DNA of 64,000 nucleotides from NCBI RefSeq assembly GCF_030345095.1, contig NZ_CP128360.1, positions 3,038,001-3,102,000 on the forward strand, read 5' to 3'. The notes below the pieces were generated by a model. It searched no databases. It worked only from the letters and a program-made list of their open reading frames with translations, and was not told where the DNA came from. Positions 1 to 64,000 of this stretch are shown here, in pieces; position 1 is the stretch's first letter; each line of letters opens with the position of its first letter. A program made the position numbers and the translations under genes. Origin of the DNA: Solwaraspora sp. WMMA2056. Lineage in GTDB: Bacteria; Actinomycetota; Actinomycetes; Mycobacteriales; Micromonosporaceae.

Positions 1-403
1 CCCGGACCGGCGGATGCGCGGCGGGTCGGGCGGACAGCGACCGCGGTCGGCACGGCAGTCGGCGTCGATCGCGTGCCTCGCGACGGCGGGCGCGGGGTCG
101 CGCCACGTTCGTCAGCGGGATGCCGGTGCACCTCGGTCGGTCGAACATCGACACTCGTTCGTGATCCCATCGTCCGGTCGAGGTGGCGGTGACGTTGTGC
201 TCCTGGCACGCTACCGCACGCGATGTAACTGCGCAGGCCCATAACCATCGGCAATCGGACAGCAACTGATACCTGATCGGCCATTGCGAACGATCTTCGG
301 CTCGCTCCTGGTGTTTGTGCCGTCACCGCGTGCGGCCGCGTCACTCGCCGTACCGTAACGGCGTGAGCTGCGGCGCGACGCCCGAGATCAGGAGGTGGCC
401 GAG
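1..403. other. No convincing gene; upstream region of the VOC gene
   Basis: Short plus-strand open frames occur here, but they are Arg/Ser-rich, match no domain I recognise and lack a ribosome binding site. They look like frames kept open by high GC. Base composition drops at about 225-310, which would fit a promoter region for the following gene, but I cannot identify a convincing -35/-10 pair. Confidence 0.5.
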
Positions 404-754
404 GTGGTCAGTCAGTGGGAGAACCTGGTGGTCGATGCCGACGACCCGCCCCGGCTCGCCCGGTGGTGGGCGCAGGCACTCGGCTACCAGATCGTGCACG
501 AGGCAGCGGACGAGGTGGAGATTCGACAGTCGCCCGACCAGTTGCCCGGTGTGGTGTTCGTCCCGGTGCCGGAGCGCAAGCAACTGAAGAACCGGTTGCA
601 CATCGACCTGCGCGCGGCCGATCAGGCGGCCGAAGTGGAGCGGCTGGTGGACATGGGGGCCCGACGGGTCGACATCGACCAGGGTGACGTCTCCTGGATC
701 GTGCTGACCGATCCGGAGGGCAACGAGTTCTGCGTACTCAACGGACGCGGCTGA
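404..754 (+). CDS. VOC (glyoxalase-like) superfamily protein
   Basis: Protein of 116 residues with the single beta-alpha-beta-beta-beta module of the vicinal-oxygen-chelate fold. It begins with the typical WENLVVDADDPPRLARWW stretch, has an internal LHIDLRA strand, and ends with the family's DPEGNEFCVL motif. Proteins of this short actinobacterial type usually lack an assigned substrate; metal-dependent dioxygenase, isomerase or drug-binding roles are all possible. The GTG at 404 is chosen because AGGAGG at 390-395 lies 8 bases upstream. The earlier in-frame GTG at 395 overlaps that site. The 3' end overlaps the convergent downstream gene by 17 bases. Confidence 0.8.
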   Translation: MVSQWENLVVDADDPPRLARWWAQALGYQIVHEAADEVEIRQSPDQLPGVVFVPVPERKQLKNRLHIDLRAADQAAEVERLVDMGARRVDIDQGDVSWIVLTDPEGNEFCVLNGRG

Positions 755-1232
755 ACCGGCCGGTCCGGTGTGCGCTTCGCCCGCAGGCTCCCGCCGGAAC
801 CTGCCCACTGGCCCGCTCCACCGCCGTGCGCAGCAGCAGCAGGAACGTCCGGCCGTCCGGGCTGTCGCCGAAGCCGAGCCAGCACGACTCGGCACGGCCA
901 TGGGCCTGCCAGCGGGCGGTGATCAGCACTCCGTACGGCGTCGGTGCGGCGAGCGTCACCGCGGTGAGGCGCGCCGACCGGGCGTACCCCCGGTGCGGGC
1001 CGTCGCCGGCGCTGAGCAGATGCCGACCGAGCAGGATGTCGAGGCGGTGCCGTACCGTGCCGGTCGACCCGCCGGGCTCGGTGATGGCGGTCAGGCAGCA
1101 GGCACTCGCGCCGGCCAGCTCGCCCATGAGCTGACCGGCGCAGTGCTCCTCGACGGCGTACCGCATCGGCGTCGGGACCTCGGTGATGTGCACGAGCCGG
1201 CTGGTACGGGCCGTCCACCCCTGGTCGACCAC
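738..1232 (-). CDS. Hypothetical protein, about 164 residues
   Basis: No family recognised. The frame reads as a plausible soluble globular protein: an alternating hydrophobic C-terminal half (for example LTAVTLAAPTPYGVLITARW and GRTFLLLLRTAVE), three cysteines, no signal peptide and no membrane segment. The opposing plus-strand frame over the same bases is Arg/Gln/Pro-rich and looks like a shadow. The GTG start at 1232 is tentative because no good ribosome binding site is visible; a methionine lies about 22 codons further in. It converges on the VOC gene with a 17-base overlap and diverges from dgt. Confidence 0.45.
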   Translation of the reverse strand: MVDQGWTARTSRLVHITEVPTPMRYAVEEHCAGQLMGELAGASACCLTAITEPGGSTGTVRHRLDILLGRHLLSAGDGPHRGYARSARLTAVTLAAPTPYGVLITARWQAHGRAESCWLGFGDSPDGRTFLLLLRTAVERASGQVPAGACGRSAHRTGRFSRVR

Positions 1233-1346
1233 TCTGCGATTGTGAACCGATGGGGTAGGCGCCGAGGGGCCGACGTCAACATTGCGACACAAATACGTAA
1301 TCATCCGGAAATATTTACCTGCCCGTTCCGGTCGGTACCGGGCCGA

Positions 1347-1352
1347 TAGGCT
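1347..1352 (+). promoter_or_regulatory. Possible -10 element for a leaderless dgt transcript
   Basis: TAGGCT ends 7 bases before the GTG chosen as the dgt start, the spacing expected when transcription begins at the start codon. No separate Shine-Dalgarno is well placed (GGAAG abuts the GTG). The -35 region is weak, so this stays a suggestion. Confidence 0.35.
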
Positions 1353-1359
1353 CCGGAAG

Positions 1360-2640
1360 GTGACCCCCTCACCCGTCCGTCCGGCACCCGGCGGCCTCGA
1401 CGACACCGACCGATGGGTGCCCGAGCCGGTGAAGGACACCGGGTACGGACGCAGCCCGTACGAACGGGACCGGGCCCGGGTGCTGCACAGCGCGGGATTT
1501 CGTCGGCTGGCCGCCCGGACCCAGGTGCACACCGCCGAGACCGGCGGTGCCGACGACGTCCCGCGGACCCGGCTCACCCACTCCCTGGAGGTCGCGCAGA
1601 TCGCCCGCGAGATGGGTGCGCGGCTCGGTTGCGAGCCCGACGTGGTCGACGTCGCCGGCCTCGCCCACGACCTCGGCCACCCGCCGTTCGGGCACAACGG
1701 GGAATGGGCACTGCACGACCTGGCCGTCGACATCGGCGGATTCGAGGGCAACGCGCAGACGTTGCGGGTGCTGACCCGGCTGGAGGCCAAGGTGCTGGGG
1801 CCGGACGGCTCCTCGGCCGGGCTGAACCTCACCCGCGCCTCGCTCGACGCGACCTGCAAGTACCCCTGGCCGCGTCAGGCCGATCAGCGCAAGTTCGGAC
1901 TGTACGCCGACGACGAGCCGGTCTTCGCCTGGCTGCGCGCCGGTGCCCCGGAGCCGACGCGGCGCTGCCTGGAGGCCCAGGTGATGGACTGGGCCGACGA
2001 CGTCGCCTACTCGGTGCACGACCTGGAGGACGGCATCCACGGCGGCTACATCGACCTCGGCCTGCTCATCGCCGACCGCGACGAACAGCACGCTCTCGCC
2101 GCCGACGTGGCTGCGGTCTACTCCACCGAATCCGTCGACGACCTGGCCGGGATCCTCGCCGAGCTGCTGGCCCATCCGGCGCTGCGGCCGATCGCGGGCT
2201 ACGACGGCAGCCATCCGGCGCAGGCGGCGTTGAAGGGGATGACCAGCATTCTCACCGGAGCGTTCGTCGCGGCGGCGGTGTCGGCGACCCGGCAGCAGGC
2301 CGGCGGCCTGCCGGTGCGGCGGTACGCGGCGGACCTGGTGGTGCCCCGGGTGGTGCGGGCCCGGTGCGCCCTGCTCAAAGGACTGGCGCTGCGGTACGTG
2401 ATGCGCCGGCCCGGCGCCGAGGCGGGGTACCGCCGGCAGCGGGAGATCCTGGCCGAACTCGTCGAGGCGTTGACCGACCGGGCACCGGCCGGGCTGGACC
2501 CGGTGTTCGCGCCGCTGTGGGTCGCCGCGCCGGACGACCGGGCCCGGGCCCGGGTGATCATCGACCAGGTGGCGTCGTTGACCGACCCGGCGGCGGTCTC
2601 CTGGCACCGGCGGCTCACCGGCCGGCCGGCTCCGGACTGA
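1360..2640 (+). CDS. dgt: Deoxyguanosinetriphosphate triphosphohydrolase-like protein
   Basis: HD-superfamily dNTP triphosphohydrolase of 426 residues that cleaves dGTP (or dNTPs) to the deoxynucleoside and triphosphate, limiting the dNTP pool. The N-terminal SPYERDRARVLHSAGFRRLAARTQV block is cut here to its signature parts: SPYERDRARVLH and FRRLAARTQV. These are followed by TRLTHSLEV (first metal-binding His), AHDLGHPPFGH (HD motif) and MDWADDVAYSVHDLED (distal Asp). These are diagnostic of the family. A longer frame opens 26 codons upstream, but its extra residues resemble no homologue I know, so GTG at 1360 is preferred. It precedes dnaG by 1.4 kb, a recurrent actinomycete neighbourhood. 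Its end overlaps the convergent membrane-protein gene by 26 bases. Confidence 0.93.
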   Translation: MTPSPVRPAPGGLDDTDRWVPEPVKDTGYGRSPYERDRARVLHSAGFRRLAARTQVHTAETGGADDVPRTRLTHSLEVAQIAREMGARLGCEPDVVDVAGLAHDLGHPPFGHNGEWALHDLAVDIGGFEGNAQTLRVLTRLEAKVLGPDGSSAGLNLTRASLDATCKYPWPRQADQRKFGLYADDEPVFAWLRAGAPEPTRRCLEAQVMDWADDVAYSVHDLEDGIHGGYIDLGLLIADRDEQHALAADVAAVYSTESVDDLAGILAELLAHPALRPIAGYDGSHPAQAALKGMTSILTGAFVAAAVSATRQQAGGLPVRRYAADLVVPRVVRARCALLKGLALRYVMRRPGAEAGYRRQREILAELVEALTDRAPAGLDPVFAPLWVAAPDDRARARVIIDQVASLTDPAAVSWHRRLTGRPAPD

Positions 2641-3364
2641 CCGGAGCGGGCGTGACGACCGGACTGACCGGATCGGGCGTGGCGACCGGGTCGACCGGAG
2701 CGGGCCGGGCGGCCAGCGCCGGGCGCCGGTCGATGACCTGACCCACCTCGCGGGCCGAGCGCGCCAACCGGCGGCGGAACACCGCCACGTGCGCGGCGAG
2801 GCAGCTGACGAGGACCAGCGCACCGAGCGTCGCGGCGGCCCACGCCGGGACCGCCCGGGCGACCAGCAGTCCGACGGTGGCCGCGAGCAGCGCGCTGTTG
2901 AGCAGCCCGACCGTGCCCGCGAGGCTGACCAGGTCACGTGGCCAGCCCCGGCGGTACGGTTGCGCGGCGAACGGACCCGAGTCGTCAAGGGTGGGCATCA
3001 TGACGTACGGGGCCAGGTCGGGAGCCTGCCGGACGAGATAGGTGCGGATCGCGGTGGCGGCGACCGCGTACCGCCGGGCCCGGTCGTTGAACTCCAACTG
3101 CCGGGCGAAGACCGCCAGCCCGAGCAGCAGGACGAGGCCGCCGAGTGCGCCTGCGGCGGCGGCCCGCCCGGTGGTCACCGTCGCGCCGCCGGCGGAGACC
3201 AGACCTGCGGAGACCGCGGTGGCGGCCGAGGCGACGCCGAGGAAGAACGTGAAGCGGGCGTTGGATTCCGTGTGCACCGCCCGTCTGGCCTCCTGCAACT
3301 GCGTGTACTCGGCCAGGGCGATGGTCAGCGCGGTCTCCGGTGGACGGGTCTGCTCGTCGGCCAT
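2615..3364 (-). CDS. Hypothetical four-helix membrane protein
   Basis: Protein of 249 residues. A polar N-terminus with a helical segment (AEYTQLQEARRAVHTESNAR) is followed by two hydrophobic hairpins: FTFFLGVASAATAVSAGLV plus AAGALGGLVLLLGLAVF, then SLAGTVGLLNSALLAATVGL plus ATLGALVLVSCLAAHVAVF. This gives four predicted membrane helices. The C-terminus is a low-complexity Pro/Val repeat (PVDPVATPDPVSPVVTPAPV). The ATG at 3364 is used because GGAGG lies 8 bases upstream; an ATG seven codons earlier lacks that spacing. The family is not recognised and the function unknown. It overlaps the convergent dgt 3' end. Confidence 0.7.
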   Translation of the reverse strand: MADEQTRPPETALTIALAEYTQLQEARRAVHTESNARFTFFLGVASAATAVSAGLVSAGGATVTTGRAAAAGALGGLVLLLGLAVFARQLEFNDRARRYAVAATAIRTYLVRQAPDLAPYVMMPTLDDSGPFAAQPYRRGWPRDLVSLAGTVGLLNSALLAATVGLLVARAVPAWAAATLGALVLVSCLAAHVAVFRRRLARSAREVGQVIDRRPALAARPAPVDPVATPDPVSPVVTPAPVSPEPAGR

Positions 3365-3460
3365 GCGGATCGCCTCCTCGGCCAAGGAGGGTAGCGCTGC
3401 GACGCACCCGGGCCGGTCGGCCCGTCGGCCCGGCCGGCTGCCGGTCCGTGGCCGGCCTGC

Positions 3461-3757
3461 TCAGCTGCCGGTCGGCGGCCGGACCGCGACGAGGTCGGCG
3501 GCCAACAGTGCCGACCACCAGTTCTCGACGTTGGACAGCGATCCGGAGATGATCCGTGGCTGTTCGCCCTCGGTCAGCAGGGTCAGCGCGGAGCCGTCCG
3601 GCCAGGCGAGCACCCACCCGGCGATGTGCGGCAGCTCCTCCTCGGGGGCCAGATCGGCGTCCCGGCTGCGGTAGAGGGCGCACAGGCGGGGCGCGTCGTC
3701 GAGGGCGATCACGTCCAGGTGGTCGAGCGCGTTCGTCTCGGGCAGCAGCTGGGGCAT
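3461..3757 (-). CDS. Hypothetical protein, 98 residues
   Basis: Small acidic soluble protein with no recognised family. It has a regular pattern of hydrophobic strands (WVLAWPDGSALTLLTEG, PRIISGSLSNVENWWSALL) and no signal or membrane segment. The start is well supported: ATG at 3757 preceded by AAGGAGGAGG 7-8 bases upstream. The upstream stretch (3758-4071) is unusually AT-rich for this window and probably holds its promoter. Confidence 0.7.
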   Translation of the reverse strand: MPQLLPETNALDHLDVIALDDAPRLCALYRSRDADLAPEEELPHIAGWVLAWPDGSALTLLTEGEQPRIISGSLSNVENWWSALLAADLVAVRPPTGS

Positions 3758-4071
3758 GGGGGTGCCTCCTCCTTCGGGCTGGGAACCGGCAATGTAGACA
3801 AGACACAGTGAACCGTGAAGAAAGAGAAACAAGCCAGCGAACGGCCCACTAGGTACGACACAGACAGTATTGCTGTGGTCACAGGGAAGGACAAGGTCTG
3901 TTCTGCGGCGAGGCGTGGAAAATGCGTATTGACAGAAGCCTGCCTGGTCAGGGTGGGGTTCGTCGGCGTACGGCGGGTCCGGGCATGGGCGTCGTGCCTC
4001 CTCGGGCACCCGCACGGCCCGTGATCGGCGGGGCAGGGCAGGATGTACCGGGAAGGGGGTGGCGCGGCGGC
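3758..4071. other. AT-richer divergent intergenic region before dnaG
   Basis: About 310 bases between two divergent genes with clearly lower GC than the surroundings (about 3790-3930), as expected for back-to-back promoters. A TTGACA occurs at 3929-3934 on the plus strand, but no -10 is found 16-18 bases downstream. No RNA gene or credible short coding frame was seen. Confidence 0.5.
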
Positions 4072-5949
4072 ATGGCTGGTCGGATCCGGGACGAGGACAT
4101 CACGCTCGTACGCGAGCGGACGTCGATCGCCGACATCATCTCGGAAAGCGTCACGCTCAAGTCGGCCGGCGGCGGCAACCTCAAAGGGCTCTGCCCCTTC
4201 CACGACGAGAAGACCCCGTCGTTCACCGTCGCACCGGCCCGTAACGTGTACTTCTGCCACGGGTGCGGCAAGGGCGGCGACGCGATCACCTTCCTGATGG
4301 AGGCCGAACACCTCAGCTTCGTCGAATCGGTGGAGCGCCTGGCGGCCCGCGCCGGCATCCAGCTGCGCTACATCGAGGCCGGGCCCGCGCCGGTCCGCCA
4401 GCAGTCCGGCCAGCGGCAGCGGCTGATCGCGGCGCACGCCGCCGCCGCCGAGTTCTACGCCGGTCAGTTGGCCGGCCCGGGGGCCCGAGCGGCCCGGGAG
4501 TTTCTCGCCCACCGCGGCTTCGACCGGGCCGCCGCGCAACGGTACGGCTGCGGCTTCGCCCCGGACGCCTGGGACGAGCTGACCCGTCACCTGCGCCAGC
4601 AGGGCTACACCGCCCAGGAGCTGATCACCGCCGGGCTGGCCCGCCAGGCCCGGTCCGGGTCACTGATCGACCGGTTCCGTCGCCGGCTGCTCTGGCCCAT
4701 CCGCGACCTCGCCGGCGACGTCATCGGCTTCGGTGCCCGCAAGTTGTTCGACGACGACGACGGCCCCAAGTACCTGAACACCCCGGAAACCCCGATCTAC
4801 AAGAAGTCCCACGTCCTCTACGGCATCGACCAGGCGAAACGGGAGATCGCCCGGCAGGGTCGGGCGGTCATCGTCGAGGGCTACACCGACGTGATGGCGT
4901 GTCACCTGGCCGGGGTGCCGACGGCGGTGGCGACCTGTGGCACCGCGTTCGGCGCCGATCACATCGGGGTGCTGCGTCGGCTGCTGATGGACACCGACGC
5001 CGTCGCCGGCGAGATCATCTTCACCTTCGACGGGGACGCGGCCGGGCAGAAGGCCGCGTTGCGTGCATTCGAGGAGGACCAGCGGTTCGTCGGGCGGACC
5101 TTCATCGCGGTCAGCCCCGACAACATGGATCCGTGTGACCTGCGGCTGGCAAAGGGCGACCTCGCCGTACGGGACCTGGTCGCCCGCCGGGAGCCGTTGG
5201 TCGACTTCGCGCTGCGCCAGGTGCTGCGCCGTTTCGACCTGGACACCGTCGACGGCCGGGTGGAGGCGATGCGCCGGGCGGCGCCGCTGGTGGCCAAGCT
5301 GAAGGACCGGGACAAACGTCCGGAGTACGTCCGCAAGCTCGCTGGCGATCTCGGCATGGAGATCGAGCCGGTGCAGCGGGCTGTGCTCGCCGCCGGCGCG
5401 GTACCGCCCCCCCGTACGGCCGGCAACCGGTCGGCGTCGGCAGCGTCGACGCCGTCCCGGCCGGCCACCGAACCCGACGACCCGCAGGTGCTGGTCGAGC
5501 GGGAGGCCCTGAAACTCGGCCTGCAGGTGCCGGTGTTGGCCGGGCCGATGTTCGACACCCTCGGCCCGGAGGTGTACCTGCATCCCGTCCACGCCGGGGT
5601 CCGCGCGGCGATGGCCACGGCCGGGGGCGCGGCCGTCGCGGTGACCGGCGCGGTCTGGATCGAACAGGTCCGTGACGCCTGCCCGGACCTGGCCGCCCGG
5701 GCACTGGTCGGCGAACTCGCCGTCGAGCCGCCGCACGTCGACCGGGAGCCGGACCCGCACTACGTCTCGGTGACCCTCGCCCGGCTGCAGTGGGGCGCGG
5801 TCACCGCCCGGATCCGGGAGCTGAAGTCGAAGGTGCAGCGGATCAACCCGGTGGCGAACAAGGACGAGTACCTGAGCCTCGCCGGGGAACTGTTCTCCCT
5901 GGAGCAGCAGGCGCGGGCGCTGCGCGAACGAGCGGTGGGGGGACTGTAG
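4072..5949 (+). CDS. dnaG: DNA primase
   Basis: Protein of 625 residues that makes RNA primers for the replication fork. The N-terminal CHC2 zinc ribbon is visible as Cys41/His44 (CPFHDEKTPSF) and Cys62/Cys65 (FCHGCGKGGD). The TOPRIM catalytic core shows VIVEGYTDVMA near residue 266 with its essential Glu, and FTFDGDAAGQKA near 316 with the metal-binding DGD. The C-terminal third is the DnaB-helicase-binding region. A frame opens 50 codons further upstream, but the ATG at 4072 gives the conserved MAGRIRDEDI start, with GGAAGGGGG about 12 bases before it. The following small gene starts on the dnaG stop codon. Confidence 0.96.
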   Translation: MAGRIRDEDITLVRERTSIADIISESVTLKSAGGGNLKGLCPFHDEKTPSFTVAPARNVYFCHGCGKGGDAITFLMEAEHLSFVESVERLAARAGIQLRYIEAGPAPVRQQSGQRQRLIAAHAAAAEFYAGQLAGPGARAAREFLAHRGFDRAAAQRYGCGFAPDAWDELTRHLRQQGYTAQELITAGLARQARSGSLIDRFRRRLLWPIRDLAGDVIGFGARKLFDDDDGPKYLNTPETPIYKKSHVLYGIDQAKREIARQGRAVIVEGYTDVMACHLAGVPTAVATCGTAFGADHIGVLRRLLMDTDAVAGEIIFTFDGDAAGQKAALRAFEEDQRFVGRTFIAVSPDNMDPCDLRLAKGDLAVRDLVARREPLVDFALRQVLRRFDLDTVDGRVEAMRRAAPLVAKLKDRDKRPEYVRKLAGDLGMEIEPVQRAVLAAGAVPPPRTAGNRSASAASTPSRPATEPDDPQVLVEREALKLGLQVPVLAGPMFDTLGPEVYLHPVHAGVRAAMATAGGAAVAVTGAVWIEQVRDACPDLAARALVGELAVEPPHVDREPDPHYVSVTLARLQWGAVTARIRELKSKVQRINPVANKDEYLSLAGELFSLEQQARALRERAVGGL

Positions 5950-6473
5950 TGGGCTGGGGCATGTTCCGCCGGTCGGCGCGGCTGCCGGCCGCGCTGCGTC
6001 CGACGATGGCCCGCGACGAGCGGATCGTCGCCTGGGCGGCCACCGCCGACGACGGGGCGCTGGTGGTCACCAACCTGGGGATGTGGCTGCCGGGTCGGGA
6101 CCATCGGCTCGGTTGGCATCAGGTGCACAAGGCGGCCTGGTCGGGGCGGACCCTGGCCGTCACCCCGGCCGAGGTCACCGGCGAGCGGGACGGGTACGAG
6201 ATCGTCGCCGACCAGCCGACCGTCACCGTCGACCTGCCCGACCCCGGGGAGGTGCCGAACCAGGTGCGCGCCCGGGTGACCCGCTCGGTCGGCTACACCG
6301 CGCACCAGCGGCTCGACGGTGGCGGGCTGCGGGTGGTGGCCCGGCGGGTGCCTGGTGTCGACGGTTTGACCTGGACCGTCCGGTACGACCCCGGCGCCGA
6401 CCCCGACGCCCTGTCCGCCGAGACCGCCGATCTGGTGGCCGCGGCCAGGGCGTCGGTCGAGCAGCAGCCGTGA
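5949..6473 (+). CDS. Hypothetical protein coupled to dnaG
   Basis: Protein of 174 residues starting at GTG 5949, one base into the dnaG stop (TAGTG), so translational coupling is likely; an internal ATG at 5961 is the alternative. It reads as a compact beta-rich domain (IVAWAATADDGALVVTNLGM, WHQVHKAAWSGRTLAVTPAE) with no signal or transmembrane segment. I know it only as a conserved companion of actinobacterial dnaG and cannot assign a function. It ends 56 bases before the convergent ROK gene. Confidence 0.75.
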   Translation: MGWGMFRRSARLPAALRPTMARDERIVAWAATADDGALVVTNLGMWLPGRDHRLGWHQVHKAAWSGRTLAVTPAEVTGERDGYEIVADQPTVTVDLPDPGEVPNQVRARVTRSVGYTAHQRLDGGGLRVVARRVPGVDGLTWTVRYDPGADPDALSAETADLVAAARASVEQQP

Positions 6474-6529
6474 CCACCTGCCGCGGTGCGGCCGTCCGGT
6501 AGCGGATGCGCCCGGGCCGGTACGTCGGC

Positions 6530-7720
6530 TCAGCCGGCGGTGAAGACGTGGTCGCTGATCATCCTGGTGGCGCCGATCAGACCGGCCTGGTCGCCCAGCT
6601 CGGACAGGACGATCGGCATGTCGCCGGTGGCCAGCGGCAGTGAGCTGCGGTAGACGACGCTGCGGATCTCGGCCAGCAACGCGTGGCCCATCCCGGCGAG
6701 TCCGCCGCCGATCACCACCATCCCCGGGTTGAAGAAGCTCACCAGCCGGGCCAGCACCTGGCCGACGCGTCGTCCACCGTCGCGGACCATGCCGACCGCG
6801 ACCGGGTCGCCGGCGGCGGCCGCCCGGGTGACGTCCAGCGCGGTGAGCGTGCCGATCCGGGCGAGTTGCTCGGCGAGCTGGTCGGAACGCCCGGCTCGGG
6901 CGGCGGCGACCGCGTCGCGGGTCAGCGCCGCACCACCGAAGTACGCCTCCAGGCAGCCGACGTTGCCGCAGAGGCACTGCGGCCCGTTCTCGTCGACAGC
7001 GGTGTGGCCGATGTCGCCGGCGCAACCGTTCGCTCCCCGGTAGACGTCTCCGTCGACCACTATCCCGGCGCCGATCCCGGCGCCGATCTTGACGAACAGG
7101 AAGTCCTCGAACGAACGGGCGATGCCGGCGTGTTTCTCACCGAGCGCCATGATGTTGACGTCGTTGTCGACCAGCACCGGGCAGCCGAGTTCGGTGCTGA
7201 ACATCTCCCGTACCGGGAAGCGGTGCCAACCCGGCATGAACGGTGGCGAGACCGGCACGCCTTCGTGGACACTGACCGGACCGGGCACCCCGATGCCGGC
7301 GCCGGTGAACCGCGTGGTTCCCGAGTCGGCGGCCAGTTTGGTGACCAGTTCGAGAGCCTGCGCGATCACCGTCGTCGGCCCCTGGTGCAGCTCGGTGCGC
7401 TCGGTCATCCGGGTCACGACCTGCAGCTCTCCGTCGGTGAGCGCCACGTCCAGGGTGCTCGCGCCGATGTCGATGCTGAGGAAGCGGGTGGCGGCGGCGA
7501 TCCGGACGATCGACGACGGACGACCGCCCCGGGACGCGGCCGGACCGGCGGTCTCCACCAGACCCCGGTCGATCATCCGGTCGAGCTCGGTGGCCACCTT
7601 CGACCTGGACAGGCCGACCGCGTCGCCAAGTTCGGCGCGCGAGCACGGGCCGTCGCGGAGCAGGCGCAGGATCTGCGCCTGGTGCGTGTTCTCCGGCCAC
7701 ACTCCCAGCACGTTGGTCAT
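6530..7720 (-). CDS. ROK-family (NagC/XylR-type) transcriptional regulator
   Basis: Protein of 396 residues. The N-terminal winged helix (about 1-75: ILRLLRDGPCSRAELGDAVG, SRSKVATELDRMIDRGLV) is followed by the ROK sugar-kinase-like fold: LSIDIGASTLDVALTD, GIGVPGPVSV, the zinc-binding CLCGNVGCLEAYFGG, and VVIGGGLAGMGHALLAEI. ROK repressors sense sugars or sugar phosphates. The start is ATG 7720 with AAGGA upstream. It is divergent from the exporter ATPase at 7983. It is a close paralogue of the ROK gene at 13432: both carry VPVSPP.MPGW.RFPVRE. A palindrome at 7873-7890 is a candidate operator. Confidence 0.93.
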   Translation of the reverse strand: MTNVLGVWPENTHQAQILRLLRDGPCSRAELGDAVGLSRSKVATELDRMIDRGLVETAGPAASRGGRPSSIVRIAAATRFLSIDIGASTLDVALTDGELQVVTRMTERTELHQGPTTVIAQALELVTKLAADSGTTRFTGAGIGVPGPVSVHEGVPVSPPFMPGWHRFPVREMFSTELGCPVLVDNDVNIMALGEKHAGIARSFEDFLFVKIGAGIGAGIVVDGDVYRGANGCAGDIGHTAVDENGPQCLCGNVGCLEAYFGGAALTRDAVAAARAGRSDQLAEQLARIGTLTALDVTRAAAAGDPVAVGMVRDGGRRVGQVLARLVSFFNPGMVVIGGGLAGMGHALLAEIRSVVYRSSLPLATGDMPIVLSELGDQAGLIGATRMISDHVFTAG

Positions 7721-7872
7721 TGTCCTTTACCTGGGTCCGGCACGTGGCGTCGTCCGCGTGGAGGGCCGGTGGACACGCGGGCGAAGCGGACCGGCGTGGG
7801 CAGGGACCGGGCAAGGTGACGAACTCGCCCGCTGACCCGGGAGTAGCGAGTCAGGATGGCAAACTTAGTGCA

Positions 7873-7890
7873 TTGAAGCGCAATCTTCAA
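7873..7890. promoter_or_regulatory. Palindrome in the ROK/ABC divergent promoter region
   Basis: TTGAAG-6-CTTCAA, a perfect 6+6 inverted repeat in the AT-rich part of the intergenic region. TATACT follows at 7902-7907 and could be a -10 for the plus strand. Position and symmetry fit an operator for the neighbouring ROK protein; binding is inference. Confidence 0.45.
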
Positions 7891-7982
7891 GACGTTCGTA
7901 CTATACTTTGTCCTCAATCTGACGAAAGGCGCCTTGCTCGCGAAACTCGCTGGCGTCCCTGTCGGGGCCGCGCGGTAGCGTC

Positions 7983-8927
7983 GTGGCCGTGACTGAACGG
8001 GGTAACGGGCCACTCATCCACGCACGCGGTCTGGTCAAGCGGTTCGGGACGTTCACCGCAGTCGCCGGCATTGACGTCGACGTCGCGCCCGGCGAGGCGT
8101 TCGGCTTTCTGGGGCCGAACGGCGCCGGCAAGAGCTCCACCATGCGGATGGTGGGCTGCGTCTCCCCGCCCAGCGGCGGCATTTTGCGAATCCTCGGGAT
8201 GGATCCGCAGCAGGACGGCCTGGCGATCCGGGCCCGGCTCGGCGTCTGCCCGCAGCTGGACAACCTCGACCAGGAACTGACGGTACGGGAGAACCTGGTC
8301 AGTTACGCCCGCTACTTCCAGATCCCGCGACCGGTCGCCCGGCGCCGCGCCGACGAACTGCTCGACTTCGTGCAGTTGCGCGACCGGTCGGGTAGCAAGG
8401 TCGAGCCGCTGTCCGGCGGCATGAAACGCCGACTCACCATCGCCCGTGCCCTGGTCAACGAGCCGGACATCGTGCTGCTCGACGAGCCGACCACCGGGCT
8501 GGACCCACAGGCCCGGCACCTGGTGTGGGAGCGACTGTTCCAGCTCAAGCAACGGGGCGTCACGCTGGTGCTGACCACGCACTACATGGACGAGGCCGAG
8601 CAGCTCTGCGACCGACTGGTGGTGATGGACGGCGGTCGGATTGTCGCCGAGGGCTCGCCGCGGGACCTGATCACCCGCTACTCCAACCGTGAGGTGGTCG
8701 AACTCCGGTTCCCGACCGACGACCAGGACAGCTTCGCCGGCAAACTGGGCGGAATCGCCGAACGGACCGAGGTGCTGCCGGACCGGATCCTGACCTACAC
8801 CGGCGACGGCGACGGGGCGCTCAACGAGGTGTACCGCCGTGGGCTGGCACCGAACAGCGCGTTGATCCGGCGCAGTAGTCTGGAGGACGTCTTCCTGCAT
8901 CTCACCGGCCGGACCCTGATCGACTAG
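7983..8927 (+). CDS. ABC exporter ATP-binding protein (DrrA/CcmA type)
   Basis: Protein of 314 residues. The nucleotide-binding domain shows Walker A GPNGAGKSS, Q-loop region VCPQLDNLDQELTVREN, signature LSGGMKRRL, Walker B IVLLDEPTTGLD and switch His in TTHYMDEAEQL. The roughly 90-residue C-terminal extension ending RSSLEDVFLHLTGR is typical of antibiotic and lipid exporters such as DrrA. It should energise the two ABC-2 permeases at 9924 and 10745, although a GNAT gene and a relic lie between them. The start is GTG 7983; a second GTG two codons later is also possible. The substrate cannot be told from sequence. Confidence 0.92.
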   Translation: MAVTERGNGPLIHARGLVKRFGTFTAVAGIDVDVAPGEAFGFLGPNGAGKSSTMRMVGCVSPPSGGILRILGMDPQQDGLAIRARLGVCPQLDNLDQELTVRENLVSYARYFQIPRPVARRRADELLDFVQLRDRSGSKVEPLSGGMKRRLTIARALVNEPDIVLLDEPTTGLDPQARHLVWERLFQLKQRGVTLVLTTHYMDEAEQLCDRLVVMDGGRIVAEGSPRDLITRYSNREVVELRFPTDDQDSFAGKLGGIAERTEVLPDRILTYTGDGDGALNEVYRRGLAPNSALIRRSSLEDVFLHLTGRTLID

Positions 8928-8939
8928 AATCGGCCGGGC

Positions 8940-9581
8940 ATGATCGCGCAGACCGACCGGCTGTCACTACGCCGCTTCACCATCGACGACCTGCCACTGC
9001 TCGTCGAGCTGGACAGTGACCCCGAGGTGATGCGGTACCTTACCGGAGGCAGACCGACCCCGGCCGAAACCGTACGCCGCGAGGTCCTGCCCGCGATCCT
9101 GCGTGACTATCTGCGCTTTCCGGGCTTCGGCAAGTGGGCCGCCATCGAGCGCTCCAGCGGTGCCTTCATCGGCTGGTTCGCGCTGAAGCCGGCCGTCGCC
9201 GGTCCGGCTGTCACCGGTCCCGCCGACGGTGTGGTCAACGGCCGCAGTGGTCGGCTGGCGATCACCGAGGTGGAGCTCGGGTACCGACTGCGACGCGCCT
9301 CCTGGGGCCGGGGGTACGCCTCGGAGGGTGCCCGAGCACTGCTGCGGATGGCGTTCGATCACCCGACCGTCGACCGGGTATTCGCCGAGACGATGGCGGT
9401 CAACGTCGCCTCGCGGCGGGTGATGGAAGCGGCCGGATTGCGCCTGGCCCGCTGCTTCCACCTGCAGTGGGACGATCCGATCGAGGGCGTCGAGCACGGC
9501 GAGGTCGAATACGAGGTGCGCCGGATCGACTGGGCGGAGCGCGCCGCGGCGCCGGCGATCGAGCGTAACCGCCTACACTGA
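8940..9581 (+). CDS. GNAT-family N-acetyltransferase
   Basis: Protein of 213 residues of the RimJ/RimL-like GNAT type. It has TDRLSLRRFTIDDLPLLVEL at the start, the acetyl-CoA-binding region LGYRLRRASWGRGYASEGA, and the closing NVASRRVMEAAGLRLAR helix. It would transfer an acetyl group from acetyl-CoA to an amine on a protein, antibiotic or small molecule; the target is unknown. It begins 13 bases after the ABC ATPase. A TAGAAT hexamer at 8925-8930 ends 9 bases before the ATG and may be its own -10, giving a nearly leaderless mRNA. No good Shine-Dalgarno is seen. Confidence 0.88.
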   Translation: MIAQTDRLSLRRFTIDDLPLLVELDSDPEVMRYLTGGRPTPAETVRREVLPAILRDYLRFPGFGKWAAIERSSGAFIGWFALKPAVAGPAVTGPADGVVNGRSGRLAITEVELGYRLRRASWGRGYASEGARALLRMAFDHPTVDRVFAETMAVNVASRRVMEAAGLRLARCFHLQWDDPIEGVEHGEVEYEVRRIDWAERAAAPAIERNRLH

Positions 9582-9599
9582 CGGCGGGAGTCCCGGTCG

Positions 9600-9848
9600 G
9601 CGATCGGTCCGTGTGACGCCCTGGAAGCCCTGCCGATCCGTGACTTCGGCCTGGCGGCGCCGCGTCTGACCCGGTCCACCGCACGCTTCGAGCCGTACCC
9701 CGCCATTCTCGTGCCTTCCACCACGGGCGACACCGAGCGGTAGTGGTTGGCCGCTGGGCAGGCGCTGCAACGGGTGCTGTTGCTGACCACCGTCGAGAAC
9801 CTGGCGACCATCCCGGGCGGCGGACCCGGGAGACGGAAATACCGGTGA
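9600..9848 (+). pseudogene. Relic of an Acg-type nitroreductase-family gene
   Basis: Between the GNAT gene and the first permease, one plus-strand frame reads DALEALPIRDFG, then RFEPYPAILVPSTTGDTER, an in-frame TAG at 9741-9743, and then WLAAGQALQRVLLLTTVENL with ATIPGG. This closely follows the C-terminal half of Acg-like FMN nitroreductases (pattern RFE.P...VL.T.GD...WL.AGQALQRVLL.AT..GLA). The N-terminal FMN-binding half is absent, there is no start codon or ribosome binding site, and the reading frame is broken. It appears to be a decayed remnant left in the exporter operon. Confidence 0.7.
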
Positions 9849-9923
9849 GGATGTCCCGCCGTCGCCGTAGAGTACGCCGGGCCGGTAGGTCTCGGGCGGT
9901 CGTTCCGGGGCGTCGTTTCCACG

Positions 9924-10733
9924 ATGTCGTACCCGGGCGGTACAACATCGGCCGGGGCGCGGGCCCGGAGCTTGTTCGGGCCGGCGTCGAGCGTCCTGGA
10001 AGCCAACCTGACCGCCTACCGGCGGACCTGGCGGTCGTCGGTCTTCTCGTCGTTCCTGCTGCCGCTGTTGACGGTGCTCAGCTTCGGTGTGGGGGTGGGA
10101 GTCTACGTCGACCAGGGGGTCGGCGGGTTCAGCTATCTCGACTGGATCGTCCCCGGTCTGATCGCTTCCACCGCGTTGCAGGTGGCCATCGGGGAGTCCT
10201 CCTGGCCGGTGCTGGGCGGGTTCACCTGGCAACGGACCTACTACTCGCAGATAGCCGCTCCGCTACGGATCGCCGACATCGTCGGTGGGTTGCTCGCCTT
10301 CGTCCTGCTGCGGGTGCTGGCGAGTGCCGTGGCCTTCGTCGCGGTGGCCGCCGCGTTCGGTGCGCTGCACTCGGGTTGGGCGGTGCTGACCCTGCCGGTG
10401 GCCATGCTGCTCGCGGCGGCCGTCGCCCTGCCGGTGGCCGCCTTCGCGGCCACCATCCGCAGCGACAGCTACATGGTCATCGTGTTCCGGTTCGCGGTCA
10501 TTCCGATGACCCTGTTCGCCGGGGTGTTCTTCCCGGTGGAGTCGCTGCCGGTGACAGTGCGCTGGCTGGCGTACCTGTCGCCGCTCTGGCACGGGGTCGA
10601 CCTGTGCCGGGCGGCCTCGCTCGGCATCACGCCCGCCTGGTCCGTCCCCGGGCATCTCGGCTACCTGAGCCTCTGGGCGGCGGCCAGGTGGTGGCTGGCA
10701 GTCACCCGGTTCCGCAAGCGTCTGATCCACTAG
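9924..10733 (+). CDS. ABC-2 type transporter permease (first subunit)
   Basis: Integral membrane protein of 269 residues with about six helices. Segments include SVFSSFLLPLLTVLSFGVGV, WIVPGLIASTALQVAIG and VLLRVLASAVAFVAVAAAFG, plus the ABC-2 signature near the C-terminus (FAVIPMTLFAGVFFPVESLP followed by WLAYLSPLWHGVDLCRA). This is the DrrB/NodJ-like fold that pairs with DrrA-type ATPases. The start is ATG 9924. The gene is followed after 11 bases by the second permease, so the two are probably a heterodimer. Confidence 0.9.
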   Translation: MSYPGGTTSAGARARSLFGPASSVLEANLTAYRRTWRSSVFSSFLLPLLTVLSFGVGVGVYVDQGVGGFSYLDWIVPGLIASTALQVAIGESSWPVLGGFTWQRTYYSQIAAPLRIADIVGGLLAFVLLRVLASAVAFVAVAAAFGALHSGWAVLTLPVAMLLAAAVALPVAAFAATIRSDSYMVIVFRFAVIPMTLFAGVFFPVESLPVTVRWLAYLSPLWHGVDLCRAASLGITPAWSVPGHLGYLSLWAAARWWLAVTRFRKRLIH

Positions 10734-10744
10734 AGGAGGCAACA

Positions 10745-11557
10745 GTGGTGACCCTCGTCCTGCCGCAGATGCTCGGGGTCGGCGCGGCCGTGCGGCGGGC
10801 CGGGTCGGTGATGGAGCGCAACGCGGCCGCCCTGAAGTCCACGTACTGGGTGGTGATGATCTTCGGGGTGGTCGAGCCGTTGCTCTACCTGTTCTCGATC
10901 GGTGTCGGCGTGGGCCGGCTGATCGGGGACATCACCCGGCCGGGCAGCGGGGCCGTCATCGGGTACGCAGCGTTCGTCGCCCCAGCGATGCTCGCCGCCT
11001 CGGCGATGACCGGCACGTTGTCGGAGACGACGTTCAACTTCTTCGCCAAGATGAAGTTCGTCAAGCTCTACGACGGGATCCTGGCCACCCCGGTCCGCCC
11101 GACCGAGCTGGCCTTCGGTGAGCTCGGCTGGGCGATGGCGCGGGGCAGTATCTATTCGGCAACCTTCCTGCTGGTGATGGTCGTGATGGGGCTGACGACG
11201 GTCCCCCGGGCGCTGCTGGCGTTCCCGGCCGCGATCCTGGTCGGGTTCGCCTTCGGCGGGCTCGGCATGGCGCTGTCCACCTACATGCGCAGCTGGCAGG
11301 ACTTCGACCTGATGGGCTCGGCCCAGTTCGCGGTCTTCCTGTTCTCCGGGACGTTCGTGCCGGCCGAGGCGTACCCGTCGGTACTGCGCTGGCTGGTCGA
11401 GCTGACCCCGCTGTACCGGTCGGTCCACCTGATCCGGGCGATCGCCGTGGACACTGTCGGGTGGATGCAGTTGGTCGATGTCGGCTATCTCGTCGCGGTG
11501 ACGGTGCTCGGGCTGACCGTCGCCGGGCGTCGGGTAGGTCGGCTGCTCTGCAACTGA
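10745..11557 (+). CDS. ABC-2 type transporter permease (second subunit)
   Basis: Protein of 270 residues with six predicted helices, among them WVVMIFGVVEPLLYLFSIGV, SIYSATFLLVMVVMGLTTV and ALLAFPAAILVGFAFGGLGM. The ABC-2 motif LFSGTFVPAEAYPSVLRWLV is followed by TPLYRSVHLIRA. AGGAGG at 10734-10739 supports a start at GTG 10745 or, with better spacing, GTG 10748. Together with the preceding permease and the ATPase at 7983 it makes a complete exporter. Two strong hairpins at 11776-11850 follow. Confidence 0.9.
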   Translation: MVTLVLPQMLGVGAAVRRAGSVMERNAAALKSTYWVVMIFGVVEPLLYLFSIGVGVGRLIGDITRPGSGAVIGYAAFVAPAMLAASAMTGTLSETTFNFFAKMKFVKLYDGILATPVRPTELAFGELGWAMARGSIYSATFLLVMVVMGLTTVPRALLAFPAAILVGFAFGGLGMALSTYMRSWQDFDLMGSAQFAVFLFSGTFVPAEAYPSVLRWLVELTPLYRSVHLIRAIAVDTVGWMQLVDVGYLVAVTVLGLTVAGRRVGRLLCN

Positions 11558-11775
11558 CGTCCTGGAGGCACCCTTCTGCGACAATCATCGATCTAACTAG
11601 GTCCTGTCGTACAGACTTCTGGCTGGTAGAAGACAAAGCCATCGGTAGTTCACCTGAAAGTTTGGCTCGTCGGGGTCTTTCTTTCCTCTGGTCTCTGGAG
11701 TTAATGTCTGCTCCAGACGTAACACCAGCGACACAGCGTCGTCAACGCCGGTCGCGACCAGGGCCACCAGGCCCG
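11558..11775. other. Non-coding stretch after the exporter operon
   Basis: About 220 bases with lower GC than average and no credible reading frame. A weak hairpin (GTCT-CT-GGAG, CTCCAGAC, 11691-11718) is the only structure seen before the two strong terminators. Confidence 0.4.
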
Positions 11776-11810
11776 AGCTGTCACCCGCCAGGGGCGTGGC
11801 GGTGACAGCT
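11776..11810 (+). terminator. Hairpin terminator 1 after the ABC-2 permeases
   Basis: Arms of 14 paired bases with one bulged C (AGCTGTCACC at one end, GGTGACAGCT at the other) around a GGGGCG loop. No T-run follows, as usual in GC-rich actinobacteria. Confidence 0.55.
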
Positions 11811-11814
11811 GCGG

Positions 11815-11850
11815 TTCGGGTCGGTGCCGCGACTGCGGCACCGACCCGAA
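11815..11850. terminator. Hairpin terminator 2, perfect 16-bp stem
   Basis: TTCGGGTCGGTGCCGC (11815-11830), loop GACT, then its exact reverse complement (11835-11850). It stands 4 bases after the previous hairpin, so this is a tandem terminator. The very stable stem could act in both directions. Confidence 0.7.
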
Positions 11851-11970
11851 CCCACCCATCCGAACCCCCGCCCCGGGGTCGTGCGTTTCGGCGGCGTGCG
11901 GCTCCGTACACCCCGACCCTCCTCACTCGTCATCGGCGGCTCTGTGAGCCGCTGCAGAAAGGTGGACAGA

Positions 11971-13086
11971 ATGGACGAGGTGCTACGCCGCAACGGGCAA
12001 CTCTCGCCACCCAATCCGGCGCTCACCCGCCGCAACATCCTCGCCGCATCGGCCGGCGCCGCCGCCGTGCTCGGTGCAGCCGGGCTGCCGGTGCTGCAGA
12101 CCAGCCGTCCGGCCCGGGCCGGCGGCGGCTGGTCCGTGGACCCGCTGATCCCCGAGCAGAACCGGGGCATCATCCTCTACTCGGTCCGGGACCGCATCCG
12201 GGCTGCCCCGGACGACAGCGGCGTGCCGTACGGCTTCGAGCGGGTCCTGGCCCGCCTGGCGGAACTCGGTTACAAGGAGATCGAGTTCGCTGGTTACACC
12301 CAGAGCGAGGAGATCCTCGGCCGGCAGATCACGCCGACCGAGATCCGCAAGATCCTGGACGACAACGGGTTGGTCGCCAACGGCTGCCACGTGTCGATCC
12401 GGGCGGACACCTTCCAGGAGCAGCTGGACATCGCCGAGGAACTCGGCATGAAGAACATCGGCACCGGCAGCGACCCGACCCGCAGCGACTACCAGTCGGA
12501 CTGGGACGAGGCCGCTGACCTGTGGAACGAGCTCGGCCGGCAAGCCCGGGAACGCAAGATGCGGCTCTACACCCACAACCATGACGCTGCGTACAACTTC
12601 CTGCTCGACTCCGGCCCGCTGGACGAGCAGGGACGGCCGACCCGGTCGTCCGGTGTCCGCAAGCTCGAGTACTTCATGGCCAAGACCGACGCGAAGTACG
12701 TCTACTTCGAGATGGACATCTACTGGGGCTACGTCGCCCGGCACAAGCACCACACGTTCATCAACTCGGCTGGTCGGGAGCGGACCCGGGTGTTCGACCC
12801 GATCCTGACCGTGGCCCGTCGGCCCCGGCGGTTCCCGCTGTTCCACGCCAAGGACGGCGCCAGGAGCCCGGAGCAGAGCAACGGCTACGAGATGACGCCG
12901 ATGGGCGACGGCGACATCAACTTCCAGCAGTTCTTCCAGACCATCGGGCACTACGACTTCCACCACGCCAACTGGGAGCAGGACACCGCTCCCGGTGGAT
13001 CGGAGAACCCGGGTCAGTCGCTGGAGTTCGCCGAGCGCAGCTACCAGCACATGTCGGAGCTGACCGTCTACAGCCAGAGCGAGTGA
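11971..13086 (+). CDS. Tat-exported sugar phosphate isomerase/epimerase-like TIM barrel
   Basis: Protein of 371 residues. The N-terminus carries a Tat signal (LTRRNILAASAGAAAVLGAA) ending near RPARA. The mature part is an AP-endonuclease-2-like TIM barrel: LAELGYKEIEFAGYT, a GLVANGCHVSI strand, LYTHNHDAAYNF, YVYFEMDIYWGYVA, and PLFHAKDGA with likely metal ligands. Related secreted proteins occur in actinobacterial sugar clusters, often with ThuA and Gfo/Idh/MocA partners as here; the substrate is unknown. The start is ATG 11971 with AAAGGTGG upstream. It is transcribed alone, ending in the 42-base palindrome at 13143. Confidence 0.87.
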   Translation: MDEVLRRNGQLSPPNPALTRRNILAASAGAAAVLGAAGLPVLQTSRPARAGGGWSVDPLIPEQNRGIILYSVRDRIRAAPDDSGVPYGFERVLARLAELGYKEIEFAGYTQSEEILGRQITPTEIRKILDDNGLVANGCHVSIRADTFQEQLDIAEELGMKNIGTGSDPTRSDYQSDWDEAADLWNELGRQARERKMRLYTHNHDAAYNFLLDSGPLDEQGRPTRSSGVRKLEYFMAKTDAKYVYFEMDIYWGYVARHKHHTFINSAGRERTRVFDPILTVARRPRRFPLFHAKDGARSPEQSNGYEMTPMGDGDINFQQFFQTIGHYDFHHANWEQDTAPGGSENPGQSLEFAERSYQHMSELTVYSQSE

Positions 13087-13142
13087 TCCACCGGTCGCCC
13101 GCCACCCGGCACGGCGGCCACTGATCCAACCGCGTGAACCGG

Positions 13143-13184
13143 CCGGGGTGCCGACCGCCGCCGCGGCGGCGGTCGGCACCCCGG
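13143..13184. terminator. 42-base perfect palindrome terminator
   Basis: From CCGGGGTG at 13143 to CACCCCGG at 13184 the sequence is its own reverse complement over all 42 bases, centred on GC at 13163-13164. It lies 57 bases after the TIM-barrel stop and 290 bases before the ROK gene, as a terminator would. Confidence 0.75.
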
Positions 13185-13334
13185 TTCCGCGTGTCCGGGT
13201 TCCGCACTCGTTGAGCGAGGGTCGATCCGTCGATCCCTCGTGCCCTGAACCAGATACATCGGACCAGGTCAACCCCTGTTCGAGCATGCTTCACCAACTT
13301 CTGTCACGATCAGAAAAAGTTTTGCTTCAGCGGA

Positions 13335-13378
13335 CCGAAACTCTGGACACAAGACTGAGAAGACTCTTAGTGTTTCGG
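13335..13378. promoter_or_regulatory. Nested inverted repeats upstream of the second ROK gene
   Basis: An outer pair CCGAAAC (13335-13341) and GTTTCGG (13372-13378) encloses an 18-base imperfect palindrome, ACTGAGAAGACTCTTAGT (13354-13371). Location about 55-95 bases before the ATG in an AT-richer tract suggests a promoter/operator region, perhaps autoregulation by the ROK protein. This is inference from symmetry only. Confidence 0.45.
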
Positions 13379-13431
13379 TCACGACACGCCGAGGTCGCCT
13401 CGGTGTTAACTCACTGTCGGAGGTGGACCCC

Positions 13432-14610
13432 ATGCGTACGGCGGATCCTCTGCACCTCCAGCTGCTGCGACTGCTGCGGGACAACGGACCGGTCTCCCGG
13501 GCCGAGCTCGCCGACCAGCTGGAGATTCCCCGCCCTCGCCTGCTGTCCGAGTTGGAGCGGCTGGTCGCCTCCGGCTTCGTGACCGAGGCAGGGATGGCCG
13601 CCTCACGGGGCGGGCGCCGTTCGACCCTGGTCGAGCTCAACCCGGACCTGCGGTTCGCCGCGATCGACCTGGGCGCCAGCTCGGTCGACGTGGAGATCAC
13701 CAACGGCCGGCTGGAGCCGGTGGCCGCGTACACCGAACCGGCCGACATCCGGCAGGGGCCGAAAGTCATCCTGCACCGGATCAACGAGTTGCTCGCCAAG
13801 GCCCGGGTCGAAGGGGTGCACGAGCGCCTCGATGCCATCGGCATCGGGGTGCCCGGACCGGTCAGCTACCGCGACGGGGTGCCGGTGTCCCCGCCGATCA
13901 TGCCGGGTTGGGACCGCTTCCCGGTCCGCGAGCTGCTCACCCGGGAGCACGGCTGCCCGGCGGTGGTCGACAACGACGTCAACATCATGGCGATCGGGGA
14001 GCGGCACGGTGGTGTCGCCCACTCGGTCGACGACTTCCTCTTCGTCAAGCTGGGCACCGGGGTCGGGTGCGGCATCTACCTCTCCGGCGAGGTCTACCGG
14101 GGCATCGACGGCTGCGCCGGGGACATCGGCCACATCCAGGTCGACCCGCAGGGGCCGATGTGCACCTGCGGCAACGTCGGCTGTCTGGAGGCGCTGTTCA
14201 GCGGTGCCGCGCTGGGCAAGGAGGCGGCGGTCGCCGCCCGCGCCGGCACCTCGCCGGCGCTGGCCGAACGGCTCACCCAGCGGTCCGAACTCACCGCCCG
14301 CGACGTAGCGGAGTGCGCCATGGAGGGCGACGTGACCTGCATCCGTCTGATCCGCGACGGAGGACGACGTCTCGGCGGCGTCCTCGCCGGCCTGGTCAGC
14401 TTCGCCAACCCGTCGATGATCGTGATCGGTGGCGGGCTGGCCCACCTCGGGCACATTCTGCTCGCCGAGATCCGTAGCGTCGTCTACCGGCGGTCGCTGC
14501 CGCTGGCCACCGGCAACCTGCCGGTGGTCCTGTCCGAACTGGGTGCGCGCGCCGGGGTCACCGGCGCCGCCGTACTCGCCAGCGACGTCGCCTTCGAGCA
14601 GGCGTCGTGA
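13432..14610 (+). CDS. ROK-family (NagC/XylR-type) transcriptional regulator
   Basis: Protein of 392 residues. A winged helix (LLRLLRDNGPVSRAELADQL and SELERLVASGFV) precedes the ROK fold with FAAIDLGASSVDVEIT, IGIGVPGPVSY, the zinc motif CTCGNVGCLEALFSGA, and MIVIGGGLAHLGHILLAEI. It is the first gene of the sugar-import operon: its stop overlaps the GTG of the ABC ATPase by GTGA, so it is very likely the local repressor. The start is ATG 13432 with GGAGG 8 bases before it; an upstream in-frame GTG at 13423 overlaps that site. It strongly resembles the ROK protein at 6530-7720. Confidence 0.93.
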   Translation: MRTADPLHLQLLRLLRDNGPVSRAELADQLEIPRPRLLSELERLVASGFVTEAGMAASRGGRRSTLVELNPDLRFAAIDLGASSVDVEITNGRLEPVAAYTEPADIRQGPKVILHRINELLAKARVEGVHERLDAIGIGVPGPVSYRDGVPVSPPIMPGWDRFPVRELLTREHGCPAVVDNDVNIMAIGERHGGVAHSVDDFLFVKLGTGVGCGIYLSGEVYRGIDGCAGDIGHIQVDPQGPMCTCGNVGCLEALFSGAALGKEAAVAARAGTSPALAERLTQRSELTARDVAECAMEGDVTCIRLIRDGGRRLGGVLAGLVSFANPSMIVIGGGLAHLGHILLAEIRSVVYRRSLPLATGNLPVVLSELGARAGVTGAAVLASDVAFEQAS

Positions 14611-16214
14611 GCGCCGTCGAGCCCGTCGACGGGCAGCCGACCGACGTCGCACCGGACACCTCGGACGCCGCCACCGCCACCCCGACGGTCCAGGCGGGCG
14701 GCGACGTGGTCCTGCGGCTGACCGACGTCGTGAAGACCTTCCCCGGCGTACGGGCCCTCGACGGCGTCCAGCTGGAGGTCCGGGCCGGCGAGGTGCACTG
14801 CCTGCTCGGGCAGAACGGTGCCGGCAAGTCCACTCTGATCAAGGTGCTGGCCGGGGTGCACCGCCCCGATTCCGGCCGGGTCGAGTGGCAGGGGCAGCCG
14901 GTCCGCTTCGCCAACCCGCAGGCGGCGATGCGGGCCGGGATCGCCACCATCTACCAGGAACTCGACCTGGTCGACGACCTGTCGGTGGCGGAGAACGTCT
15001 TCCTCGGTCACGAGCCGCGGACCGCCGGGTTCGTCCGCCGTGGTCAGATGGTCCGACGTACCCGGGAGATCCTCGACCGGCTGGGGCACGGCGAGATCCC
15101 GCCCCGGCGCATGGTCCGGTCGCTGCCGGCTGCCGGCAAGCAGGTGGTCAGCATGGCGCGTGCGCTGTCGCACGAGGCGAAGCTGATCATCATGGACGAG
15201 CCGAGCGCGGTGCTGGCCCACGACGAGGTCGACAACCTGTTCCGGATCATCCGGGAACTCACCGCCCAGGGGATCGCCGTCATCTACATCTCGCACCGGT
15301 TGGAGGAGATTCGCGAGATCGGTGACCGGGTCACCGTCCTCAAGGACGGCCGCACCACGGCGCAGAACCTGCCGGCGCAGAACACCCCGACCCGTGAGCT
15401 GGTCAGCCGGATGACCGGCCGGTCCATCGAGTACGTCTTCCCGCAGCGCGAGCCCAACTCACACGGTGAGCAGCTGCTGGAGGTCGCCGGCCTGAGCCGC
15501 GCGGGGGAGTTCCAGGACGTGTCGCTGACCGTCCGGCGCGGCGAGATCGTCGGTATCGCGGGGCTGGTCGGTTCCGGCCGGTCCGAGCTGCTCGAAACGA
15601 TCTTCGGAGCGCGTACCGCACAGTCCGGGACCGTCCGGATGGCCGGCCGGGCAGTCCGGCCCGGCAGCGTCGGCGCGGCCGTGCGGGCCGGCATGGGCAT
15701 GGCTCCGGAGGAGCGCAAGAGCCAGGCGTTGCTGCTCGGCGAACCGATCTTCCGCAACATGACCCTTGCAACGTTCGCGCAGCTGTCCCGGGTCGGCTTC
15801 ACCGACTCCGGGCGGGAGGTCGCCGAGGCCGAGCGGGTCGCCGCGTCGCTTGAACTGCGGCCGCCGGGGGTGTACCGGCCGGTGCGGCAACTCTCCGGCG
15901 GCAACCAGCAGAAGGTGGTGGTCGGCCGGTGGTTGCTCGGCGACACCCGGCTGCTGCTGCTCGACGAGCCGACCCGGGGGGTCGATGTCGGTGCCCGCGC
16001 CGAGCTGTACCAGGTGATCCACGACCTGGCCGCGCAGGGCGTCGGGGTCCTGCTGGTCTCCAGCGAGGTCCCCGAGGTGCTCGGTCTGGCCGATCGGGTC
16101 CTGGTGATGCGGGAAGGTCGCGTCATCCGGGAGGCACCGGCGGGCGAGATCGATGAGGAGACCGTGCTCGACCTCGTCATGGCGGGGTCGTTGATGGAAG
16201 GCGCCGCGGCGTGA
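14607..16214 (+). CDS. Sugar ABC importer ATP-binding protein (RbsA/MglA type)
   Basis: Protein of 535 residues with two fused nucleotide-binding domains. NBD1 has Walker A GQNGAGKST, LPAAGKQ in place of a standard LSGGQ signature, and KLIIMDEPSAVL. NBD2 has the degenerate GLVGSGRSEL P-loop usual in this family, a good signature LSGGNQQKVVVGRWLL and LLLLDEPTRGVD. It energises the permease at 16270 with the binding lipoprotein at 17468. The GTG start overlaps the ROK stop (GTGA), so it is co-translated with the regulator. The sugar is unknown; pentoses, hexoses and cyclitols are all imported by this class. Confidence 0.94.
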   Translation: MSAVEPVDGQPTDVAPDTSDAATATPTVQAGGDVVLRLTDVVKTFPGVRALDGVQLEVRAGEVHCLLGQNGAGKSTLIKVLAGVHRPDSGRVEWQGQPVRFANPQAAMRAGIATIYQELDLVDDLSVAENVFLGHEPRTAGFVRRGQMVRRTREILDRLGHGEIPPRRMVRSLPAAGKQVVSMARALSHEAKLIIMDEPSAVLAHDEVDNLFRIIRELTAQGIAVIYISHRLEEIREIGDRVTVLKDGRTTAQNLPAQNTPTRELVSRMTGRSIEYVFPQREPNSHGEQLLEVAGLSRAGEFQDVSLTVRRGEIVGIAGLVGSGRSELLETIFGARTAQSGTVRMAGRAVRPGSVGAAVRAGMGMAPEERKSQALLLGEPIFRNMTLATFAQLSRVGFTDSGREVAEAERVAASLELRPPGVYRPVRQLSGGNQQKVVVGRWLLGDTRLLLLDEPTRGVDVGARAELYQVIHDLAAQGVGVLLVSSEVPEVLGLADRVLVMREGRVIREAPAGEIDEETVLDLVMAGSLMEGAAA

Positions 16215-16269
16215 CCGGGCGACCCGACCAGTTGGCCAGCGGCCAGCCGGTGAGCGAAGGAGTAGGACT

Positions 16270-17349
16270 GTGACCGCGGACGAGGCCACGGCAACCGTAC
16301 CCGGTAAGGAGAAGCCGGCAGCGTCGCCGGCGCACGGCACGGACGCACCACCCCGGCAGAGCTGGTGGCGCTCGGACGCCAGTGAGTACGCCCGACGCAA
16401 CCTGTGGCTGGTCGGAGTCCTCGTCGTGCTGGTCGTCATCGGTGCCGCCACCCGACCCGACCTCTACAGCGACCCGACCTGGGTCCGCAACAACATCTTC
16501 ACCATCCTGCAGCAGGCCTCCGCGATCGGCGTGGTCACCGTCGGGATGACCTTCGTGATCATCGCCGGCGGCATCGACCTGTCGGTCGGCGCGATCATGG
16601 CGTTGGCCGGCGTCTGGGCGACCACTGTGGCCACGCAGAGCTACGGTGCCGGCGGAATGATATTCACCGCGGTGGTCGTCGGGCTCTGCGTCGGCCTGGT
16701 CAACGGGATCCTGATCTCGTACGGCCGGCTGGTGGCCTTCATCGCCACCCTGGCCATGATGGTGGCCGCCCGTGGCCTGGCCGCACTCATCTCCGGCAAG
16801 CAGACGCAGGTCTCCACCTCGTCGACGATCAACGGCATGGCCACGGAGCGGATCTTCGGTATCCCGCTGCTGGTGATCATCCTTGGCGGGGTGGTCGCCG
16901 CCGGCTGGGTGCTGCTCAACCGCACCACCTTCGGCCGTCGGACGGTCGCCATCGGCGGCAACCCGGAGGCCGCCCGGCTCGCCGGGATCAACGTCCGGCT
17001 GCACACCCTTATGATCTACGGACTCTCCGGACTGTGCTGCGGCATCGGGGCGATCATGCTGACCGCCCAGGCGAACTCGGCCCAGGCCGCCATGGCCAAC
17101 ATGTACGAACTCGACGCGATCGCCGCAGCGATCATCGGTGGCACGCTGCTCACCGGCGGCCGCGGCACCATCATCGGCGCCCTCTTCGGGGTGCTGGTCT
17201 TCTCCACCATCACCAATCTGTTCGCCATCAACGGCCTCTCCACCGAATCCCAGAACATGATCAAGGGCGGGATCATCGTGGCGGCCGTGCTCATCCAGCA
17301 GTTCCGGTTCAACTCGCTCAGTCAGCTGTTGACCCGAAAACCGGCCTGA
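16270..17349 (+). CDS. Sugar ABC importer permease (RbsC type)
   Basis: Protein of 359 residues with a long polar N-terminus (about 45 residues) and some eight to ten membrane helices. Family landmarks are [40 protein letters not shown] and [20 protein letters not shown] followed by AGINV, then [20 protein letters not shown]. The start is GTG 16270 with GAAGGAGTAGG just upstream. It lies 55 bases after the ATPase and 118 before the binding protein, in the same direction. Confidence 0.93.
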
Positions 17350-17467
17350 CCCGGCCCGGGTAACGCCGCTTCCGATCCACCACCGAACACGGTGACCGTC
17401 GCTCGCGACGGCCGCCGGGATCCGCACACCCCGATAACCCCTCCACCTTCCGATCCAGGAGGTCGTC

Positions 17468-18553
17468 ATGACCGCACTGTCCCGCCGGGCTCTGTTCGGC
17501 GCCCGCGGCGCCGCCGACTCGTCCCGTCGCCGGCTGCTCATCGGCGGTGCCGCCGTCGGTGCCGGCGTGCTGCTGTCCGCGTGCACCAGCAACGAGGCCG
17601 CGCCGACCAACACCCAGACCCAGGCCGCCAACCAGGGCAACCCCAACTCCGAACCCGGTGAGACGGTCACCATCGGCTTCTCCGCACCGGCGGCCGACCA
17701 CGGCTGGCTCGCGGCGATCACCAACAACGCCCGGGCCCAGGCCGAGGCGTACTCCGACGTGGAGTTCCTCACGGTCGAAGCCGGCGCCGACGCCGCCGCT
17801 CAACGGGCCGCGCTGGACACGCTGATCTCGCAGAGCCCGGACGTCATCGTGATGCTGCCGCACGACGGAGCCGAGCTGACCGCGAGTGGCCTGCAGGCCA
17901 TGGAGGCCGGCATCCCGGTGGTCAACCTGGACCGGGCGTTCACCCAGGCGCTCGCCTACCGCACCCAGATCAAGGGCGACAACTACGGCATGGGCGTGTC
18001 GGCGGGCAACTACATCGCCGCCCAGATGCAGGAGAAGGGCATCGCCAACCCGGTGATCGCCGAGATCGCCGGGATCGACGCGCTGGAGCTGACCCAGGAG
18101 CGGTCCGCCGGTTTCAAGGACGCCCTCGAGGTGCACGGCTTCACCGTCGCCAACCGGCGGGCGGCCGAGTTCACCGCCGACTCCGGCCAGCGCGAGGCGG
18201 CCAACCTGCTGCAGGCCCTGCCAGAAATCGACGCCATCTGGAACCACGACGACGACCAGGGCATCGGGGTACTGGCTGCGATCAGCCAGGCCAACCGGTC
18301 GGAGTTCATCATGGTCGGCGGTGCCGGTTCGCGGGCGGCGATGGAGGCGATCCAGGCCGACGACAGCGTGCTGAAGGCGACCGTCACCTACAGCCCGTCG
18401 ATGGCCTCCTCGGCGATCTCGCTCGCCCGCCTGATCGCACAGGGCCGGGGCATGTCCGACCTGGTCGAGCTGCAGGTGCCCAAGGAGATCATCCTGGCCT
18501 CGGAGACCATCACCAAGGAGAACGCGAGCGAGTACCTGCCGCTCGGGTTCTGA
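17468..18553 (+). CDS. Sugar ABC importer substrate-binding lipoprotein
   Basis: Protein of 361 residues. The N-terminus has a twin-arginine-like stretch (SSRRRLLIGGAAVG) and a lipobox LLSAC with the acylated Cys near residue 38. The mature protein is a periplasmic-binding-protein type 1 fold: VTIGFSAPAADHGWLAAITN, NARAQAEA, DVIVMLPHDGAELTASGL, GIPVVNLDRAF, and IWNHDDDQGIGVLAAI. It captures the substrate for the RbsA/RbsC-like pair. The start is ATG 17468 after GGAGGTCGTC. Confidence 0.93.
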   Translation: MTALSRRALFGARGAADSSRRRLLIGGAAVGAGVLLSACTSNEAAPTNTQTQAANQGNPNSEPGETVTIGFSAPAADHGWLAAITNNARAQAEAYSDVEFLTVEAGADAAAQRAALDTLISQSPDVIVMLPHDGAELTASGLQAMEAGIPVVNLDRAFTQALAYRTQIKGDNYGMGVSAGNYIAAQMQEKGIANPVIAEIAGIDALELTQERSAGFKDALEVHGFTVANRRAAEFTADSGQREAANLLQALPEIDAIWNHDDDQGIGVLAAISQANRSEFIMVGGAGSRAAMEAIQADDSVLKATVTYSPSMASSAISLARLIAQGRGMSDLVELQVPKEIILASETITKENASEYLPLGF

Positions 18554-18574
18554 CCTGCAACGGGGAGGCTTACC

Positions 18575-19795
18575 TTGTCCGCTGAACACAACGAACTGCG
18601 GGTCGGCATGATCGGCTATGCGTTCATGGGCGCCGCGCACTCGCAGGCCTGGCGAACCGTGAACCGGGTCTACGACCTGCCGGCGTGGGTCCGGATGACC
18701 GCAGTGTGCGGCCGGGACGAGTCCAAGGTGGCCGAGGCCGCCGACCAACTCGGCTGGGAGTCGTACACCACCGACTGGCGGGCGCTGATCGCCCGGGACG
18801 ACATCGACGTGGTCGACATCTGTACGCCGGGTGACAGCCACGCCGAGATCGCCATCGCGGCACTCGCCGCCGGCAAGCACGTGCTGTGCGAGAAGCCACT
18901 GGCCAACACGGTGGCCGAGGCGCAGCAAATGGCCGACGCGGCTCGGGCCGCCCGGGCCGGCGGCGTCCGGTCGATGTGCGGATTCAACTACCGGCGGGTG
19001 CCGGCGGTGACGTTGATGCGTCAACTCGTCGCCGACGGCCGGATCGGAACGATCCGGCACGTGCGGGCGGTGTACCTGCAGGACTGGATCCTCGATCCGG
19101 ACTTTCCGTTGGTCTGGCGGTTGCAGAAGGACAAGGCGGGTTCCGGGGCGCTGGGTGACATCGGTGCGCACATCATCGACGCCACCCAGTTCGTCACGGG
19201 TCAACGGATCGCCCGGGTGAGCGGGCTGACCGAGACGTTCGTCAAGCGGCGGCCACTGCCAGCCGGTTCCAGCGGGCTTTCCGCTTCGGCCGGCGGCGGG
19301 TCCGCAGACGACGCCGAACCGGCCACCGGCGAGGTCACCGTCGACGACGCCGCGCTGTTCATGGCCCGGCTCGACGGCGGGGCGGTGGCCAGCTACGAGG
19401 CGACCCGCTTCGCCACCGGACGCAAGAACGGGTTGCGGATCGAGATCAACGGCTCGCTCGGGTCGGTCGCGTTCGACTTCGAGCGGATGAACGAACTGGA
19501 GTTCTTCGACGCCACCCGGCCCGCGGCCGAGCAGGGCTTCACCCGCATCATCGTGACCGAACCGGAGCACCCGTACCTGTCCGCTTGGTGGCCGCCCGGC
19601 CACGGCATCGGGTACGAGCACTCCTTCACCCACCAGGCCCGTGACTTCGTCGCGGCGCTGGCGGCCGGAGACGATCCGACACCGTCCTTCGACGACGCAC
19701 TCCAGGTCCAGCAGGCGCTGGCCGCGGTGGAGGAGTCGGCCGGGCTCGGCGAATGGGTCACCGTGGATCCGGCGAATACCACGGCACCGGTTTGA
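18575..19795 (+). CDS. Gfo/Idh/MocA-family oxidoreductase
   Basis: NAD(P)-dependent sugar or cyclitol dehydrogenase of 406 residues. The Rossmann start is VGMIGYAFMGAAHSQAW, then VDICTPGDSHAEIAIAAL, the catalytic-site EKPLANT, and GALGDIGAHIIDATQFVTG with the usual catalytic Asp/His region. A Ser/Gly-rich linker at about residues 230-250 is unusual. A TTG start at 18575 is preferred, with GGGGAGG 6-7 bases upstream. It follows the binding protein by 21 bases and is the only cytoplasmic catabolic enzyme of the operon, so it probably oxidises the imported sugar. Tandem hairpins at 19858-19951 end the operon. Confidence 0.92.
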   Translation: MSAEHNELRVGMIGYAFMGAAHSQAWRTVNRVYDLPAWVRMTAVCGRDESKVAEAADQLGWESYTTDWRALIARDDIDVVDICTPGDSHAEIAIAALAAGKHVLCEKPLANTVAEAQQMADAARAARAGGVRSMCGFNYRRVPAVTLMRQLVADGRIGTIRHVRAVYLQDWILDPDFPLVWRLQKDKAGSGALGDIGAHIIDATQFVTGQRIARVSGLTETFVKRRPLPAGSSGLSASAGGGSADDAEPATGEVTVDDAALFMARLDGGAVASYEATRFATGRKNGLRIEINGSLGSVAFDFERMNELEFFDATRPAAEQGFTRIIVTEPEHPYLSAWWPPGHGIGYEHSFTHQARDFVAALAAGDDPTPSFDDALQVQQALAAVEESAGLGEWVTVDPANTTAPV

Positions 19796-19857
19796 TCGGC
19801 TCGACCTTCGTCGAGAGGTCTGGAAACCGAGACTCCTCGTCCCGTGGGCGAGGGTCG

Positions 19858-19884
19858 CCCGGCGCGGTTGCGCCCCGCGCCGGG
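19858..19884 (+). terminator. Hairpin terminator 1 after the sugar operon
   Basis: CCCGGCGCGG (19858-19867) pairs with CCGCGCCGGG (19875-19884) across a 7-base loop, 60 bases after the oxidoreductase stop. Confidence 0.55.
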
Positions 19885-19908
19885 TGATCCGCGGGTACGA
19901 GGACGGCT

Positions 19909-19951
19909 CGTCCGGCGTGACCGGATCGGGATTCCCCGGTCACGCCGGACG
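19909..19951. terminator. Hairpin terminator 2 after the sugar operon
   Basis: CGTCCGGCGTGACCGG (19909-19924) and its exact complement (19936-19951) form a perfect 16-bp stem around an 11-base loop. It lies between the operon end and the start of the ThuA-like gene. Confidence 0.65.
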
Positions 19952-20089
19952 GCCAGCAGGGCGTACCAGAAGACTCTGGCGGACGTGGCACCGCGCCAGG
20001 GGTGAGGCACCAACCGTCACTGTCCGTCCACAACGGAATCAGTGCCCACGGTGAGGCATGAGCCTCCCGAACCCCCGGAGGAACGACTG

Positions 20090-23000
20090 ATGAGTAGATC
20101 CGCCCGGCGATGGCTTGCCGTCGCCGCGGGTGCGGCACTCGCCGCACCCATGATCACCACCGCGCCAGCGGTAGCCCACGACGGCCACGAGCACCACGAC
20201 GACTACCAGGTGCTGGTCTACACCCACAGCGAGGAGGCGGCCCAGCCGTCGACCGCCAAGGGTGTCAACGCCATCCGTACCCTCGGCAAGAACAACGGCT
20301 TCACTATCGACGTGTCCCGCAACGGGACCAGCTTCACCAGTGAGAACCTCGCCAACTACGCGGCAGTGGTGTTCATCAACAACACCGGTGACGTGCTCGA
20401 CGACGCGCAGCAGGAAGCGTTCGAGGACTACATCAAGGCCGGTGGCGGGTACCTCGGCGTGCACCTCGCGGTGGACGCCGAGCCGGACTGGGCCTTCTAC
20501 CGTGGCCTGGTAGGCACCACCTCGACCGGCACCACCGCCAACGGTGCCGGTGTCATCGACGTCGCTGACCGCTACCACCCGTCCACGGCGAAGATGCCCC
20601 GCGAAGTGATCGTCGAGGACGAGTACCTCAACTACACCGGCAACGTCCGGGGTGTGCAGCACGTGCTGGCCAGCGTCGACCCGACGTCGCTGGACGGCAG
20701 CAGCATGGGTGCCGACCACCCGATCTCCTGGTGCCAGGACTACCAGGGCGGCCGGTCCTGGTACACCGGTCTCGGCGCGTCGGCGGACACCTTCACCATC
20801 GGGGCGGTCCGCAAGCACCTGCTCGGTGGCATCGAATGGGCTGCGGGCATCGCCGAGGGCGACTGTGGCGCGACCGTCGAGTCGAACTACGAGCGGGTCG
20901 TGCTCAACGACCAGCCCGGTGAGCCGATGACACTCGCGGTGCTGCCCGACGGGCGGGTGCTGCACAACACCCGCGCCGGGGAGATCCGCCTGTACGACCC
21001 GGCGACCGGGGCCAGCCCGGTCATCAACAACCTCGACGTCTACCAGCACGACGAGGACGGCCTGCAGTCGGTGACCCTGGACCCCAACTTCGCGGAGAAC
21101 AAGTGGGTCTACCTCTACTACGCGCCACCGCTGGACACTCCGGTGGACGACCCGGCCACCCCGGGGGTCAACGAGGGCGACGCACCGGCCAACAGTGACG
21201 ACCCGAGCGTCTGGGAGCCGTTCAAGGGCTACAACCTGCTCTCCCGGGTCAAGTTCGTCGAAGAGCCGACCCCGCACCTGGACATGTCGACCGAGCAGGA
21301 AATCATCAAGGTCGACGTCGACCGCGGGGCGTGCTGCCACGTGGCCGGCGAGGTCAAGTTCGACGGTCGGGGCCTGCTCTACCTCGTCACCGGCGACGAC
21401 ACCAACGCCAGTGGCTCGGACGGCTACACCCCGATCAACCGGTCGGCCACTCGGGGTCCGGCCTATGATGCCGCGCGCTCCTCGGCCAACACCAACGATC
21501 TGCGGGGCAAGGTGCTGCGGATCCGCGTCAAGGACGACGGTAGCTACAGCATCCCGGCCGGCAACCTGTTCCGGGAGTCGCAGGACGTCGATGACAAGAC
21601 CCGTCCGGAGATCTTCCTGATGGGCCTGCGCAACCCCTTCCGGTTCGACGTCGACGACCGTGGCTTCGTTTACATCGGTGACTACTCGCCGGACTCGCGC
21701 AACCCGGACCCGCAGCGGGGCCCGGAGGGCACCGGCCGGTGGTTCGCGACCAAGACCGCAGGTAACTACGGCTGGCCGTACTGCTACTCGCCGACCCTGC
21801 CGTACGTCGACTACGACTTCGAGACGGAGACCTCAGGCGAGCCGTTCAACTGCGCCGCGCCGATCAACGACTCGCCGCGCAACACCGGTCTGAGTGTGCT
21901 GCCGCCGGTGGAGCAGCCGCAGTTCTGGTACACGTTCAACGCCACCACCACCTGCCGGGACAGCTACCTGGTCGACCCGGTCGGCAGCTGTGACTTCCAG
22001 TGGCCGGTGATCGGCACCGGCGGTGTCGGTCCGATGGGCGGCCCGATCTACAAGTACGACGAATCGCTGGAGTCGGAGTACAAGCTGCCGGCGTACTACC
22101 ACGACACGGTGTTCTTCGGCGAGTTCAGCCGGGACCGGATGTTCAACATGCGGACCAACGGCAGCGGCAAGTTCTTCGGTGTCGAGGCGTTCCTACCCGG
22201 CTTCACCTTCGACAACCCGATGGACATGGAGATCGGCCCGGACGGCACGCTGTACGTGCTGGACTACGGTGACGGCTTCTTCCGGGCCAACCCGGATGCC
22301 TCGCTGTACCAGATCCGGTACGTCAAGGGCACCCGCGGTCCGGTCGCCGAGCTCGACGCGAGCCCGACGTCCGGGCAGGCCCCGTTGACCGTGCAGTTCT
22401 CCAGCGAGGGTTCGTTCAGCCCCGAGGTGGGCGAGACGATCAGCATCGCCTGGGACTTCGACGGGGACGGCACCACCGACTCCACCGAGGCCAACCCGTC
22501 GTACACCTACACCAGCAACGGCGTGTACTACGCCCAGCTGACGGTGAGCGACTCGACGGGTAAGCAGGCGACGCTCAGCCGCACCATCACGGTCGGCAAC
22601 ACCGCTCCGACGGTGGAGGTCACCCTCCCGGTGTCCGGTTCCTTCTTCAACTGGGGCGACACGGTGCCGTACGCGGTGACCGTCACCGACCCCGAGGACG
22701 GCAGCATCGACTGTGACCGGGTGGAGGTCACCTTCGTACTCGGCCACGACGAGCACGGCCACCCGCAGACCAGCACCACCGGCTGCACCGGTACCTTGCC
22801 GACCCCGGCCGACGGTGCCGACCACGCTGGTAGCTACCTGTTCGGCGGCATCAGCGCCCGCTACACCGACCTGGGCGGCGGCGGCCAGCCGGCGTTGACC
22901 ACAGTCGGCCAGGCCACTATCCAGGTCTACCAGCAGCAGGCCGAGTACGCCCAGATCAAGCAGGGCGTCGAAACCTCCAACACCACCGACACCGGCGGCG

Positions 23001-23344
23001 GCCTGCACGTGTCCAGCATCGACGGCGACGACTACATCGCCTTCGATCCGATCAACCTCGACGGGATCGAGTCGCTGACCCTGCGGCACAGCCGAGGCTC
23101 CTCGTCGACCGTGGGTAACCCCCAGGCGATCGTCGAGGTGCGGGTCGACGCGCCGGACGGACCGTTGGTGGCCAGCACCACGCTGAACGCCACCTCCGGA
23201 TCGCGTGACTGGACCAGTCACGACGTCGCGATCGACCACCCGGCCGGGACACACCAGCTCTACCTGGTGTTCCGGACGGTGGACGGTGGTCCCGACAGCA
23301 ACCTGGTCTACCTCAACTGGGTGCAGTTCAACCCGGCGAGCTGA
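20090..23344 (+). CDS. Secreted ThuA / glucose-sorbosone dehydrogenase-like / PKD / CBM protein
   Basis: Multidomain exoprotein of 1084 residues. A signal peptide (MSRSARRWLAVAAGAALAAP to about residue 30) is followed by a ThuA/class-I-amidotransferase-like domain (about 35-265: VLVYTHSEEAAQPS, GGGYLGVHLAVDAEPDWAFY). Next is a six-bladed glucose/sorbosone dehydrogenase-like propeller (about 280-760: GEPMTLAVLPDGRVLHNTRA, FLMGLRNPFRFDVD). A PKD domain (about 765-860: WDFDGDGTTDS) and a C-terminal CBM6-like beta-sandwich follow. Such proteins occur in carbohydrate clusters, but their reaction is not established; PQQ-type oxidation is only a family guess. The start is ATG 20090 with CGGAGGAACGACTG. 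An in-frame ATG 16 codons earlier would spoil the signal peptide. Confidence 0.9.
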   Translation: MSRSARRWLAVAAGAALAAPMITTAPAVAHDGHEHHDDYQVLVYTHSEEAAQPSTAKGVNAIRTLGKNNGFTIDVSRNGTSFTSENLANYAAVVFINNTGDVLDDAQQEAFEDYIKAGGGYLGVHLAVDAEPDWAFYRGLVGTTSTGTTANGAGVIDVADRYHPSTAKMPREVIVEDEYLNYTGNVRGVQHVLASVDPTSLDGSSMGADHPISWCQDYQGGRSWYTGLGASADTFTIGAVRKHLLGGIEWAAGIAEGDCGATVESNYERVVLNDQPGEPMTLAVLPDGRVLHNTRAGEIRLYDPATGASPVINNLDVYQHDEDGLQSVTLDPNFAENKWVYLYYAPPLDTPVDDPATPGVNEGDAPANSDDPSVWEPFKGYNLLSRVKFVEEPTPHLDMSTEQEIIKVDVDRGACCHVAGEVKFDGRGLLYLVTGDDTNASGSDGYTPINRSATRGPAYDAARSSANTNDLRGKVLRIRVKDDGSYSIPAGNLFRESQDVDDKTRPEIFLMGLRNPFRFDVDDRGFVYIGDYSPDSRNPDPQRGPEGTGRWFATKTAGNYGWPYCYSPTLPYVDYDFETETSGEPFNCAAPINDSPRNTGLSVLPPVEQPQFWYTFNATTTCRDSYLVDPVGSCDFQWPVIGTGGVGPMGGPIYKYDESLESEYKLPAYYHDTVFFGEFSRDRMFNMRTNGSGKFFGVEAFLPGFTFDNPMDMEIGPDGTLYVLDYGDGFFRANPDASLYQIRYVKGTRGPVAELDASPTSGQAPLTVQFSSEGSFSPEVGETISIAWDFDGDGTTDSTEANPSYTYTSNGVYYAQLTVSDSTGKQATLSRTITVGNTAPTVEVTLPVSGSFFNWGDTVPYAVTVTDPEDGSIDCDRVEVTFVLGHDEHGHPQTSTTGCTGTLPTPADGADHAGSYLFGGISARYTDLGGGGQPALTTVGQATIQVYQQQAEYAQIKQGVETSNTTDTGGGLHVSSIDGDDYIAFDPINLDGIESLTLRHSRGSSSTVGNPQAIVEVRVDAPDGPLVASTTLNATSGSRDWTSHDVAIDHPAGTHQLYLVFRTVDGGPDSNLVYLNWVQFNPAS

Positions 23345-23350
23345 CCCCGG

Positions 23351-23390
23351 CCCGCGCCGCCGGGACCCGAACGGATCCCGGCGGCGCGGG
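23351..23390 (+). terminator. Hairpin terminator 1 after the ThuA-like gene
   Basis: CCCGCGCCGCCGGGA (23351-23365) pairs exactly with TCCCGGCGGCGCGGG (23376-23390) around a 10-base loop, starting 6 bases after the stop codon. Confidence 0.75.
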
Positions 23391-23406
23391 TGACAACCCG
23401 GTAACT

Positions 23407-23437
23407 GCCGGGGGCGGGCGCACCAGCCGCCCCCGGC
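23407..23437 (+). terminator. Hairpin terminator 2 after the ThuA-like gene
   Basis: GCCGGGGGCGG (23407-23417) and CCGCCCCCGGC (23427-23437) form a perfect 11-bp stem with a 9-base loop. Together with the previous hairpin it separates the sugar block from the Ebo-type operon. The remaining 270 bases before the next gene show no coding frame and presumably carry the operon promoter. Confidence 0.65.
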
Positions 23438-23714
23438 CAGGGACCACCAGCACGACCGCGGACCGACGTACCTGCCGGCCCGCACGCACGGCCAACGCGG
23501 GGGAGACAGGGCCGAACGCCGAACGTCCCTGTCTGCCACTGCCCCGTCCGTCCGGTCGACCGGGCCCGGCGACGGCGTCGTTGACGCCGACTTCGGTGCC
23601 GTCGACGGTGGTGCCACCCTGGCGCGCCCGGACGGACGGGGCCTCATCTGAATCGGCGGGGTCAGCTGACCCATCGCAGGACGAACCGCCGGCGGCGGGG
23701 GTTTGGAGGCAGGA

Positions 23715-24878
23715 ATGCGAACCGGAGTCTGGCTGATCGGAGCCCGCGGCTCGGTCGCGGTCACCAGCATCGTCGGCGCGTTGGCACTGCGCGCCGGGCT
23801 GGCGGACGCCACCGGATGTGTCACGGAGCTGCCGCCGCTGCGCGGCCCGGCCCTGCCGGGCTTCGCCGACCTGGTCTTCGGCGGCCACGACATCGCCGCG
23901 ACGCCACTGGTCAAGAAGGCCGACGCGCTGGCCAGCGCCGGAGTCGTACCGGTCCGGCTGGTCACCGCGCTGCACACCGAGCTGGCCGGGATCGAACCGC
24001 AGATCCGACCGCTGCCGGCCCTGGCCACCCAGGCCGAGACGGCGGCGGCCATCACCGCCGACCTGACCGGCTTCCGGGACCGGCACCAACTCGACCAGGT
24101 CGTCGTCGTCAACGTCTCCACCACCGAGCCGGCGCCGCCACCGCACCCGGCACATCAGCGCCTCGACGCGCTGGTCGAGGCGCTGGCCGGGCCGGAGCCG
24201 GTGCTGCCACCGAGCGCGCTCGCCGCGTACGCGGCACTGCAGGCCGGCTGCGGCTACGTCGACTTCACCCCGTCGACCGGCGCCCGGCTGCCCGCCCTCG
24301 CCGAACTGGCCCGGCAACGCTCGGCGCCGTACGCCGGGCACGACGGCAAGACCGGCGAGACACTGGTCAAGGCGGTGCTCGCGCCGATGTTCGCGCTACG
24401 CAACCTGCAGGTACGCAGCTGGTCCGGCAGCAACCTGCTCGGCGGCGGCGACGGCGCCAACCTGGCCGAGCCGGCGGCCAACGCCGCCAAATCGGCCAGC
24501 AAGCAGCGGGTGCTCGCCGAGATCCTCGGCTACCAGCCGCAGGGCCACACCCGCATCGAGTACGTCGACGACATCGGTGACTTCAAGACCGCCTGGGACC
24601 TGATCACCTTCTCCGGCTTCCTCGGCACCGCCATGCGGATGGAGTTCACCTGGCACGGCTGTGACTCGGCGCTGGCCGCCCCGTTGGTGCTGGACCTGGC
24701 CCGGCTGACCGCCGCGGCGCAGCACGCCGGACGCAGCGGACCCCTGCCCGAGCTGGGCTTCTTCTTCAAGGATCCGATCGGCGACGGCCCGCACGCCCTG
24801 GGCGATCAGTGGCGGGTGCTCGTCGAGTTCGTCGCCGACCTGCAGGACCGGGCGGCCGACGCCGGCGGGGCACGCTGA
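23715..24878 (+). CDS. Myo-inositol-1-phosphate-synthase-like cyclase
   Basis: Protein of 387 residues of the inositol-3-phosphate synthase (Ino1/MIPS) family, which converts glucose 6-phosphate to inositol phosphate using NAD as internal oxidant. Seen: Rossmann start VWLIGARGSVAVTSIVGALA, VVNVSTTEP, GYVDFTPSTGA, the family core HDGKTGETLVKAVLAPMF, SWSGSNLLGGGDGANL, IEYVDDIGDFKTAWDLITFS, and CDSALAAPLVLDLARL. It heads the Ebo-type operon in the slot taken elsewhere by EboD, a 3-dehydroquinate-synthase-like cyclase. A housekeeping role is possible, but the tight coupling (TGATG with the UbiA gene) argues for cluster-specific chemistry. ATG 23715 follows GGAGG by 5 bases. Confidence 0.9.
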   Translation: MRTGVWLIGARGSVAVTSIVGALALRAGLADATGCVTELPPLRGPALPGFADLVFGGHDIAATPLVKKADALASAGVVPVRLVTALHTELAGIEPQIRPLPALATQAETAAAITADLTGFRDRHQLDQVVVVNVSTTEPAPPPHPAHQRLDALVEALAGPEPVLPPSALAAYAALQAGCGYVDFTPSTGARLPALAELARQRSAPYAGHDGKTGETLVKAVLAPMFALRNLQVRSWSGSNLLGGGDGANLAEPAANAAKSASKQRVLAEILGYQPQGHTRIEYVDDIGDFKTAWDLITFSGFLGTAMRMEFTWHGCDSALAAPLVLDLARLTAAAQHAGRSGPLPELGFFFKDPIGDGPHALGDQWRVLVEFVADLQDRAADAGGAR

Positions 24879-25816
24879 TGTCGGTACGGTGGCGCGACCT
24901 CGCCGAGCTGGTCCGGGCGCCGGCGGCGTTGTCCGTACCGGGTGACGTGGTGGCCGGCGCGGCCGCCGCCGGTGGGCTCGGACCGCGTACCGCCGGCCTG
25001 GCCGGCGCGTCGGTCTGCCTCTACTGGGCCGGCATGGCCGCCAACGACTGGGCCGACCGGGAGCTCGACGCGGTCGAACGGCCGACCCGGCCGATCCCGT
25101 CCGGCCGGGTCGCGCCGGGCACCGCGCTCGCCGTCGCGGCCGGGCTCACCACCGCCAGCCTCGCGGTGACCGCCGCCGTCGGTGGCCGTCGGGCTCTCGC
25201 CGTCGGGGTGCCGTTGACCGCCGCCGTCTGGGCGTACGACCTGTGGGCCAAGAACACCGCCGCCGGGCCGGCGGTGATGGCGACCTGCCGGGGCCTGGAC
25301 GTGCTGCTGGGGGCCGCCGGGTCCGGCCGGCTGCGGCCGGCGCTGCCCGCCGCGCTGGCGGTCGCCGCGCACACCTACACCGTCACCGAGCTGTCCCGCA
25401 GTGAAGTCAGTGGGGCCGACCCCCGGCTGCCGGCGGCGACGATCGCCGGCACCGCCGCGATCGCCGTGGCCGCCGTCGCACCGGCGGTCCGGCGACCCGC
25501 AGCGCCCGGGTCCGCAGCGGCAGGATCCACATCGGCCGGGGCCGGGCGCTGGTGGCGCGCGGCGGTCACCGCCGGCCTCGCCGGCTGGTACGCGGCCCGT
25601 TACGGTGCCGCGCAGGCGGCGGTGGCCCGCGATCCCGCACCGCACCAGGTGCAGGCCGCCGTCGGCGCCGGCATCGTCGGGCTGCCCGCCCTGCAGGGCG
25701 CGCTCACCGCCCGGTCGGCGGCGACGGCCACCGGCGCGGCGACCCTGGTCGGGCTCGCCGTGGCCGCCGCCGCACCGCTGGGCCGGCGGCTGGCCCGCCT
25801 GGTGTCGCCGACATGA
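24878..25816 (+). CDS. eboC: UbiA-like prenyltransferase, EboC
   Basis: Membrane prenyltransferase of 312 residues. The first Asp-rich motif is clear: NDWADRELDAVERPTRPIPS, with the downstream Gly-Arg (residues about 54-76). The second is represented by WAYDLWAKN. Around these are Ala/Gly-rich membrane helices. It should move a polyallyl group from a diphosphate donor to an acceptor inside the membrane. Its place next to eboA, eboB and eboE identifies it as the UbiA-like EboC. The start ATG 24878 shares a base with the preceding stop (TGATG) and its own end overlaps the next gene by ATGA. The natural donor could be the product of the polyprenyl synthase at 30885. Confidence 0.9.
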   Translation: MSVRWRDLAELVRAPAALSVPGDVVAGAAAAGGLGPRTAGLAGASVCLYWAGMAANDWADRELDAVERPTRPIPSGRVAPGTALAVAAGLTTASLAVTAAVGGRRALAVGVPLTAAVWAYDLWAKNTAAGPAVMATCRGLDVLLGAAGSGRLRPALPAALAVAAHTYTVTELSRSEVSGADPRLPAATIAGTAAIAVAAVAPAVRRPAAPGSAAAGSTSAGAGRWWRAAVTAGLAGWYAARYGAAQAAVARDPAPHQVQAAVGAGIVGLPALQGALTARSAATATGAATLVGLAVAAAAPLGRRLARLVSPT

Positions 25817-26790
25817 GCGCCGACCCGAGCGCCGCCCTCAGCGTCGACCCGAGCGTCGACACGTTGGCCGGGCTGCGGTTCGGCTACGGTACCAACGGTT
25901 TCGCCAACCACCGGTTGACCGACGCGCTGGCCCTGCTCGCCGACCTCGGCTACCAGGGCGTCGCCCTCACCCTCGACCACGACCACCTCGACCCGTACGC
26001 CCCCGATCTGCCCGCCACGGTGACCCGGGTCGCCGACCGGCTGCGTGACCTGGGCCTCGCGGTGGTCGTCGAGACCGGCGCGCGGTACCTGCTCGACCCG
26101 TGGCACAAGCACGCCCCGACCCTGCTGCACGACGCGGCCGCGCACCGGATCGACTTCCTGCGCCGGGCCGTGGCGATCGGCGCCGACCTCGGCGCGGAAG
26201 CGGTCTCCTTCTGGTCCGGGGTACGCCCGGCCGAGGTCGACGACGCCACCGCCTGGCAACGGCTGGTCGCTGGCTGCGCCTCCGTGGTCGACGCCGCCGA
26301 CACCGCCGGCGTCACCCTCGGCTTCGAACCCGAACCCGGCATGCTGGTGGCCGACATCGCCGACTGGCGGCGGCTGCGTACGGCACTCGGTGATCCGGCG
26401 CGGTTCGGCATCACCCTCGACATCGGGCACTGCCGTTGCCTGGAGCCGCTGCCGGTGCCGCAGTGCGTCACCGAGGTGGCCGCGCACCTGGTCAACGTTC
26501 AGATCGACGACATGCGCCGGGGCGTACACGAGCATCTCGAGTTCGGCACCGGCGAGATCGACTTTCCGCCGGTGCTGGCCGCCCTCGGCGCGGCCGGCTA
26601 CCGGGGCCTGGTCGCCGTCGAACTGCCCCGGCACTCGCACGCCGCCCCGGCGGTCGCCGCCCACTCCATCGAGTTTCTCCGTGCCGCCCAGCGCCGGGCC
26701 CTCGCCGGCACCGGCACCCGCGCGGCAGCCGGCACCGCCGCAGAGGCCGGCACCATCGCCGGCACCCGTGACGAAGGAGGCAAGTCGTGA
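25813..26790 (+). CDS. Sugar phosphate isomerase/epimerase-like TIM barrel
   Basis: Protein of 325 residues of the xylose-isomerase-like (AP endonuclease 2) family. Landmarks: LRFGYGTNGFANHRLTDALA, LADLGYQGVALTLDHDHLDP, GAEAVSFWSGVRP, VTLGFEPEPGMLV with the metal Glu, FGITLDIGHCRCLE with Asp/His ligands, VNVQIDDMRRGVHEHLEFG, and GLVAVELPRHSH. The Ala/Gly/Thr-rich tail of about 35 residues is probably disordered. ATGA overlap with eboC and GTGA overlap with eboA put it inside the operon. The cluster also holds EboE, another TIM barrel, so two distinct steps or substrates are likely. Confidence 0.88.
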   Translation: MSADPSAALSVDPSVDTLAGLRFGYGTNGFANHRLTDALALLADLGYQGVALTLDHDHLDPYAPDLPATVTRVADRLRDLGLAVVVETGARYLLDPWHKHAPTLLHDAAAHRIDFLRRAVAIGADLGAEAVSFWSGVRPAEVDDATAWQRLVAGCASVVDAADTAGVTLGFEPEPGMLVADIADWRRLRTALGDPARFGITLDIGHCRCLEPLPVPQCVTEVAAHLVNVQIDDMRRGVHEHLEFGTGEIDFPPVLAALGAAGYRGLVAVELPRHSHAAPAVAAHSIEFLRAAQRRALAGTGTRAAAGTAAEAGTIAGTRDEGGKS

Positions 26791-27458
26791 ACCAGCCCAC
26801 CGCGACCGCCGACCCCACCACCGTCGTGGCGCGACTCGTCGCCGCGCTGCACGACGTACCCGATCCGGACTGGCTCGCGCAGGCGCGGACCCGGATCGTG
26901 GCCGACCCGGCCGCCCTGCCGACGCTGTTCGCCGCGGTCGGCCGCCGCTGCGGCCGTGCCGACCTGGCCGGCGCGCCCGGCTGGAGCGCCGACGTCGCCG
27001 CCCGGGCGGTGCTGCTGGCCGATCTGGCCACCGTCACCGACGCGCAGACGCTGGCCGTCGCGGTGACCGACTGCTACCAGTACGGCGATGCCGCCGAACG
27101 CCGGGCGGTGCTCACCGCACTGCCGTTGCTGCCGATCGGTGACCGGGCGGTGCCGCTGCTGCACGACGCGATCCGTACCAACGACACCCGCCTGCTGGCC
27201 GCCGCGCTCGGCGACTACGCCCGCCACCTGGACCAGCCGGCGTGGCGGCAGGCGGTGCTGAAGTGCGTCTTCACCGGGGTGCCGCTGGCCGCCGTGCACG
27301 ACCTCGACGCCCGCGCCGACGCCGAGCTGCTGATCATGCTGACCGGACTGCACGACGAACGGGTCGCCGCCGGCCGGGCCCTGCCCGACGACGCGCTCGC
27401 CCTGCTGCGGCGACTGGAATCCGCCGCAGCGGACACGACCACCCGACAGGAGGGGTGA
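26787..27458 (+). CDS. eboA: EboA-domain protein
   Basis: Protein of 223 residues, helical and Ala-rich, with the EboA-family core: VAVTDCYQYGDAAERRAVLT, LPLLPIGDRAVPLLHDAIRT, TNDTRLLAAALGDYARHLDQ, and WRQAVLKCVFTGVPLAAV. EboA has no established biochemical activity; it is the marker protein of Ebo clusters, which in cyanobacteria are linked to moving scytonemin precursors to the periplasm. No signal peptide or membrane span is visible. The GTG start at 26787 overlaps the previous stop and is preceded by GAAGGAGG; eboB follows with no gap. Confidence 0.9.
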   Translation: MNQPTATADPTTVVARLVAALHDVPDPDWLAQARTRIVADPAALPTLFAAVGRRCGRADLAGAPGWSADVAARAVLLADLATVTDAQTLAVAVTDCYQYGDAAERRAVLTALPLLPIGDRAVPLLHDAIRTNDTRLLAAALGDYARHLDQPAWRQAVLKCVFTGVPLAAVHDLDARADAELLIMLTGLHDERVAAGRALPDDALALLRRLESAAADTTTRQEG

Positions 27459-28310
27459 ATGCGCATCTTCGACCCGCACATCCACATGACCTCGCGGACC
27501 ACCGACGACTACCAGGCAATGGCCGACGCCGGGGTCCGTGCCCTGGTCGAACCGGCGTTCTGGCTCGGCCAGCCGCGCACCAACGTCGGCTCCTTCGTCG
27601 ACTACTTCGACTCCCTGCTGGGGTGGGAACCGTACCGGGCCAGCCAGTTCGGCATCCGGCACTTCGCCACGCTGGCGTTGAACCCGAAGGAGGCCAACGA
27701 CCCCCGCTGCACGGGTGTGCTCGACGTGCTGCCCCGCTACCTGGTCAAGGACGGGGTGGTCGCGGTCGGTGAGATCGGCTACGACTCGATGACCCCGGCC
27801 GAGGACGAGGCGTTCGCCGCCCAGTTGGCGTTGGCCCGCGCGCACGAGCTGCCGGCCATGGTGCACACCCCGCACCGGGACAAGGCCCGGGGCACCGAAC
27901 GGACCCTCGCGGTGGTCGCCGAGTCCGGCATCGCACCCGGCCGGGTCGTCGTCGACCACCTCAACGAGGTGACGGTCGGGCTGGTCAAGGAGTCGGGCTG
28001 CTGGATGGGTTTCTCGATCTACCCGGAGACCAAGATGTCCCCGCCGCGAATGGTCGAGATCCTCAAGCAGTACGGCCCGGAGCGGATCCTGGTCAACTCG
28101 GCCGCCGACTGGGGCCGCTCCGACCCGCTGCTGACCCGCAGGACCGGCGAGGCGATGCTGGCCGCCGGCTTCAGCGACGACGACGTCGACCGGGTGCTGT
28201 GGCGCAACCCGGTGGAGTTCTACGGCCAGTCCGGTCGGCTGGACCTGGGCGACGTCGTCGCCCCCGCGCCGACCTTCGAAGGCAGTTCGATCATGCGCGG
28301 TGGTGGCTGA
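27459..28310 (+). CDS. eboB: TatD-like metal-dependent hydrolase, EboB
   Basis: Protein of 283 residues with an amidohydrolase/TatD-type TIM barrel. The metal site is visible as FDPHIHM (HxH), VGEIGYDSM (Glu), LPAMVHTPHRD (His), VVVDHLNE (His) and ILVNSAADWGRSDPL (Asp). TatD proteins are metal-dependent hydrolases; the Ebo member acts on an unknown substrate. It starts at ATG 27459, directly after the eboA stop and behind AGGAGGGG, and its TGA shares a base with the eboE ATG. Confidence 0.9.
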   Translation: MRIFDPHIHMTSRTTDDYQAMADAGVRALVEPAFWLGQPRTNVGSFVDYFDSLLGWEPYRASQFGIRHFATLALNPKEANDPRCTGVLDVLPRYLVKDGVVAVGEIGYDSMTPAEDEAFAAQLALARAHELPAMVHTPHRDKARGTERTLAVVAESGIAPGRVVVDHLNEVTVGLVKESGCWMGFSIYPETKMSPPRMVEILKQYGPERILVNSAADWGRSDPLLTRRTGEAMLAAGFSDDDVDRVLWRNPVEFYGQSGRLDLGDVVAPAPTFEGSSIMRGGG

Positions 28311-29476
28311 TGCGGCTCTCCGACCGGCACCGCCGTACGGTCCACCTCAGCTACTGCACCAACGTGCACCCGGCCGAGGACCTCGCCGGGGTGCTCGACC
28401 AGCTCGACACGTACGCGGTGCCGGTCCGCGCGCAGCTGGCCGCCGACCCGCTCTGCCTCGGACTGTGGCTGGCCGCGCCGGCCGCCGCCGCGCTGAACGC
28501 CGACCCGGCGGCCCGCCGCCGGCTGCGGGCCGCGCTCACCGACCGGGGCCTGGAAGTGGTCACCCTCAACGGATTCCCGTACGAGGCGTTCCAGGCGCCG
28601 GTGGTCAAACACGCCGTCTACCACCCGGACTGGGCCGACCCGCGTCGGCTCGACTACACGTTGGCGCTGGCCCGGATCCTCGCCGACCTGATGCCCGACG
28701 ACGCCGAGCGCGGCTCCATCTCCACCCTGCCGTTGGCCTGGCGCGAGCCGTGGGACCGCGACCGGGCCGACGCCTGCGCCCGGATGCTGGACCGGTTGGC
28801 CGCCGGACTGGCCGACGTCGAACGGGAGACCGGCAGGGCCGTCCGGGTCGGCTTCGAACCCGAACCGGGCTGCGCCGTGGAGACCACCGCCCAGGCCGCG
28901 CAGCTGCTGGCCGGCGTCGACACCGACCGGCTCGGCGTCTGCGTCGACCTGGCTCACCTGGCCTGCGCATGGGAGGAGCCGGTCGCTGCGGTCGGCCGGC
29001 TGCGGGCCGCCGGGCTGCCGGTGGTCAAGGTCCAGGTGTCGGCCGCGCTGGAGGTCACCGACCCGGTCCGCGACCGGTCCGCGATCGCCGGGTACGTCGA
29101 ACCACGGTTCCTGCACCAGACCCGGTCGGGTGTTGCCGGGGCGACCGACGATCTCGATGCCGCACTCGACGCCGCGCTGCCCGGCCCGTGGCGGGTGCAC
29201 TACCACGTGCCGCTGCACGCCGCGCCGGTCGCGCCACTGGCCGCAACGATGCCGCAGCTGCGAGCCGGTCTCGCCGCGGTCGTCGACGGCACCGACTGCG
29301 ACCACTTCGACGTGGAGACCTACACCTGGGGGGTGCTGCCGCAAGGGCAACGCCCCAGCGGGCCGGCGCAGCTCGCCGCCGGGATCGCCGCCGAGCTCGC
29401 GCAGGCCCGCGACGAACTGGTCGCGCTCGGCCTGGACGCCCGCACCCGTACCGCCGCCGGATCGGAGGCCACATGA
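28310..29476 (+). CDS. eboE: EboE metabolite-traffic TIM-barrel protein
   Basis: Protein of 388 residues. The opening HLSYCTNVHPAEDLAGVLDQ is the hallmark of EboE. It is followed by GLWLAAPAA, VVTLNGFPYEAFQ, ISTLPLAWREPWDRDRADAC, VGFEPEPGCAVE, LGVCVDLAHLACAWEEP and VHYHVPLHA, with metal-ligand Glu/Asp/His placements of the xylose-isomerase-like fold. The catalytic reaction is not known. It starts with TGATG overlap and ends with ATGA overlap to the phosphodiesterase. Confidence 0.93.
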   Translation: MRLSDRHRRTVHLSYCTNVHPAEDLAGVLDQLDTYAVPVRAQLAADPLCLGLWLAAPAAAALNADPAARRRLRAALTDRGLEVVTLNGFPYEAFQAPVVKHAVYHPDWADPRRLDYTLALARILADLMPDDAERGSISTLPLAWREPWDRDRADACARMLDRLAAGLADVERETGRAVRVGFEPEPGCAVETTAQAAQLLAGVDTDRLGVCVDLAHLACAWEEPVAAVGRLRAAGLPVVKVQVSAALEVTDPVRDRSAIAGYVEPRFLHQTRSGVAGATDDLDAALDAALPGPWRVHYHVPLHAAPVAPLAATMPQLRAGLAAVVDGTDCDHFDVETYTWGVLPQGQRPSGPAQLAAGIAAELAQARDELVALGLDARTRTAAGSEAT

Positions 29477-30888
29477 ACCCGCTGCTCGTGCTCGACGTGG
29501 TCGGGCTGACCCCCCGGCTGCTGCGCCACATGCCCCGGCTCGCGGCGCTGGCCGACACCGGTTTCCAGGCCGAACTCGGCACCGTCCTGCCGGCGGTCAC
29601 CTGCTCGGTGCAGTCGACGTTCCTCACCGGTGAGACGCCGGCCGGGCACGGCATCGTCGGCAACGGCTGGTACTTCCGCGACCTCGGTGAGGTGTTCCTG
29701 TGGCGCCAGCACAACGCCCTGGTCGGCGGGGAGAAGCTGTGGCACGCCGCCCGCCGGGTCCGCCCCGAATACACGGTGGCGAACATCTGCTGGTGGTACG
29801 CCATGGGTGCGGACGTCAACTGGACGGTCACGCCCCGGCCGATCTACCACGCCGACGGGCGCAAGGACCCGGACTGCTACACCGACCCGCCGGAGCTGCA
29901 CGACGAGTTGACCGGCCGGCTCGGCACGTTCCCGCTCTTCTCCTACTGGGGTGCGGGTGCCGGCCTGGTGTCGTCGGAGTGGATCGCGAAGGCGACCCGG
30001 CAGATCATGGCCGACCATTCGCCGGACCTGACCCTGGCGTACCTGCCGCATCTTGACTACGACCTGCAACGGTACGGCGGCGACGGTCCGCACGCGCAGC
30101 GGGCGGCGGCCGAACTCGACGCGGTGCTCGCCCCGCTGCTGGACGCGGCGGCGGCGCGCGGCACGACCGTGGTGGCGTTGTCCGAGTACGGCATCACCGA
30201 CGTGTCGCAGCCGGTGCACGTCAACCGGTTGCTGCGTGCCGAAGGTCTGCTGCGGGTCTACACCCAGGCCGGAATGGAGTACCTCGACCCGTGGACGTCG
30301 CGGGCGTTCGCCGTCGCCGACCATCAGATCGCCCACGTGTACGTACGGGATCCGGCCGACGTGCCGGCGGTGGCCGCGCTCTGCGCCGGGCTGCCCGGGG
30401 TGGCGCAGGTCCTCGACGCCGACGGCAAGGCGGCGGCCGGGCTGGACCATCCGCGCTCCGGCGAACTGGTGCTGGTCGCCGAGCCGCAGGCCTGGTTCAC
30501 CTACTACTACTGGCGTGACGACGCGGCGGCCCCGGACTTCGCCCGGTTGGTGGAGATCCACCGCAAACCCGGCTACGACCCGGCGGAGCTGCTGTTCGAC
30601 CCGGCCAATCCGGGCGCGGCGAAGGCGCGGGCGGCGATCGCCCTGGCCCGCAAGAAGGTCGGCCTGCGGTACACGATGAACGTGGTCGGACTGGACGCCG
30701 GCGCGCGGGCGGTCCGTGGCTCGCACGGCCGGCTGCCGGCCGATCCCGCCGACGGTCCGGTGCTGCTCTGCTCGGACCCGGCGGTGGCCCGTGACCGCGT
30801 CGCCGCCACCGAGGTCAAGTCGTTGCTGCTGGAGTTGGCCGGCCTCGGCGACGCGGTGCGTGCCCCGGCGACGGAGGCGGCCCGGTGA
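29473..30888 (+). CDS. Nucleotide-pyrophosphatase/phosphodiesterase-like protein (EboF-type)
   Basis: Alkaline-phosphatase superfamily protein of 471 residues. Seen: LLVLDVVGLTPRLLRHMPRL with the first metal Asp, the nucleophile region LPAVTCSVQSTFLTGETPAG then HGIVGNGW, LAYLPHLDYDLQRYG, and VALSEYGITDVSQPVHVNR. In the last motif SEYGI replaces the SDHG of classical nucleotide pyrophosphatases. It would hydrolyse a phosphodiester or phosphoanhydride, for example on a phosphorylated cyclitol or prenyl diphosphate intermediate; this is inference. No signal peptide is seen, so it acts in the cytoplasm. It corresponds by position and fold to the phosphodiesterase of other Ebo clusters. Confidence 0.87.
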   Translation: MNPLLVLDVVGLTPRLLRHMPRLAALADTGFQAELGTVLPAVTCSVQSTFLTGETPAGHGIVGNGWYFRDLGEVFLWRQHNALVGGEKLWHAARRVRPEYTVANICWWYAMGADVNWTVTPRPIYHADGRKDPDCYTDPPELHDELTGRLGTFPLFSYWGAGAGLVSSEWIAKATRQIMADHSPDLTLAYLPHLDYDLQRYGGDGPHAQRAAAELDAVLAPLLDAAAARGTTVVALSEYGITDVSQPVHVNRLLRAEGLLRVYTQAGMEYLDPWTSRAFAVADHQIAHVYVRDPADVPAVAALCAGLPGVAQVLDADGKAAAGLDHPRSGELVLVAEPQAWFTYYYWRDDAAAPDFARLVEIHRKPGYDPAELLFDPANPGAAKARAAIALARKKVGLRYTMNVVGLDAGARAVRGSHGRLPADPADGPVLLCSDPAVARDRVAATEVKSLLLELAGLGDAVRAPATEAAR

Positions 30889-31955
30889 CCGTCGCCCCGG
30901 CCCGCCCCGGCAGCGTGTCGCCGCTGCGGGCCCGGTGCGACGCGGAGTTGACGGCGTTCCTGGACCGGCAGGACCCGCACTGGCCGGACGGGGCACCGCG
31001 CGGGGTGTACGACACATTGCGCCGGTTCGTTCTGGTCGGCGGTAAGCGGCTGCGGCCCACGTTCTGCTACTGGGGGTGGCGCGGTGCCGGCGGCGCCGAC
31101 TGCCGGGAGATCGTCGCGGCCGCCGCCGCGCTGGAGATCTTCCACGCGTTCGCGCTGATCCACGACGACATCATGGACGGCAGCGACTGCCGTCGGGGTG
31201 AGCCATCGGTGCACCGGGTCTTCGCCGACCTGCACACCCGGTCGGCCTGGCGGGGCGATTCCGGCCGGTACGGGCACAGTGCCGCGCTGCTCTGCGGTGA
31301 CCTCTGCGCCGCGTGGGCGGACCAGATGTTCCACGAGTGTGGCCTCGACGCGGAGCAGATCCGGCGCGGCTACGCGGTCTTCGCCGGGATGCGCACCGAG
31401 GTGATCGCCGGTCAGTACCTGGACCTGGTCTCCGGTGTCGGCGACGGTTCGGTGGCCAGTGCGCTGACGGTAATCCGGATGAAAGCCGCCAGATACACGG
31501 TTACCCGACCATTGCAGATCGGTGCTGCCCTAGCTGGGGCTGGACCTGAACTGCTGGCCGCGTACGCTGCCTTCGGTGATCCACTGGGCGATGCCTTTCA
31601 GCTCCGCGACGACGTACTCGGGGTGTTCGGCGATCCCACGGTCACCGGCAAGTCGGTGCTCGACGATCTGCGAGAGGGCAAGTCGACGGTGATGATGGCG
31701 CTGGCCCGCAACATGGCGGACCGTGGTCAGACCGTGCGGCTGCGAGAACTGTTCGGCAACCCGGAGCTGGACGCCGCCGGGGCCGACGAGCTGCGCACGA
31801 TCATCGTCGACACCGGGGCGCTTGAGGCGATCGAGCAGATGATCCGGATTCGTACCCAGGAAGCGGTGACCATTCTCGTCGATGCGTCGTTGACCCCCGA
31901 GACGCGTACGGAATTGACCGCCCTGGCTGAGTCGGTGGCTGAGCGGCAGCGCTGA
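30885..31955 (+). CDS. Polyprenyl diphosphate synthase
   Basis: All-alpha trans-isoprenyl diphosphate synthase of 356 residues. The first Asp-rich motif lies in FALIHDDIMDGSDCRRGEPS (DDIMD) and the second in GDAFQLRDDVLGVFGD (DDVLG..D). VGGKRLRPTFCYW binds substrate, and KSVLDDLREGKSTVM closes the active site. It condenses IPP with an allylic diphosphate; chain length cannot be read securely, with geranylgeranyl or farnesyl most likely. It is the last gene of the Ebo-type operon, joined by GTGA overlap, so it presumably supplies the donor for the UbiA-like enzyme. A 23-base gap separates it from the first polysaccharide gene. Confidence 0.92.
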   Translation: MTVAPARPGSVSPLRARCDAELTAFLDRQDPHWPDGAPRGVYDTLRRFVLVGGKRLRPTFCYWGWRGAGGADCREIVAAAAALEIFHAFALIHDDIMDGSDCRRGEPSVHRVFADLHTRSAWRGDSGRYGHSAALLCGDLCAAWADQMFHECGLDAEQIRRGYAVFAGMRTEVIAGQYLDLVSGVGDGSVASALTVIRMKAARYTVTRPLQIGAALAGAGPELLAAYAAFGDPLGDAFQLRDDVLGVFGDPTVTGKSVLDDLREGKSTVMMALARNMADRGQTVRLRELFGNPELDAAGADELRTIIVDTGALEAIEQMIRIRTQEAVTILVDASLTPETRTELTALAESVAERQR

Positions 31956-31978
31956 CCAGCAGATCCCAAGGAGGCATC

Positions 31979-33232
31979 GTGGCCATCCCCCATCAGGTTA
32001 CTGGGAATTCCCGCCCGGTCGACCAGGAAGGTGCCGAGACCGGCACGGGGTACCGGCCCCTGCGCATCGCCATGATCGGCCAGAAGGGGATGCCCGCGAC
32101 CTACGGCGGGATCGAGCGGCACGTCGAGGAGCTCGCCAGCCGGCTGGCCGGCCGGGGCCACGACGTCACGGTCTACTGCCGGCCCAGCTACGGCTCCGTG
32201 CCGATGGACCGATACCGGGGCGTACGGCTGCGTCAGGTACGGACGGTTGCCAGCAAACACCTCGACGCCATCGTGCACTCCACCACCTCCACCCTCGCCG
32301 CCATGCGCGAACGGCCCGACATCGTGCACTACCACGGACTCGGCCCCGGCCTGGTCGCGCCACTGCCGCGCTACCTCGCCCGCAGCAAGGTCGTCCTCAC
32401 CGTGCACGGCCTCGACCAGCAGCGGGCCAAGTGGAGCCGGCTCGCTCAGACCGTCCTCGGCACCGCCCACTGGCTCTCCGGCTACGTACCCGACGCCCGG
32501 GTCGCCGTCTCCCGGGGGCTGGCCAGCCACTACCAGACCCGGTTCGGCAGCCTGGCCAACTACATCCCCAACGGGGTCAGCACCCCCCGGCAGGTCCCGG
32601 CCCGGCACATCGGTTCCCGGTTCGGCCTCACCCCCGGGCGCTACCTGCTGATGGTCGGCCGGCTCGTTCCGGAAAAGTCGGCGGACCTGCTGGTCCGCGC
32701 GTTCCGTCAGGTCGACACCGACATCCGGTTGGCCATCGTCGGCGGGTCGTCGTTCAGCGACGACTTCGTCGCCCGGGTCCGCGCCGAAGCGGTCGACGAC
32801 CCGCGGATCGTGTTCACCGGCTTCGCCTACGGCGACCTGCTCGCCGAGCTCTACTCGCACGCCGCCGGGTTCGTCCAGCCGTCCCGGCTGGAAGGGCTGC
32901 CGCTGACCCTGCTGGAAGCCGCCTCGTACGGTCTGCCGGTGATCGCCAGCGACATCACCCCGCACGTCGAGGTGCTCACCACCGACGGACCCGGCCACCG
33001 GATCTTCCGCGACGGCGACACCGACGACCTGGTCCGGGCACTGCGCCAACTGGTCACCGACCCGGCCGGCGAGCGGGTCGGAGCCCAGGCCCTACGCGAC
33101 CGGGTCACCAGCGAGTACACCTGGGACGCCGCCGCCACCGAACTCGAGACGCTCTACCACGAACTGCTGCAACCGCGTCGGACACCGCTGATCCGGCCCC
33201 GCCGTAAGGTCCGGTCGGAACCAGACGGCTGA
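31979..33232 (+). CDS. GT4-family glycosyltransferase
   Basis: Protein of 417 residues with the retaining GT-B fold. The N-terminal half starts IAMIGQKGMPATYGGIERHV, the DUF1972/rhamnosyltransferase-like N-domain, with VLTVHGLDQQRAKWS. The C-terminal half has YLLMVGRLVPEKSADLLVRA and the EX7E-type end QPSRLEGLPLTLLEAASYGL. It probably builds the repeat unit of the surface polysaccharide made by the following Wzy/Wzz/Wzx-like genes. The start is GTG 31979 with AAGGAGG 4 bases before it. Only 23 bases separate it from the Ebo-type operon, so read-through is possible. Confidence 0.92.
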   Translation: MAIPHQVTGNSRPVDQEGAETGTGYRPLRIAMIGQKGMPATYGGIERHVEELASRLAGRGHDVTVYCRPSYGSVPMDRYRGVRLRQVRTVASKHLDAIVHSTTSTLAAMRERPDIVHYHGLGPGLVAPLPRYLARSKVVLTVHGLDQQRAKWSRLAQTVLGTAHWLSGYVPDARVAVSRGLASHYQTRFGSLANYIPNGVSTPRQVPARHIGSRFGLTPGRYLLMVGRLVPEKSADLLVRAFRQVDTDIRLAIVGGSSFSDDFVARVRAEAVDDPRIVFTGFAYGDLLAELYSHAAGFVQPSRLEGLPLTLLEAASYGLPVIASDITPHVEVLTTDGPGHRIFRDGDTDDLVRALRQLVTDPAGERVGAQALRDRVTSEYTWDAAATELETLYHELLQPRRTPLIRPRRKVRSEPDG

Positions 33233-33340
33233 TGCGCACTCCCGGCGTGTCGGCCCATACTCCCTCATCGGGGACCCGACTAGATTTCAGGCGACCCTGA
33301 CGGGCCGTTTCCAGGCGACGGAACAGCGGATCGGCGTGCG

Positions 33341-34852
33341 GTGACCACAACACGACACGAGCCCCGGCCAGCGGGTCGGGTGCCGGACGACGCCATGGCG
33401 TCCGGCGGCTCCGCCGTACCCGGTCATGCCCGACCCGCGCGGACGGCCGGGCGGGTGCTCAGCCTGCTCGCCGCGGTGGCCGCCGCCGCCGTCGCGGTCG
33501 CCGCCGGCCTGGCGCTCGCCGCCGGGGACCGGCGCGGCGTGGTCCTGCCGCTGGCGCTGACCGCCGGCCTCGCCGTCGGGGTCCTGGCGATGACCCGGTT
33601 CTCCGGGTACGTGATCCTGATGCTCGCCGTGCGGCCCCTGCTGGACGTGGTCAAACTCAGCGGACCCACGGCCGGGCGGGCAGACACCGAGCAGGCGTCC
33701 CGGCTGACCGACCCGTCGACGATGGTGGCGGTGCTGTTCCTGCTCGCCGCCGGGCTCTGGCTCGCCGCGCAGTTGCGCCGCCGGGGCCGGCTGCGCGGCT
33801 CCCCGCTGGGCTGGGCGATGCTGCTCGTCGGGGCGACCGCCCTGGTCAGCGCGTTCGGTGCGGACCGGCCGACGCCGAGCCTGCTGGAAGCGCTGCGGAT
33901 CATGACCGTCGTCGTCATGTTCGTCGTTCTCGAGCAGTTGATGCCCGACCGGGCGGCGATCCGGCGGATCCTGATCGCCTGCTACGCCTCGCTGGCCCTG
34001 GCTCTGCTCTACACCGTGCTGACCAGCGCCTTCGGGCAGGTGCCGTCCGAGGTCAAAGGTGAGTTCATCCGGGTCAGTGGCCCGTTCAGCCAGTCCACCA
34101 CCTTCGGCCGGTACCTGATGTTCCTGGTGATCTTCGGGTTCGCGATCTACCGGTTCCTGGCCCGGCGGGCCCAGGTGGCGCTCGCCGTACTGCTCGGGCT
34201 CTCCCTGATCTTCCTGATGCTCACCAACACCCGGTCGGCGATCCTCGGCGCGGCACTCGGCCTGATCGTCGTCGCGCTGCTGCACCGCAGCGGCCGGATG
34301 CTGGCGACCTTGCTGATCGTCGCGGTCGCCGGGGTCAGCCTGCTGCCGTCGGTGGGTGACCGGTTCGCCCAACTCGCCCAGGACCGGCCGACCGGCGGCG
34401 GCCCGACCGGCAACACCCTGCAGTGGCGGGTGGGCTACTGGGCGGAGATCATCCCGCTCGCCAACCGCAACCCGGTCACCGGCATCGGGCCCAACATGAC
34501 CCAGCACGAGACACCGCAGGCCAAGAAGCCACACAACGACCTGCTCCGGGCGTACGTGGAAACCGGGCTCGCCGGCCTGCTCGCCTACCTGGCGATGCTG
34601 CTGTTGCTGCTGCACACCGCCCGGACCGCGCTGCGCCGCGCCCCACCGGGCAGTCTGGAACGGGGCGTCGCCGTCGGATTCGCCGGCTGCGCCGTATCGT
34701 TCATCGCGGTCAGCCTCGGCTCGAACGTCATCTCCAACGTGGTGACACTCTGGTACTTCGTCGCCTTCGCCGCTGCCGCCAGCGCCATCGCCCACGGCCG
34801 GGCCGCCACTGCGTCGGTGGCCGCCCCGGCACCACCAGTCCGGTACGAGTAG
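33341..34852 (+). CDS. O-antigen ligase / Wzy-polymerase-like membrane protein
   Basis: Protein of 503 residues with about twelve hydrophobic segments and a long periplasmic loop after the central helices. LALLYTVLTSAFGQVPSEVK precedes FIRVSGPFSQSTTFGRYLMF, then SLIFLMLTNTRSAILGAALG, and the Wzy_C motif region NPVTGIGPNMTQHETPQAKK with PHNDLLRAYVETGLAG. This is the usual signature of O-antigen ligases and exopolysaccharide polymerases. The start is GTG 33341. It lies between a glycosyltransferase and a chain-length regulator. Confidence 0.88.
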   Translation: MTTTRHEPRPAGRVPDDAMASGGSAVPGHARPARTAGRVLSLLAAVAAAAVAVAAGLALAAGDRRGVVLPLALTAGLAVGVLAMTRFSGYVILMLAVRPLLDVVKLSGPTAGRADTEQASRLTDPSTMVAVLFLLAAGLWLAAQLRRRGRLRGSPLGWAMLLVGATALVSAFGADRPTPSLLEALRIMTVVVMFVVLEQLMPDRAAIRRILIACYASLALALLYTVLTSAFGQVPSEVKGEFIRVSGPFSQSTTFGRYLMFLVIFGFAIYRFLARRAQVALAVLLGLSLIFLMLTNTRSAILGAALGLIVVALLHRSGRMLATLLIVAVAGVSLLPSVGDRFAQLAQDRPTGGGPTGNTLQWRVGYWAEIIPLANRNPVTGIGPNMTQHETPQAKKPHNDLLRAYVETGLAGLLAYLAMLLLLLHTARTALRRAPPGSLERGVAVGFAGCAVSFIAVSLGSNVISNVVTLWYFVAFAAAASAIAHGRAATASVAAPAPPVRYE

Positions 34853-34866
34853 TAGGAGCCCATAGC

Positions 34867-35988
34867 GTGGAGATCGTCGACTACCTGCGCATCGCGCGCC
34901 GGCGGCTGTGGCTGCTGGTCGGTGTGCCGGTCCTGGCCGCCGGAGCGGCCGCGACGCTGGTGCTGATCGCCCCGCAGCAGTACACCGCCACCGCCTACGT
35001 GGCCGCCCCGGCCCTGGTGGGCGGGGCCGCCGCGCAGCAGTACACCGGCAACCAGGCCGCCAACCAGTTCGCGGCCGCGTTCAGCGCCGCCGCCACCTCG
35101 CCCCGGGTGGTCGACGAGGTCGCCGCCGACACCGGGGTGGCCGCCAACCGGTTGCGCTCCGGGCTGGCGGTCAGCCAGGTCGGGGCGAGCAGCCAGATGG
35201 AGATCGCGTACACCTCGCCGGACCGCGCGTCGGTCGCCCCGGTGCTCGCCGCGACCACCGAACGCGCGCTGGCCTTCCTCTTCTCCTCGCAGGTCGCGAT
35301 CGCCACCGAGCAGGTCACCGCCGCCAGCACCGACGTGGCCGAGGCGACCGCCGCGATCACCGCCTGGGAGAAGGAGAACAAGGTCACCCAGCCGGACAAG
35401 ATCTACCAGGCGACCCTCAACGAGATGGCCAGCCTGCGGCAGCAGCGGCTGCAGATGCAGGCGGTCGGCAACGGCCGGGGCGCCGACGCCGCCACCGACG
35501 CCATCGAGGCCGGCCAGAAGCAGCTCGACACGATCGGCCCGAAACTGCCCGACTACCAGGCGCTGATCGCCCAACGCGACGCCGCCACCAGCGCGCTCTC
35601 CTCGGCCCGGCAGGGCCTGCAGGCGGCGCGGGCGCAGGTACAGGCCGCCGACCCGGCGGAGGTCGCCAGCGTCGGCGCGGTCCGTGCGGTCTCCCGGACC
35701 ACCAGCCTGATCAACGCCACCGTGCCGGTCGCCGGCGCCGGACTGCTGCTCGCCGTGGTCCTGGTCGCGATGCTGGAACTGCTGGCCCGCAACCGGGCCG
35801 GTGACCCGCCGACGTCGGGCACCGACACCCCGGTGCCGCCGCCGGGGCCGCGCCCCACCGGCGGTGACGAGACCCGGGAGATCCCGGTGGCCCGGGTGGG
35901 CCGGGCCACGCCGGCCGGGCAGCTCTCGCGCGGCGGCGGCCGGGTGTACGGGTCAGGTGGCGCGCTCGAACCGCAGCCGGGGCGGTGA
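34867..35988 (+). CDS. Wzz/chain-length-determinant-like protein
   Basis: Protein of 373 residues. An N-terminal Wzz domain (VDYLRIARRRLWLLVGVPVL, first membrane helix, QQYTATAYVAAPAL) is followed by a long Ala/Gln-rich coiled-coil region (about 130-270). A second membrane helix (NATVPVAGAGLLLAVVLVAM) precedes a Pro-rich cytoplasmic tail. No C-terminal tyrosine-kinase domain is fused. Such proteins set polysaccharide length with Wzy. GTG 34867 is chosen with AGGAG 8 bases upstream. The flippase gene follows after one base. Confidence 0.87.
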   Translation: MEIVDYLRIARRRLWLLVGVPVLAAGAAATLVLIAPQQYTATAYVAAPALVGGAAAQQYTGNQAANQFAAAFSAAATSPRVVDEVAADTGVAANRLRSGLAVSQVGASSQMEIAYTSPDRASVAPVLAATTERALAFLFSSQVAIATEQVTAASTDVAEATAAITAWEKENKVTQPDKIYQATLNEMASLRQQRLQMQAVGNGRGADAATDAIEAGQKQLDTIGPKLPDYQALIAQRDAATSALSSARQGLQAARAQVQAADPAEVASVGAVRAVSRTTSLINATVPVAGAGLLLAVVLVAMLELLARNRAGDPPTSGTDTPVPPPGPRPTGGDETREIPVARVGRATPAGQLSRGGGRVYGSGGALEPQPGR

Positions 35989-35989
35989 C

Positions 35990-37588
35990 GTGCCCGCCGG
36001 GGTCACGCCGTCGACCGCTGGCGCCGAGTCCGGCGACCAGCACATCCGGGGAATGGCCCGCGGCGGCGGACTGAACCTGGTCGGAGCCGTCCTCAACCAG
36101 GGCGCGGTCTTCCTGGTCATGCTGCTGCTGGCCCGGTTCCTCGGGATCAGCGAGGTCGGCCAGTACGCCCAGTGCTACGCGGTGCTGGCCCTGCTCAGCC
36201 TGCTGTCGCTGTCCGGGTTCCGGGCCGGGCTGACCCGGTTCGTCGCCGTACACCTCGCCGACGACGACCCGGCGGCGATCCGTGGCACCATCCGGCTCGG
36301 CCTGGCCATCTCCGCCGGCTCGGCGACCGCGATCGCGGTCGCCCTGGCCCTGGCCGCACCGGCGTTGGCCGCCGCGCTCAACGACCCCGGACTGGTCACC
36401 GGGCTGCGCCTGGTCGCGTTGACCCTGCCGGCGCTGACCGTCTGCGAAGCGGCGCTCGCCGCCACCCGGGGCTGGCGTACCCAGCGCCCGTTCACCCTGA
36501 TCGGGCAGATCTACGAACCGGGTACCCGGCTCCTACTGACCGCCCTGGCCCTGATCCTCGGGGCCGGCGTCACCGGCAGCTACTGGGCGTTGGTCATCGC
36601 CGGCTGGTCGGCCGCCCTGCTGGCCCTCGGCGCCCTGGCCCGGCTGATGCGCAAGGTCGCACCGGGCCCGGTCGTCTACCGGCCCCGGCAACTGTTCAGC
36701 TTCTCCACGGTCAGCTGGCTGTCGTCGCTGTCGTCGACCGGGCTGATCTGGGTCGACACCCTGATGCTGGGCTTCTTCGCCAACGACGAGATCGGCGTCT
36801 ACAACGTCGCCACCCGGCTGGTCACCGTCGCGATCTTCGTCCTCGCGCCGATCAACGCCGCGTTCGGGCCGTACCTCGCGTACCTGCACCACCAGGGGCG
36901 GGCCGACGAGGTACGGCGGATCTACGGTGCCGCGACCGGCTGGGTGGTCCGGCTGTCGCTGCCGGCGTTCGTGGCGCTGCTGGTCTTCCCGGAGAGCCTG
37001 CTGACGGTCTTCGGCGGCGGGTTCGCCGCCGGGGCGGCGGTCACCCTGATCCTCGCCGTCGGGCAGCTGGTCAACGCGGCCACCGGACCGTGCGGCACGG
37101 TGCTGAACATGTCCGGCCGGGTGGCGATCAACATGTACGACAACATCGCCGCCCTGCTGCTGAACATTCTGCTCAACCTCTGGCTGATTCCGGCGTACGG
37201 GATCATCGGCGCGGCGATCTCCTGGGCGATCTCCCTCGCGGTGGTCAACATCGCCCGGGTGCTGCAGGTCCGGGCCCTGATCCACGCGGTGCCGGTCACC
37301 GTCGGCATGCTCAAGGGGTTCGCCGCCGGGCTGGCCGCGTTCGCCGCCGGCCTGGTCGTCCGGCTGCTGCTGCCCGGCTGGCCGGAGCAGCTGCTGGTCG
37401 GGCTGCCGGTGGTGGTGACCGTCTACGTGGGCGTGGTGCTGGCGCTCGGGCTGAGCCGGGAGGACGTCATGGTGCTGCGTACCCTGCGCCGGGGCGGCCG
37501 GCGCGGCGGGGCCGGCCGTCCCGGCGGCGCGGACGGCCAGGACCGGCCCGGTGCACCGGTGGCGAACCTGGAGGAGGCGGCACGATGA
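35990..37588 (+). CDS. Oligosaccharide flippase (Wzx/MOP superfamily)
   Basis: Protein of 532 residues with about 12-14 membrane helices: GGGLNLVGAVLNQGAVFLVM at the start, LARFLGISEVGQYAQCYAVL, WVDTLMLGFFANDEIGVYNV, and IPAYGIIGAAISWAISLAVV. It should flip lipid-linked repeat units across the membrane for the Wzy-like polymerase. The start GTG at 35990 is tentative because no strong ribosome binding site is visible and translation is probably coupled to the Wzz stop. Its end overlaps the sulfotransferase gene by ATGA. Confidence 0.88.
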   Translation: MPAGVTPSTAGAESGDQHIRGMARGGGLNLVGAVLNQGAVFLVMLLLARFLGISEVGQYAQCYAVLALLSLLSLSGFRAGLTRFVAVHLADDDPAAIRGTIRLGLAISAGSATAIAVALALAAPALAAALNDPGLVTGLRLVALTLPALTVCEAALAATRGWRTQRPFTLIGQIYEPGTRLLLTALALILGAGVTGSYWALVIAGWSAALLALGALARLMRKVAPGPVVYRPRQLFSFSTVSWLSSLSSTGLIWVDTLMLGFFANDEIGVYNVATRLVTVAIFVLAPINAAFGPYLAYLHHQGRADEVRRIYGAATGWVVRLSLPAFVALLVFPESLLTVFGGGFAAGAAVTLILAVGQLVNAATGPCGTVLNMSGRVAINMYDNIAALLLNILLNLWLIPAYGIIGAAISWAISLAVVNIARVLQVRALIHAVPVTVGMLKGFAAGLAAFAAGLVVRLLLPGWPEQLLVGLPVVVTVYVGVVLALGLSREDVMVLRTLRRGGRRGGAGRPGGADGQDRPGAPVANLEEAAR

Positions 37589-38436
37589 CCGGCAACCGGG
37601 GGACCACCGACCGGCTGCGCCGTACGGTACGCGGGGCGCGGGCCTGGGCGCGCACGATGGTGCCCGGCCAGCTGGGTGCCCTGCCGGACTTCCTGATCAT
37701 CGGTGGACAACGTTGCGGCACCACCTCGTTGCACCACTATCTCGCCGCCCATCCGCAGGTGCGCCCGGCCACCGGCAAGGAACTGCAGTACTTCAGCATC
37801 CACCACGGACGCGGGGAACGCTGGTATCAGGCGCACTTCCCGGCCCGCCCGGCCGGGGTCCGCAGCTTCGAGGCCAGCCCGTACTACCTGTTTCACCCGA
37901 GCGTGCCGGCCCGGGTCGCCACCGACCTGCCGCAGGCCCGCTGCATCGCCCTGCTACGCGACCCGGTCGAGCGGGCCTACTCGCACTACCTGCACACCCG
38001 CTCGTACGGCGCCGAACCACTGTCGTTCGCCGACGCGGTCGCCGCCGAGGAGCGGCGGCTGGCCGACGCGCTGCGCGACGGGCCGGGCAGTCCGGCCGCG
38101 CACACCGCGCTGCGCAACCACTCGTACCTGGCCCGGGGCCGTTACGCCGAGCAGTTGCAACGCTGGTACGCCGTACTGCCGGCGGACCGGCTGCTGGTGC
38201 TGCGCAGCGAGGACATGTACGCCGACCCGGCCGGCGCCTACGACCGGGTGCTGCGCTTCCTCGACCTGGATCCGTTCACCCCGGCGGGGTTCGCCCAGCA
38301 CACCCGGCGGACCGACCGGGGGCCGGGGGAGTTGACCGACTCGCTACGCACCCAGCTCGGCGACTACTTCGCCCCGTACAACGCCGACCTCGCCGACCTG
38401 CTCGGCTGGCCGCACACCTGGTCGCCCCGGAGCTGA
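37585..38436 (+). CDS. Sulfotransferase (1 of 5)
   Basis: Protein of 283 residues. The PAPS 5'-phosphosulfate loop is DFLIIGGQRCGTTSLHHYLA. The 3'-phosphate-binding region is CIALLRDPVERAYSHYLHTR, with the conserved Arg and Ser. RGRYAEQLQRWYAVLPADRL and VLRSEDMYADPAGAYDRVL are typical of heparan-sulfate-type transferases. It would sulfate a sugar hydroxyl using PAPS. ATGA overlap with the flippase places it in the polysaccharide operon. Confidence 0.9.
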   Translation: MTGNRGTTDRLRRTVRGARAWARTMVPGQLGALPDFLIIGGQRCGTTSLHHYLAAHPQVRPATGKELQYFSIHHGRGERWYQAHFPARPAGVRSFEASPYYLFHPSVPARVATDLPQARCIALLRDPVERAYSHYLHTRSYGAEPLSFADAVAAEERRLADALRDGPGSPAAHTALRNHSYLARGRYAEQLQRWYAVLPADRLLVLRSEDMYADPAGAYDRVLRFLDLDPFTPAGFAQHTRRTDRGPGELTDSLRTQLGDYFAPYNADLADLLGWPHTWSPRS

Positions 38437-38523
38437 CCGGCGCGTGGTCGCGGTTCACCGATGCCGGCCGGGCTTGCCGCTGGCTGAGACACTGGGTGTC
38501 TCCGGCCAGAGTGGAGGTTGTCA

Positions 38524-38991
38524 GTGCCGACGCGACCCCGTAGGCCGCCGGGTGCCGTTGCCTCTTTGCTGCTCGTGTTCTGCGGGGTGGTGGCGGTCTC
38601 CTGCGCCCTGTGTGTGACGGGCACCGTGCTGGAGCTCCGCAAGGATCCGCTGCAGCAGACGGGGGAGCGGGTGTTCACCGATCGGGCGCAGCGGCTCAGC
38701 CGGGAGGTGAGCCTGCTGCCGGCGGACGATCCACCGGCCGGACACGTCGACCGGATCGTCGCCGTCGTCGAGGGCCGCGAACGGCCGCAACTCGGGCTCA
38801 CCGGCCGGGTCTATCTGGTCGACGTGTCCGGCGACCACGGTCGGGTGGAGGCGACCTTCGCCGAGTACGTGTCGTCCGGCGGCGGCTGGTTCTCCGAGGA
38901 CGGCGAGGTGACCGTGTGCGTCAGGTGGGACGTCTACCGGAAGTCCACCGTCTACTCGGACATCACGACGAAGGCGGTGTCCTGCCCGTAG
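38524..38991 (+). CDS. Hypothetical membrane-anchored protein
   Basis: Protein of 155 residues: a short Arg/Pro-rich N-terminus, one hydrophobic segment (VASLLLVFCGVVAVSCALCV), then an extracytoplasmic domain of about 120 residues with no recognised family and one C-terminal Cys (KAVSCP). GTG 38524 has GGAGG 6 bases upstream. It lies 87 bases after the sulfotransferase and may be the last gene of that operon. Confidence 0.65.
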   Translation: MPTRPRRPPGAVASLLLVFCGVVAVSCALCVTGTVLELRKDPLQQTGERVFTDRAQRLSREVSLLPADDPPAGHVDRIVAVVEGRERPQLGLTGRVYLVDVSGDHGRVEATFAEYVSSGGGWFSEDGEVTVCVRWDVYRKSTVYSDITTKAVSCP

Positions 38992-39031
38992 CAACCTCGT
39001 TCACCTGTGCGGCCGATCGAGTGACGTCGCC

Positions 39032-39223
39032 TCAGCGGCGGGAGCGGAGCGCGTAGACCGCGTACCTGCCGGTTCCACTGTCCACCTCGGCTATCTTGAG
39101 GTCGGTGACCGGTACGGCGAACCGCTGCCCGACCCCGCCGCTGCCGGCGTCGGCCCACACCTCGACCGTCCCGCTCGCGGGTAGCTCCCGTGGGCCGACC
39201 ACCAACACCTGACCGCTCGCCAT
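39032..39223 (-). CDS. Hypothetical protein, 63 residues
   Basis: Small beta-rich protein (GQVLVVGPRELPASGTVEVW, DSGTGRYAVYALRSRR) with no recognised family. ATG 39223 has AGGAG 8 bases upstream, which makes it a credible gene despite its size. It is divergent from the HTH regulator at 39385; the shared region carries four TGTCGCC boxes, so the regulator may control both genes. Confidence 0.6.
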   Translation of the reverse strand: MASGQVLVVGPRELPASGTVEVWADAGSGGVGQRFAVPVTDLKIAEVDSGTGRYAVYALRSRR

Positions 39224-39287
39224 AACGCGTCTCCTGTTTGCTCCGCGCCGGTGATGCTCTGCTGGCCGCCATGAGGACAACTCGATG

Positions 39288-39355
39288 ATGTCGCCGAAGT
39301 GTCGCCTCGCGCGACGGCGTTCGGGACGACGTTCCGGCGACATAGTGGGCGACAT
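39288..39355. promoter_or_regulatory. Four TGTCGCC boxes in a divergent promoter
   Basis: ATGTCGCC at 39288-39295 and GTGTCGCC at 39299-39306 are direct repeats 11 bases apart. Their reverse complement GGCGACAT occurs at 39336-39343 and 39348-39355, 12 bases apart. The two pairs face each other across about 30 bases. The last copy overlaps the expected -35 position for the regulator gene. This is a strong candidate operator for the HTH protein. Confidence 0.6.
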
Positions 39356-39372
39356 TTCGGCGTCACGGGCGC

Positions 39373-39378
39373 TAGGAT
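39373..39378 (+). promoter_or_regulatory. -10 element for a leaderless regulator transcript
   Basis: TAGGAT ends 6 bases before the ATG at 39385 and no Shine-Dalgarno is present, so transcription probably begins at or next to the start codon. GCGACA at 39349-39354, 18 bases upstream, is a weak -35 and lies in the operator array. Confidence 0.5.
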
Positions 39379-39384
39379 CGTCCA

Positions 39385-40170
39385 ATGACGATCACGCCGA
39401 ACGCGACGCTGCGGGCCGTGCGAATTGGTCTGCTCATGAGCCAGGATGATTTCGCCCGGGCGTTGCGCCAGGCCGGCGATCGCGCCGGAGTGCCCAACGA
39501 TGCCAACAAGCGCCTCGTGCAACGCTGGGAGGCTGGGGCCATCACGTCACCCCGACCGGCGTACGCGCGTGCCTTGGAGTCCGTCACCGGCCTGCCGATC
39601 GCCTCGCTCGGCTTCACCGTGGCCGTACCGCACGCCCGCGCTGCTGACGACGGCCAGAGCAGCCGTGACCTGGCTACTCCGGAGACCGTCACCCCATCGG
39701 TGCCGAGCGGCGGGCCGGCCCCGCGTACCGCGCCGACCGGCAACTACTCCGGGGTGTGGCTGTCCCGGTACGAGTACCACAGCTCAGGTCGTGGTGCCAT
39801 GTTCACCGGTCGGCACTACGTGGTGCTGCTGCAGCACGGCGACCGGCTCACCGTACGCAGTCTGCCCGGATCCTCCGACGCGCCACTCACCATGGACCTC
39901 ACCGTCGACGGCAACGTGGTCACCGGGACCTGGGTCGAGCAGACCGCGCCACAGGGCTACTACCGGGGTGCCCGCTACCACGGTGCGATTCAGCTCCTGG
40001 CCGAGCCGACCGGGCGTCGGCTGAGCGGCAAGTGGATCGGATTCGGCAAGGAGATGGACGTCAACACCGGCCCGTGGGAGCTGATCTTCCAGGACGCCAG
40101 TACGAACAAGGCGACTCTGGCGGCCTACGACCGCCGCCCCGCGCCGGAGCAGCCGACCGCTGCCTCATGA
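39385..40170 (+). CDS. Helix-turn-helix regulator with a C-terminal beta domain
   Basis: Protein of 261 residues. The N-terminal 75 residues form an XRE-like HTH (LRAVRIGLLMSQDDFARALR, VQRWEAGAITSPRPAYARAL). A Pro/Ser-rich linker (about 85-118) follows. The C-terminal domain is rich in aromatic beta strands (YSGVWLSRYEYHSSG, GRHYVVLLQHGDRLTVRSLP, DGNVVTGTWVEQTAPQGYY, GRRLSGKWIGFGK) and resembles a small ligand-binding barrel. I know this architecture from actinobacteria but not its ligand. Leaderless start at ATG 39385. The stop codon lies inside the long hairpin at 40166. Confidence 0.82.
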   Translation: MTITPNATLRAVRIGLLMSQDDFARALRQAGDRAGVPNDANKRLVQRWEAGAITSPRPAYARALESVTGLPIASLGFTVAVPHARAADDGQSSRDLATPETVTPSVPSGGPAPRTAPTGNYSGVWLSRYEYHSSGRGAMFTGRHYVVLLQHGDRLTVRSLPGSSDAPLTMDLTVDGNVVTGTWVEQTAPQGYYRGARYHGAIQLLAEPTGRRLSGKWIGFGKEMDVNTGPWELIFQDASTNKATLAAYDRRPAPEQPTAAS

Positions 40171-40232
40171 TCAGTTGTCGTATCTACGGCCGACACGCCG
40201 TTGCGAGCCCGTAAATACGACAACTGATCATG
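40166..40232. terminator. Long hairpin over the regulator stop codon
   Basis: An 18-base arm (40166-40183) is exactly complementary to 40215-40232. After one mismatch five more pairs follow (TACGG / CCGTA), leaving a loop of about 20 bases. The arms are only about 40% GC, unlike the other terminators here. It could be a terminator or a small palindromic repeat element. Confidence 0.5.
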
Positions 40233-40349
40233 ACGGACCGATAGCACATCACCGAGGCCGGCGCCGCCCGCTCCACAGCCGAGCGTTTGTCCACAACCAA
40301 CACGCATCCGGTCGTGCCACAGACTGCTGCCGGGGCATCGTCGACGGTC

Positions 40350-41294
40350 ATGGACCCAGTGCTCGACGCACTCCTGCGCCGTACCGGGGGAGTGGTGACC
40401 CGCAACCAGGTGTCCCAGGTGCTGCCCCGCTGGGCACTGGAGAACGCGGTCGCCGCCGGCCGGCTCCGCCACGTGCTGCCGACCGTCTACGTCGCCACCG
40501 ACCTGCTCGACCACAACCGTTCCGGAGCTCCGCAACTGAGCGATCTCGGACCGCAGTCGCGACGACGTGCGGTACTGGCCTACGCCGACGGTAGGGCCGC
40601 GTTCAGCCACACCACCGCACTCGAGCTCTGGGGGCTGCGCCGGCAACCCGCTGACGAGGCACTGCACCTGACGGTGCCGTACGGCGCGGGCATGCGCAGC
40701 CGGGCCGGGCTGACGGTGCACCACCGGCGGGGGTTCGTCGTCGGTCCGCCGCAGGTGGTGGTGCGGGGCGGAGAACCGGTGGTACGGCTGGAGCGGAGTC
40801 TTGTCGAGTCCTGGCCGCTGCTGCCGGCCGCCGACCGGCCGGCTCCGCTGATCCGAGCCGTCAACGACAGGTGGACGAACGCGGGCCGGCTCATAGCGGC
40901 CCTCGACGAGCTGCCCCGGCTCACCGACCGGGCCGCGTTGTGGACGCTACTGGCGAAGCTGGCCGCCGGCTGCCGCAGCCAGTTGGAGATCTGGGGACAC
41001 GATCACGTCTTCGTCGGCGCCGGCATGCCCGCGTTCCGACGCCAGCAGATGGTCCGGGTCGACGGCGGCCGCACCGTCTACCTGGACGTGTACGCCGAAC
41101 GGGAACGGGTCGACTTCGAGCTCGACGGGGCGGCGTCGCACGGCAGCCCAGCCCAGCGTGAGATCGATCTGCGGCGCGACGCGCTGCTCGCGGCCGCCGG
41201 CATCCAGGTGGTCCGGTTCGCGCACCGCCGCCTGATCCACGAACCGCAGCAGGTCCGCCGGGAGATCTTGGCCATCCTCGACCGCCGCCGCTGA
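40350..41294 (+). CDS. AbiEi-like / DUF559-domain protein
   Basis: Protein of 314 residues. The N-terminal part (DALLRRTGGVVTRNQVSQVL, RWALENAVAAGRLRHVLPTV) resembles the winged helix of AbiEi-type antitoxin-like proteins. The C-terminal part carries a DUF559/Vsr-like endonuclease fold: VYLDVYAERERVDFELDG and REIDLRRDALLAAAGIQVVR followed by FAHRRL. No toxin partner gene is adjacent. This family is common and multi-copy in actinomycetes with no proven function. ATG 40350 is chosen by homologue-like start MDPVLDAL; a TTG at 40287 would add 21 residues. Confidence 0.75.
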   Translation: MDPVLDALLRRTGGVVTRNQVSQVLPRWALENAVAAGRLRHVLPTVYVATDLLDHNRSGAPQLSDLGPQSRRRAVLAYADGRAAFSHTTALELWGLRRQPADEALHLTVPYGAGMRSRAGLTVHHRRGFVVGPPQVVVRGGEPVVRLERSLVESWPLLPAADRPAPLIRAVNDRWTNAGRLIAALDELPRLTDRAALWTLLAKLAAGCRSQLEIWGHDHVFVGAGMPAFRRQQMVRVDGGRTVYLDVYAERERVDFELDGAASHGSPAQREIDLRRDALLAAAGIQVVRFAHRRLIHEPQQVRREILAILDRRR

Positions 41295-41300
41295 TGCGGC

Positions 41301-41762
41301 TCAGTGCCGGCCGACGCTCACCTCGGCGGCGAAGAACCGTTCCAGGAACTCTGCCTGTTCCGCCAGCGTGCCGGGCGGGACGCTGCGAAACCAGCCCACC
41401 TCGTCAGCCTGCTCGTCGGCGGTCAGCCGGTCGCCGCTCGGCGTCGCTTCGAACGCGATGCCAACAGGCCAGCCACGGTACCCCTCCCGCAACAGTGACG
41501 GGTACTCGATGTATCCGAGCATTCGGCCAACCGTCACGGCAACCCCGAGTTCGCGCCGGGCGACCCGCCGGACCGCGTCGTGGAGGTGTTCGCCGAAGTA
41601 CACCGTCCCACCGGGTAGGTGCCATTTCCCCTGGGCCGGCGGAACAGCCCGCCTGGTCAGCACGACACCGCGAGAGTCGACGCACACCACCTCGGCGGTC
41701 AGTCGCGGCACTCTGCCGTAGATGTCGGCGAACTCGGCGGCCGAGAACGGATGCTTCTCCAC
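41301..41762 (-). CDS. NUDIX hydrolase resembling GDP-mannose mannosyl hydrolase
   Basis: Protein of 153 residues. The core PAQGKWHLPGGTVYFGEHLH with DAVRRVARRELGVAV matches the Nudix box only partly: the canonical RE..EE reads RVARRE, lacking the first Glu. That variant is characteristic of GDP-mannose mannosyl hydrolases, as is the PAQG.W.LPGG lead-in. It may hydrolyse a GDP-sugar, which would fit the polysaccharide neighbours. GTG 41762 is the first reasonable start; the longer frame upstream is His/Arg-rich and not conserved-looking. It lies downstream of the GH-A lipoprotein on the same strand. Confidence 0.8.
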   Translation of the reverse strand: MEKHPFSAAEFADIYGRVPRLTAEVVCVDSRGVVLTRRAVPPAQGKWHLPGGTVYFGEHLHDAVRRVARRELGVAVTVGRMLGYIEYPSLLREGYRGWPVGIAFEATPSGDRLTADEQADEVGWFRSVPPGTLAEQAEFLERFFAAEVSVGRH

Positions 41763-41850
41763 CTGACCGACATTACTTTCACCCTGCGGGACCCGGTCCG
41801 CGAGGTCGGGGATCGTGCTGTGTCTGTGTCGGTGTCGGTGATGATCCGTC

Positions 41851-43365
41851 TCAGTCGACGTCGGCGAGGATCGATTCGGGGGTGCCGGTGGCCCGCAGCA
41901 GTATCGGGCGGTCCGAAATGGTGACCTCGGCACCGGCCGGGGTGAGCGTGGCTCCGGCCGCACCCGTGCGCAGGCTCGGCACCGGCGCGACCCGTAGCTC
42001 GTCGTTGAACTCGCTCGACCAGACGACCAGGGTGCTCTCCGCGCCCTGCTGGAACGCCACCCCGATCAGCCCGTCCCGCCGAACCGGGGTGACGGTGGCA
42101 CCCCGCGCCGCGATCGCCAGACCTTCGAACATCCGGCCGGCCTCCCGTTCCGTACCGTCGGGTTCCAGCAGCCCGTAACGGACCTCGCTGCCGGCCCGGT
42201 TGTTCGGGTTGTAGCCCAGCGGCAGCCACATCACCTGCCGGATGCCGCCGGCCAGCAGCATCGTGGAGACCTTGACGACCTCCTCGGCCCGGCTGATGTC
42301 GTCGCCGTCGCCGTCGCGCCAGAACTGCCCGACCTCCCACGCCTCGATCGGTACGTCGGCCGGGTTCTCCGCCGCCAGGTAGTCCAGCAGCGCCGGTACG
42401 CCCTCGAAGTGTTCGTAGTAGTGCACCTGCCGCAGCTGTACGACGCCGTCGTCGATCAGCTGCTCGGTGGCGGCCAGGAAGGCGACGTTGCGGACGTTGG
42501 TCTCGTTGTCGAGCGCGGTACGCAGCGTCTCGATCGTCTCCACCTGCGGGATCTTGCGGCCACGGGTGCCGATGCGACGCTGGAAGTAGGCGTTGTAGGC
42601 GGCGATGGCCTCGTCGTCGCGGCCGGCGCGGACCAACCGGTCGACCACCCCGAAGCCGTACGCCACGCTGCTGATGCCGGAGTCGACCACCACGGCGTCC
42701 GGGTCGGCGGCGTGGACCGCCTCGGCGGCCGCAGTGACCAGGGTGACGTACTCCTCGGGGGTGCCGCGCCAGTACTGCTGGGCGTTGACCTCGTTCTCGA
42801 TCGCGTACTGCCGCACGCCGTAGGGCGCGTAGCGGCGCACCACCTCGCCGACGAACCGCTGGTAGGCGGCCATGTCCAGCGGCATCGTCGACTCGGTCTT
42901 GTTCGCCTCGCCGCGCGGGAACTCCGGTGTGCCGCCGGTGGCCCAGCACATCTCGGTCCGGATCTTGATGTTGAGTGCGATGCCGAGGTCCTGGCTGCGC
43001 TGGGCGATCCGGTCCAGCGCCGTCCAGTCCGGCCGGCCGGCGACCGGCTCGATGCTGCACCAGCTGATCTCGTGGTACGTCGCGGAGCCGGACAGTTTGC
43101 GCAGGTACGGCAGGAACTCGTCGTAGCGGTTCCAGTCCCAGTGCGCACCGAACGGGTGGGTGTCGGCGGGGTACGGCGGCAGGTCCGGCAACGGTGCGCC
43201 GGTCGGCGGCGGCGGGGTGGGGCTGACGTCGGAGTCGCCGCTGGTGCAGCCGGCCAGCAGCAGCAGTACGCCGAGCGCCGCCGCGACGGCGCGCCGGCCT
43301 ACGGCGTTGCGCCGGCCTACGGCGTTGCGCCGGCCTGCAGCGTCGCGTCGGGCCACGACGCTCAC
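41851..43365 (-). CDS. GH-A clan (GH39-like) glycoside hydrolase lipoprotein
   Basis: Protein of 504 residues. An Arg-rich N-terminus with a threefold GRRNAV-like repeat leads to a lipobox LLAGC near residue 33, so it is anchored outside. The mature TIM barrel shows FGAHWDWNRYDEFLPYLRKL, SWCSIEPVAGRPDWTALDRI, the acid/base RQYAIENEVNAQQYW (NE motif) and the likely nucleophile PIEAWEVGQFWRDG. A C-terminal beta domain follows. It could trim or release the local polysaccharide. GTG 43365 overlaps the sulfotransferase stop (GTGA). Confidence 0.85.
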   Translation of the reverse strand: MSVVARRDAAGRRNAVGRRNAVGRRAVAAALGVLLLLAGCTSGDSDVSPTPPPPTGAPLPDLPPYPADTHPFGAHWDWNRYDEFLPYLRKLSGSATYHEISWCSIEPVAGRPDWTALDRIAQRSQDLGIALNIKIRTEMCWATGGTPEFPRGEANKTESTMPLDMAAYQRFVGEVVRRYAPYGVRQYAIENEVNAQQYWRGTPEEYVTLVTAAAEAVHAADPDAVVVDSGISSVAYGFGVVDRLVRAGRDDEAIAAYNAYFQRRIGTRGRKIPQVETIETLRTALDNETNVRNVAFLAATEQLIDDGVVQLRQVHYYEHFEGVPALLDYLAAENPADVPIEAWEVGQFWRDGDGDDISRAEEVVKVSTMLLAGGIRQVMWLPLGYNPNNRAGSEVRYGLLEPDGTEREAGRMFEGLAIAARGATVTPVRRDGLIGVAFQQGAESTLVVWSSEFNDELRVAPVPSLRTGAAGATLTPAGAEVTISDRPILLRATGTPESILADVD

Positions 43366-44174
43366 CGGTAGCCCAGTTCGCGCAGCATCCGGCCGGAGAA
43401 GACGGCGACGAGCAGTCGCAGGAACGGGTCCAGTTCGCGACGGTAGCTGCCGACCCGCGAGCCGTAGATCGCCGAGTCGGTGCCGGCGGCCGCCCGCCGA
43501 CGGTCGGCCTCGGTGGTGTACTTGCCGGCCACGTCGTGTGGCTTGTCGACGTAGTCGAGCACGCCGTCCTCCCAGGGTTCGCCGAGGAACTCGAACAGCG
43601 CCCGCATCGACTTCTCCGGCTCGCGTACCGCGTCCTCGTAGCGCAGCTCGTAGTACCGGTCGGCGGGCAGGCTGGCCGCCATCGCACGGGCGGTACGGAT
43701 GTAGCGCGGCCATTTGACCACGCACTTCACCGCCGACCAGTAGCCGAACCGTTTGCGGTGCGAGACCACCACGTCCCGGCCGTCGCGGATGACGTGCACG
43801 ATCTGCGCGTCGGGGAAGACCTCGGTGACGAAGTCCAGCGAGATCGCGTACAGCGGGGTCTTGTCGGCCCACCGGGCCTTGCCGCGACCCTGTGCGTAGT
43901 CGGCGTGCACGCCGCCGAAGAAGTCGGCGATGCGGCGCAGCCAGTCCTCCCGGGGGAAGCCGAACCGGGCCAGCCGCTCCCAGTCGGATCCGACGATGCG
44001 CCGCAGGTCCGGCAGGAACCGGGTCTCCGGTCCGCAGGAGATCCGCGAGTGCGAGTCGAGCACCAGCCGCAGGAACGTGGTGCCGGAGCGCTGGCAGCCG
44101 ACCAGGAAGATGGGGGCCGTCGGTGCCGCCACCGCGTCGGCGGTGGTGGTGGGCTGCGCGGCGGTCTCAGCCAT
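43362..44174 (-). CDS. Sulfotransferase (2 of 5)
   Basis: Protein of 270 residues. PAPS loop IFLVGCQRSGTTFLRLVLDS; RFLPDLRRIVGSDWERLARF; second motif IVHVIRDGRDVVVSHRKRFG; YELRYEDAVREPEKSMRALF near the C-terminus. ATG 44174 is preferred (AAAGGA upstream) over an ATG ten codons earlier. It overlaps the upstream sulfotransferase gene by 8 bases (ATGGCTGA) and the GH lipoprotein by GTGA, forming a three-gene minus-strand unit. Confidence 0.9.
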   Translation of the reverse strand: MAETAAQPTTTADAVAAPTAPIFLVGCQRSGTTFLRLVLDSHSRISCGPETRFLPDLRRIVGSDWERLARFGFPREDWLRRIADFFGGVHADYAQGRGKARWADKTPLYAISLDFVTEVFPDAQIVHVIRDGRDVVVSHRKRFGYWSAVKCVVKWPRYIRTARAMAASLPADRYYELRYEDAVREPEKSMRALFEFLGEPWEDGVLDYVDKPHDVAGKYTTEADRRRAAAGTDSAIYGSRVGSYRRELDPFLRLLVAVFSGRMLRELGYR

Positions 44175-45153
44175 GGTCGGTCCTTTCCACGGGCACCGGG
44201 GCACACCGGTCGGTGTCGACTTGGCGGGGCGGGGTGGCGGGGACCGGCGTGCCGCCGGTGAGGCGGACGGTGAGGTCGTCGCAGAGCGTACGGACCGCCG
44301 GGTCGATCGGCAGCGGCTGGCGGCGCGGCGCGCGGGGGGCGATGTGCGCGGACAACTCCGGCCGGTACGCCAACCCGAGGAAGTCGCAGAGCCGGCGGAC
44401 CTGCCCGGCCGGGTCGGCGATCAGCGCGTCGTAGGAGCTGAGCAGGACGTCGTCGCGGCGGTCCAGGCCGAGCCGGAAGTACAGGCTGTTACGGACGTAC
44501 CAGAACAGCGCGGCGGCGGTGTACCGGTCCATCGTGCGGTAGTCGAAGCCGTGGACGAGTTCGTAGGTGTCGGCGTCGAGGCGCTGGCCCTGCCAGCGCC
44601 GGCCGATGGTGCCGTCGGCGATGGTGGCCAGGGCCCGCAGGTTGGCGTCGCCGAACTTGGCGACCTCGGAGCGGGCCCGGTCGTCGACGTCACGCCACGC
44701 CCAGATCGCCCGGCCCGGTGCCACACCGGGCAGGGCGAGTAGTTCGTCCACCCGGTGGCTGTCGCACAGCGGCTTGATCAGGACGTACGCGTGCCGGCTG
44801 CGGCGCACGACGGCGGTGAGCACCGCGTCGTCGCGCAACTGGAAGCGGTGGAACACCCGCCGGTCGTTCTCGTTGTGCACCTCGAACTCGCCGGCGGCCT
44901 CCAGGCCCCGGACCAGCATGTTCGTGCCGGACCGTTGCAGGCCGACCAGGTAGACCGGCATGGCCTGCCCGGGCGGTACGCCGTGGCGTCGCCGCCAGCG
45001 CAGTTTGGTCCAGGCGGTGCCGGCCCGGTCGACCGGGTTGAGCCGGTCCTCCTCGACGAGCCGGCGCAGGCCCTCGGTGCGGATCCACCGGACGTGCCGG
45101 GCGATCCGCCGGGCGGTCCAGGCCAGGGTGGAGGGCTCGTCGTCGTTGCTCAC
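44167..45153 (-). CDS. Sulfotransferase-family protein (3 of 5)
   Basis: Protein of 328 residues. PAPS-loop-like MPVYLVGLQRSGTNMLVRGL, then HNENDRRVFHRFQLRDDAVL, AIWAWRDVDDRARSEVAKFG as the 3'-phosphate region, and VLLSSYDALIADPAGQVRRL. Asn replaces the second Thr of the SGTT loop, and the second motif is divergent, so activity is less certain than for its neighbours. GTG 45153 follows AGGAGGACCG. It is first in the minus-strand operon and divergent from the GT4 gene at 45416. Confidence 0.82.
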   Translation of the reverse strand: MSNDDEPSTLAWTARRIARHVRWIRTEGLRRLVEEDRLNPVDRAGTAWTKLRWRRRHGVPPGQAMPVYLVGLQRSGTNMLVRGLEAAGEFEVHNENDRRVFHRFQLRDDAVLTAVVRRSRHAYVLIKPLCDSHRVDELLALPGVAPGRAIWAWRDVDDRARSEVAKFGDANLRALATIADGTIGRRWQGQRLDADTYELVHGFDYRTMDRYTAAALFWYVRNSLYFRLGLDRRDDVLLSSYDALIADPAGQVRRLCDFLGLAYRPELSAHIAPRAPRRQPLPIDPAVRTLCDDLTVRLTGGTPVPATPPRQVDTDRCAPVPVERTDHG

Positions 45154-45415
45154 CGGTCCTCCTCGGGCACGTCACCAGCCGTCGTGGCCAGGCTGGGGCG
45201 AGGTCGGGCCGGGGCCAGGCTACCCACCGATCGGGGCGAAACGCCAGAACGAAGGCTGGTCAGCCACACGAGATCATCCGATCAGCTAGTTGGCGATTCG
45301 GTACTGGACTAACCCGACGCCGATGCATAGCGTGAGGCAGCAGCTCAGGGCGGGAGTCCTGGGCCACCATAACCGGGTGGACGCACCCCGGTGTCGAGCG
45401 AGCGGGCCGGATGAG

Positions 45416-46666
45416 ATGCGTGTCCTCCATGTGAACAAGTTTCTCTATCGGCGTGGTGGTGCGGAGGGCTACCTGCTGGACCTCGCGGATCTGCAGCGCG
45501 CCGCCGGGGACGAGGTCGCGTACTTCGGAATGACCCACCCGGACAACGACCGGCCGTTGCGCTACGCGGAGCATTTTCCGCCGTACGTCGAACTGGAACC
45601 GGCCCCGCGCGGCCTGGCACCCCGGCTGGTCGCCGTCGGTCGGATGGTCTGGTCACCGGCGAGTCGCCGGGGCCTGACCCGGGTGATCGAGGATTTCGGC
45701 CCGGACGTCATCCATCTGCACAACATCTACCACCAGCTCTCTCCGTCGGTGCTGGCCGCCGCCCGTGACGCCGGGGTGCCGTGCGTGTTGACCATGCACG
45801 ACTACAAGCTCGCCTGCCCCAGCTACCAGCTGCTCGACCAGGGCAGGGTCTGCCAGGCGTGCGTGGAGGGCGGTCCGCTACACGCCGCGCGGCGCAGGTG
45901 CAAGGACGGATCGGCATCCGCCAGTACGCTACTCGCCGTAGAGACCTGGTTGCACCGACAGTTACGGGCGTACGGCCCGGTCGGGGTGTTCGTCAGCCCC
46001 AGCCGGTTCCTCGCCGACGTGATGCGGCGGGCCGGGGTCTACCCGGACCGGCTGCAGGTGATCAACCACTTCGTGGACACCGGCACCGTGGCGGTGAAGG
46101 ATTCGCCGGGTGGGGGAGTGGTCCTCGCCGGCCGGATCGCCCCGGAGAAGGGAGTGGACGTGCTGGTCGAAGCGGTGACCCGGCTGCCCCGTCAGGTGCC
46201 GGTGCACGTGGCCGGCGACGGCCCGGCGCTTCCCGAGGTGACGGCGCTCGCCGACCGGGTGGCACCCGGCCGGGTGCGGTTCCACGGCCGGCTCGACAAG
46301 GCCCGGCTGCATGAGCTGATCAGGTCGGCGGCGGTGGCCGTGGTGCCGTCGCGCTGGCACGAGAACCAGCCCATGGCGGTGCTGGAGGCGTTCGCCTGCG
46401 GCGTACCGGTGGTCGGCACCGACCTCGGCGGGCTGCCGGAGCTGATCACCCCGGGCACCGACGGCGAGGTGGTCCCGGCCGACGACCCGGCGGCGCTCGG
46501 CGAGGCCGTCGGCAAACTGGTCGCCGACCCCGACCGGGCGTACACGATGGGGATGCAGGCCCGCGCGAAGATCGACCGGGACTTCACCCCGCAGCTGCAC
46601 CTGTCCCGGCTGCGCGAGGCCTACCGGACCGCCGCGACGACCGCGCCCGCCGGAGGCCGGCGATGA
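45416..46666 (+). CDS. GT4-family glycosyltransferase
   Basis: Protein of 416 residues. GT-B fold with MRVLHVNKFLYRRGGAEGYL at the start, HLHNIYHQLSPSVLAAARDA, LTMHDYKLACPSYQLLDQGR with a CxxC-type cysteine pair nearby, GVVLAGRIAPEKGVDVLVEA and VVPSRWHENQPMAVLEAFAC as the EX7E region. ATG 45416 is chosen for homologue-like start; the reading frame is open 42 codons further upstream. It overlaps the next sulfotransferase gene by ATGA. Confidence 0.9.
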   Translation: MRVLHVNKFLYRRGGAEGYLLDLADLQRAAGDEVAYFGMTHPDNDRPLRYAEHFPPYVELEPAPRGLAPRLVAVGRMVWSPASRRGLTRVIEDFGPDVIHLHNIYHQLSPSVLAAARDAGVPCVLTMHDYKLACPSYQLLDQGRVCQACVEGGPLHAARRRCKDGSASASTLLAVETWLHRQLRAYGPVGVFVSPSRFLADVMRRAGVYPDRLQVINHFVDTGTVAVKDSPGGGVVLAGRIAPEKGVDVLVEAVTRLPRQVPVHVAGDGPALPEVTALADRVAPGRVRFHGRLDKARLHELIRSAAVAVVPSRWHENQPMAVLEAFACGVPVVGTDLGGLPELITPGTDGEVVPADDPAALGEAVGKLVADPDRAYTMGMQARAKIDRDFTPQLHLSRLREAYRTAATTAPAGGRR

Positions 46667-47769
46667 CCGACCCGGCTGGCGACCCGATCCCGGTACGGGT
46701 GCTCTACCTGGCCGGCAGTGGACGCAGCGGCAGCACGCTGATCACCACTGTCCTCGGCCAGCTGGACGGCTGTTTCGCCGCCGGCGAGCTGCGCTACCTG
46801 TGGCAGCGGGGCATCGTCGACAACCGCCCGTGCGGCTGCGGTGAGCCGTTCGACAGCTGCCCCACCTGGCGGGCGGTCCGCCGTACCCTCGGTACGCCTG
46901 ACGCCGCCGGTACGCCTGACGCCCTCGATGCGCCCGACGCGGCCGGGATCGCCGCGCGGCTGCGGACCCGGCTGCGGATGCGGGACCTGCCGGCCCTGCT
47001 GCGCCGGGCCGCGACCGGCCGACGCGCCGTACCGCCGCACCCCGACGACGCCGTGATCGCCGCGATCTACCAGGCGATCGCCCGCCAGACCGGCACGCCC
47101 GGCAACGGCCCGGTGGTGATCGTCGATTCGTCGAAACTGCCGCCGTACGGGGCGCTGCTGCGTGACCTGCCCGGGATCGACCTGCGGGTGCTGCACCTGG
47201 TCCGGGATCCCCGTGGCACCACCTTCTCCTGGCGACGCCGACGCGGTCTCGACGGCGCCGGCGACCAGAAGCTGATGAGCCGGCCGCCGGTGTGGAAGGC
47301 GGCGCTGCTGTGGCGGGTCTGGAACGCCGCCACCGTCCGACTGTTCGGCGGCGACGGCCCGGACCGCTACCTGCGGATCCGCTACGAGGACGTGGTCGCC
47401 GATCCGGCCGGGCAACTGCGGCGGATCGCCTCCTTCGCTGGGCTCGACCCGGCCGGGCTGCCGCTGGACGCCGCCGGTCGGGTCACCCTGGCACCGACGC
47501 ACTCGGTCGCCGGTAACCCGTCGCGGCACCGGACCGGCGCGGTGCCGATCACCGACGACGCCGAATGGCTCCGCGCGCTGCCGGGCCGGTCGTACGCGGT
47601 GGTGACCGCCGTGACCCTGCCGCTGCTGCGGCGCTTCGGCTACCCGGTACGCCGACCGGTACCGCCCGCTGCGGCGTCGTCGGATCCAGCGGTGCCGGCG
47701 TCCCCTGAGTCCGGGTCGGTGGTGCCGCCGCAGCCGGTCTCCGTCCCGGCCCCGACCAAGGAGGGTTGA
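46663..47769 (+). CDS. Sulfotransferase (4 of 5)
   Basis: Protein of 368 residues. PAPS loop VLYLAGSGRSGSTLITTVLG; GELRYLWQRGIVDNRPCGCG, a cysteine-rich patch (CGCGEPFDSC) typical of this subgroup; VLHLVRDPRGTTFSWRRRRG; YLRIRYEDVVADPAGQLRRI. The segment at about residues 77-92 is a small Ala/Asp/Pro repeat (GTPDAAGTPDAL), probably an expanded linker. ATGA overlap with the glycosyltransferase gene. Confidence 0.9.
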   Translation: MTDPAGDPIPVRVLYLAGSGRSGSTLITTVLGQLDGCFAAGELRYLWQRGIVDNRPCGCGEPFDSCPTWRAVRRTLGTPDAAGTPDALDAPDAAGIAARLRTRLRMRDLPALLRRAATGRRAVPPHPDDAVIAAIYQAIARQTGTPGNGPVVIVDSSKLPPYGALLRDLPGIDLRVLHLVRDPRGTTFSWRRRRGLDGAGDQKLMSRPPVWKAALLWRVWNAATVRLFGGDGPDRYLRIRYEDVVADPAGQLRRIASFAGLDPAGLPLDAAGRVTLAPTHSVAGNPSRHRTGAVPITDDAEWLRALPGRSYAVVTAVTLPLLRRFGYPVRRPVPPAAASSDPAVPASPESGSVVPPQPVSVPAPTKEG

Positions 47770-47771
47770 CC

Positions 47772-48677
47772 ATGCTGTCCGTCGTCGTGGGCACCGGACG
47801 GTGCGGCTCGACCCTGGTGCAGGAGATCCTGGCCCGGCACCCCGCCGTCGGCTTCGTCTCCGGCCTGGACGACAAACTGCCCCGGCTCAATCTGGCCGGG
47901 CGGCGCAACGGCCGGCTCTACCGGCGCTCGGCACCCCGGCCGGCCGGGATGACCTCGTTGAGTCACAGCCGCCGGCTGCTGGAACGGGGTCGGCTGCGGG
48001 TCGCCCCGTCCGAGGCGTACCAGCTGATCGACCGGCAGGTGATGGCCGGCTACTCCCGGCCGTGCCGGGACCTGCGGGCCGACGATCTGACCCCGTACGT
48101 CGAGCAGCGGCTGCGGGCCTTCTTCGACCGGCGGGTACGGCAGCAGGGCTGCCAGGTGCTGCTGCAGCATGTGACCGGCTGGCCGCGCACCGGGTGGCTG
48201 CACGCCGCGTACCCGGATCTGCGGGTGGTCAACGTGGTCCGCGACGGCCGCGCGGTGGCCAACTCGTGGCTGCAGATGGGCTGGTGGGACGGCTGGCGTG
48301 GGCCGGACAACTGGTTCCTCGGCCCGCTGCCGTCCGACCTGCGTGCCGAATGGGAGGAGGCCGACCGGTCCTTCCCCGTCCTCGCCGCGTTGGGCTGGAA
48401 GATGCTGATGGCGGCCTTCGTCGAGGCCCGCGCCGCGCACCCGGTCGGGCAGTGGCTCGACGTGCGGTACGAGGATCTGCTGGTCGCCCCCCGCGAGGAG
48501 ACCGCGCGGATGCTGGACTTTCTCGGCCTGGACTGGTCGCCCGGGTTCGACCGGGGCTTCCGCCGGTACGAGTTCCACGGCAACCGGGGGGCGGCGTACC
48601 AGCGGGAGTTGGGCCCGCAGCAGTTGGCGGCGATGGACCGGGTGCTGGAGAAGCCGCTCGCCGAGTGGGGGTACTGA
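47772..48677 (+). CDS. Sulfotransferase (5 of 5)
   Basis: Protein of 301 residues. PAPS loop LSVVVGTGRCGSTLVQEILA; RVVNVVRDGRAVANSWLQMG with the conserved Arg and Ser; WLDVRYEDLLVAPREETARM; RRYEFHGNRGAAYQRELGPQ. ATG 47772 has AAGGAGGG upstream; an in-frame TTG two codons earlier is unlikely. It is the last gene of the GT4-sulfotransferase-sulfotransferase unit. A 283-base gap with no coding frame follows. Confidence 0.88.
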   Translation: MLSVVVGTGRCGSTLVQEILARHPAVGFVSGLDDKLPRLNLAGRRNGRLYRRSAPRPAGMTSLSHSRRLLERGRLRVAPSEAYQLIDRQVMAGYSRPCRDLRADDLTPYVEQRLRAFFDRRVRQQGCQVLLQHVTGWPRTGWLHAAYPDLRVVNVVRDGRAVANSWLQMGWWDGWRGPDNWFLGPLPSDLRAEWEEADRSFPVLAALGWKMLMAAFVEARAAHPVGQWLDVRYEDLLVAPREETARMLDFLGLDWSPGFDRGFRRYEFHGNRGAAYQRELGPQQLAAMDRVLEKPLAEWGY

Positions 48678-48960
48678 GCCGGGCCTACCGTTGTCGGCTA
48701 CACCGGCCTAGAGTGAGGCTGGCTGGCCCCCGCGTGGGCCGGTGGCCGGGCGGGAGGCGCAACCCGCCCGGGTCACGGTGTGTCCACCGCCGACCCCGTC
48801 GGCGTGCCCTGGCGTGTCCGTGACCGCCCCACCGGTCGGCTCTCGGCCCGGCCGTACCACCGGACAGTTCCACCGGGCCGTCACCTCGCACCGGTCCACC
48901 ACCAGACGCCGCACCGGCGGCGTGGGTCGGAATCCCAGTAACGACAACGGGAGAAGGACC

Positions 48961-49968
48961 ATGGCGCGACCCATCACCCTCTTCACCGGCCAGTGGGCCG
49001 ACCTGCCGTTCGAGGAAGTGTGCCGGCTGACCTCGGAGTGGGGCTACGACGGCCTGGAGATCGCCTGCTGGGGCGACCACTTCGAGGTGGACCGGGCCCT
49101 CGCCGAGGACGACTACGTCGAGCGCAAGCTGCAGACCTTGGCCAAGTACAACCTCAAGGTGTACGCGATCTCCAACCACCTGGTCGGTCAGGCGGTCTGC
49201 GACCACCCGATCGACGAGCGTCACCAGGGCATCCTGCCGGCCCGGATCTGGGGGGACGGGGAGCCCGAAGGCGTCCGGCAGCGAGCCGCCGAGGAGATCA
49301 AGGACACCGCCCGGGCCGCCGCCAAGCTCGGCGTCTCCACCGTGATCGGCTTCACCGGATCGTCGATCTGGCACACCCTGGCCATGTTCCCGCCGGTGCC
49401 GCCGTCGATGATCGAACGCGGCTACCAGGACTTCGCCGACCGGTGGAATCCGATCCTCGACGTGTTCGACGAGGTCGGGGTCCGGTTCGCGCACGAGGTG
49501 CATCCGAGCGAGATCGCCTACGACTACTGGACGACCCGACGCACCCTCGACGCGATCGGCCACCGGCCCGCGTTCGGGCTCAACTGGGACCCGTCGCACT
49601 TCGTCTGGCAGGAGCTGGACCCGGTCAACTTCATCCTGGAGTTCGCCGACCGGATCTACCACGTCGACTGCAAGGACGCCAAGGTACGCACCGGCGACGG
49701 CCGACGCGGTCGGCTCGCCTCACATCTGCCGTGGGCGGACCTGCGTCGTGGTTGGGACTTCGTCTCGACCGGGCACGGCGACGTGCCGTGGGAGGACTGC
49801 TTCCGGGCGCTGAACGCGATCGGGTACGACGGTCCGATCTCGGTCGAGTGGGAGGACGCCGGCATGGACCGGCTGGTCGGTGCCCCGGAGGCGTTGCAGT
49901 TCGTCCGGCGGCTCGCGTTCGACGCCCCGTCGGCGGCCTTCGACGCGGCGTTCTCCAGCGGCGACTGA
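48961..49968 (+). CDS. Sugar phosphate isomerase/epimerase-like TIM barrel
   Basis: Cytoplasmic protein of 335 residues of the xylose-isomerase-like family. [79 protein letters not shown] with a metal-ligand Glu, [20 protein letters not shown] with Asp/His, and [11 protein letters not shown] are the expected positions. The substrate is unknown. ATG 48961 follows GAGAAGGACC. It appears monocistronic, ending in the 21-bp-stem hairpin at 50012. Confidence 0.88.
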
Positions 49969-50011
49969 CACCGCAGCGGAGGCCGTGCACCAGGATCGGC
50001 GACTGACGCTG

Positions 50012-50056
50012 ACGGGTCCGGGCCGGTCACCCACTGGGTGACCGGCCCGGACCCGT
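50012..50056. terminator. Bidirectional hairpin between convergent genes
   Basis: A perfect 21-bp stem (50012-50032 with 50036-50056) closes on a 3-base loop ACT. It lies between the TIM-barrel gene and the convergent YtxH-like gene, so it probably ends both transcripts. Confidence 0.8.
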
Positions 50057-50072
50057 CCGAGGTCGGGCCGGC

Positions 50073-50492
50073 TCAGCCGCCGGTGCCACCCGTACCGGTG
50101 GCCTTGCTGGTGCCGGCGGCCTTGTTCGCGCCGCCGGGACGGGGCGTCGTGCCGACACCGCCGGTCGTGCCGCTGCCGGTCGTGCCGCCGTTGGCCGCCG
50201 CGCCGCTGGTCACGCCGGCGCTGCTGAGGCTGTCGGTGTGGGCGGACGGGTCGGCGGTGTGGTCGTGGCCGTTGAGCTTCTCGCCCAGCCGGGTGTGGCT
50301 GAGCCGTTCCCGGCCCTCGGCGTACAGGCGGTTCGCCTGGGCCTGGGCTACTCCGGCGGCCTCCTGCACCGTCGGGTGGTCCATCACCTTGCGGGCGTTG
50401 AGCACCAGCTCGTCGTACTTCTCCCGGCCGGCGCGGGTGCCCAGGACGAAACCCACGGCCACCCCGCCGATGAACCAAAGCTTTCCGCGCAT
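50073..50492 (-). CDS. YtxH-like small protein with disordered tail
   Basis: Protein of 139 residues. The N-terminus MRGKLWFIGGVAVGFVLGTR has one short hydrophobic segment with the GxxxGxxLG pattern of YtxH-type proteins. A charged helix (REKYDELVLNARKVMDHPTV) follows, then a Gly/Thr/Ala-rich tail of about 60 residues. Function unknown; membrane association is likely. ATG 50492 follows GGAGGGAGCCGCC. Confidence 0.8.
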   Translation of the reverse strand: MRGKLWFIGGVAVGFVLGTRAGREKYDELVLNARKVMDHPTVQEAAGVAQAQANRLYAEGRERLSHTRLGEKLNGHDHTADPSAHTDSLSSAGVTSGAAANGGTTGSGTTGGVGTTPRPGGANKAAGTSKATGTGGTGG

Positions 50493-50810
50493 GGCGGCTC
50501 CCTCCGTACCTGACCCGGGCGTTCACCGGGGCCGGTGCCGGACTCGAGGTCCGTGCCGGCCGTCGATGAATCGACCCGGTCGTGCCTGCGTCGTCTGTCT
50601 GGTGCTGTCTACCCATCCTGCTACCCGTTCACGCGTCAGCGCAGACATCTCCGGTATTTGTCCGGTTCTGTCGGTCGTATCGGTGCCGCCGCCGGGGTGG
50701 GCTCCCGCTGGCGGGTTCGACCCGACCCGGTCACCCACCGGGCGACGATGTCCTGTACTCTTGTCCCGTCGCAGGCGGCCGGAGTGATCCGGGCCGTGGC
50801 GATCTGGCAG
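50493..50810. other. Divergent gap between the YtxH-like gene and tRNA-Asn
   Basis: About 320 bases with no credible reading frame. It must hold the promoters of the minus-strand gene and of the tRNA. TACTCT near 50756-50761 is a possible -10 for the tRNA, without a clear -35. Confidence 0.4.
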
Positions 50811-50883
50811 TCCCCCGTAGCTCAATTGGCAGAGCAGCCGGCTGTTAACCGGCAGGTTTTTGGTTCGAGTCCAAACGGGGGAG
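50811..50883 (+). tRNA. tRNA-Asn (GTT)
   Basis: Cloverleaf read by eye: acceptor TCCCCCG pairs with CGGGGGA, D-arm with AGCTCAATTGGCAGAGC, anticodon stem around CTGTTAA (anticodon GTT), and T-arm GGTTCGAGTCC. Discriminator G at 50883; CCA is not encoded. The next gene begins 10 bases later. Confidence 0.95.
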
Positions 50884-50892
50884 CTCCCATAC

Positions 50893-52134
50893 ATGGCCAC
50901 CGATCGGGAGTTCATCGTCATCGGTGCCGGGCTGGCCGGTCTCGCCGCCGCCCGCCGACTGCACTCAGCCAATGCCGACTTTCTGCTCGTCGACCGGTCC
51001 GACCGGATCGGCGGTCGGGTCGCCACCGATGTCGTCGACGGGTTCCGGTTCGACCGCGGCTTCCAGGTGCTGAACACGGCGTACCCCCGGCTGATCGACC
51101 TGGTCGATCTGGACCGGCTCGACCTGGGGTACTTCACCCCGGCCGTGCTGGTGCGCCAGGGTGCGGGCACGGTCCGGCTGGCGCATCCGCTGCGGATGCC
51201 CGCCGCCGCCCCCGCGACGCTGTTCGCCGGCGTGGGGAGCCTGTCCGACCGGGTCCTGCTCGGTCTGCTGCTCGCCCGCTACGCCGCCACCGACCCGGCG
51301 CGGCTGCTCGCCCGCCCGGAGACCAGCGCCCTTGACGAACTCCGGCGGGCGGGCCTGTCGCCCCGCATCGTGGACGAGGTGCTGCTGCCGTTCCTGTCCG
51401 GGGTGCTCGCGGACCCGACCCTGGAGACCTCCAGCCACGTGGTGGCGATGATTCTCCGCTCGTTCGCCCGAGGCCGTATCGCGGTGCCTGCCGCCGGCAT
51501 GGCGGCGTTGCCGCTGGCGGTCGCCGCGCCGTTACCCGCCGACCGGATTCTGCTCGGGGTCGACGTCACCGCCGTCGCACCGGGTGTGGTCCGCACCGTC
51601 GATGGAGAGTTGCGCTGCCGTAACGTCATCGTCGCCGCAGATCCGCCCGCCGCCACGCGTCTGCTGCCAACGGTGCGTCGGGTCGCGATGCGTCAACTGA
51701 CCACCTACTACCATGCGACGGCGCAGCCTCCGTCGGACGAGCCCATCCTGCTGCTCGACGGAGACCGCCGTGGCGTGGTCGCCAACAGCGTGGTGATCAG
51801 CCAGGCGGCGAGCGGGTACGCCCCGCCCGGGCAGCATCTGGTCGCCACCTCGGTCGTCGGGCCGGACCCGGTGCCCGAGCCGGTGGTCCGCGCGGAGCTG
51901 GAATGGCTGTACCGGACCCCGACCCGCGACTGGCGCCATCTGCGTACGGTCGCGGTGCCGGACGCTCTGCCGGCGGCCCTGCCCCCGCACGGCCGACTAC
52001 GGGAGCCAGCCCGGATCGACGAGGGTGTCTTCGTCGCTGGCGACCACCGGGACAGCCCGTCGATCCAAGGTGCTCTGGCCAGCGGTTGGCGGGTCGCCGG
52101 CGTGGCCCTGCACTGCCGGCCCCGGCACGCCTGA
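50893..52134 (+). CDS. FAD-dependent amine-oxidase/desaturase-like oxidoreductase
   Basis: Protein of 413 residues. The dinucleotide-binding start EFIVIGAGLAGLAAARRLHS is followed by LVDRSDRIGGRVATDVVDGF (the GGR motif of amine oxidases and phytoene desaturases), RFDRGFQVLNTAYPRL, and the C-terminal FAD motif VFVAGDHRDSPSIQGALASG. This is a NAD(P)/FAD protein of the protoporphyrinogen-oxidase-like group; the substrate is unknown. ATG 50893 lies 9 bases after the GGGGGAG at the 3' end of tRNA-Asn, which may act as its ribosome binding site. Confidence 0.9.
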   Translation: MATDREFIVIGAGLAGLAAARRLHSANADFLLVDRSDRIGGRVATDVVDGFRFDRGFQVLNTAYPRLIDLVDLDRLDLGYFTPAVLVRQGAGTVRLAHPLRMPAAAPATLFAGVGSLSDRVLLGLLLARYAATDPARLLARPETSALDELRRAGLSPRIVDEVLLPFLSGVLADPTLETSSHVVAMILRSFARGRIAVPAAGMAALPLAVAAPLPADRILLGVDVTAVAPGVVRTVDGELRCRNVIVAADPPAATRLLPTVRRVAMRQLTTYYHATAQPPSDEPILLLDGDRRGVVANSVVISQAASGYAPPGQHLVATSVVGPDPVPEPVVRAELEWLYRTPTRDWRHLRTVAVPDALPAALPPHGRLREPARIDEGVFVAGDHRDSPSIQGALASGWRVAGVALHCRPRHA

Positions 52135-52203
52135 GCGTGCCGGGGAGCGACGAACGGCACTACGATGAACCTGTGGCCGCTGCCGACCGTGAACCAGTCA
52201 TGG

Positions 52204-52536
52204 GGCCGTTGACATCTCTCCCTGCTGTAGCAGGGAGATTCGACCCTCACGGGTTGAGTTTTCTGCTTCGCCGACCACAGCCGACCCGAATCAACGGCAA
52301 GGGACGGAATACCGCCCATCGGTCTTACACAGTCTCCACAGACGCCACTTTCCGCCAGCCCGGCGGTAGGCCCGACCGGCTTGGTTGTCACCGGAAAGGC
52401 AACGCCACATTAGCACACCTGTCCGCATGTTCCGGTGTGCGGGTGGTGGACGACGATCCGCCTCGGCGGCGAATCGACTTCCCTGCCCTGCTCCGCAGGA
52501 GTCCGTTTCCTCCCCGGCCTGAAGGCCGGGGTATCC
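52204..52536. mobile_element. IS200/IS605-like remnant or non-autonomous element
   Basis: The left part carries GACATC followed by a 9-bp hairpin (TCTCCCTGC-TGTA-GCAGGGAGA, 52217-52238). The right part carries TTTCC then a perfect 9-bp hairpin (CCCCGGCCT-GA-AGGCCGGGG, 52512-52531) and GTATCCACGGAAGG. Such subterminal hairpins and flanking words are, from memory, typical of actinobacterial IS605/TnpB elements. No tnpA or tnpB frame remains in the 330 bases between. The boundaries are approximate. Confidence 0.55.
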
Positions 52537-52550
52537 ACGGAAGGTATCTG

Positions 52551-53194
52551 ATGACTTACCAGGTGCCGGCGGCTGCCGGAGCGGGCATTCGCGGTGACCG
52601 GACGAGCGCGGCAGCCGCCCCGGTGGTCCCGGCTCCTCGCCGGGTGATCAGCGAAACAGCGGTCGTCTGCGGCGGCATCGAGTACTTTCTCGAACACGGC
52701 ACGGTGGACATGGACGCGCTCGCCGCCGCGCTGGCCGTCAGCCGGGCCACCCTGTACCGGGTGGCCGGTGGCCGGGACCAGTTGATCGGCGAGGTGCTGT
52801 GGCAGCTCGGTAGTCGACGGCTGGCGGAGTCCCGCCGCGCGCGAGGGCTACCGGGCGTCGACGGGGTGGTCGAGGTGACCCGGCACTACGTCAGCGGTGT
52901 GCGGCACTCCTCGCCGCTGCGGCGTTTCGTGACCGCCGAGCCGGAGACAGCGGCGCGGGTCTTCTTCGCCGAACCTGGTGGCGTGCACCAGCGCTCATCC
53001 AGGCCCAGGTCGAGGTCTTCCGGGAGGTGCTCGGGCCCGAGCTCGACCGGGTCGTCGCCGATCCGCAGGCACTGGCGTACCTCTACATCGGCATCGTGGA
53101 GTCTGCGGTCTACGCCGAGCTGCTCACCGACCAACCGGCCGACCTCGGCCGGATGGAACAGGCACTGCGGGCACTGTTCACCCCGGTGACCTGA
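52551..53194 (+). pseudogene. Frameshifted TetR/QsdR-type regulator
   Basis: The first part reads a TetR-like HTH (VISETAVVCGGIEYFLEHGT, MDALAAALAVSRATLYRVAG, GRDQLIGEVLWQLG) up to ARVFFAEPGGVHQR. From about 52992 the homology continues in another frame as LIQAQVEVFREVLGPELDRV, then YLYIGIVESAVYAELLTDQP, ending ALRALFTPVT at 53194. One missing base near the CAGCGCTCATCC stretch explains the shift. The original frame runs on as Ser/Arg-rich nonsense to 53189. The ATG at 52551 follows GGAAGG, which belongs to the IS-like right end. The product is probably inactive unless this is a sequencing error. Confidence 0.8.
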
Positions 53195-53271
53195 GCAGTC
53201 GCGACGGCAGCCGACGCCGACTCGGGTCGACGCCGGCCGGCTGGTGCCACCGCCGGCCGGCGCCGGCCGGC

Positions 53272-54234
53272 TCAGGCCGAGTGCGGGCAGCTGTCCCGGT
53301 ATTCGGAGATCTGTCGGTCCGGCTGTGGCGGCGGGCACAGGAACTGCTCGTACCGCAGGTCGTCGTCCACGAAGCGCTTCAGCCACGAGATGCTGAACGA
53401 CGCGATGGTGGTGTTGGAGATGTTCGGCGCGAAGTGGCTCGCGCCGTTCAATTCGAGGTACGCCTTGTCGAGGTCCGACGGGAAGCTGCCGAAGAACGGC
53501 TTCGAATGGGTACGTACTGACGCGATGCTGTCGTTCTCGGCCCCGATGATCAGTGTGGGTACCTCGAGTCCGGACCAGTTCCTGGTGAGATTCCACGGAG
53601 TCATCGGGATCGCCGCTTGCAGCGTCGGGCGGGCCTGGGCCGCCTCGAGCGCGCCACCACCGCCCATGGAGTGGCCGATCACAGCCAGCCTGTCCGGGTC
53701 CACCCGGTCGCGGACGGTGCTGCGCTGCACCAGGAAGTCCAGTGCCGCCAGGAGTTGCCGGCCCCGGCTCGCGGGCTGGTCGGACCGGGTGATCGTGTCG
53801 ATGTTGAAGACGACGAAACCCTGCGAGGCGAGCCTCGGTCCGAGCCACGCCATGCTGGAACGGCTGGCCGTGAATCCGGGAGCGATCGCCACGGCACCGA
53901 AGGTGCCGCTGCTGGTGCTGGTGGGGAAGTAGATCGTGCCGCCGCCGAAGCCGTCGGCGCTGCGCGACGACACGGTGGCCTGGGAGGTGGCGAACGGACC
54001 CCGGACTGCGGCGATGCTGGCCGCGCTGGGGGCCGGACCCCGCTCGAAGGGATTGTCCGCAGCGCTGGCGTTGGGGATCGCGGTGAGTCCGGCCACCGCG
54101 AGTGCTCCGGCTGCGGCGGTGACCAGCAGGGCACGGATCCGGCGCCGAGCGCGGTCCGGCCGGGCTGTGTCACCGGCGGACCTCCGGGCTGTTCGTGATG
54201 GAATCGGGCGGGGCGTGGCCGACGACGGATACAC
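53272..54234 (-). CDS. Secreted cutinase / polyester hydrolase (PET-hydrolase-like)
   Basis: Alpha/beta hydrolase of 320 residues closely resembling actinobacterial cutinases of the TfCut2/LCC type. An export signal (RRRIRALLVTAAAGALAVAG) is probably cut after ASA at residue 58, giving mature ADNPFERGPAPS. Seen: GFGGGTIYFPTSTSSGTFGA, oxyanion PGFTAS, DTITRSDQPASRGRQL, nucleophile Ser189 in IGHSMGGGG, AIPMTPWNLTRNW with Trp213, Asp235 in GAENDSIA, His267 in GASHFAPNI, and the C-terminal Cys300/Cys316 pair. It should hydrolyse cutin-like or synthetic polyesters outside the cell. GTG 54234 follows AGGAGGACAG. The upstream region holds three 19-base tandem repeats. Confidence 0.92.
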   Translation of the reverse strand: MYPSSATPRPIPSRTARRSAGDTARPDRARRRIRALLVTAAAGALAVAGLTAIPNASAADNPFERGPAPSAASIAAVRGPFATSQATVSSRSADGFGGGTIYFPTSTSSGTFGAVAIAPGFTASRSSMAWLGPRLASQGFVVFNIDTITRSDQPASRGRQLLAALDFLVQRSTVRDRVDPDRLAVIGHSMGGGGALEAAQARPTLQAAIPMTPWNLTRNWSGLEVPTLIIGAENDSIASVRTHSKPFFGSFPSDLDKAYLELNGASHFAPNISNTTIASFSISWLKRFVDDDLRYEQFLCPPPQPDRQISEYRDSCPHSA

Positions 54235-54564
54235 CTGTCCTCCTCATTGGTGGGTCGTTCATGCCGTTGGCCACAGGTCGGCGAATTGCTCACAGGTCGG
54301 CGGATCGGCCGCAGGCCGGCGAATGGGCCGCAGCGGTCAGGGAACCTGTGCCGTTGTCTTTTCGGCGCTGCCGAAAGGTGGCCCCCGGGGTGGTGGAAAT
54401 CCTGAGCGCCCTCAGGTGAATTCGACGTTATCCGTGCTTGTGGGACCTTGACCAGGGACAACGTCGATCGTGAGACGGCCGTCGCAGACTTGTCGAGGCC
54501 GGCTGAAAAAGTAAACCGAAATCGACTGCGAATCGTCAATCAGAGATTGCGGAATGTGACGGAT
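54235..54564. other. Upstream region of the cutinase gene with inverted repeats
   Basis: No coding frame supported. Besides the tandem repeats at 54272-54328, two inverted repeats occur: TTTCGGC-GCT-GCCGAAA (54360-54376) and CCTGAG-CGCC-CTCAGG (54401-54416). Both are candidate operators upstream of the minus-strand hydrolase. An AT-richer stretch lies at 54440-54560. Confidence 0.4.
54272..54328. repeat. Three tandem 19-base imperfect repeats
   Basis: Units start at 54272, 54291 and 54310; the first two begin CACAGGTCGGCG and the third CGCAGGCCGGCG, each ending in a variable G/C-rich or A/T-rich heptamer. They lie 38-94 bases before the cutinase start codon, in its 5' region. Confidence 0.7.
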
Positions 54565-54792
54565 TCAGTGATGGGGAAGTGCCGTCGAGTCGGCAGCCGT
54601 CGCGACGATCAGTTCGGCGGCGGTGAGCACCTCGCAGCCGTCGGGGTCGCACGCCGGGCAGCGCCCCTCGATCCGGTGCTGTTCGACGTCTGCGGCTGCG
54701 GCCAGCCAGCCGGCGTCCCGACGACGGGCGTCCGGTCGCACCCGGAGGCGGTTGCCGATCGGCACCGGCCGGTCGTTTCCGATCGGCGGCAT
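54565..54792 (-). CDS. Small hypothetical protein with CxxC-type cysteines
   Basis: Protein of 75 residues. The pattern GNRLRVRPDARRRDAGWLAA and GRCPACDPDGCEVLTAAELI, with CPAC followed by a third Cys, suggests a small metal-binding or redox site. No family is recognised. ATG 54792 is supported by AGGGAG 6-7 bases upstream. Overlapping plus-strand frames lack such a start. A 16-base palindrome at 54925 lies about 130 bases upstream. Confidence 0.55.
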   Translation of the reverse strand: MPPIGNDRPVPIGNRLRVRPDARRRDAGWLAAAADVEQHRIEGRCPACDPDGCEVLTAAELIVATAADSTALPHH

Positions 54793-54924
54793 GTCGTCTC
54801 CCTGGTCGCGCTGGGTCCGGCCGACGCCGGCGGCACCGTGGTGCGGCGTCGGTCGGGCCGACGCGCTGGCGGTCCAGACATTTGACCCTGTCGACGCCTG
54901 ATCCGTCACGTGTATGGGTGACCC

Positions 54925-54940
54925 TGAGACAGCTGTCTCA
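54925..54940. promoter_or_regulatory. Perfect 16-base palindrome, TetR-operator-like
   Basis: TGAGACAGCTGTCTCA is an exact palindrome in a non-coding region, of the size and AT-ended form typical of TetR-family operators. The neighbouring TetR-type gene at 52551 is frameshifted; which regulator binds here is unknown. Confidence 0.5.
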
Positions 54941-55026
54941 AGAACGACGCCGGACGTGACGTGCGGACCGGCAGATGCCGTCTCCGGCGCGGGGAACTCG
55001 GCGGGTGGCGGGGCCGGGCGGATCTG

Positions 55027-55170
55027 TCAGCGCTCGGGCGGTGTCAGACGGATCACCTCGACCGTACCGTCCAGCCGAAGCGGTCCGGCGGCGTACGGAA
55101 CCAGCAGGGTGTCTCCCTGCCGTACCGGCAGGTCGTCCCACTCACCGGCGACGCTGCCCTCGCCGGCCAC
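55027..55170 (-). pseudogene. C-terminal scrap of a mannose-6-phosphate-isomerase-like gene
   Basis: On the minus strand 47 codons read VAGEGSVAGEWDDLPVRQGD, TLLVPYAAGPLRLDGTVEVI and RLTPPER before a stop. The order G.G...G....L..GD.LLVPYAAGP is that of the cupin-like end of type-I phosphomannose isomerases. Everything upstream is missing: the frame runs into the DeoR-like remnant on the other strand. This is best read as a gene tail left after a deletion. The identification rests on a short segment. Confidence 0.45.
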
Positions 55171-55593
55171 CGCCCCACCGCGATCCGCGACATCTACGTC
55201 TTCGGTGGCGCGGTGCGCACCCTCACGCTCGCCACCATCGGGCCGGTGAGCTTCCGGGCCAACGGCGGCGCCGAACTGGACATCAGGTGCGACCTGGCGC
55301 TGATCGGTGTCGGGGCGGTGGACGCGGATGCCGGCTTCACGACGAGCAACCTCGCCGAGGCCGCGATGATGCAGGAGATGATCTCACGGGCGGGGCGGGT
55401 GGCGATTCTCGCCGACTCCTCCAAGTTCGGCCGCCGGCTGTTCGCCCAGGTTTGCGAGCTGGGCAGTGCGGACTACCTGATCACCGACAGCGCACCCCCC
55501 GCCGAGCTGCGTGACGCGCTCGCCGCGAACGACGTCAAGGTGATCACCCCGACGACCTCGCCTCGGCAACGGGCGGTGCGGAGCGCGGTCTAG
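55150..55593 (+). pseudogene. Truncated DeoR-family regulator (effector domain only)
   Basis: The frame reads ALAGHRPTAIRDIYVFGGAV, RTLTLATIGP, LDIRCDLALIGVGAVDADAG, FTTSNLAEAAMMQEMISRAG, and VAILADSSKFGRRLFAQVCE, then DYLITDS. This is the DeoR C-terminal sugar-phosphate-sensing domain (pattern D.AF.G..G.....G.T....EAA....M...A..V..LADSSKFGR). The N-terminal helix-turn-helix domain is absent and the upstream part of the open frame is antisense to the isomerase-like scrap. It ends at TAG 55591 and cannot make a DNA-binding protein. Confidence 0.7.
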
Positions 55594-55596
55594 CCG

Positions 55597-55767
55597 GTGT
55601 CCCGTGCGACCGCAGCCGCGTTCGCCGAGCCGACGCTCCGCAGCCTCGACGCCATCCACCTGGCCACCGCCCAAGTGCTGACCAACGAGTCCGGCACGGC
55701 ACTCACCGCCTTCGTCACCTACGACCGGCGGCTGCTCGATGCGCCAAGGAAGCGGGACTGCCCGTAG
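55597..55767 (+). pseudogene. C-terminal fragment of a VapC-type PIN-domain toxin
   Basis: In the same frame as the DeoR relic, just after its stop, the sequence reads TLRSLDAIHLATAQVLTNES and TALTAFVTYDRRLLDA, the typical end of PIN-domain toxins with the conserved DAIHLATA and TYD.RL motifs. The family-like tail AKEAGLPVASPG continues in a shifted frame from about 55742, so there is a frameshift as well as loss of the N-terminal half with its catalytic acids. No VapB antitoxin gene is seen. Confidence 0.7.
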
Positions 55768-55862
55768 CAAGCCCCGGCCAGGACCGACCTGCGAATCCAC
55801 TGCGCTGGTGCGGAGCTCGGCGCCGTACGGTACGCGGGCCACGACATCGGCCGTGGCCTGCG
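55745..55862 (+). repeat. Direct repeat copy A (VapC tail plus flank)
   Basis: The segment from CAAGGAAGCGGGACTGCCCG to GGCCACGACATCGGCCGTGG and shortly beyond is repeated, imperfectly, at 57303-57414. By eye about three quarters of positions agree, with short indels. Both copies begin in a VapC-like tail (GLPVAS in one frame). Confidence 0.65.
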
Positions 55863-56015
55863 TTCCATTTCGAGGGGGCAAGTGGTCGCCCACGCGTTGA
55901 TGACGCGGCCCGGACTGGACGTGCCAGATCATGATCCGATGCTGGGCTAAATCATGTCCAGGCAGCGTGCTATTTTATGATTTCCAGCTGTGCTAGATCT
56001 GGATTGGAACTCTCG

Positions 56016-57257
56016 ATGAGCGCCTACGTACCCCGCCTTCTCGACTCGGAGCTTCGCGAGGTCGTGGCCTCACACCCCGCCGCCCTCGTCGTCGGTCCGC
56101 GCGCTTGCGGCAAGACGACCACGACCCGACGTCACACGGCCTCGGTCCTGCGCCTGGATGTTCCCGCGCAGGCTGCCGTGGTGGCAGCCGACCCCGACGC
56201 CGCAATTCGCGGACTTGACGAGCCGATTCTGATCGATGAGTGGCAGTTGGTGCCGCAAGTTCTCGGCGCAGTCAAGCGGGCCGTGGACGACGATCCCAGG
56301 CCGGGACGATTCGTACTGACCGGCTCATCGCAAGCCGACCTCACGACGTCGGGCTGGCCTGCTACCGGCCGGATCGTCCGCCTGACGATGTATCCACTCG
56401 TTGGCCGGGAACGCCATGGCGATCCGGCCTCGACATCGCTGGTCGACCGGATCCTGGGCGACGGTGCCGACGCCCTCGGCAACCCGACCTCCCACTGGGA
56501 CCTGCACGACTACGTGGACGAAGCGCTGACGAGCGGCTGGCCCGAGGCGTTGCGGGTGTCAGGCGATCGCGCGCGAGACCGATGGCTGACCGGCTACGTC
56601 GACCACCTCGTCACCCGGGAAGCACCCGCGCTCGGCGTAGCGCGCGATCCCGGTCGCATGCGGAGATACCTGCACGTCATCGCCGCCAATACCGGTGGCG
56701 TTCCGACTCACAAGCTGCTCTACGACGCGGCCGGCATCGACCGGAACACCGCCGTCAACTACGACAACCTGCTCGACAGTCTGATGATCACTCAACGAGT
56801 ACCGGCCTGGGCCGGCAACTTCATGGACCGTGCAGTACGCCTGCCCAAGCGTTACCTCATCGACCCGGGACTGCTCGGCCCGCTCCTACGGGTCGATCAC
56901 CGCCGCACTCTTCGCGACAATGACCTGCTGGGCCGGATCCTGGACACCCTGGTAGCCGCGCAGCTACGGGCCGAGTGCGCCATCAGCGTCGTCGGCGCCG
57001 ACATGTACCACCTACGCGACGCCAACGGCCGCCACGAGATCGACCTGCTCATCGAGGCACGCGACGGCCAGGTCATCGCGATCGAGATCAAGGCGTCGGC
57101 GGCCCCCTCCCACGCAGACGCCCGCCACCTGGAGTGGCTACGCGACCGGCTCGGCGCAAGGCTCACCATGGGGCTTCTCGTTCACACCGGCCCTCGGGTC
57201 TTCGCGCTGAGCGAACGGATCCTCGCCGTCCCGATCGCCAGTCTCTGGTCGAGCTGA
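56016..57257 (+). CDS. DUF4143-type AAA ATPase
   Basis: Protein of 413 residues. N-terminal AAA_14 ATPase: Walker A VVGPRACGKTTTT (about 26-37), Walker B EPILIDEWQLVP, sensor FVLTGSSQADL. C-terminal DUF4143 domain with RYLIDPGLLGPLL and a PD-(D/E)xK-like motif (NGRHEIDLLIEARDGQVIAI then EIKASAAP). Such proteins are widespread, variable and of unproven function; defence or mobile roles have been suggested. ATG 56016 is chosen over one 13 codons earlier. AT-rich DNA upstream has TATGAT at 55976-55981 as a possible -10. It is flanked by direct repeats at 55745 and 57303. Confidence 0.88.
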   Translation: MSAYVPRLLDSELREVVASHPAALVVGPRACGKTTTTRRHTASVLRLDVPAQAAVVAADPDAAIRGLDEPILIDEWQLVPQVLGAVKRAVDDDPRPGRFVLTGSSQADLTTSGWPATGRIVRLTMYPLVGRERHGDPASTSLVDRILGDGADALGNPTSHWDLHDYVDEALTSGWPEALRVSGDRARDRWLTGYVDHLVTREAPALGVARDPGRMRRYLHVIAANTGGVPTHKLLYDAAGIDRNTAVNYDNLLDSLMITQRVPAWAGNFMDRAVRLPKRYLIDPGLLGPLLRVDHRRTLRDNDLLGRILDTLVAAQLRAECAISVVGADMYHLRDANGRHEIDLLIEARDGQVIAIEIKASAAPSHADARHLEWLRDRLGARLTMGLLVHTGPRVFALSERILAVPIASLWSS

Positions 57258-57302
57258 ACCCAGCACACAGCCTTGAGCTGAGGACGCTCCGGACCGCCCT
57301 GA

Positions 57303-57414
57303 CAAGGATGCAGGGCTACCCGTAGCGAGCCCGGCCAGGGCTGACCCACGAATCCCCGGCGCGGAGCCCGGTCGCCGTACGACAGGGCGGCCACGACAGC
57401 GGCCGTGGCCTGCA
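57303..57414 (+). repeat. Direct repeat copy B (VapC tail plus flank)
   Basis: This is the second copy of the repeat described at 55745-55862, beginning CAAGGATGCAGGGCTACCCG and ending GCGGCCGTGGCCTGCAT. One frame reads DKDAGLPVASPARAD, again a VapC-like tail. It lies between the ATPase gene and the tRNA. Confidence 0.65.
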
Positions 57415-57452
57415 TCTCTGCGACCCCTACCCCCGTTGGGTATCGCGTGAGG

Positions 57453-57526
57453 TGGGGCGGGCGGGGCTCGAACCCGCGACCGAGGGATTATGAGTCCCCT
57501 GCTCTGACCGGCTGAGCTACCGCCCC
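57453..57526 (-). tRNA. tRNA with CAU anticodon (Met or Ile2)
   Basis: On the minus strand: acceptor GGGGCGG pairs with CCGCCCC, D-arm AGCTCAGCCGGTCAGAGC, anticodon loop CTCATAA (CAU) on a GGGGA/TCCCT stem, T-loop GGTTCGAGCCC, discriminator A, no encoded CCA. It is not the initiator type. Elongator Met and lysidine-modified Ile2 share this anticodon and I cannot separate them by eye. Confidence 0.93.
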
Positions 57527-57580
57527 GGCGGGGTGAATCCTATCCGGTGCCCGCGCTGTCGGGCGTACCCGCATCGGTAG

Positions 57581-57612
57581 CGTCCGCGGGCGCGACTGGC
57601 GCGCCGCGGACG
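57581..57612. terminator. Hairpin between the tRNA and the hydrolase gene
   Basis: CGTCCGCGG plus CGCG pairs with CGCG plus CCGCGGACG around ACTGG-like loop bases, with one bulged G. It probably backs up the stronger hairpin at 57627. Confidence 0.4.
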
Positions 57613-57626
57613 CGGCGAATGACGGA

Positions 57627-57661
57627 GTACGGGTGGTCCGTCGCCGACGGACCACCCGTAC
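57627..57661 (-). terminator. Terminator of the alpha/beta hydrolase gene
   Basis: GTACGGGTGGTCCGTC (57627-57642), loop GCC, exact complement (57646-57661): a perfect 16-bp stem starting 42 bases after the hydrolase stop on the minus strand. Confidence 0.75.
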
Positions 57662-57702
57662 CTGCCGGAGCCGATCGTTCGTCCCCGGCGCGCCACCCCG
57701 GG

Positions 57703-58524
57703 TCAGCTCTTCAGGAAGGTGAGCAGATCCTGGTTGACCTGGTCCTGATGGGTGGCGGTGATGCCGTGCGGGGCACCCGGGTAGTACGCCTCCTGCGCAC
57801 CCGGCACCATCTGTGCGGTCTTCATCGACGCGTTGCGGATCGGCACGATCTGGTCGTCGTCGCCCTGGATGACCAGTGTGGGAATGTCGAAGGCGGCCAG
57901 ATCGTCACGGAAGTCCGTTTCCGAGAAGGCCGAGACGCACTGGTACACGTTCCACAGGCCGGCCTGCATGCTCCAGGCCCAGAACTGGTCCAGCACGCCC
58001 TTGGAGACCGTCGCCCCGGGCCGGTTGGCGCCGAAGAACTTCAACGCCAGGTCCTGGTAGAACTGCGAACGGTCGGCGGCCAGCGTGGCCCGCATCTCGT
58101 CGAACACCGCCAGCGGCAGCCCGTCGGGGTTGTCCGGCGTCTGCACCATGATCGGCGGTACGGCGGAGATCAGCACGGCCTTGGAGACCCGGTCGGTTCC
58201 GTAGCGGCCGATGTAGCGCGCGACCTCACCGCCGCCGGTGGAGTGGCCCACCAGGGTCGCGTCGGTGATGCTGAGTGCCTCGATGAGGGTGGCCAGGTCG
58301 TCGGCGTACGTGTTCATCTCGTTGCCGTCCGGCGACTGGCTGGACCGGCCGTGGCCGCGCCGGTCGTGGGCGACGACCCGGAACCCCTGTTGGGCGAGGA
58401 AAAGCAGCTGTCCGTCCCAGGCGTCGGCGTTCAGCGGCCACCCGTGGGAGAAGACGACTGCCGGGCCGGAGCCCCAGTCCTTGTAGTAGAGCTGGGTGCC
58501 GTCGGACATGGTGAGGTATCCCAT
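57703..58524 (-). CDS. Alpha/beta hydrolase (non-haem chloroperoxidase / arylesterase type)
   Basis: Protein of 273 residues of the cofactor-free perhydrolase/arylesterase family. Seen: [40 protein letters not shown] (oxyanion HGWP), [10 protein letters not shown], nucleophile [10 protein letters not shown], acid Asp in [11 protein letters not shown], and His in [12 protein letters not shown]. Members hydrolyse esters and can make peracids. No signal peptide, so cytoplasmic. It starts at ATG 58524 and appears to be a single-gene unit ending in the hairpin at 57627. Confidence 0.9.
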
Positions 58525-58706
58525 GGCGTCACTCCTGACTCTCGGTGCGCTCGGCGTCCCATCGGCGTCCCGGCCGCGTTGCCGGTGGCGGTGGGCGGAG
58601 CATCCGTCGGACAGGAACTAGAGTCTCCGCTGCGGGAGCCAGATAACCGGCGTGGATGGGCGGATCCGGGGAACCGGCCGCCGGTGGGCGCGAAACATTT
58701 CCGGGG

Positions 58707-59474
58707 TCAGCGCCGGGACAGCAGTGAGGTGACCCGCATCCGTTCGCTGTGAATCCAGACGTCGGAGTACTCGATCGGCCGTCCGTCGTCAAGGTAGGTG
58801 ATCTGCTCCAGGTAGAGCAGCGGAAACCCGTCGGGTACGCCGAGCGCAACGGCGACGTCACCGGCCGCGGCGGTCGCCGTGAAGGTACGCCGACCAGTGC
58901 TGATCTTCAACCGGTACTCGTTCTCCAGTAGCCCGAACAGCGACTGGTCGGCGAGATCGGCGTGTTCGATGCCGGGTGCCAGATCGAGTCGTACGTAGTT
59001 GACCAGCCAGGCGACCGGCCCGTCAGTGCTGGCCCGGAGCCGTTCCAGCCGCAGCACCGACTGCCCGGGGCGCAGGTCGAGCAGTGCGGCGACCGGCGAC
59101 GGAGCGGCCATCACCTGGTGCGAGCGGACCTGGGTGGAGACGGTGACCCCCTGCCGGGCGAAGTCCTCGGACAGGGTGGTGAGTTTCTGCGCGATCGACG
59201 GTTCGATCGCGGTGGAGGTGACGTAGGTGCCGCGCCCCCGTACCTGCACCAGCAGCCCGTCGCGGATCAGCGTGGCGAGGGCACGGCGCAGGGTGCCACG
59301 GGAGATGCCGAGGTCGACGGCCAGCTCCGGTTCGCTGCGCAGCCGGTAGTGCGGCGGCCACTCGCCGGACACGATCCGGGCGCGGATCTGCTCCGACACC
59401 TGGGCGTGCAGCGGTGCCGGGGCGTCGCGGTCGAGCCGCTCCGCCGGTGCGGCGGTGCTGAACTGGTCGGACAT
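58707..59474 (-). CDS. GntR-family regulator (HutC/UTRA type)
   Basis: Protein of 255 residues. GntR winged helix: APLHAQVSEQIRARIVSGEW, LRSEPELAVDLGISRGTLRR, ALATLIRDGLLVQVRGRGTY. The UTRA ligand-binding domain follows with VLRLERLRASTDGPVAWLVN and GFPLLYLEQITYLDDGRPIE. HutC-type regulators sense small metabolites, often sugars or phosphosugars. It lies downstream of the deoC/rbs-type operon behind a terminator and is its likely controller. ATG 59474. Confidence 0.92.
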   Translation of the reverse strand: MSDQFSTAAPAERLDRDAPAPLHAQVSEQIRARIVSGEWPPHYRLRSEPELAVDLGISRGTLRRALATLIRDGLLVQVRGRGTYVTSTAIEPSIAQKLTTLSEDFARQGVTVSTQVRSHQVMAAPSPVAALLDLRPGQSVLRLERLRASTDGPVAWLVNYVRLDLAPGIEHADLADQSLFGLLENEYRLKISTGRRTFTATAAAGDVAVALGVPDGFPLLYLEQITYLDDGRPIEYSDVWIHSERMRVTSLLSRR

Positions 59475-59497
59475 GGCGCCTCATCGTCATGATGCCA

Positions 59498-59532
59498 TCC
59501 TGTGCGGACACCGGTCAGGTGTCCGCACAGGA
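59498..59532 (-). terminator. Terminator between deoC and the GntR gene
   Basis: TCCTGTGCGGACACC (59498-59512), loop GGTCA, exact complement (59518-59532), a perfect 15-bp stem 16 bases after the deoC stop. It may also be read as an operator for the GntR protein, because it sits just upstream of that gene. Confidence 0.65.
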
Positions 59533-59547
59533 CAGAGGATCGGCGGG

Positions 59548-60255
59548 TCAGTAACTGGTCGTCGCGGCGGTGGTCTGGTCAGTGACGATAGCCACCCCGG
59601 CGCTGGTGCCCAACAGCACCGCCCCGGCGTCGAGCAGCGCCACGGCCTGAGGGTAGGACTTGATCCCGCCGGACGCCTTGACCAGTACGCCCTGCGGGGC
59701 CCGGGCCACCAGGTAGGCGACGCTGTCGGGGTTGGCGACCTCGACAGCTCCGCTGCTGGCGTTCTTCAGGTAGGCCGCGCCCGCCTCGATGGAGAGTTCG
59801 ACCGCGATGTCGCGTTCCTGCGGGGTGAGCAGCGGCAGTTCCAGCATCACCTTGACGGGTACCCCGGCCGCGCGGACCACCCCGGCGATGTCGTCGCGGA
59901 ACGCGTCGTACCGGCCGCTCTTCAGCCAGCCGATCTGCACGCCGATGTCGATCTGCTGGGCACCGGCCCGGACCAGGCTCTCCGCCTCGGCGGCCTTGCC
60001 TGCGCTGGTGGTGACGCCGACGGTGGGGAAGTCCAACGCCGAGGCGACCTCGACGCCGGTGCCGCGCAGCACCTCGGCGGTTTCGGCGACCCACGAGCCG
60101 GCCACCATCGCCGCGCTGAAGCCGTACCGGACGGTCTCCTCGGCGTGGGCGACGATCTGGTCGTGGGTGGTGCCGACCTCGATCAGGGTGTGCTGGATGT
60201 AGGGCGCCAACGCTGCGGGGGTCGTCCCGATGTCGGCGCGGGGTGCAGGAATCAC
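59548..60255 (-). CDS. deoC: Deoxyribose-phosphate aldolase
   Basis: Class-I aldolase of about 235 residues that splits 2-deoxyribose 5-phosphate into glyceraldehyde 3-phosphate and acetaldehyde. Seen: LAPYIQHTLIEVGTTHDQIV, VASALDFPTVGVTTSAGKAA, QIDIGVQIGWLKSGRYDAFR, VKVMLELPLLTPQERDIAVE, AAYLKNASSGAVEVANPDSV, and VLVKASGGIKSYPQAVALLD containing the Schiff-base Lys region. The usual Lys of the VG..T-type C-terminal end is replaced by GTSAGVAI. The GTG at 60255 follows GGAGAG; an ATG six codons earlier (60273) is the alternative. Confidence 0.9.
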   Translation of the reverse strand: MIPAPRADIGTTPAALAPYIQHTLIEVGTTHDQIVAHAEETVRYGFSAAMVAGSWVAETAEVLRGTGVEVASALDFPTVGVTTSAGKAAEAESLVRAGAQQIDIGVQIGWLKSGRYDAFRDDIAGVVRAAGVPVKVMLELPLLTPQERDIAVELSIEAGAAYLKNASSGAVEVANPDSVAYLVARAPQGVLVKASGGIKSYPQAVALLDAGAVLLGTSAGVAIVTDQTTAATTSY

Positions 60256-60355
60256 GATCTCTCCAAGGTTCATCTGGTGCGGCTGGCGGCGGTGCGGCAG
60301 GTGGCGGAGTGCGACTGGCCGGCGGTGCGGTACGCCTGCGCGGCGGACGGACCGG

Positions 60356-60811
60356 CTACATCCGGTCCCGGTAGTAGTCGGGGACGACGACACCGGGCTC
60401 GTCGAACCAGCGGGGTACGTCGACCCCGCAGACCAGGCCGACGTTGCCCCACGGGTTGAACGCGCCGGTCCGTACGATCACCTTCGCCTGCTGGGCGAGT
60501 TCGCCGAGGACGTCGGCGTGGGCCCGGGTGGTCGTCGGTACGCCGGGGAAGCGCCGGGCCAGCCAGTCCGCCAGCGGGGCGTTGTGGGTGGCGACGTCCT
60601 CGGCGTACACCACGCCTTCGACGATGAGCTCGTCGGCGATCAGGTCGAGCACCGTGGTCAGCCGGGGCAGGTCCTCGGCGATGGCCAGGTCGACGCGGTG
60701 CGCCGTACGGGGGACCGGGAACCCGGCGTCGACGACCAGCAGCAGGTCGGTGTGGCCGAGCGTGGCGAGCGCCCCGGACAGTTCGGCGTTGAGGATGCCT
60801 CGACGTTTCAT
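60356..60811 (-). CDS. rbsD: D-ribose pyranase (RbsD type)
   Basis: Protein of 151 residues. MKRRGILNAELSGALATLGH, TDLLLVVDAGFPVPRTAHRV, VEGVVYAEDVATHN and AKVIVRTGAFNPWGNVGLVC follow the RbsD/FucU fold, with the catalytic His20 and the late Tyr/Trp-Asn region. RbsD interconverts pyranose and furanose forms of an imported sugar. It is about 12 residues longer at the C-terminus than classical RbsD. ATGA overlap with the ABC ATPase. Confidence 0.9.
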   Translation of the reverse strand: MKRRGILNAELSGALATLGHTDLLLVVDAGFPVPRTAHRVDLAIAEDLPRLTTVLDLIADELIVEGVVYAEDVATHNAPLADWLARRFPGVPTTTRAHADVLGELAQQAKVIVRTGAFNPWGNVGLVCGVDVPRWFDEPGVVVPDYYRDRM

Positions 60812-62373
60812 GCCTTCTCCTTCATGATGTGGGTGCCCTCCGGCATGGTGTGGGCGCCGGTGGCCAGCGCCATGACCCTCTCCTCGGTGGCGTCGTCGGC
60901 GTCGAGGACCCCGACGAGCCGGCCGGCGGCCAGCACCGCGATCCGGTCGCTGACGGTGAGCAGTTCGGGCAGGTCCGACGAGGAGACGACGATGCCGACC
61001 CCATCGGCGGCAAGGTCGCGGAACAGCCGGTAGATCTCCGCTTTGGCGCCGACGTCGACGCCCCGGGTGGGTTCGTCGAGCAGCATCAGCCGCGGCTCGA
61101 TGGCCAGCCAGCGGGCGAGCAGCGCCTTCTGCTGGTTGCCGCCGGACAGCTGCGTGATGCCCTGCGCGGAGTCGGCGGTCTTGACCCGCAGTTGGCGGAC
61201 CCGGGTGTCGGCGTCGCGCCGCAGAGCACGCCGGGGCAGCAGACCGAACCGTTGCCGGCGACCGAGGGTCAGGATGTTGATGTTGTCGGCGACGCTCATC
61301 GTCGGCAGGACGCCCTGGTGGCGACGTTCGCCGGGCAGGTACGCCACCCGGGCGCGGATCGCGTCGCGGGGGGTACGCGCGGTGAACGACGTGCCGTCGA
61401 GCTGCAGGTCACCACCGCTGACCGGGTCGGCGCCGAAGATGCCCCGCAGCAGCTCGACCCGTCCACTGTCGGGTAGCCCGGCGATGCCGACGACCTCGCC
61501 GGGCGCGACGTCGAGGTCGACGTCGGTGAATCCCGTGCCGGTGACGCCGCGCATCCGCAGCCGGGGGGTGGTGCCGGCCGGGGCGGCGTGTCCGCCGCCG
61601 CGGTCGAGTTCGCCGGCGAGTTCCCGGCCGACCATCGCCGCCACCACCTGGTCGGGGGTCACGTCGGCGGTCGGCCAGTGCCCGACGTGCCGACCGTCGC
61701 GCAGCACGTGGATGTGCTGCGACAGGGCGAACACCTCGGGCATCCGGTGTGAGACGTACAGCATGGTGACGCCGTCGTCGCGCAGCTGGCGGATCACCCG
61801 GAACAGCCGATCGGACTCGGCCGGCGACAGGATCGACGTCGGCTCGTCGAGGATCACCAGGCGGGCGTCGCGGGCCAACGACCTGGCGATGACCACTAGT
61901 TGCCCGGTGGCCGCGTCGAGGTCGCCGACGCGACGGCGGGGATCCAGCCGTACGCCGAGCCGGTCGAGCAGCGCGGCGGCCCGGTCGTCCATGCGGCGCC
62001 GGTTCGGGAACACGCGGGAGCCGGGTTCCGCGCCGAGCAGGATGTTCTCGGCGACGGTCCGGTCGGTGGCCAGGGCCAGTTCCTGCGGCACCAGGGCCAC
62101 CCGGTGCCGACTGAGCAGATTGGCCGGGTCGAACCGGGTGACCTGCTCGTCAGCGACCTGCACGGTCCCGCTGGTGGGGGAGTCCAGCCCGGCCAGGATC
62201 TTCATGAGCGTCGACTTGCCGGCACCGTTCTCGCCCATGACGGCGGTGAGGCTTCCGGCGGCGACGTCCATCGTCACGTCGTGCAGCGCACGGACTGGTC
62301 CGAAGTGCTTCGACAGACCGGTCACCGCGACGGCGGTGGCCGTCGGGGTGCTGATCGTGGCCGGGCTGGTCAT
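60808..62373 (-). CDS. Sugar ABC importer ATP-binding protein (RbsA type)
   Basis: Protein of 521 residues with two nucleotide-binding domains. NBD1: Walker A GENGAGKST, LDAATGQLVVIARSLARDAR in the signature position, LVILDEPTSILSPAE. NBD2: degenerate GLPDSGRVEL P-loop, signature LSGGNQQKALLARWLA, LMLLDEPTRGVDVGAK. It works with the binding protein at 62380 and the permease at 63461. The gene order with rbsD and deoC suggests ribose or deoxyribose uptake. Confidence 0.94.
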   Translation of the reverse strand: MTSPATISTPTATAVAVTGLSKHFGPVRALHDVTMDVAAGSLTAVMGENGAGKSTLMKILAGLDSPTSGTVQVADEQVTRFDPANLLSRHRVALVPQELALATDRTVAENILLGAEPGSRVFPNRRRMDDRAAALLDRLGVRLDPRRRVGDLDAATGQLVVIARSLARDARLVILDEPTSILSPAESDRLFRVIRQLRDDGVTMLYVSHRMPEVFALSQHIHVLRDGRHVGHWPTADVTPDQVVAAMVGRELAGELDRGGGHAAPAGTTPRLRMRGVTGTGFTDVDLDVAPGEVVGIAGLPDSGRVELLRGIFGADPVSGGDLQLDGTSFTARTPRDAIRARVAYLPGERRHQGVLPTMSVADNINILTLGRRQRFGLLPRRALRRDADTRVRQLRVKTADSAQGITQLSGGNQQKALLARWLAIEPRLMLLDEPTRGVDVGAKAEIYRLFRDLAADGVGIVVSSSDLPELLTVSDRIAVLAAGRLVGVLDADDATEERVMALATGAHTMPEGTHIMKEKA

Positions 62374-62379
62374 ATCGGC

Positions 62380-63405
62380 TCAGCCCTCCACGGGTACGTC
62401 GTCGACGTTGTCTGGGGTGACGACCAGGACGCCGGTGTCCACGTCGCTGATCGCGGTGCCGTCGCTGAGGAAGTCGGTGAGCAGCTTGACGGCCTGGTAG
62501 CCCTGCTCGGCCGGGGCCTGGCTGATGGTCAGGTCGACCACACCGGCCTTGAGGTACTCGACGGTCTGCGGCTGGACGTCGAAGCCGACCGAGTGGATCT
62601 TTCCGGCGTTACCGGACTGCTGGAGCCAGGTCGCACCGGCGGTGAAGCTGCAGCAGTCGAGGGAGACCAGCGCGATCGCGTCGTTCTGTGCCGCCATCGT
62701 CGATTCGATCGTGTTGTACGCCGCGCTCGGCTCGTTGCCGGTGTTCACCGGTCCGACGATGTCCAACCCGGATGCCTCCAGGGCCGACTGGAAGCCGGAG
62801 AAGCGGTCGTTGGACCAGCCGGCACCGGCGTCGACGGAGACGACGACGACCTTGCCGGTCTGGCCGTCGAGGACGCCGAGCAGCTCCTCGGCCAGCGCGG
62901 CGCCGGAGGCGACCAGGTCCTGTCCGACGAAGCCCATCTGCTGCGAGTCGGGGTTGTTCGTGTTGAACGAGATGATCGGGATGCCCGCGTCGTAGGCCTG
63001 AGCGATGACCGGCATCAGGGCGTCGTTGCTGGCCGAGGAGACGGCCAGGCCGTGGATCTGCCGCTGGTTGATCAGCGTCTGCAGCTCGGCGACCTGGTCG
63101 GCGGCACTGCCTCCGGCGGGTCCGATCATTTCGGCCTCGACGCCGAGTTCGGCGGCGGCCCGCTGCATGCCCTCGCGGATCGGTACGGCGAACGCCAGCG
63201 AGGGGTCGTGGTAGCTGAGCCGGATCTTCAGCTGGTCGCCGTTGTCGACCGCCTCCTGGATGTAGTCGGCGAGTTGGAAGCCGCCGTCGCCGGAGGCGGA
63301 GTCGGAGTCGGTGGCCGGGGTGACCGCACCGCAGGCGGTGGCGGCGAGCAGGCTCGCGCCGAGTACGGCGGCGAAGGCGGTGCGTCGCCGGAGGGAGAAC
63401 CGCAT
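62380..63405 (-). CDS. Sugar ABC importer substrate-binding lipoprotein (RbsB type)
   Basis: Protein of 341 residues. A signal peptide (MRFSLRRRTAFAAVLGASLL) ends at a lipobox-like ATAC, Cys near residue 25. The mature PBP-1 fold shows IRLSYHDPSLAFAVPIREGM, GLAVSSASNDALMPVIAQAY, IPIISFNTNNPDSQQMGFVG, VVVVSVDAGAGWSNDRFSGF and SVGFDVQPQTVEYLKAGVVD. ATG 63405 follows AAGGAGCC. It is 6 bases from the ATPase gene. Confidence 0.93.
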   Translation of the reverse strand: MRFSLRRRTAFAAVLGASLLAATACGAVTPATDSDSASGDGGFQLADYIQEAVDNGDQLKIRLSYHDPSLAFAVPIREGMQRAAAELGVEAEMIGPAGGSAADQVAELQTLINQRQIHGLAVSSASNDALMPVIAQAYDAGIPIISFNTNNPDSQQMGFVGQDLVASGAALAEELLGVLDGQTGKVVVVSVDAGAGWSNDRFSGFQSALEASGLDIVGPVNTGNEPSAAYNTIESTMAAQNDAIALVSLDCCSFTAGATWLQQSGNAGKIHSVGFDVQPQTVEYLKAGVVDLTISQAPAEQGYQAVKLLTDFLSDGTAISDVDTGVLVVTPDNVDDVPVEG

Positions 63406-63460
63406 GTCGAAGGCTCCTTGCTGGTGTGTCGGGGTGGATGGGTGGTGAGCTGGACCGGGG

Positions 63461-64000
63461 TCAGCGTCGACCGGATCGCTTGCGCAGCCAGGTGTCGGCC
63501 GCGACGGCGAGGATGATGACCGCGCCGGTGGCCACGGTCTGCCAGAACGACGAGATGCCGCGCAGGTTGAGGATGTTCTGCAGGACACCGATGAAGGCGA
63601 CGCCGATGACGGTGCCGAGCATGGTGCCGGATCCGCCGAACAGCGCGGCACCGCCGATGATCACCGCAGAGATCGCCGTCAGCTCCATCCCGGTGCCGGT
63701 GACGCCCTGCACGTACGACAGGAACGACAGTCCGAGTACGCCGGCGAGGGCGGCCAGGGTGCCGGAGATGGTGAAAGCGGCGACCTTGACCCGGCCGGTG
63801 CGGATGCCGCAGAGCCGGGCGGCTTCGGCGCTGCCACCCACCGCGTAGGTGTTGAAGCCGTAGCGGGAGCGCGACAGCACGATGGCGAAGACGACGGCGA
63901 CCGTCGCGAAGATGACCAGCTGCATCGGCAGCAGCCCGAACAGTCGTCCCTGGCCGAGCAGGTTGAACTCGGCTACGCCTGGTTCCCGGGCGGACAGGGA
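63461..64000 (-). CDS. Sugar ABC importer permease (RbsC type), 5' end outside window
   Basis: Partial: the frame is open to the last base. It shows SRSRYGFNTYAVGGSAEAAR, RTGRVKVAAFTISGTLAALA, VTGTGMELTAISAVIIGGAA, LFGGSGTMLGTVIGVAFIGV and a final helix before LRKRSGRR. These are the C-terminal landmarks of RbsC-type permeases. It precedes the binding protein in the operon direction by 55 bases. Confidence 0.92.
   Translation of the reverse strand, partial: SLSAREPGVAEFNLLGQGRLFGLLPMQLVIFATVAVVFAIVLSRSRYGFNTYAVGGSAEAARLCGIRTGRVKVAAFTISGTLAALAGVLGLSFLSYVQGVTGTGMELTAISAVIIGGAALFGGSGTMLGTVIGVAFIGVLQNILNLRGISSFWQTVATGAVIILAVAADTWLRKRSGRR

Follow-up and report, generated by a model that had tools for sequence, protein, structure and literature searches.

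The 64,000-nucleotide stretch of DNA analysed here (the window) contains an operon that combines Ebo genes with a homologue of myo-inositol-1-phosphate synthase (MIPS, or Ino1), designated INO, and has no gene for the cyclase EboD. Does INO take the place of EboD, and what would such an operon make? The operon is sequentially composed of eight plus-strand genes at positions 23715-31955 and follows a probable functional neighbour.

20042..23344, plus strand: probable functional neighbour, a protein with ThuA, glucose/sorbosone dehydrogenase, PKD and CBM6 domains (Pfam)
23715..24878, plus strand: INO, Ino1/myo-inositol-1-phosphate synthase homologue, first gene of the operon (387 aa; PF07994, PF01658)
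24878..25816, plus strand: EboC-like UbiA-superfamily prenyltransferase of the SCO3242 family (312 aa; NF045897)
25813..26790, plus strand: TIM1, TIM-barrel enzyme of the xylose-isomerase-like type, partner of INO (325 aa; PF01261)
26787..27458, plus strand: EboA-domain protein (223 aa, GTG start; NF035938)
27459..28310, plus strand: EboB, TatD-like metal-dependent hydrolase (283 aa; PF01026)
28310..29476, plus strand: EboE, TIM-barrel protein (388 aa; NF035939, PF01261)
29473..30888, plus strand: EboF, type I phosphodiesterase/nucleotide pyrophosphatase family (471 aa; PF01663)
30885..31955, plus strand: accessory short-chain prenyl diphosphate synthase (356 aa; PF00348)

The earlier note had described these eight genes as coupled and in this order, and all are found so. 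Neighbouring genes overlap by 1 or 4 bases at six of the seven junctions; the overlaps claimed throughout do not extend to EboA and EboB, which abut with zero overlap (27458/27459). A GGAGG- or GAGG-like stretch lies ahead of five of the eight starts. The gene set is not a chance assembly, because it is seen again in most of the actinobacterial EboE loci examined.

The operon resembles the Ebo (EDB) operon eboABCDEF, whose distribution spans several phyla and includes algal plastids (PMC5133447). EboE passes its equivalog model (NF035939, 406.3 bits; cut-off 250), and the EboA domain passes NF035938 (150.4 bits; cut-off 50). EboA fails the narrower family NF035937 (72.4; cut-off 320), and the EboA of an Azospirillum EboD cluster is likewise below that cut-off (107.6). 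EboB (PF01026, 46.6 bits) is 42% identical to a TatD-type protein, and EboF (PF01663, 214.6 bits) is 55% identical to EboF, of an EboD-type Deinococcus cluster. Neither matches an Ebo-specific model; both are clustered with the rest and homologous to their counterparts in EboD-type clusters. The presence of EboA, EboB, EboE, EboF and an EboC-like UbiA protein in one operon, and the prenylated-cyclitol logic proposed for it, agree with the Ebo operon (PMC5133447, PMC6282210). The window operon differs in the lack of EboD, the presence of INO and TIM1, the SCO3242-family UbiA protein and the extra prenyl diphosphate synthase. EboA has no Pfam match, and its predicted model is all-helical (pLDDT 95.3). 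This fold was discarded as a clue to function, having no PDB match at E ≤ 0.001.

The UbiA protein matches PF01040 and passes NF045897, "SCO3242 family prenyltransferase" (360.6 bits; cut-off 260), and fails the EboC model NF035940 (110.4 bits; cut-off 250). The latter cut-off is narrow, since the UbiA protein of the EboD-type Azospirillum cluster scores just 89.1. The models that come next score so far below cut-off (52.2 bits for a prenyltransferase model, 51.6 for GGGP geranylgeranyltransferase, 46.7 for chlorophyll synthase) that they provide only a lead to the type of acceptor. The prenyl diphosphate synthase (PF00348, 159.8 bits) has FPP synthase 8f8f and GGPP synthase 3lk5 as its top PDB matches. 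Its homologues occur in 24 of 80 EboE loci, the best 80 of at least 580 relatives, and 22 of them lie on the strand of the operon. The UbiA-superfamily protein and the operon-borne prenyl synthase, as predicted from their domains, would favour prenylation. A precedent for prenylation of a cyclitol-derived unit by a UbiA-superfamily enzyme is the BE-40644 pathway, which differs in using an EEVS-type cyclase and a UbiA-superfamily farnesyltransferase other than EboC (PMC5133447). Against a cyclitol acceptor, the EboC homologue Ubi-297 farnesylates quinolines in crude membranes (PMC9235831).

EboD is absent from both the operon and the genome. All 15 candidates were scored, and the best reaches 121.6 bits, compared with 467.7 for the EboD of genome G381. 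These scores and the single DHQ_synthase match of the whole genome, located beyond the window at C1:5083612, rule out a hidden EboD elsewhere. An eboD gene beside a second Ebo set, which would have spoken against the earlier note, is not encountered, as the genome yields neither. The operon is therefore an Ebo-like variant and not a canonical member of eboABCDEF.

Two Pfam domains, both above the Pfam cut-offs (PF07994, 160.6 bits; PF01658, 107.4 bits), and four catalytic lysines place INO, as judged from its sequence, in the MIPS fold family. Its top PDB match is the archaeal-type MIPS of A. fulgidus (1u1i, E 8.6e-69), with two aligned segments that together cover most of the length. K259, K263, K291 and K352 of INO align with K274, K278, K306 and K367 of 1u1i, and the four lysines are invariant across 15 aligned Ino1 proteins. 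INO differs from 1u1i in its operon context and in the replacement of E57 by Asp, which counts against the chemistry proposed below. Rings other than inositol are also obtainable from MIPS relatives, another point against that chemistry. An example is Ari2 (6k96; a weak match to INO, E 1.7e-12), reportedly a five-membered-cyclitol-phosphate synthase of secondary metabolism that is related to MIPS and acts on fructose 6-phosphate.

With its MIPS lysines intact, INO could make ordinary inositol phosphate, and it might be a spare or stress-specific myo-inositol synthase for ordinary metabolism (phosphatidylinositol, mycothiol) whose location in the operon is incidental. Such a role is highly improbable. 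The genome contains a separate mycothiol-type Ino1 that passes the equivalog TIGR03450 (652.9 bits; cut-off 638), ruling out INO as the housekeeping synthase; INO scores 25 bits on that model, is 22-26% identical to the mycothiol-type copy and is separated from it by a very long branch. INO also neighbours Ebo genes in Gemmatirosa and in different actinobacterial families. Among 396 Actinomycetota genomes, with up to four first-look candidates scored per genome, INO of the operon kind occurs in 17, and all 17 have EboE. INO is thus not a sole housekeeping synthase conserved without Ebo genes, a possibility that had been raised against the replacement of EboD.

The same 396 genomes contain EboD once and never both genes. 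Beyond Actinomycetota, the survey consists of plasmid records. INO occurs in 29 and EboD in 15 of 47 plasmid records with EboE, while none has both and three have neither; these counts are inflated by many near-identical Streptomyces plasmids. In the 80 EboE loci that are the best of at least 580 relatives, INO is found at 54 loci and EboD at none; the 80 loci are all actinobacterial going by titles, and EboD-type chromosomes fall outside this sample. The mutual exclusion anticipated by the earlier note therefore holds in every set tested. The replacement itself involves a pair of genes rather than the Ino1-like gene alone, since TIM1 is present in 29/29 INO-type plasmid records and 0/15 EboD-type records. 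On these gene distributions, functional replacement of EboD by a two-gene module, INO and TIM1, holds up as the probable arrangement.

TIM1 (PF01261, 128.7 bits) has seven residues, E172, E174, D203, H206, H239, H241 and E270, that are invariant in 34 aligned rows. Its predicted model (pLDDT 89.7) is nearest in fold to the L-xylulose-5-P 3-epimerase UlaE and ketose 3-epimerases. Equivalog models for inosose dehydratase IolE and ketose 3-epimerases are not passed (TIGR04379, 27.2 bits against a cut-off of 290; others likewise below cut-off). TIM1 and EboA are fused at five loci, and such a fusion in actinobacteria is also reported in PMC5133447.

We favour, with modest confidence, a reading in which the INO-TIM1 module functionally replaces EboD and the operon makes a cyclitol or cyclitol phosphate that is then prenylated by the UbiA enzyme. 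Gemmatirosa locus L046 is counted as support. It carries INO and TIM1, yet its EboE groups with five EboD-type proteins in a six-row clade (100/100), suggesting an exchange of modules in an EboE lineage of the EboD side.

INO is not a constant member of the operon, although most loci have it. Of 63 EboE loci whose upstream sequence is long enough, 11, all in Streptomyces, lack it, which counts against a swap. TIM1 is kept in ten of these loci and a UbiA match in all. Among 12 genomes with INO-less operons, 11 have a second INO-type gene elsewhere and one, draft genome G401, has none; a place in the operon is thus not obligatory for INO. Six of the 12 INO-less operons contain an inositol-monophosphatase-family gene and an FAD oxidoreductase gene upstream of UbiA, a pair seen at no other locus. 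S. canus L098 has instead an intradiol dioxygenase and a YceI gene there, also unique to it. No substitute cyclase was found among the genes upstream of UbiA at L103 and L098.

These INO-less loci could indicate that the INO-TIM1 pair is an add-on for tailoring. The module would supply a separate cyclitol head group, the EboD function would be lost or unneeded, and the two cluster types would yield different products through a common EboA, B, C, E and F prenylation/export machinery. We regard this as possible but doubtful. It would account for the ten INO-less loci that still bear TIM1, for the separate curated family of the UbiA protein and for variable neighbourhoods, which include an adenylation-domain (NRPS) gene at L050, type II PKS genes at L051 and ScyD/ScyE with a multicopper oxidase at L045. 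It also agrees with the use of the module by other clusters. INO and TIM1 occur together at L202-L208, the seven loci one score tier below (six of them YcaO-type clusters), and also in the YcaO-type clusters L174, L176 and L178, which equally speaks for the partnership on which the favoured reading relies. Since YcaO-type clusters with the pair lack any Ebo gene, the module is not confined to Ebo operons. This, and the absence of TIM1 from the sequence read at five more distant Ino1 loci (L209-L213), counts against the replacement of EboD. However, an add-on leaves unexplained why no sample combines EboD and INO in one cluster, why Gemmatirosa pairs the module with an EboD-side EboE, and why nearly all INO-less Streptomyces genomes keep an INO-type gene elsewhere.

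For the replacement of EboD by INO and TIM1, we infer the following chemistry. INO would convert glucose 6-phosphate into inositol phosphate or a close relative, and TIM1, as a ketose-epimerase-like enzyme, may adjust the ring by epimerising or isomerising it at a keto form. To this cyclitol the UbiA enzyme would attach a prenyl chain, which is probably C15-C20 and for which the prenyl diphosphate synthase of the operon would be the source here. Trimming or dephosphorylation of the prenylated cyclitol may fall to EboB, EboE and EboF, with EboA as a putative helical scaffold. What results would be a lipid, a prenylated cyclitol (phosphate), that acts in the membrane and plausibly serves extracytoplasmic steps as a carrier or cofactor. 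One point against the replacement is that the ring made by MIPS is phosphorylated and that made by known EboD-type cyclases dephosphorylated, which prevents their first products from being identical. With a second ring-making module unrelated to EboD, the Ebo product class is narrowed to one reachable from both heptulose phosphate and glucose 6-phosphate. INO is an assayable enzyme of a well-studied family and laboratory Streptomyces hosts are genetically tractable, making the hidden Ebo product testable.

The INO-TIM1 variant is not described in the literature searched, which did not extend to subscription journals and preprints, and "inositol" has 0 occurrences in the Ebo literature text-searched. 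It was rightly called new in this sense, but it is not rare, and public records annotate its genes one by one. Gene content suggests that this cyclase-swapped, Ebo-like version is widespread, being carried by many soil actinobacteria. S. coelicolor SCO3242 is the namesake of NF045897, the family whose cut-off the UbiA protein of the window exceeds. Genes SCO3237-SCO3243, which we take to lie inside the CDA cluster, probably form the same operon type, going by annotation, and differ from the window operon in their location within an NRPS cluster. SCO3242 is annotated as "Putative transferase" and SCO3243 as "Myo-inositol phosphate synthase" (PMC3610822); the set is never termed Ebo in the literature searched.

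Three haloarchaeal plasmids (Halobaculum, Natronococcus and Halocatena) have a comparable set of six genes, for TatD, TIM, UbiA, TIM, INO and phosphodiesterase proteins, a recurrence across domains that supports the favoured reading. It is conceivable, if speculative, that bacteria and haloarchaea share a pathway family for membrane-bound prenylated cyclitols with interchangeable ring modules, EboD starting from heptulose phosphate or INO and TIM1 from glucose 6-phosphate.

Glycosyltransferase, Wzy, Wzz and Wzx-like genes lie downstream of the operon in the window and also at L070 and L073. Together with the frequent dehydrogenase-like neighbour bearing carbohydrate-binding domains, they might suggest that the main role of the operon is transport, in line with a proposal for scytonemin precursors in Nostoc, and that its enzymes build a lipid carrier only to bring a metabolite specific to the cluster, or a polysaccharide unit, through the membrane. 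This is unlikely as the main explanation. The operon itself has no transporter gene, polysaccharide gene matches of at least 250 bits occur at only those two other loci, and the cyclase swap is left unexplained, although transport is compatible with the replacement of EboD. A bolder extension of the cross-domain pathway is that TIM1 would convert the INO product to an enolisable keto-cyclitol whose C-prenylation would give a quinone-like redox lipid for adjoining dehydrogenase-like proteins. The gene pqqC, which would bear on whether the dehydrogenase-like neighbour depends on PQQ, is present in 2/17 genomes and absent from that of the window. Among loci with 9 kb on both sides, homologues of the 20042..23344 protein are found at 28 of 45 with INO and at none of 11 without it.

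The window operon contains eight genes. The gene order and close coupling described in the earlier note are confirmed, except that overlaps of one or four bases occur at six of the seven junctions and EboA and EboB abut instead. The operon and its neighbors are arranged as follows.

20042-23344, upstream of the operon: ThuA, glucose/sorbosone dehydrogenase, PKD and CBM6 protein (Pfam domains)
23715-31955, + strand: Ebo-like operon of eight genes (Pfam and NCBIfam identities)
Operon gene 1, + strand: INO, Ino1-type protein (Pfam, NCBIfam)
Operon gene 2, + strand: UbiA prenyltransferase (Pfam, NCBIfam)
Operon gene 3, + strand: TIM1, xylose-isomerase-like TIM barrel
Operon gene 4, + strand: EboA-domain protein
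Operon gene 5, + strand: EboB, TatD-type
Operon gene 6, + strand: EboE
Operon gene 7, + strand: EboF, phosphodiesterase
Operon gene 8, + strand: polyprenyl synthetase (Pfam/NCBIfam)
31979-37588, directly downstream of the operon: glycosyltransferase, Wzy (O-antigen ligase), Wzz and Wzx-like polysaccharide genes

Curated models recognize EboE and the EboA domain above cut-off. The UbiA protein lies over the cut-off of the SCO3242-family model and under that of the EboC model, which is also missed by the UbiA protein of the EboD-type Azospirillum cluster. In S. coelicolor, SCO3237-3243 presumably form this operon type. Public annotation names the genes of INO-type clusters singly.

The genome, of which the window covers bases 3038001-3102000, is a single contig of 7.01 Mb with one EboE and two Ino1 genes; its relatives put it in Actinomycetota, close to Micromonosporaceae. 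The second Ino1 passes the cut-off of the mycothiol Ino1 equivalog (652.9 versus 638 bits), whereas INO scores 25 bits against this model and shares 22-26% identity with the second protein. INO is thus not the housekeeping Ino1. Neither EboD nor a second Ebo set was found in the genome; its only DHQ-synthase match sits elsewhere. In a 57-row tree, the INO proteins encoded in Ebo-like operons of actinobacteria group together in a single clade (28 rows, 100/97), well separated from the housekeeping Ino1 rows. Among solved structures, A. fulgidus MIPS is the closest in sequence. MIPS lysines serve the oxidation and cyclization of hexose phosphate; K274, K278, K306 and K367 of the A. fulgidus enzyme align with K259, K263, K291 and K352 of INO, which are invariant across 15 aligned proteins, and its E57 corresponds to an aspartate. 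In S. coelicolor, InoA is encoded separately, in the operon SCO3899/3900 (PMC7581861, in part).

The earlier note claimed that an Ino1-like protein replaces the EboD cyclase and that the two exclude each other. Among 396 genomes drawn evenly from Actinomycetota, EboE is present in 19 (18 above cut-off). INO-level matches, defined as at least 470 bits or a pair of adjacent fragments scoring about 340 and 145 bits, occur in 17 genomes, all carrying EboE; the query was a 12-row alignment to which six of the 17 supplied a row, inflating their scores. EboD (E ≤ 1e-60) is found in one genome, G381, with EboE and without INO. No genome contains both cyclases. Each of the two scans scored no more than four first-look candidates for any genome, and scoring every EboD candidate in the 19 EboE genomes leaves the outcome unchanged. 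EboE and INO are associated with p = 6e-28 (Fisher's test, kinship ignored). The nineteenth EboE genome, G279, has a broken EboE and, on another contig, an INO-like gene of the next score tier. Counted per locus, the 20 EboE loci comprise 17 with INO, one with EboD and two with neither. The EboD-type cluster of G381 (L043) lies within Actinomycetota, and its EboE groups with Deinococcus (100/99); the sequences suggest horizontal transfer.

The exclusion also holds on plasmids, of which 72,556 records were searched by tblastn. The window EboE matched 47 and the Azospirillum EboE 48; INO is present in 44, TIM1 in 37, and EboD, when at least 44% identity is required, in 16 among the matches listed. 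The next EboD matches drop to 36%, and 85 further records rank below those listed. The 47 EboE records divide into 29 with INO, 15 with EboD, none with both and three, all Streptomyces, with neither. INO-type records come from Streptomyces (25), Embleya (2), Nonomuraea (1) and Gemmatirosa (1), and EboD-type records from Ketogulonicigenium (5), Mycetohabitans (3), Salipiger (2), Deinococcus (2), Azospirillum, Roseivivax and Aureibacter. Near-copies are common among the Streptomyces plasmids; counted by genus, INO has four and EboD seven. A Gloeothece plasmid has EboD without EboE.

Every one of the 29 INO-type Ebo plasmid records has TIM1, and the 15 EboD-type records all lack it. The cyclase swap is real and general within the sample, but is better described as the INO+TIM1 pair in place of EboD than as the exchange of a single gene. 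The pair also occurs outside Ebo clusters. At the next INO score tier, seven genomes contain both genes in the same stretch; six of these stretches also contain YcaO, Gfo/Idh/MocA and HD-like genes, which L206 (G279) lacks. TIM1 proteins, whether from Ebo or YcaO clusters, fall into a single clade (99/98); one outgroup row of that tree is very long. In Gemmatirosa, of a different phylum, INO and TIM1 overlap by one base, and EboE clusters with five EboD-type EboE proteins (100/100). From these sequences one or two exchanges are possible, the branching order inside the EboE clade being unsettled. TIM1 and EboA are fused in a single reading frame at five loci (L086, L053, L075, L166 and L026); actinobacterial fusions of this type are noted in the available part of PMC5133447.

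The YcaO-type cluster is composed of INO, HD-like, Gfo/Idh/MocA, YcaO and TIM1 genes, mostly with MBL-fold and PIG-L genes too. It is found in Roseomonas (L178, 4968-14280), Methylobacterium (L174), Hymenobacter (L176) and six Actinomycetota genomes (L202-L205, L207 and L208). The YcaO protein has no match in any Ebo locus, and five more distant Ino1 loci (L209-L213) show neither TIM1 nor YcaO in the stretch read.

An EboE-alignment search of genome contigs extended the comparison to the best 80 of at least 580 loci, all actinobacterial by title: INO is present in 54 and EboD in none. Where 6.5 kb or more precedes EboE (63 loci), INO is present in 52 (51 of these with TIM1) and absent from 11, all Streptomyces. 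Together with G128, these 11 make 12 genomes with an INO-less operon. Eleven of the 12 encode a second Ino1 in the INO score band; none was found in G401. In nine of the 11 it is part of, or next to, another set of these operon genes, and in G397 and G398 it is accompanied by a dehydrogenase-like gene, the stretch read containing no Ebo genes.

Six of the 12 INO-less operons (L103, L028, L100, L105, L108 and L111, Streptomyces) are preceded by an inositol-monophosphatase-family gene and an FAD oxidoreductase gene, a pair seen at no other locus. In S. canus (L098, 5756-6424), a YceI-domain gene, absent from the other loci, lies directly upstream of the UbiA gene; the YceI family is linked to polyisoprenoid binding.

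UbiA enzymes are intramembrane prenyltransferases. In the putative pathway, INO would form a cyclitol phosphate, TIM1 would modify it and the UbiA enzyme would prenylate the product. The predicted fold of TIM1 (pLDDT 89.7) resembles ketose 3-epimerases. The next-best models for the UbiA protein include, weakly, those of GGGP transferases, and since these enzymes create ether links with a polyol phosphate, they provide a lead for O-prenylation. Counting against this lead, an EboC homolog farnesylates quinolines in crude membranes, according to PMC9235831.

Yurchenko et al. proposed an isoprenoid-cyclitol as the product of EboD and EboC; the portion available (PMC5133447) also notes operons without eboD and describes eboA/eboG exclusion, and 'inositol' has zero occurrences in its text. 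The word is likewise absent from the part of PMC6092422 (ISME) at hand. An mBio article, consulted in part, ties ebo to scytonemin export (PMC6282210). A transcriptome table in PMC3610822 (excerpt) lists SCO3242 and SCO3243 among the CDA-cluster genes, and the excerpt of PMC6457490 holds nothing further on the SCO3237-3243 operon. No description of the INO-type cluster was found in the literature searched.

An archaeal counterpart of the INO-type cluster merits separate study. Five haloarchaeal plasmid records contain an INO relative (43-46% identity). In Halobaculum, Natronococcus and Halocatena, genes for a TatD hydrolase, two TIM barrels, UbiA, INO and a phosphodiesterase adjoin; two Halomarina INO records are without this set, and Haladaptatus has the set with INO missing. 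The Natronococcus TatD, UbiA, INO and phosphodiesterase match their bacterial counterparts, and no EboA match was found in its set. Against the EboC and SCO3242 models its UbiA protein reaches 197 and 161, in each case below cut-off. Both its TIM barrels are closer to TIM1 than to EboE (at most 28.4 bits to the EboE model NF035939).

Among loci for which 9 kb is available on both sides, homologs of the 20042-23344 protein (at least 300 bits) are present at 28 of 45 with INO versus none of 11 without it. In 10 of 17 INO genomes a homolog lies no more than about 10 kb from the operon, versus about 0.24 expected on an assumption of five copies per 7 Mb, kinship not accounted for. The side on which these homologs lie varies by lineage, upstream in some and downstream in others. 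They track INO rather than the Ebo genes as such, and in Streptomyces G397 and G398 the homolog accompanies INO even apart from the Ebo operon. pqqC was found in only two of 17 genomes. The four polysaccharide genes downstream recur at L070 and L073 only.

On a Streptomyces camelliae plasmid (L045, 6224-18450), the operon lies beside a ScyD/ScyE-family gene, an aromatic prenyltransferase gene and a multicopper oxidase gene, a neighborhood resembling the scytonemin setting. A tet(W/32/O) resistance prediction there (18472-18795) shares its coordinates with a 2Fe-2S protein gene and is probably spurious. On a plasmid of Streptomyces sp. NBC_01244 (L052), EboE stands next to type II polyketide genes with no further Ebo gene in the stretch, and looks like a remnant.
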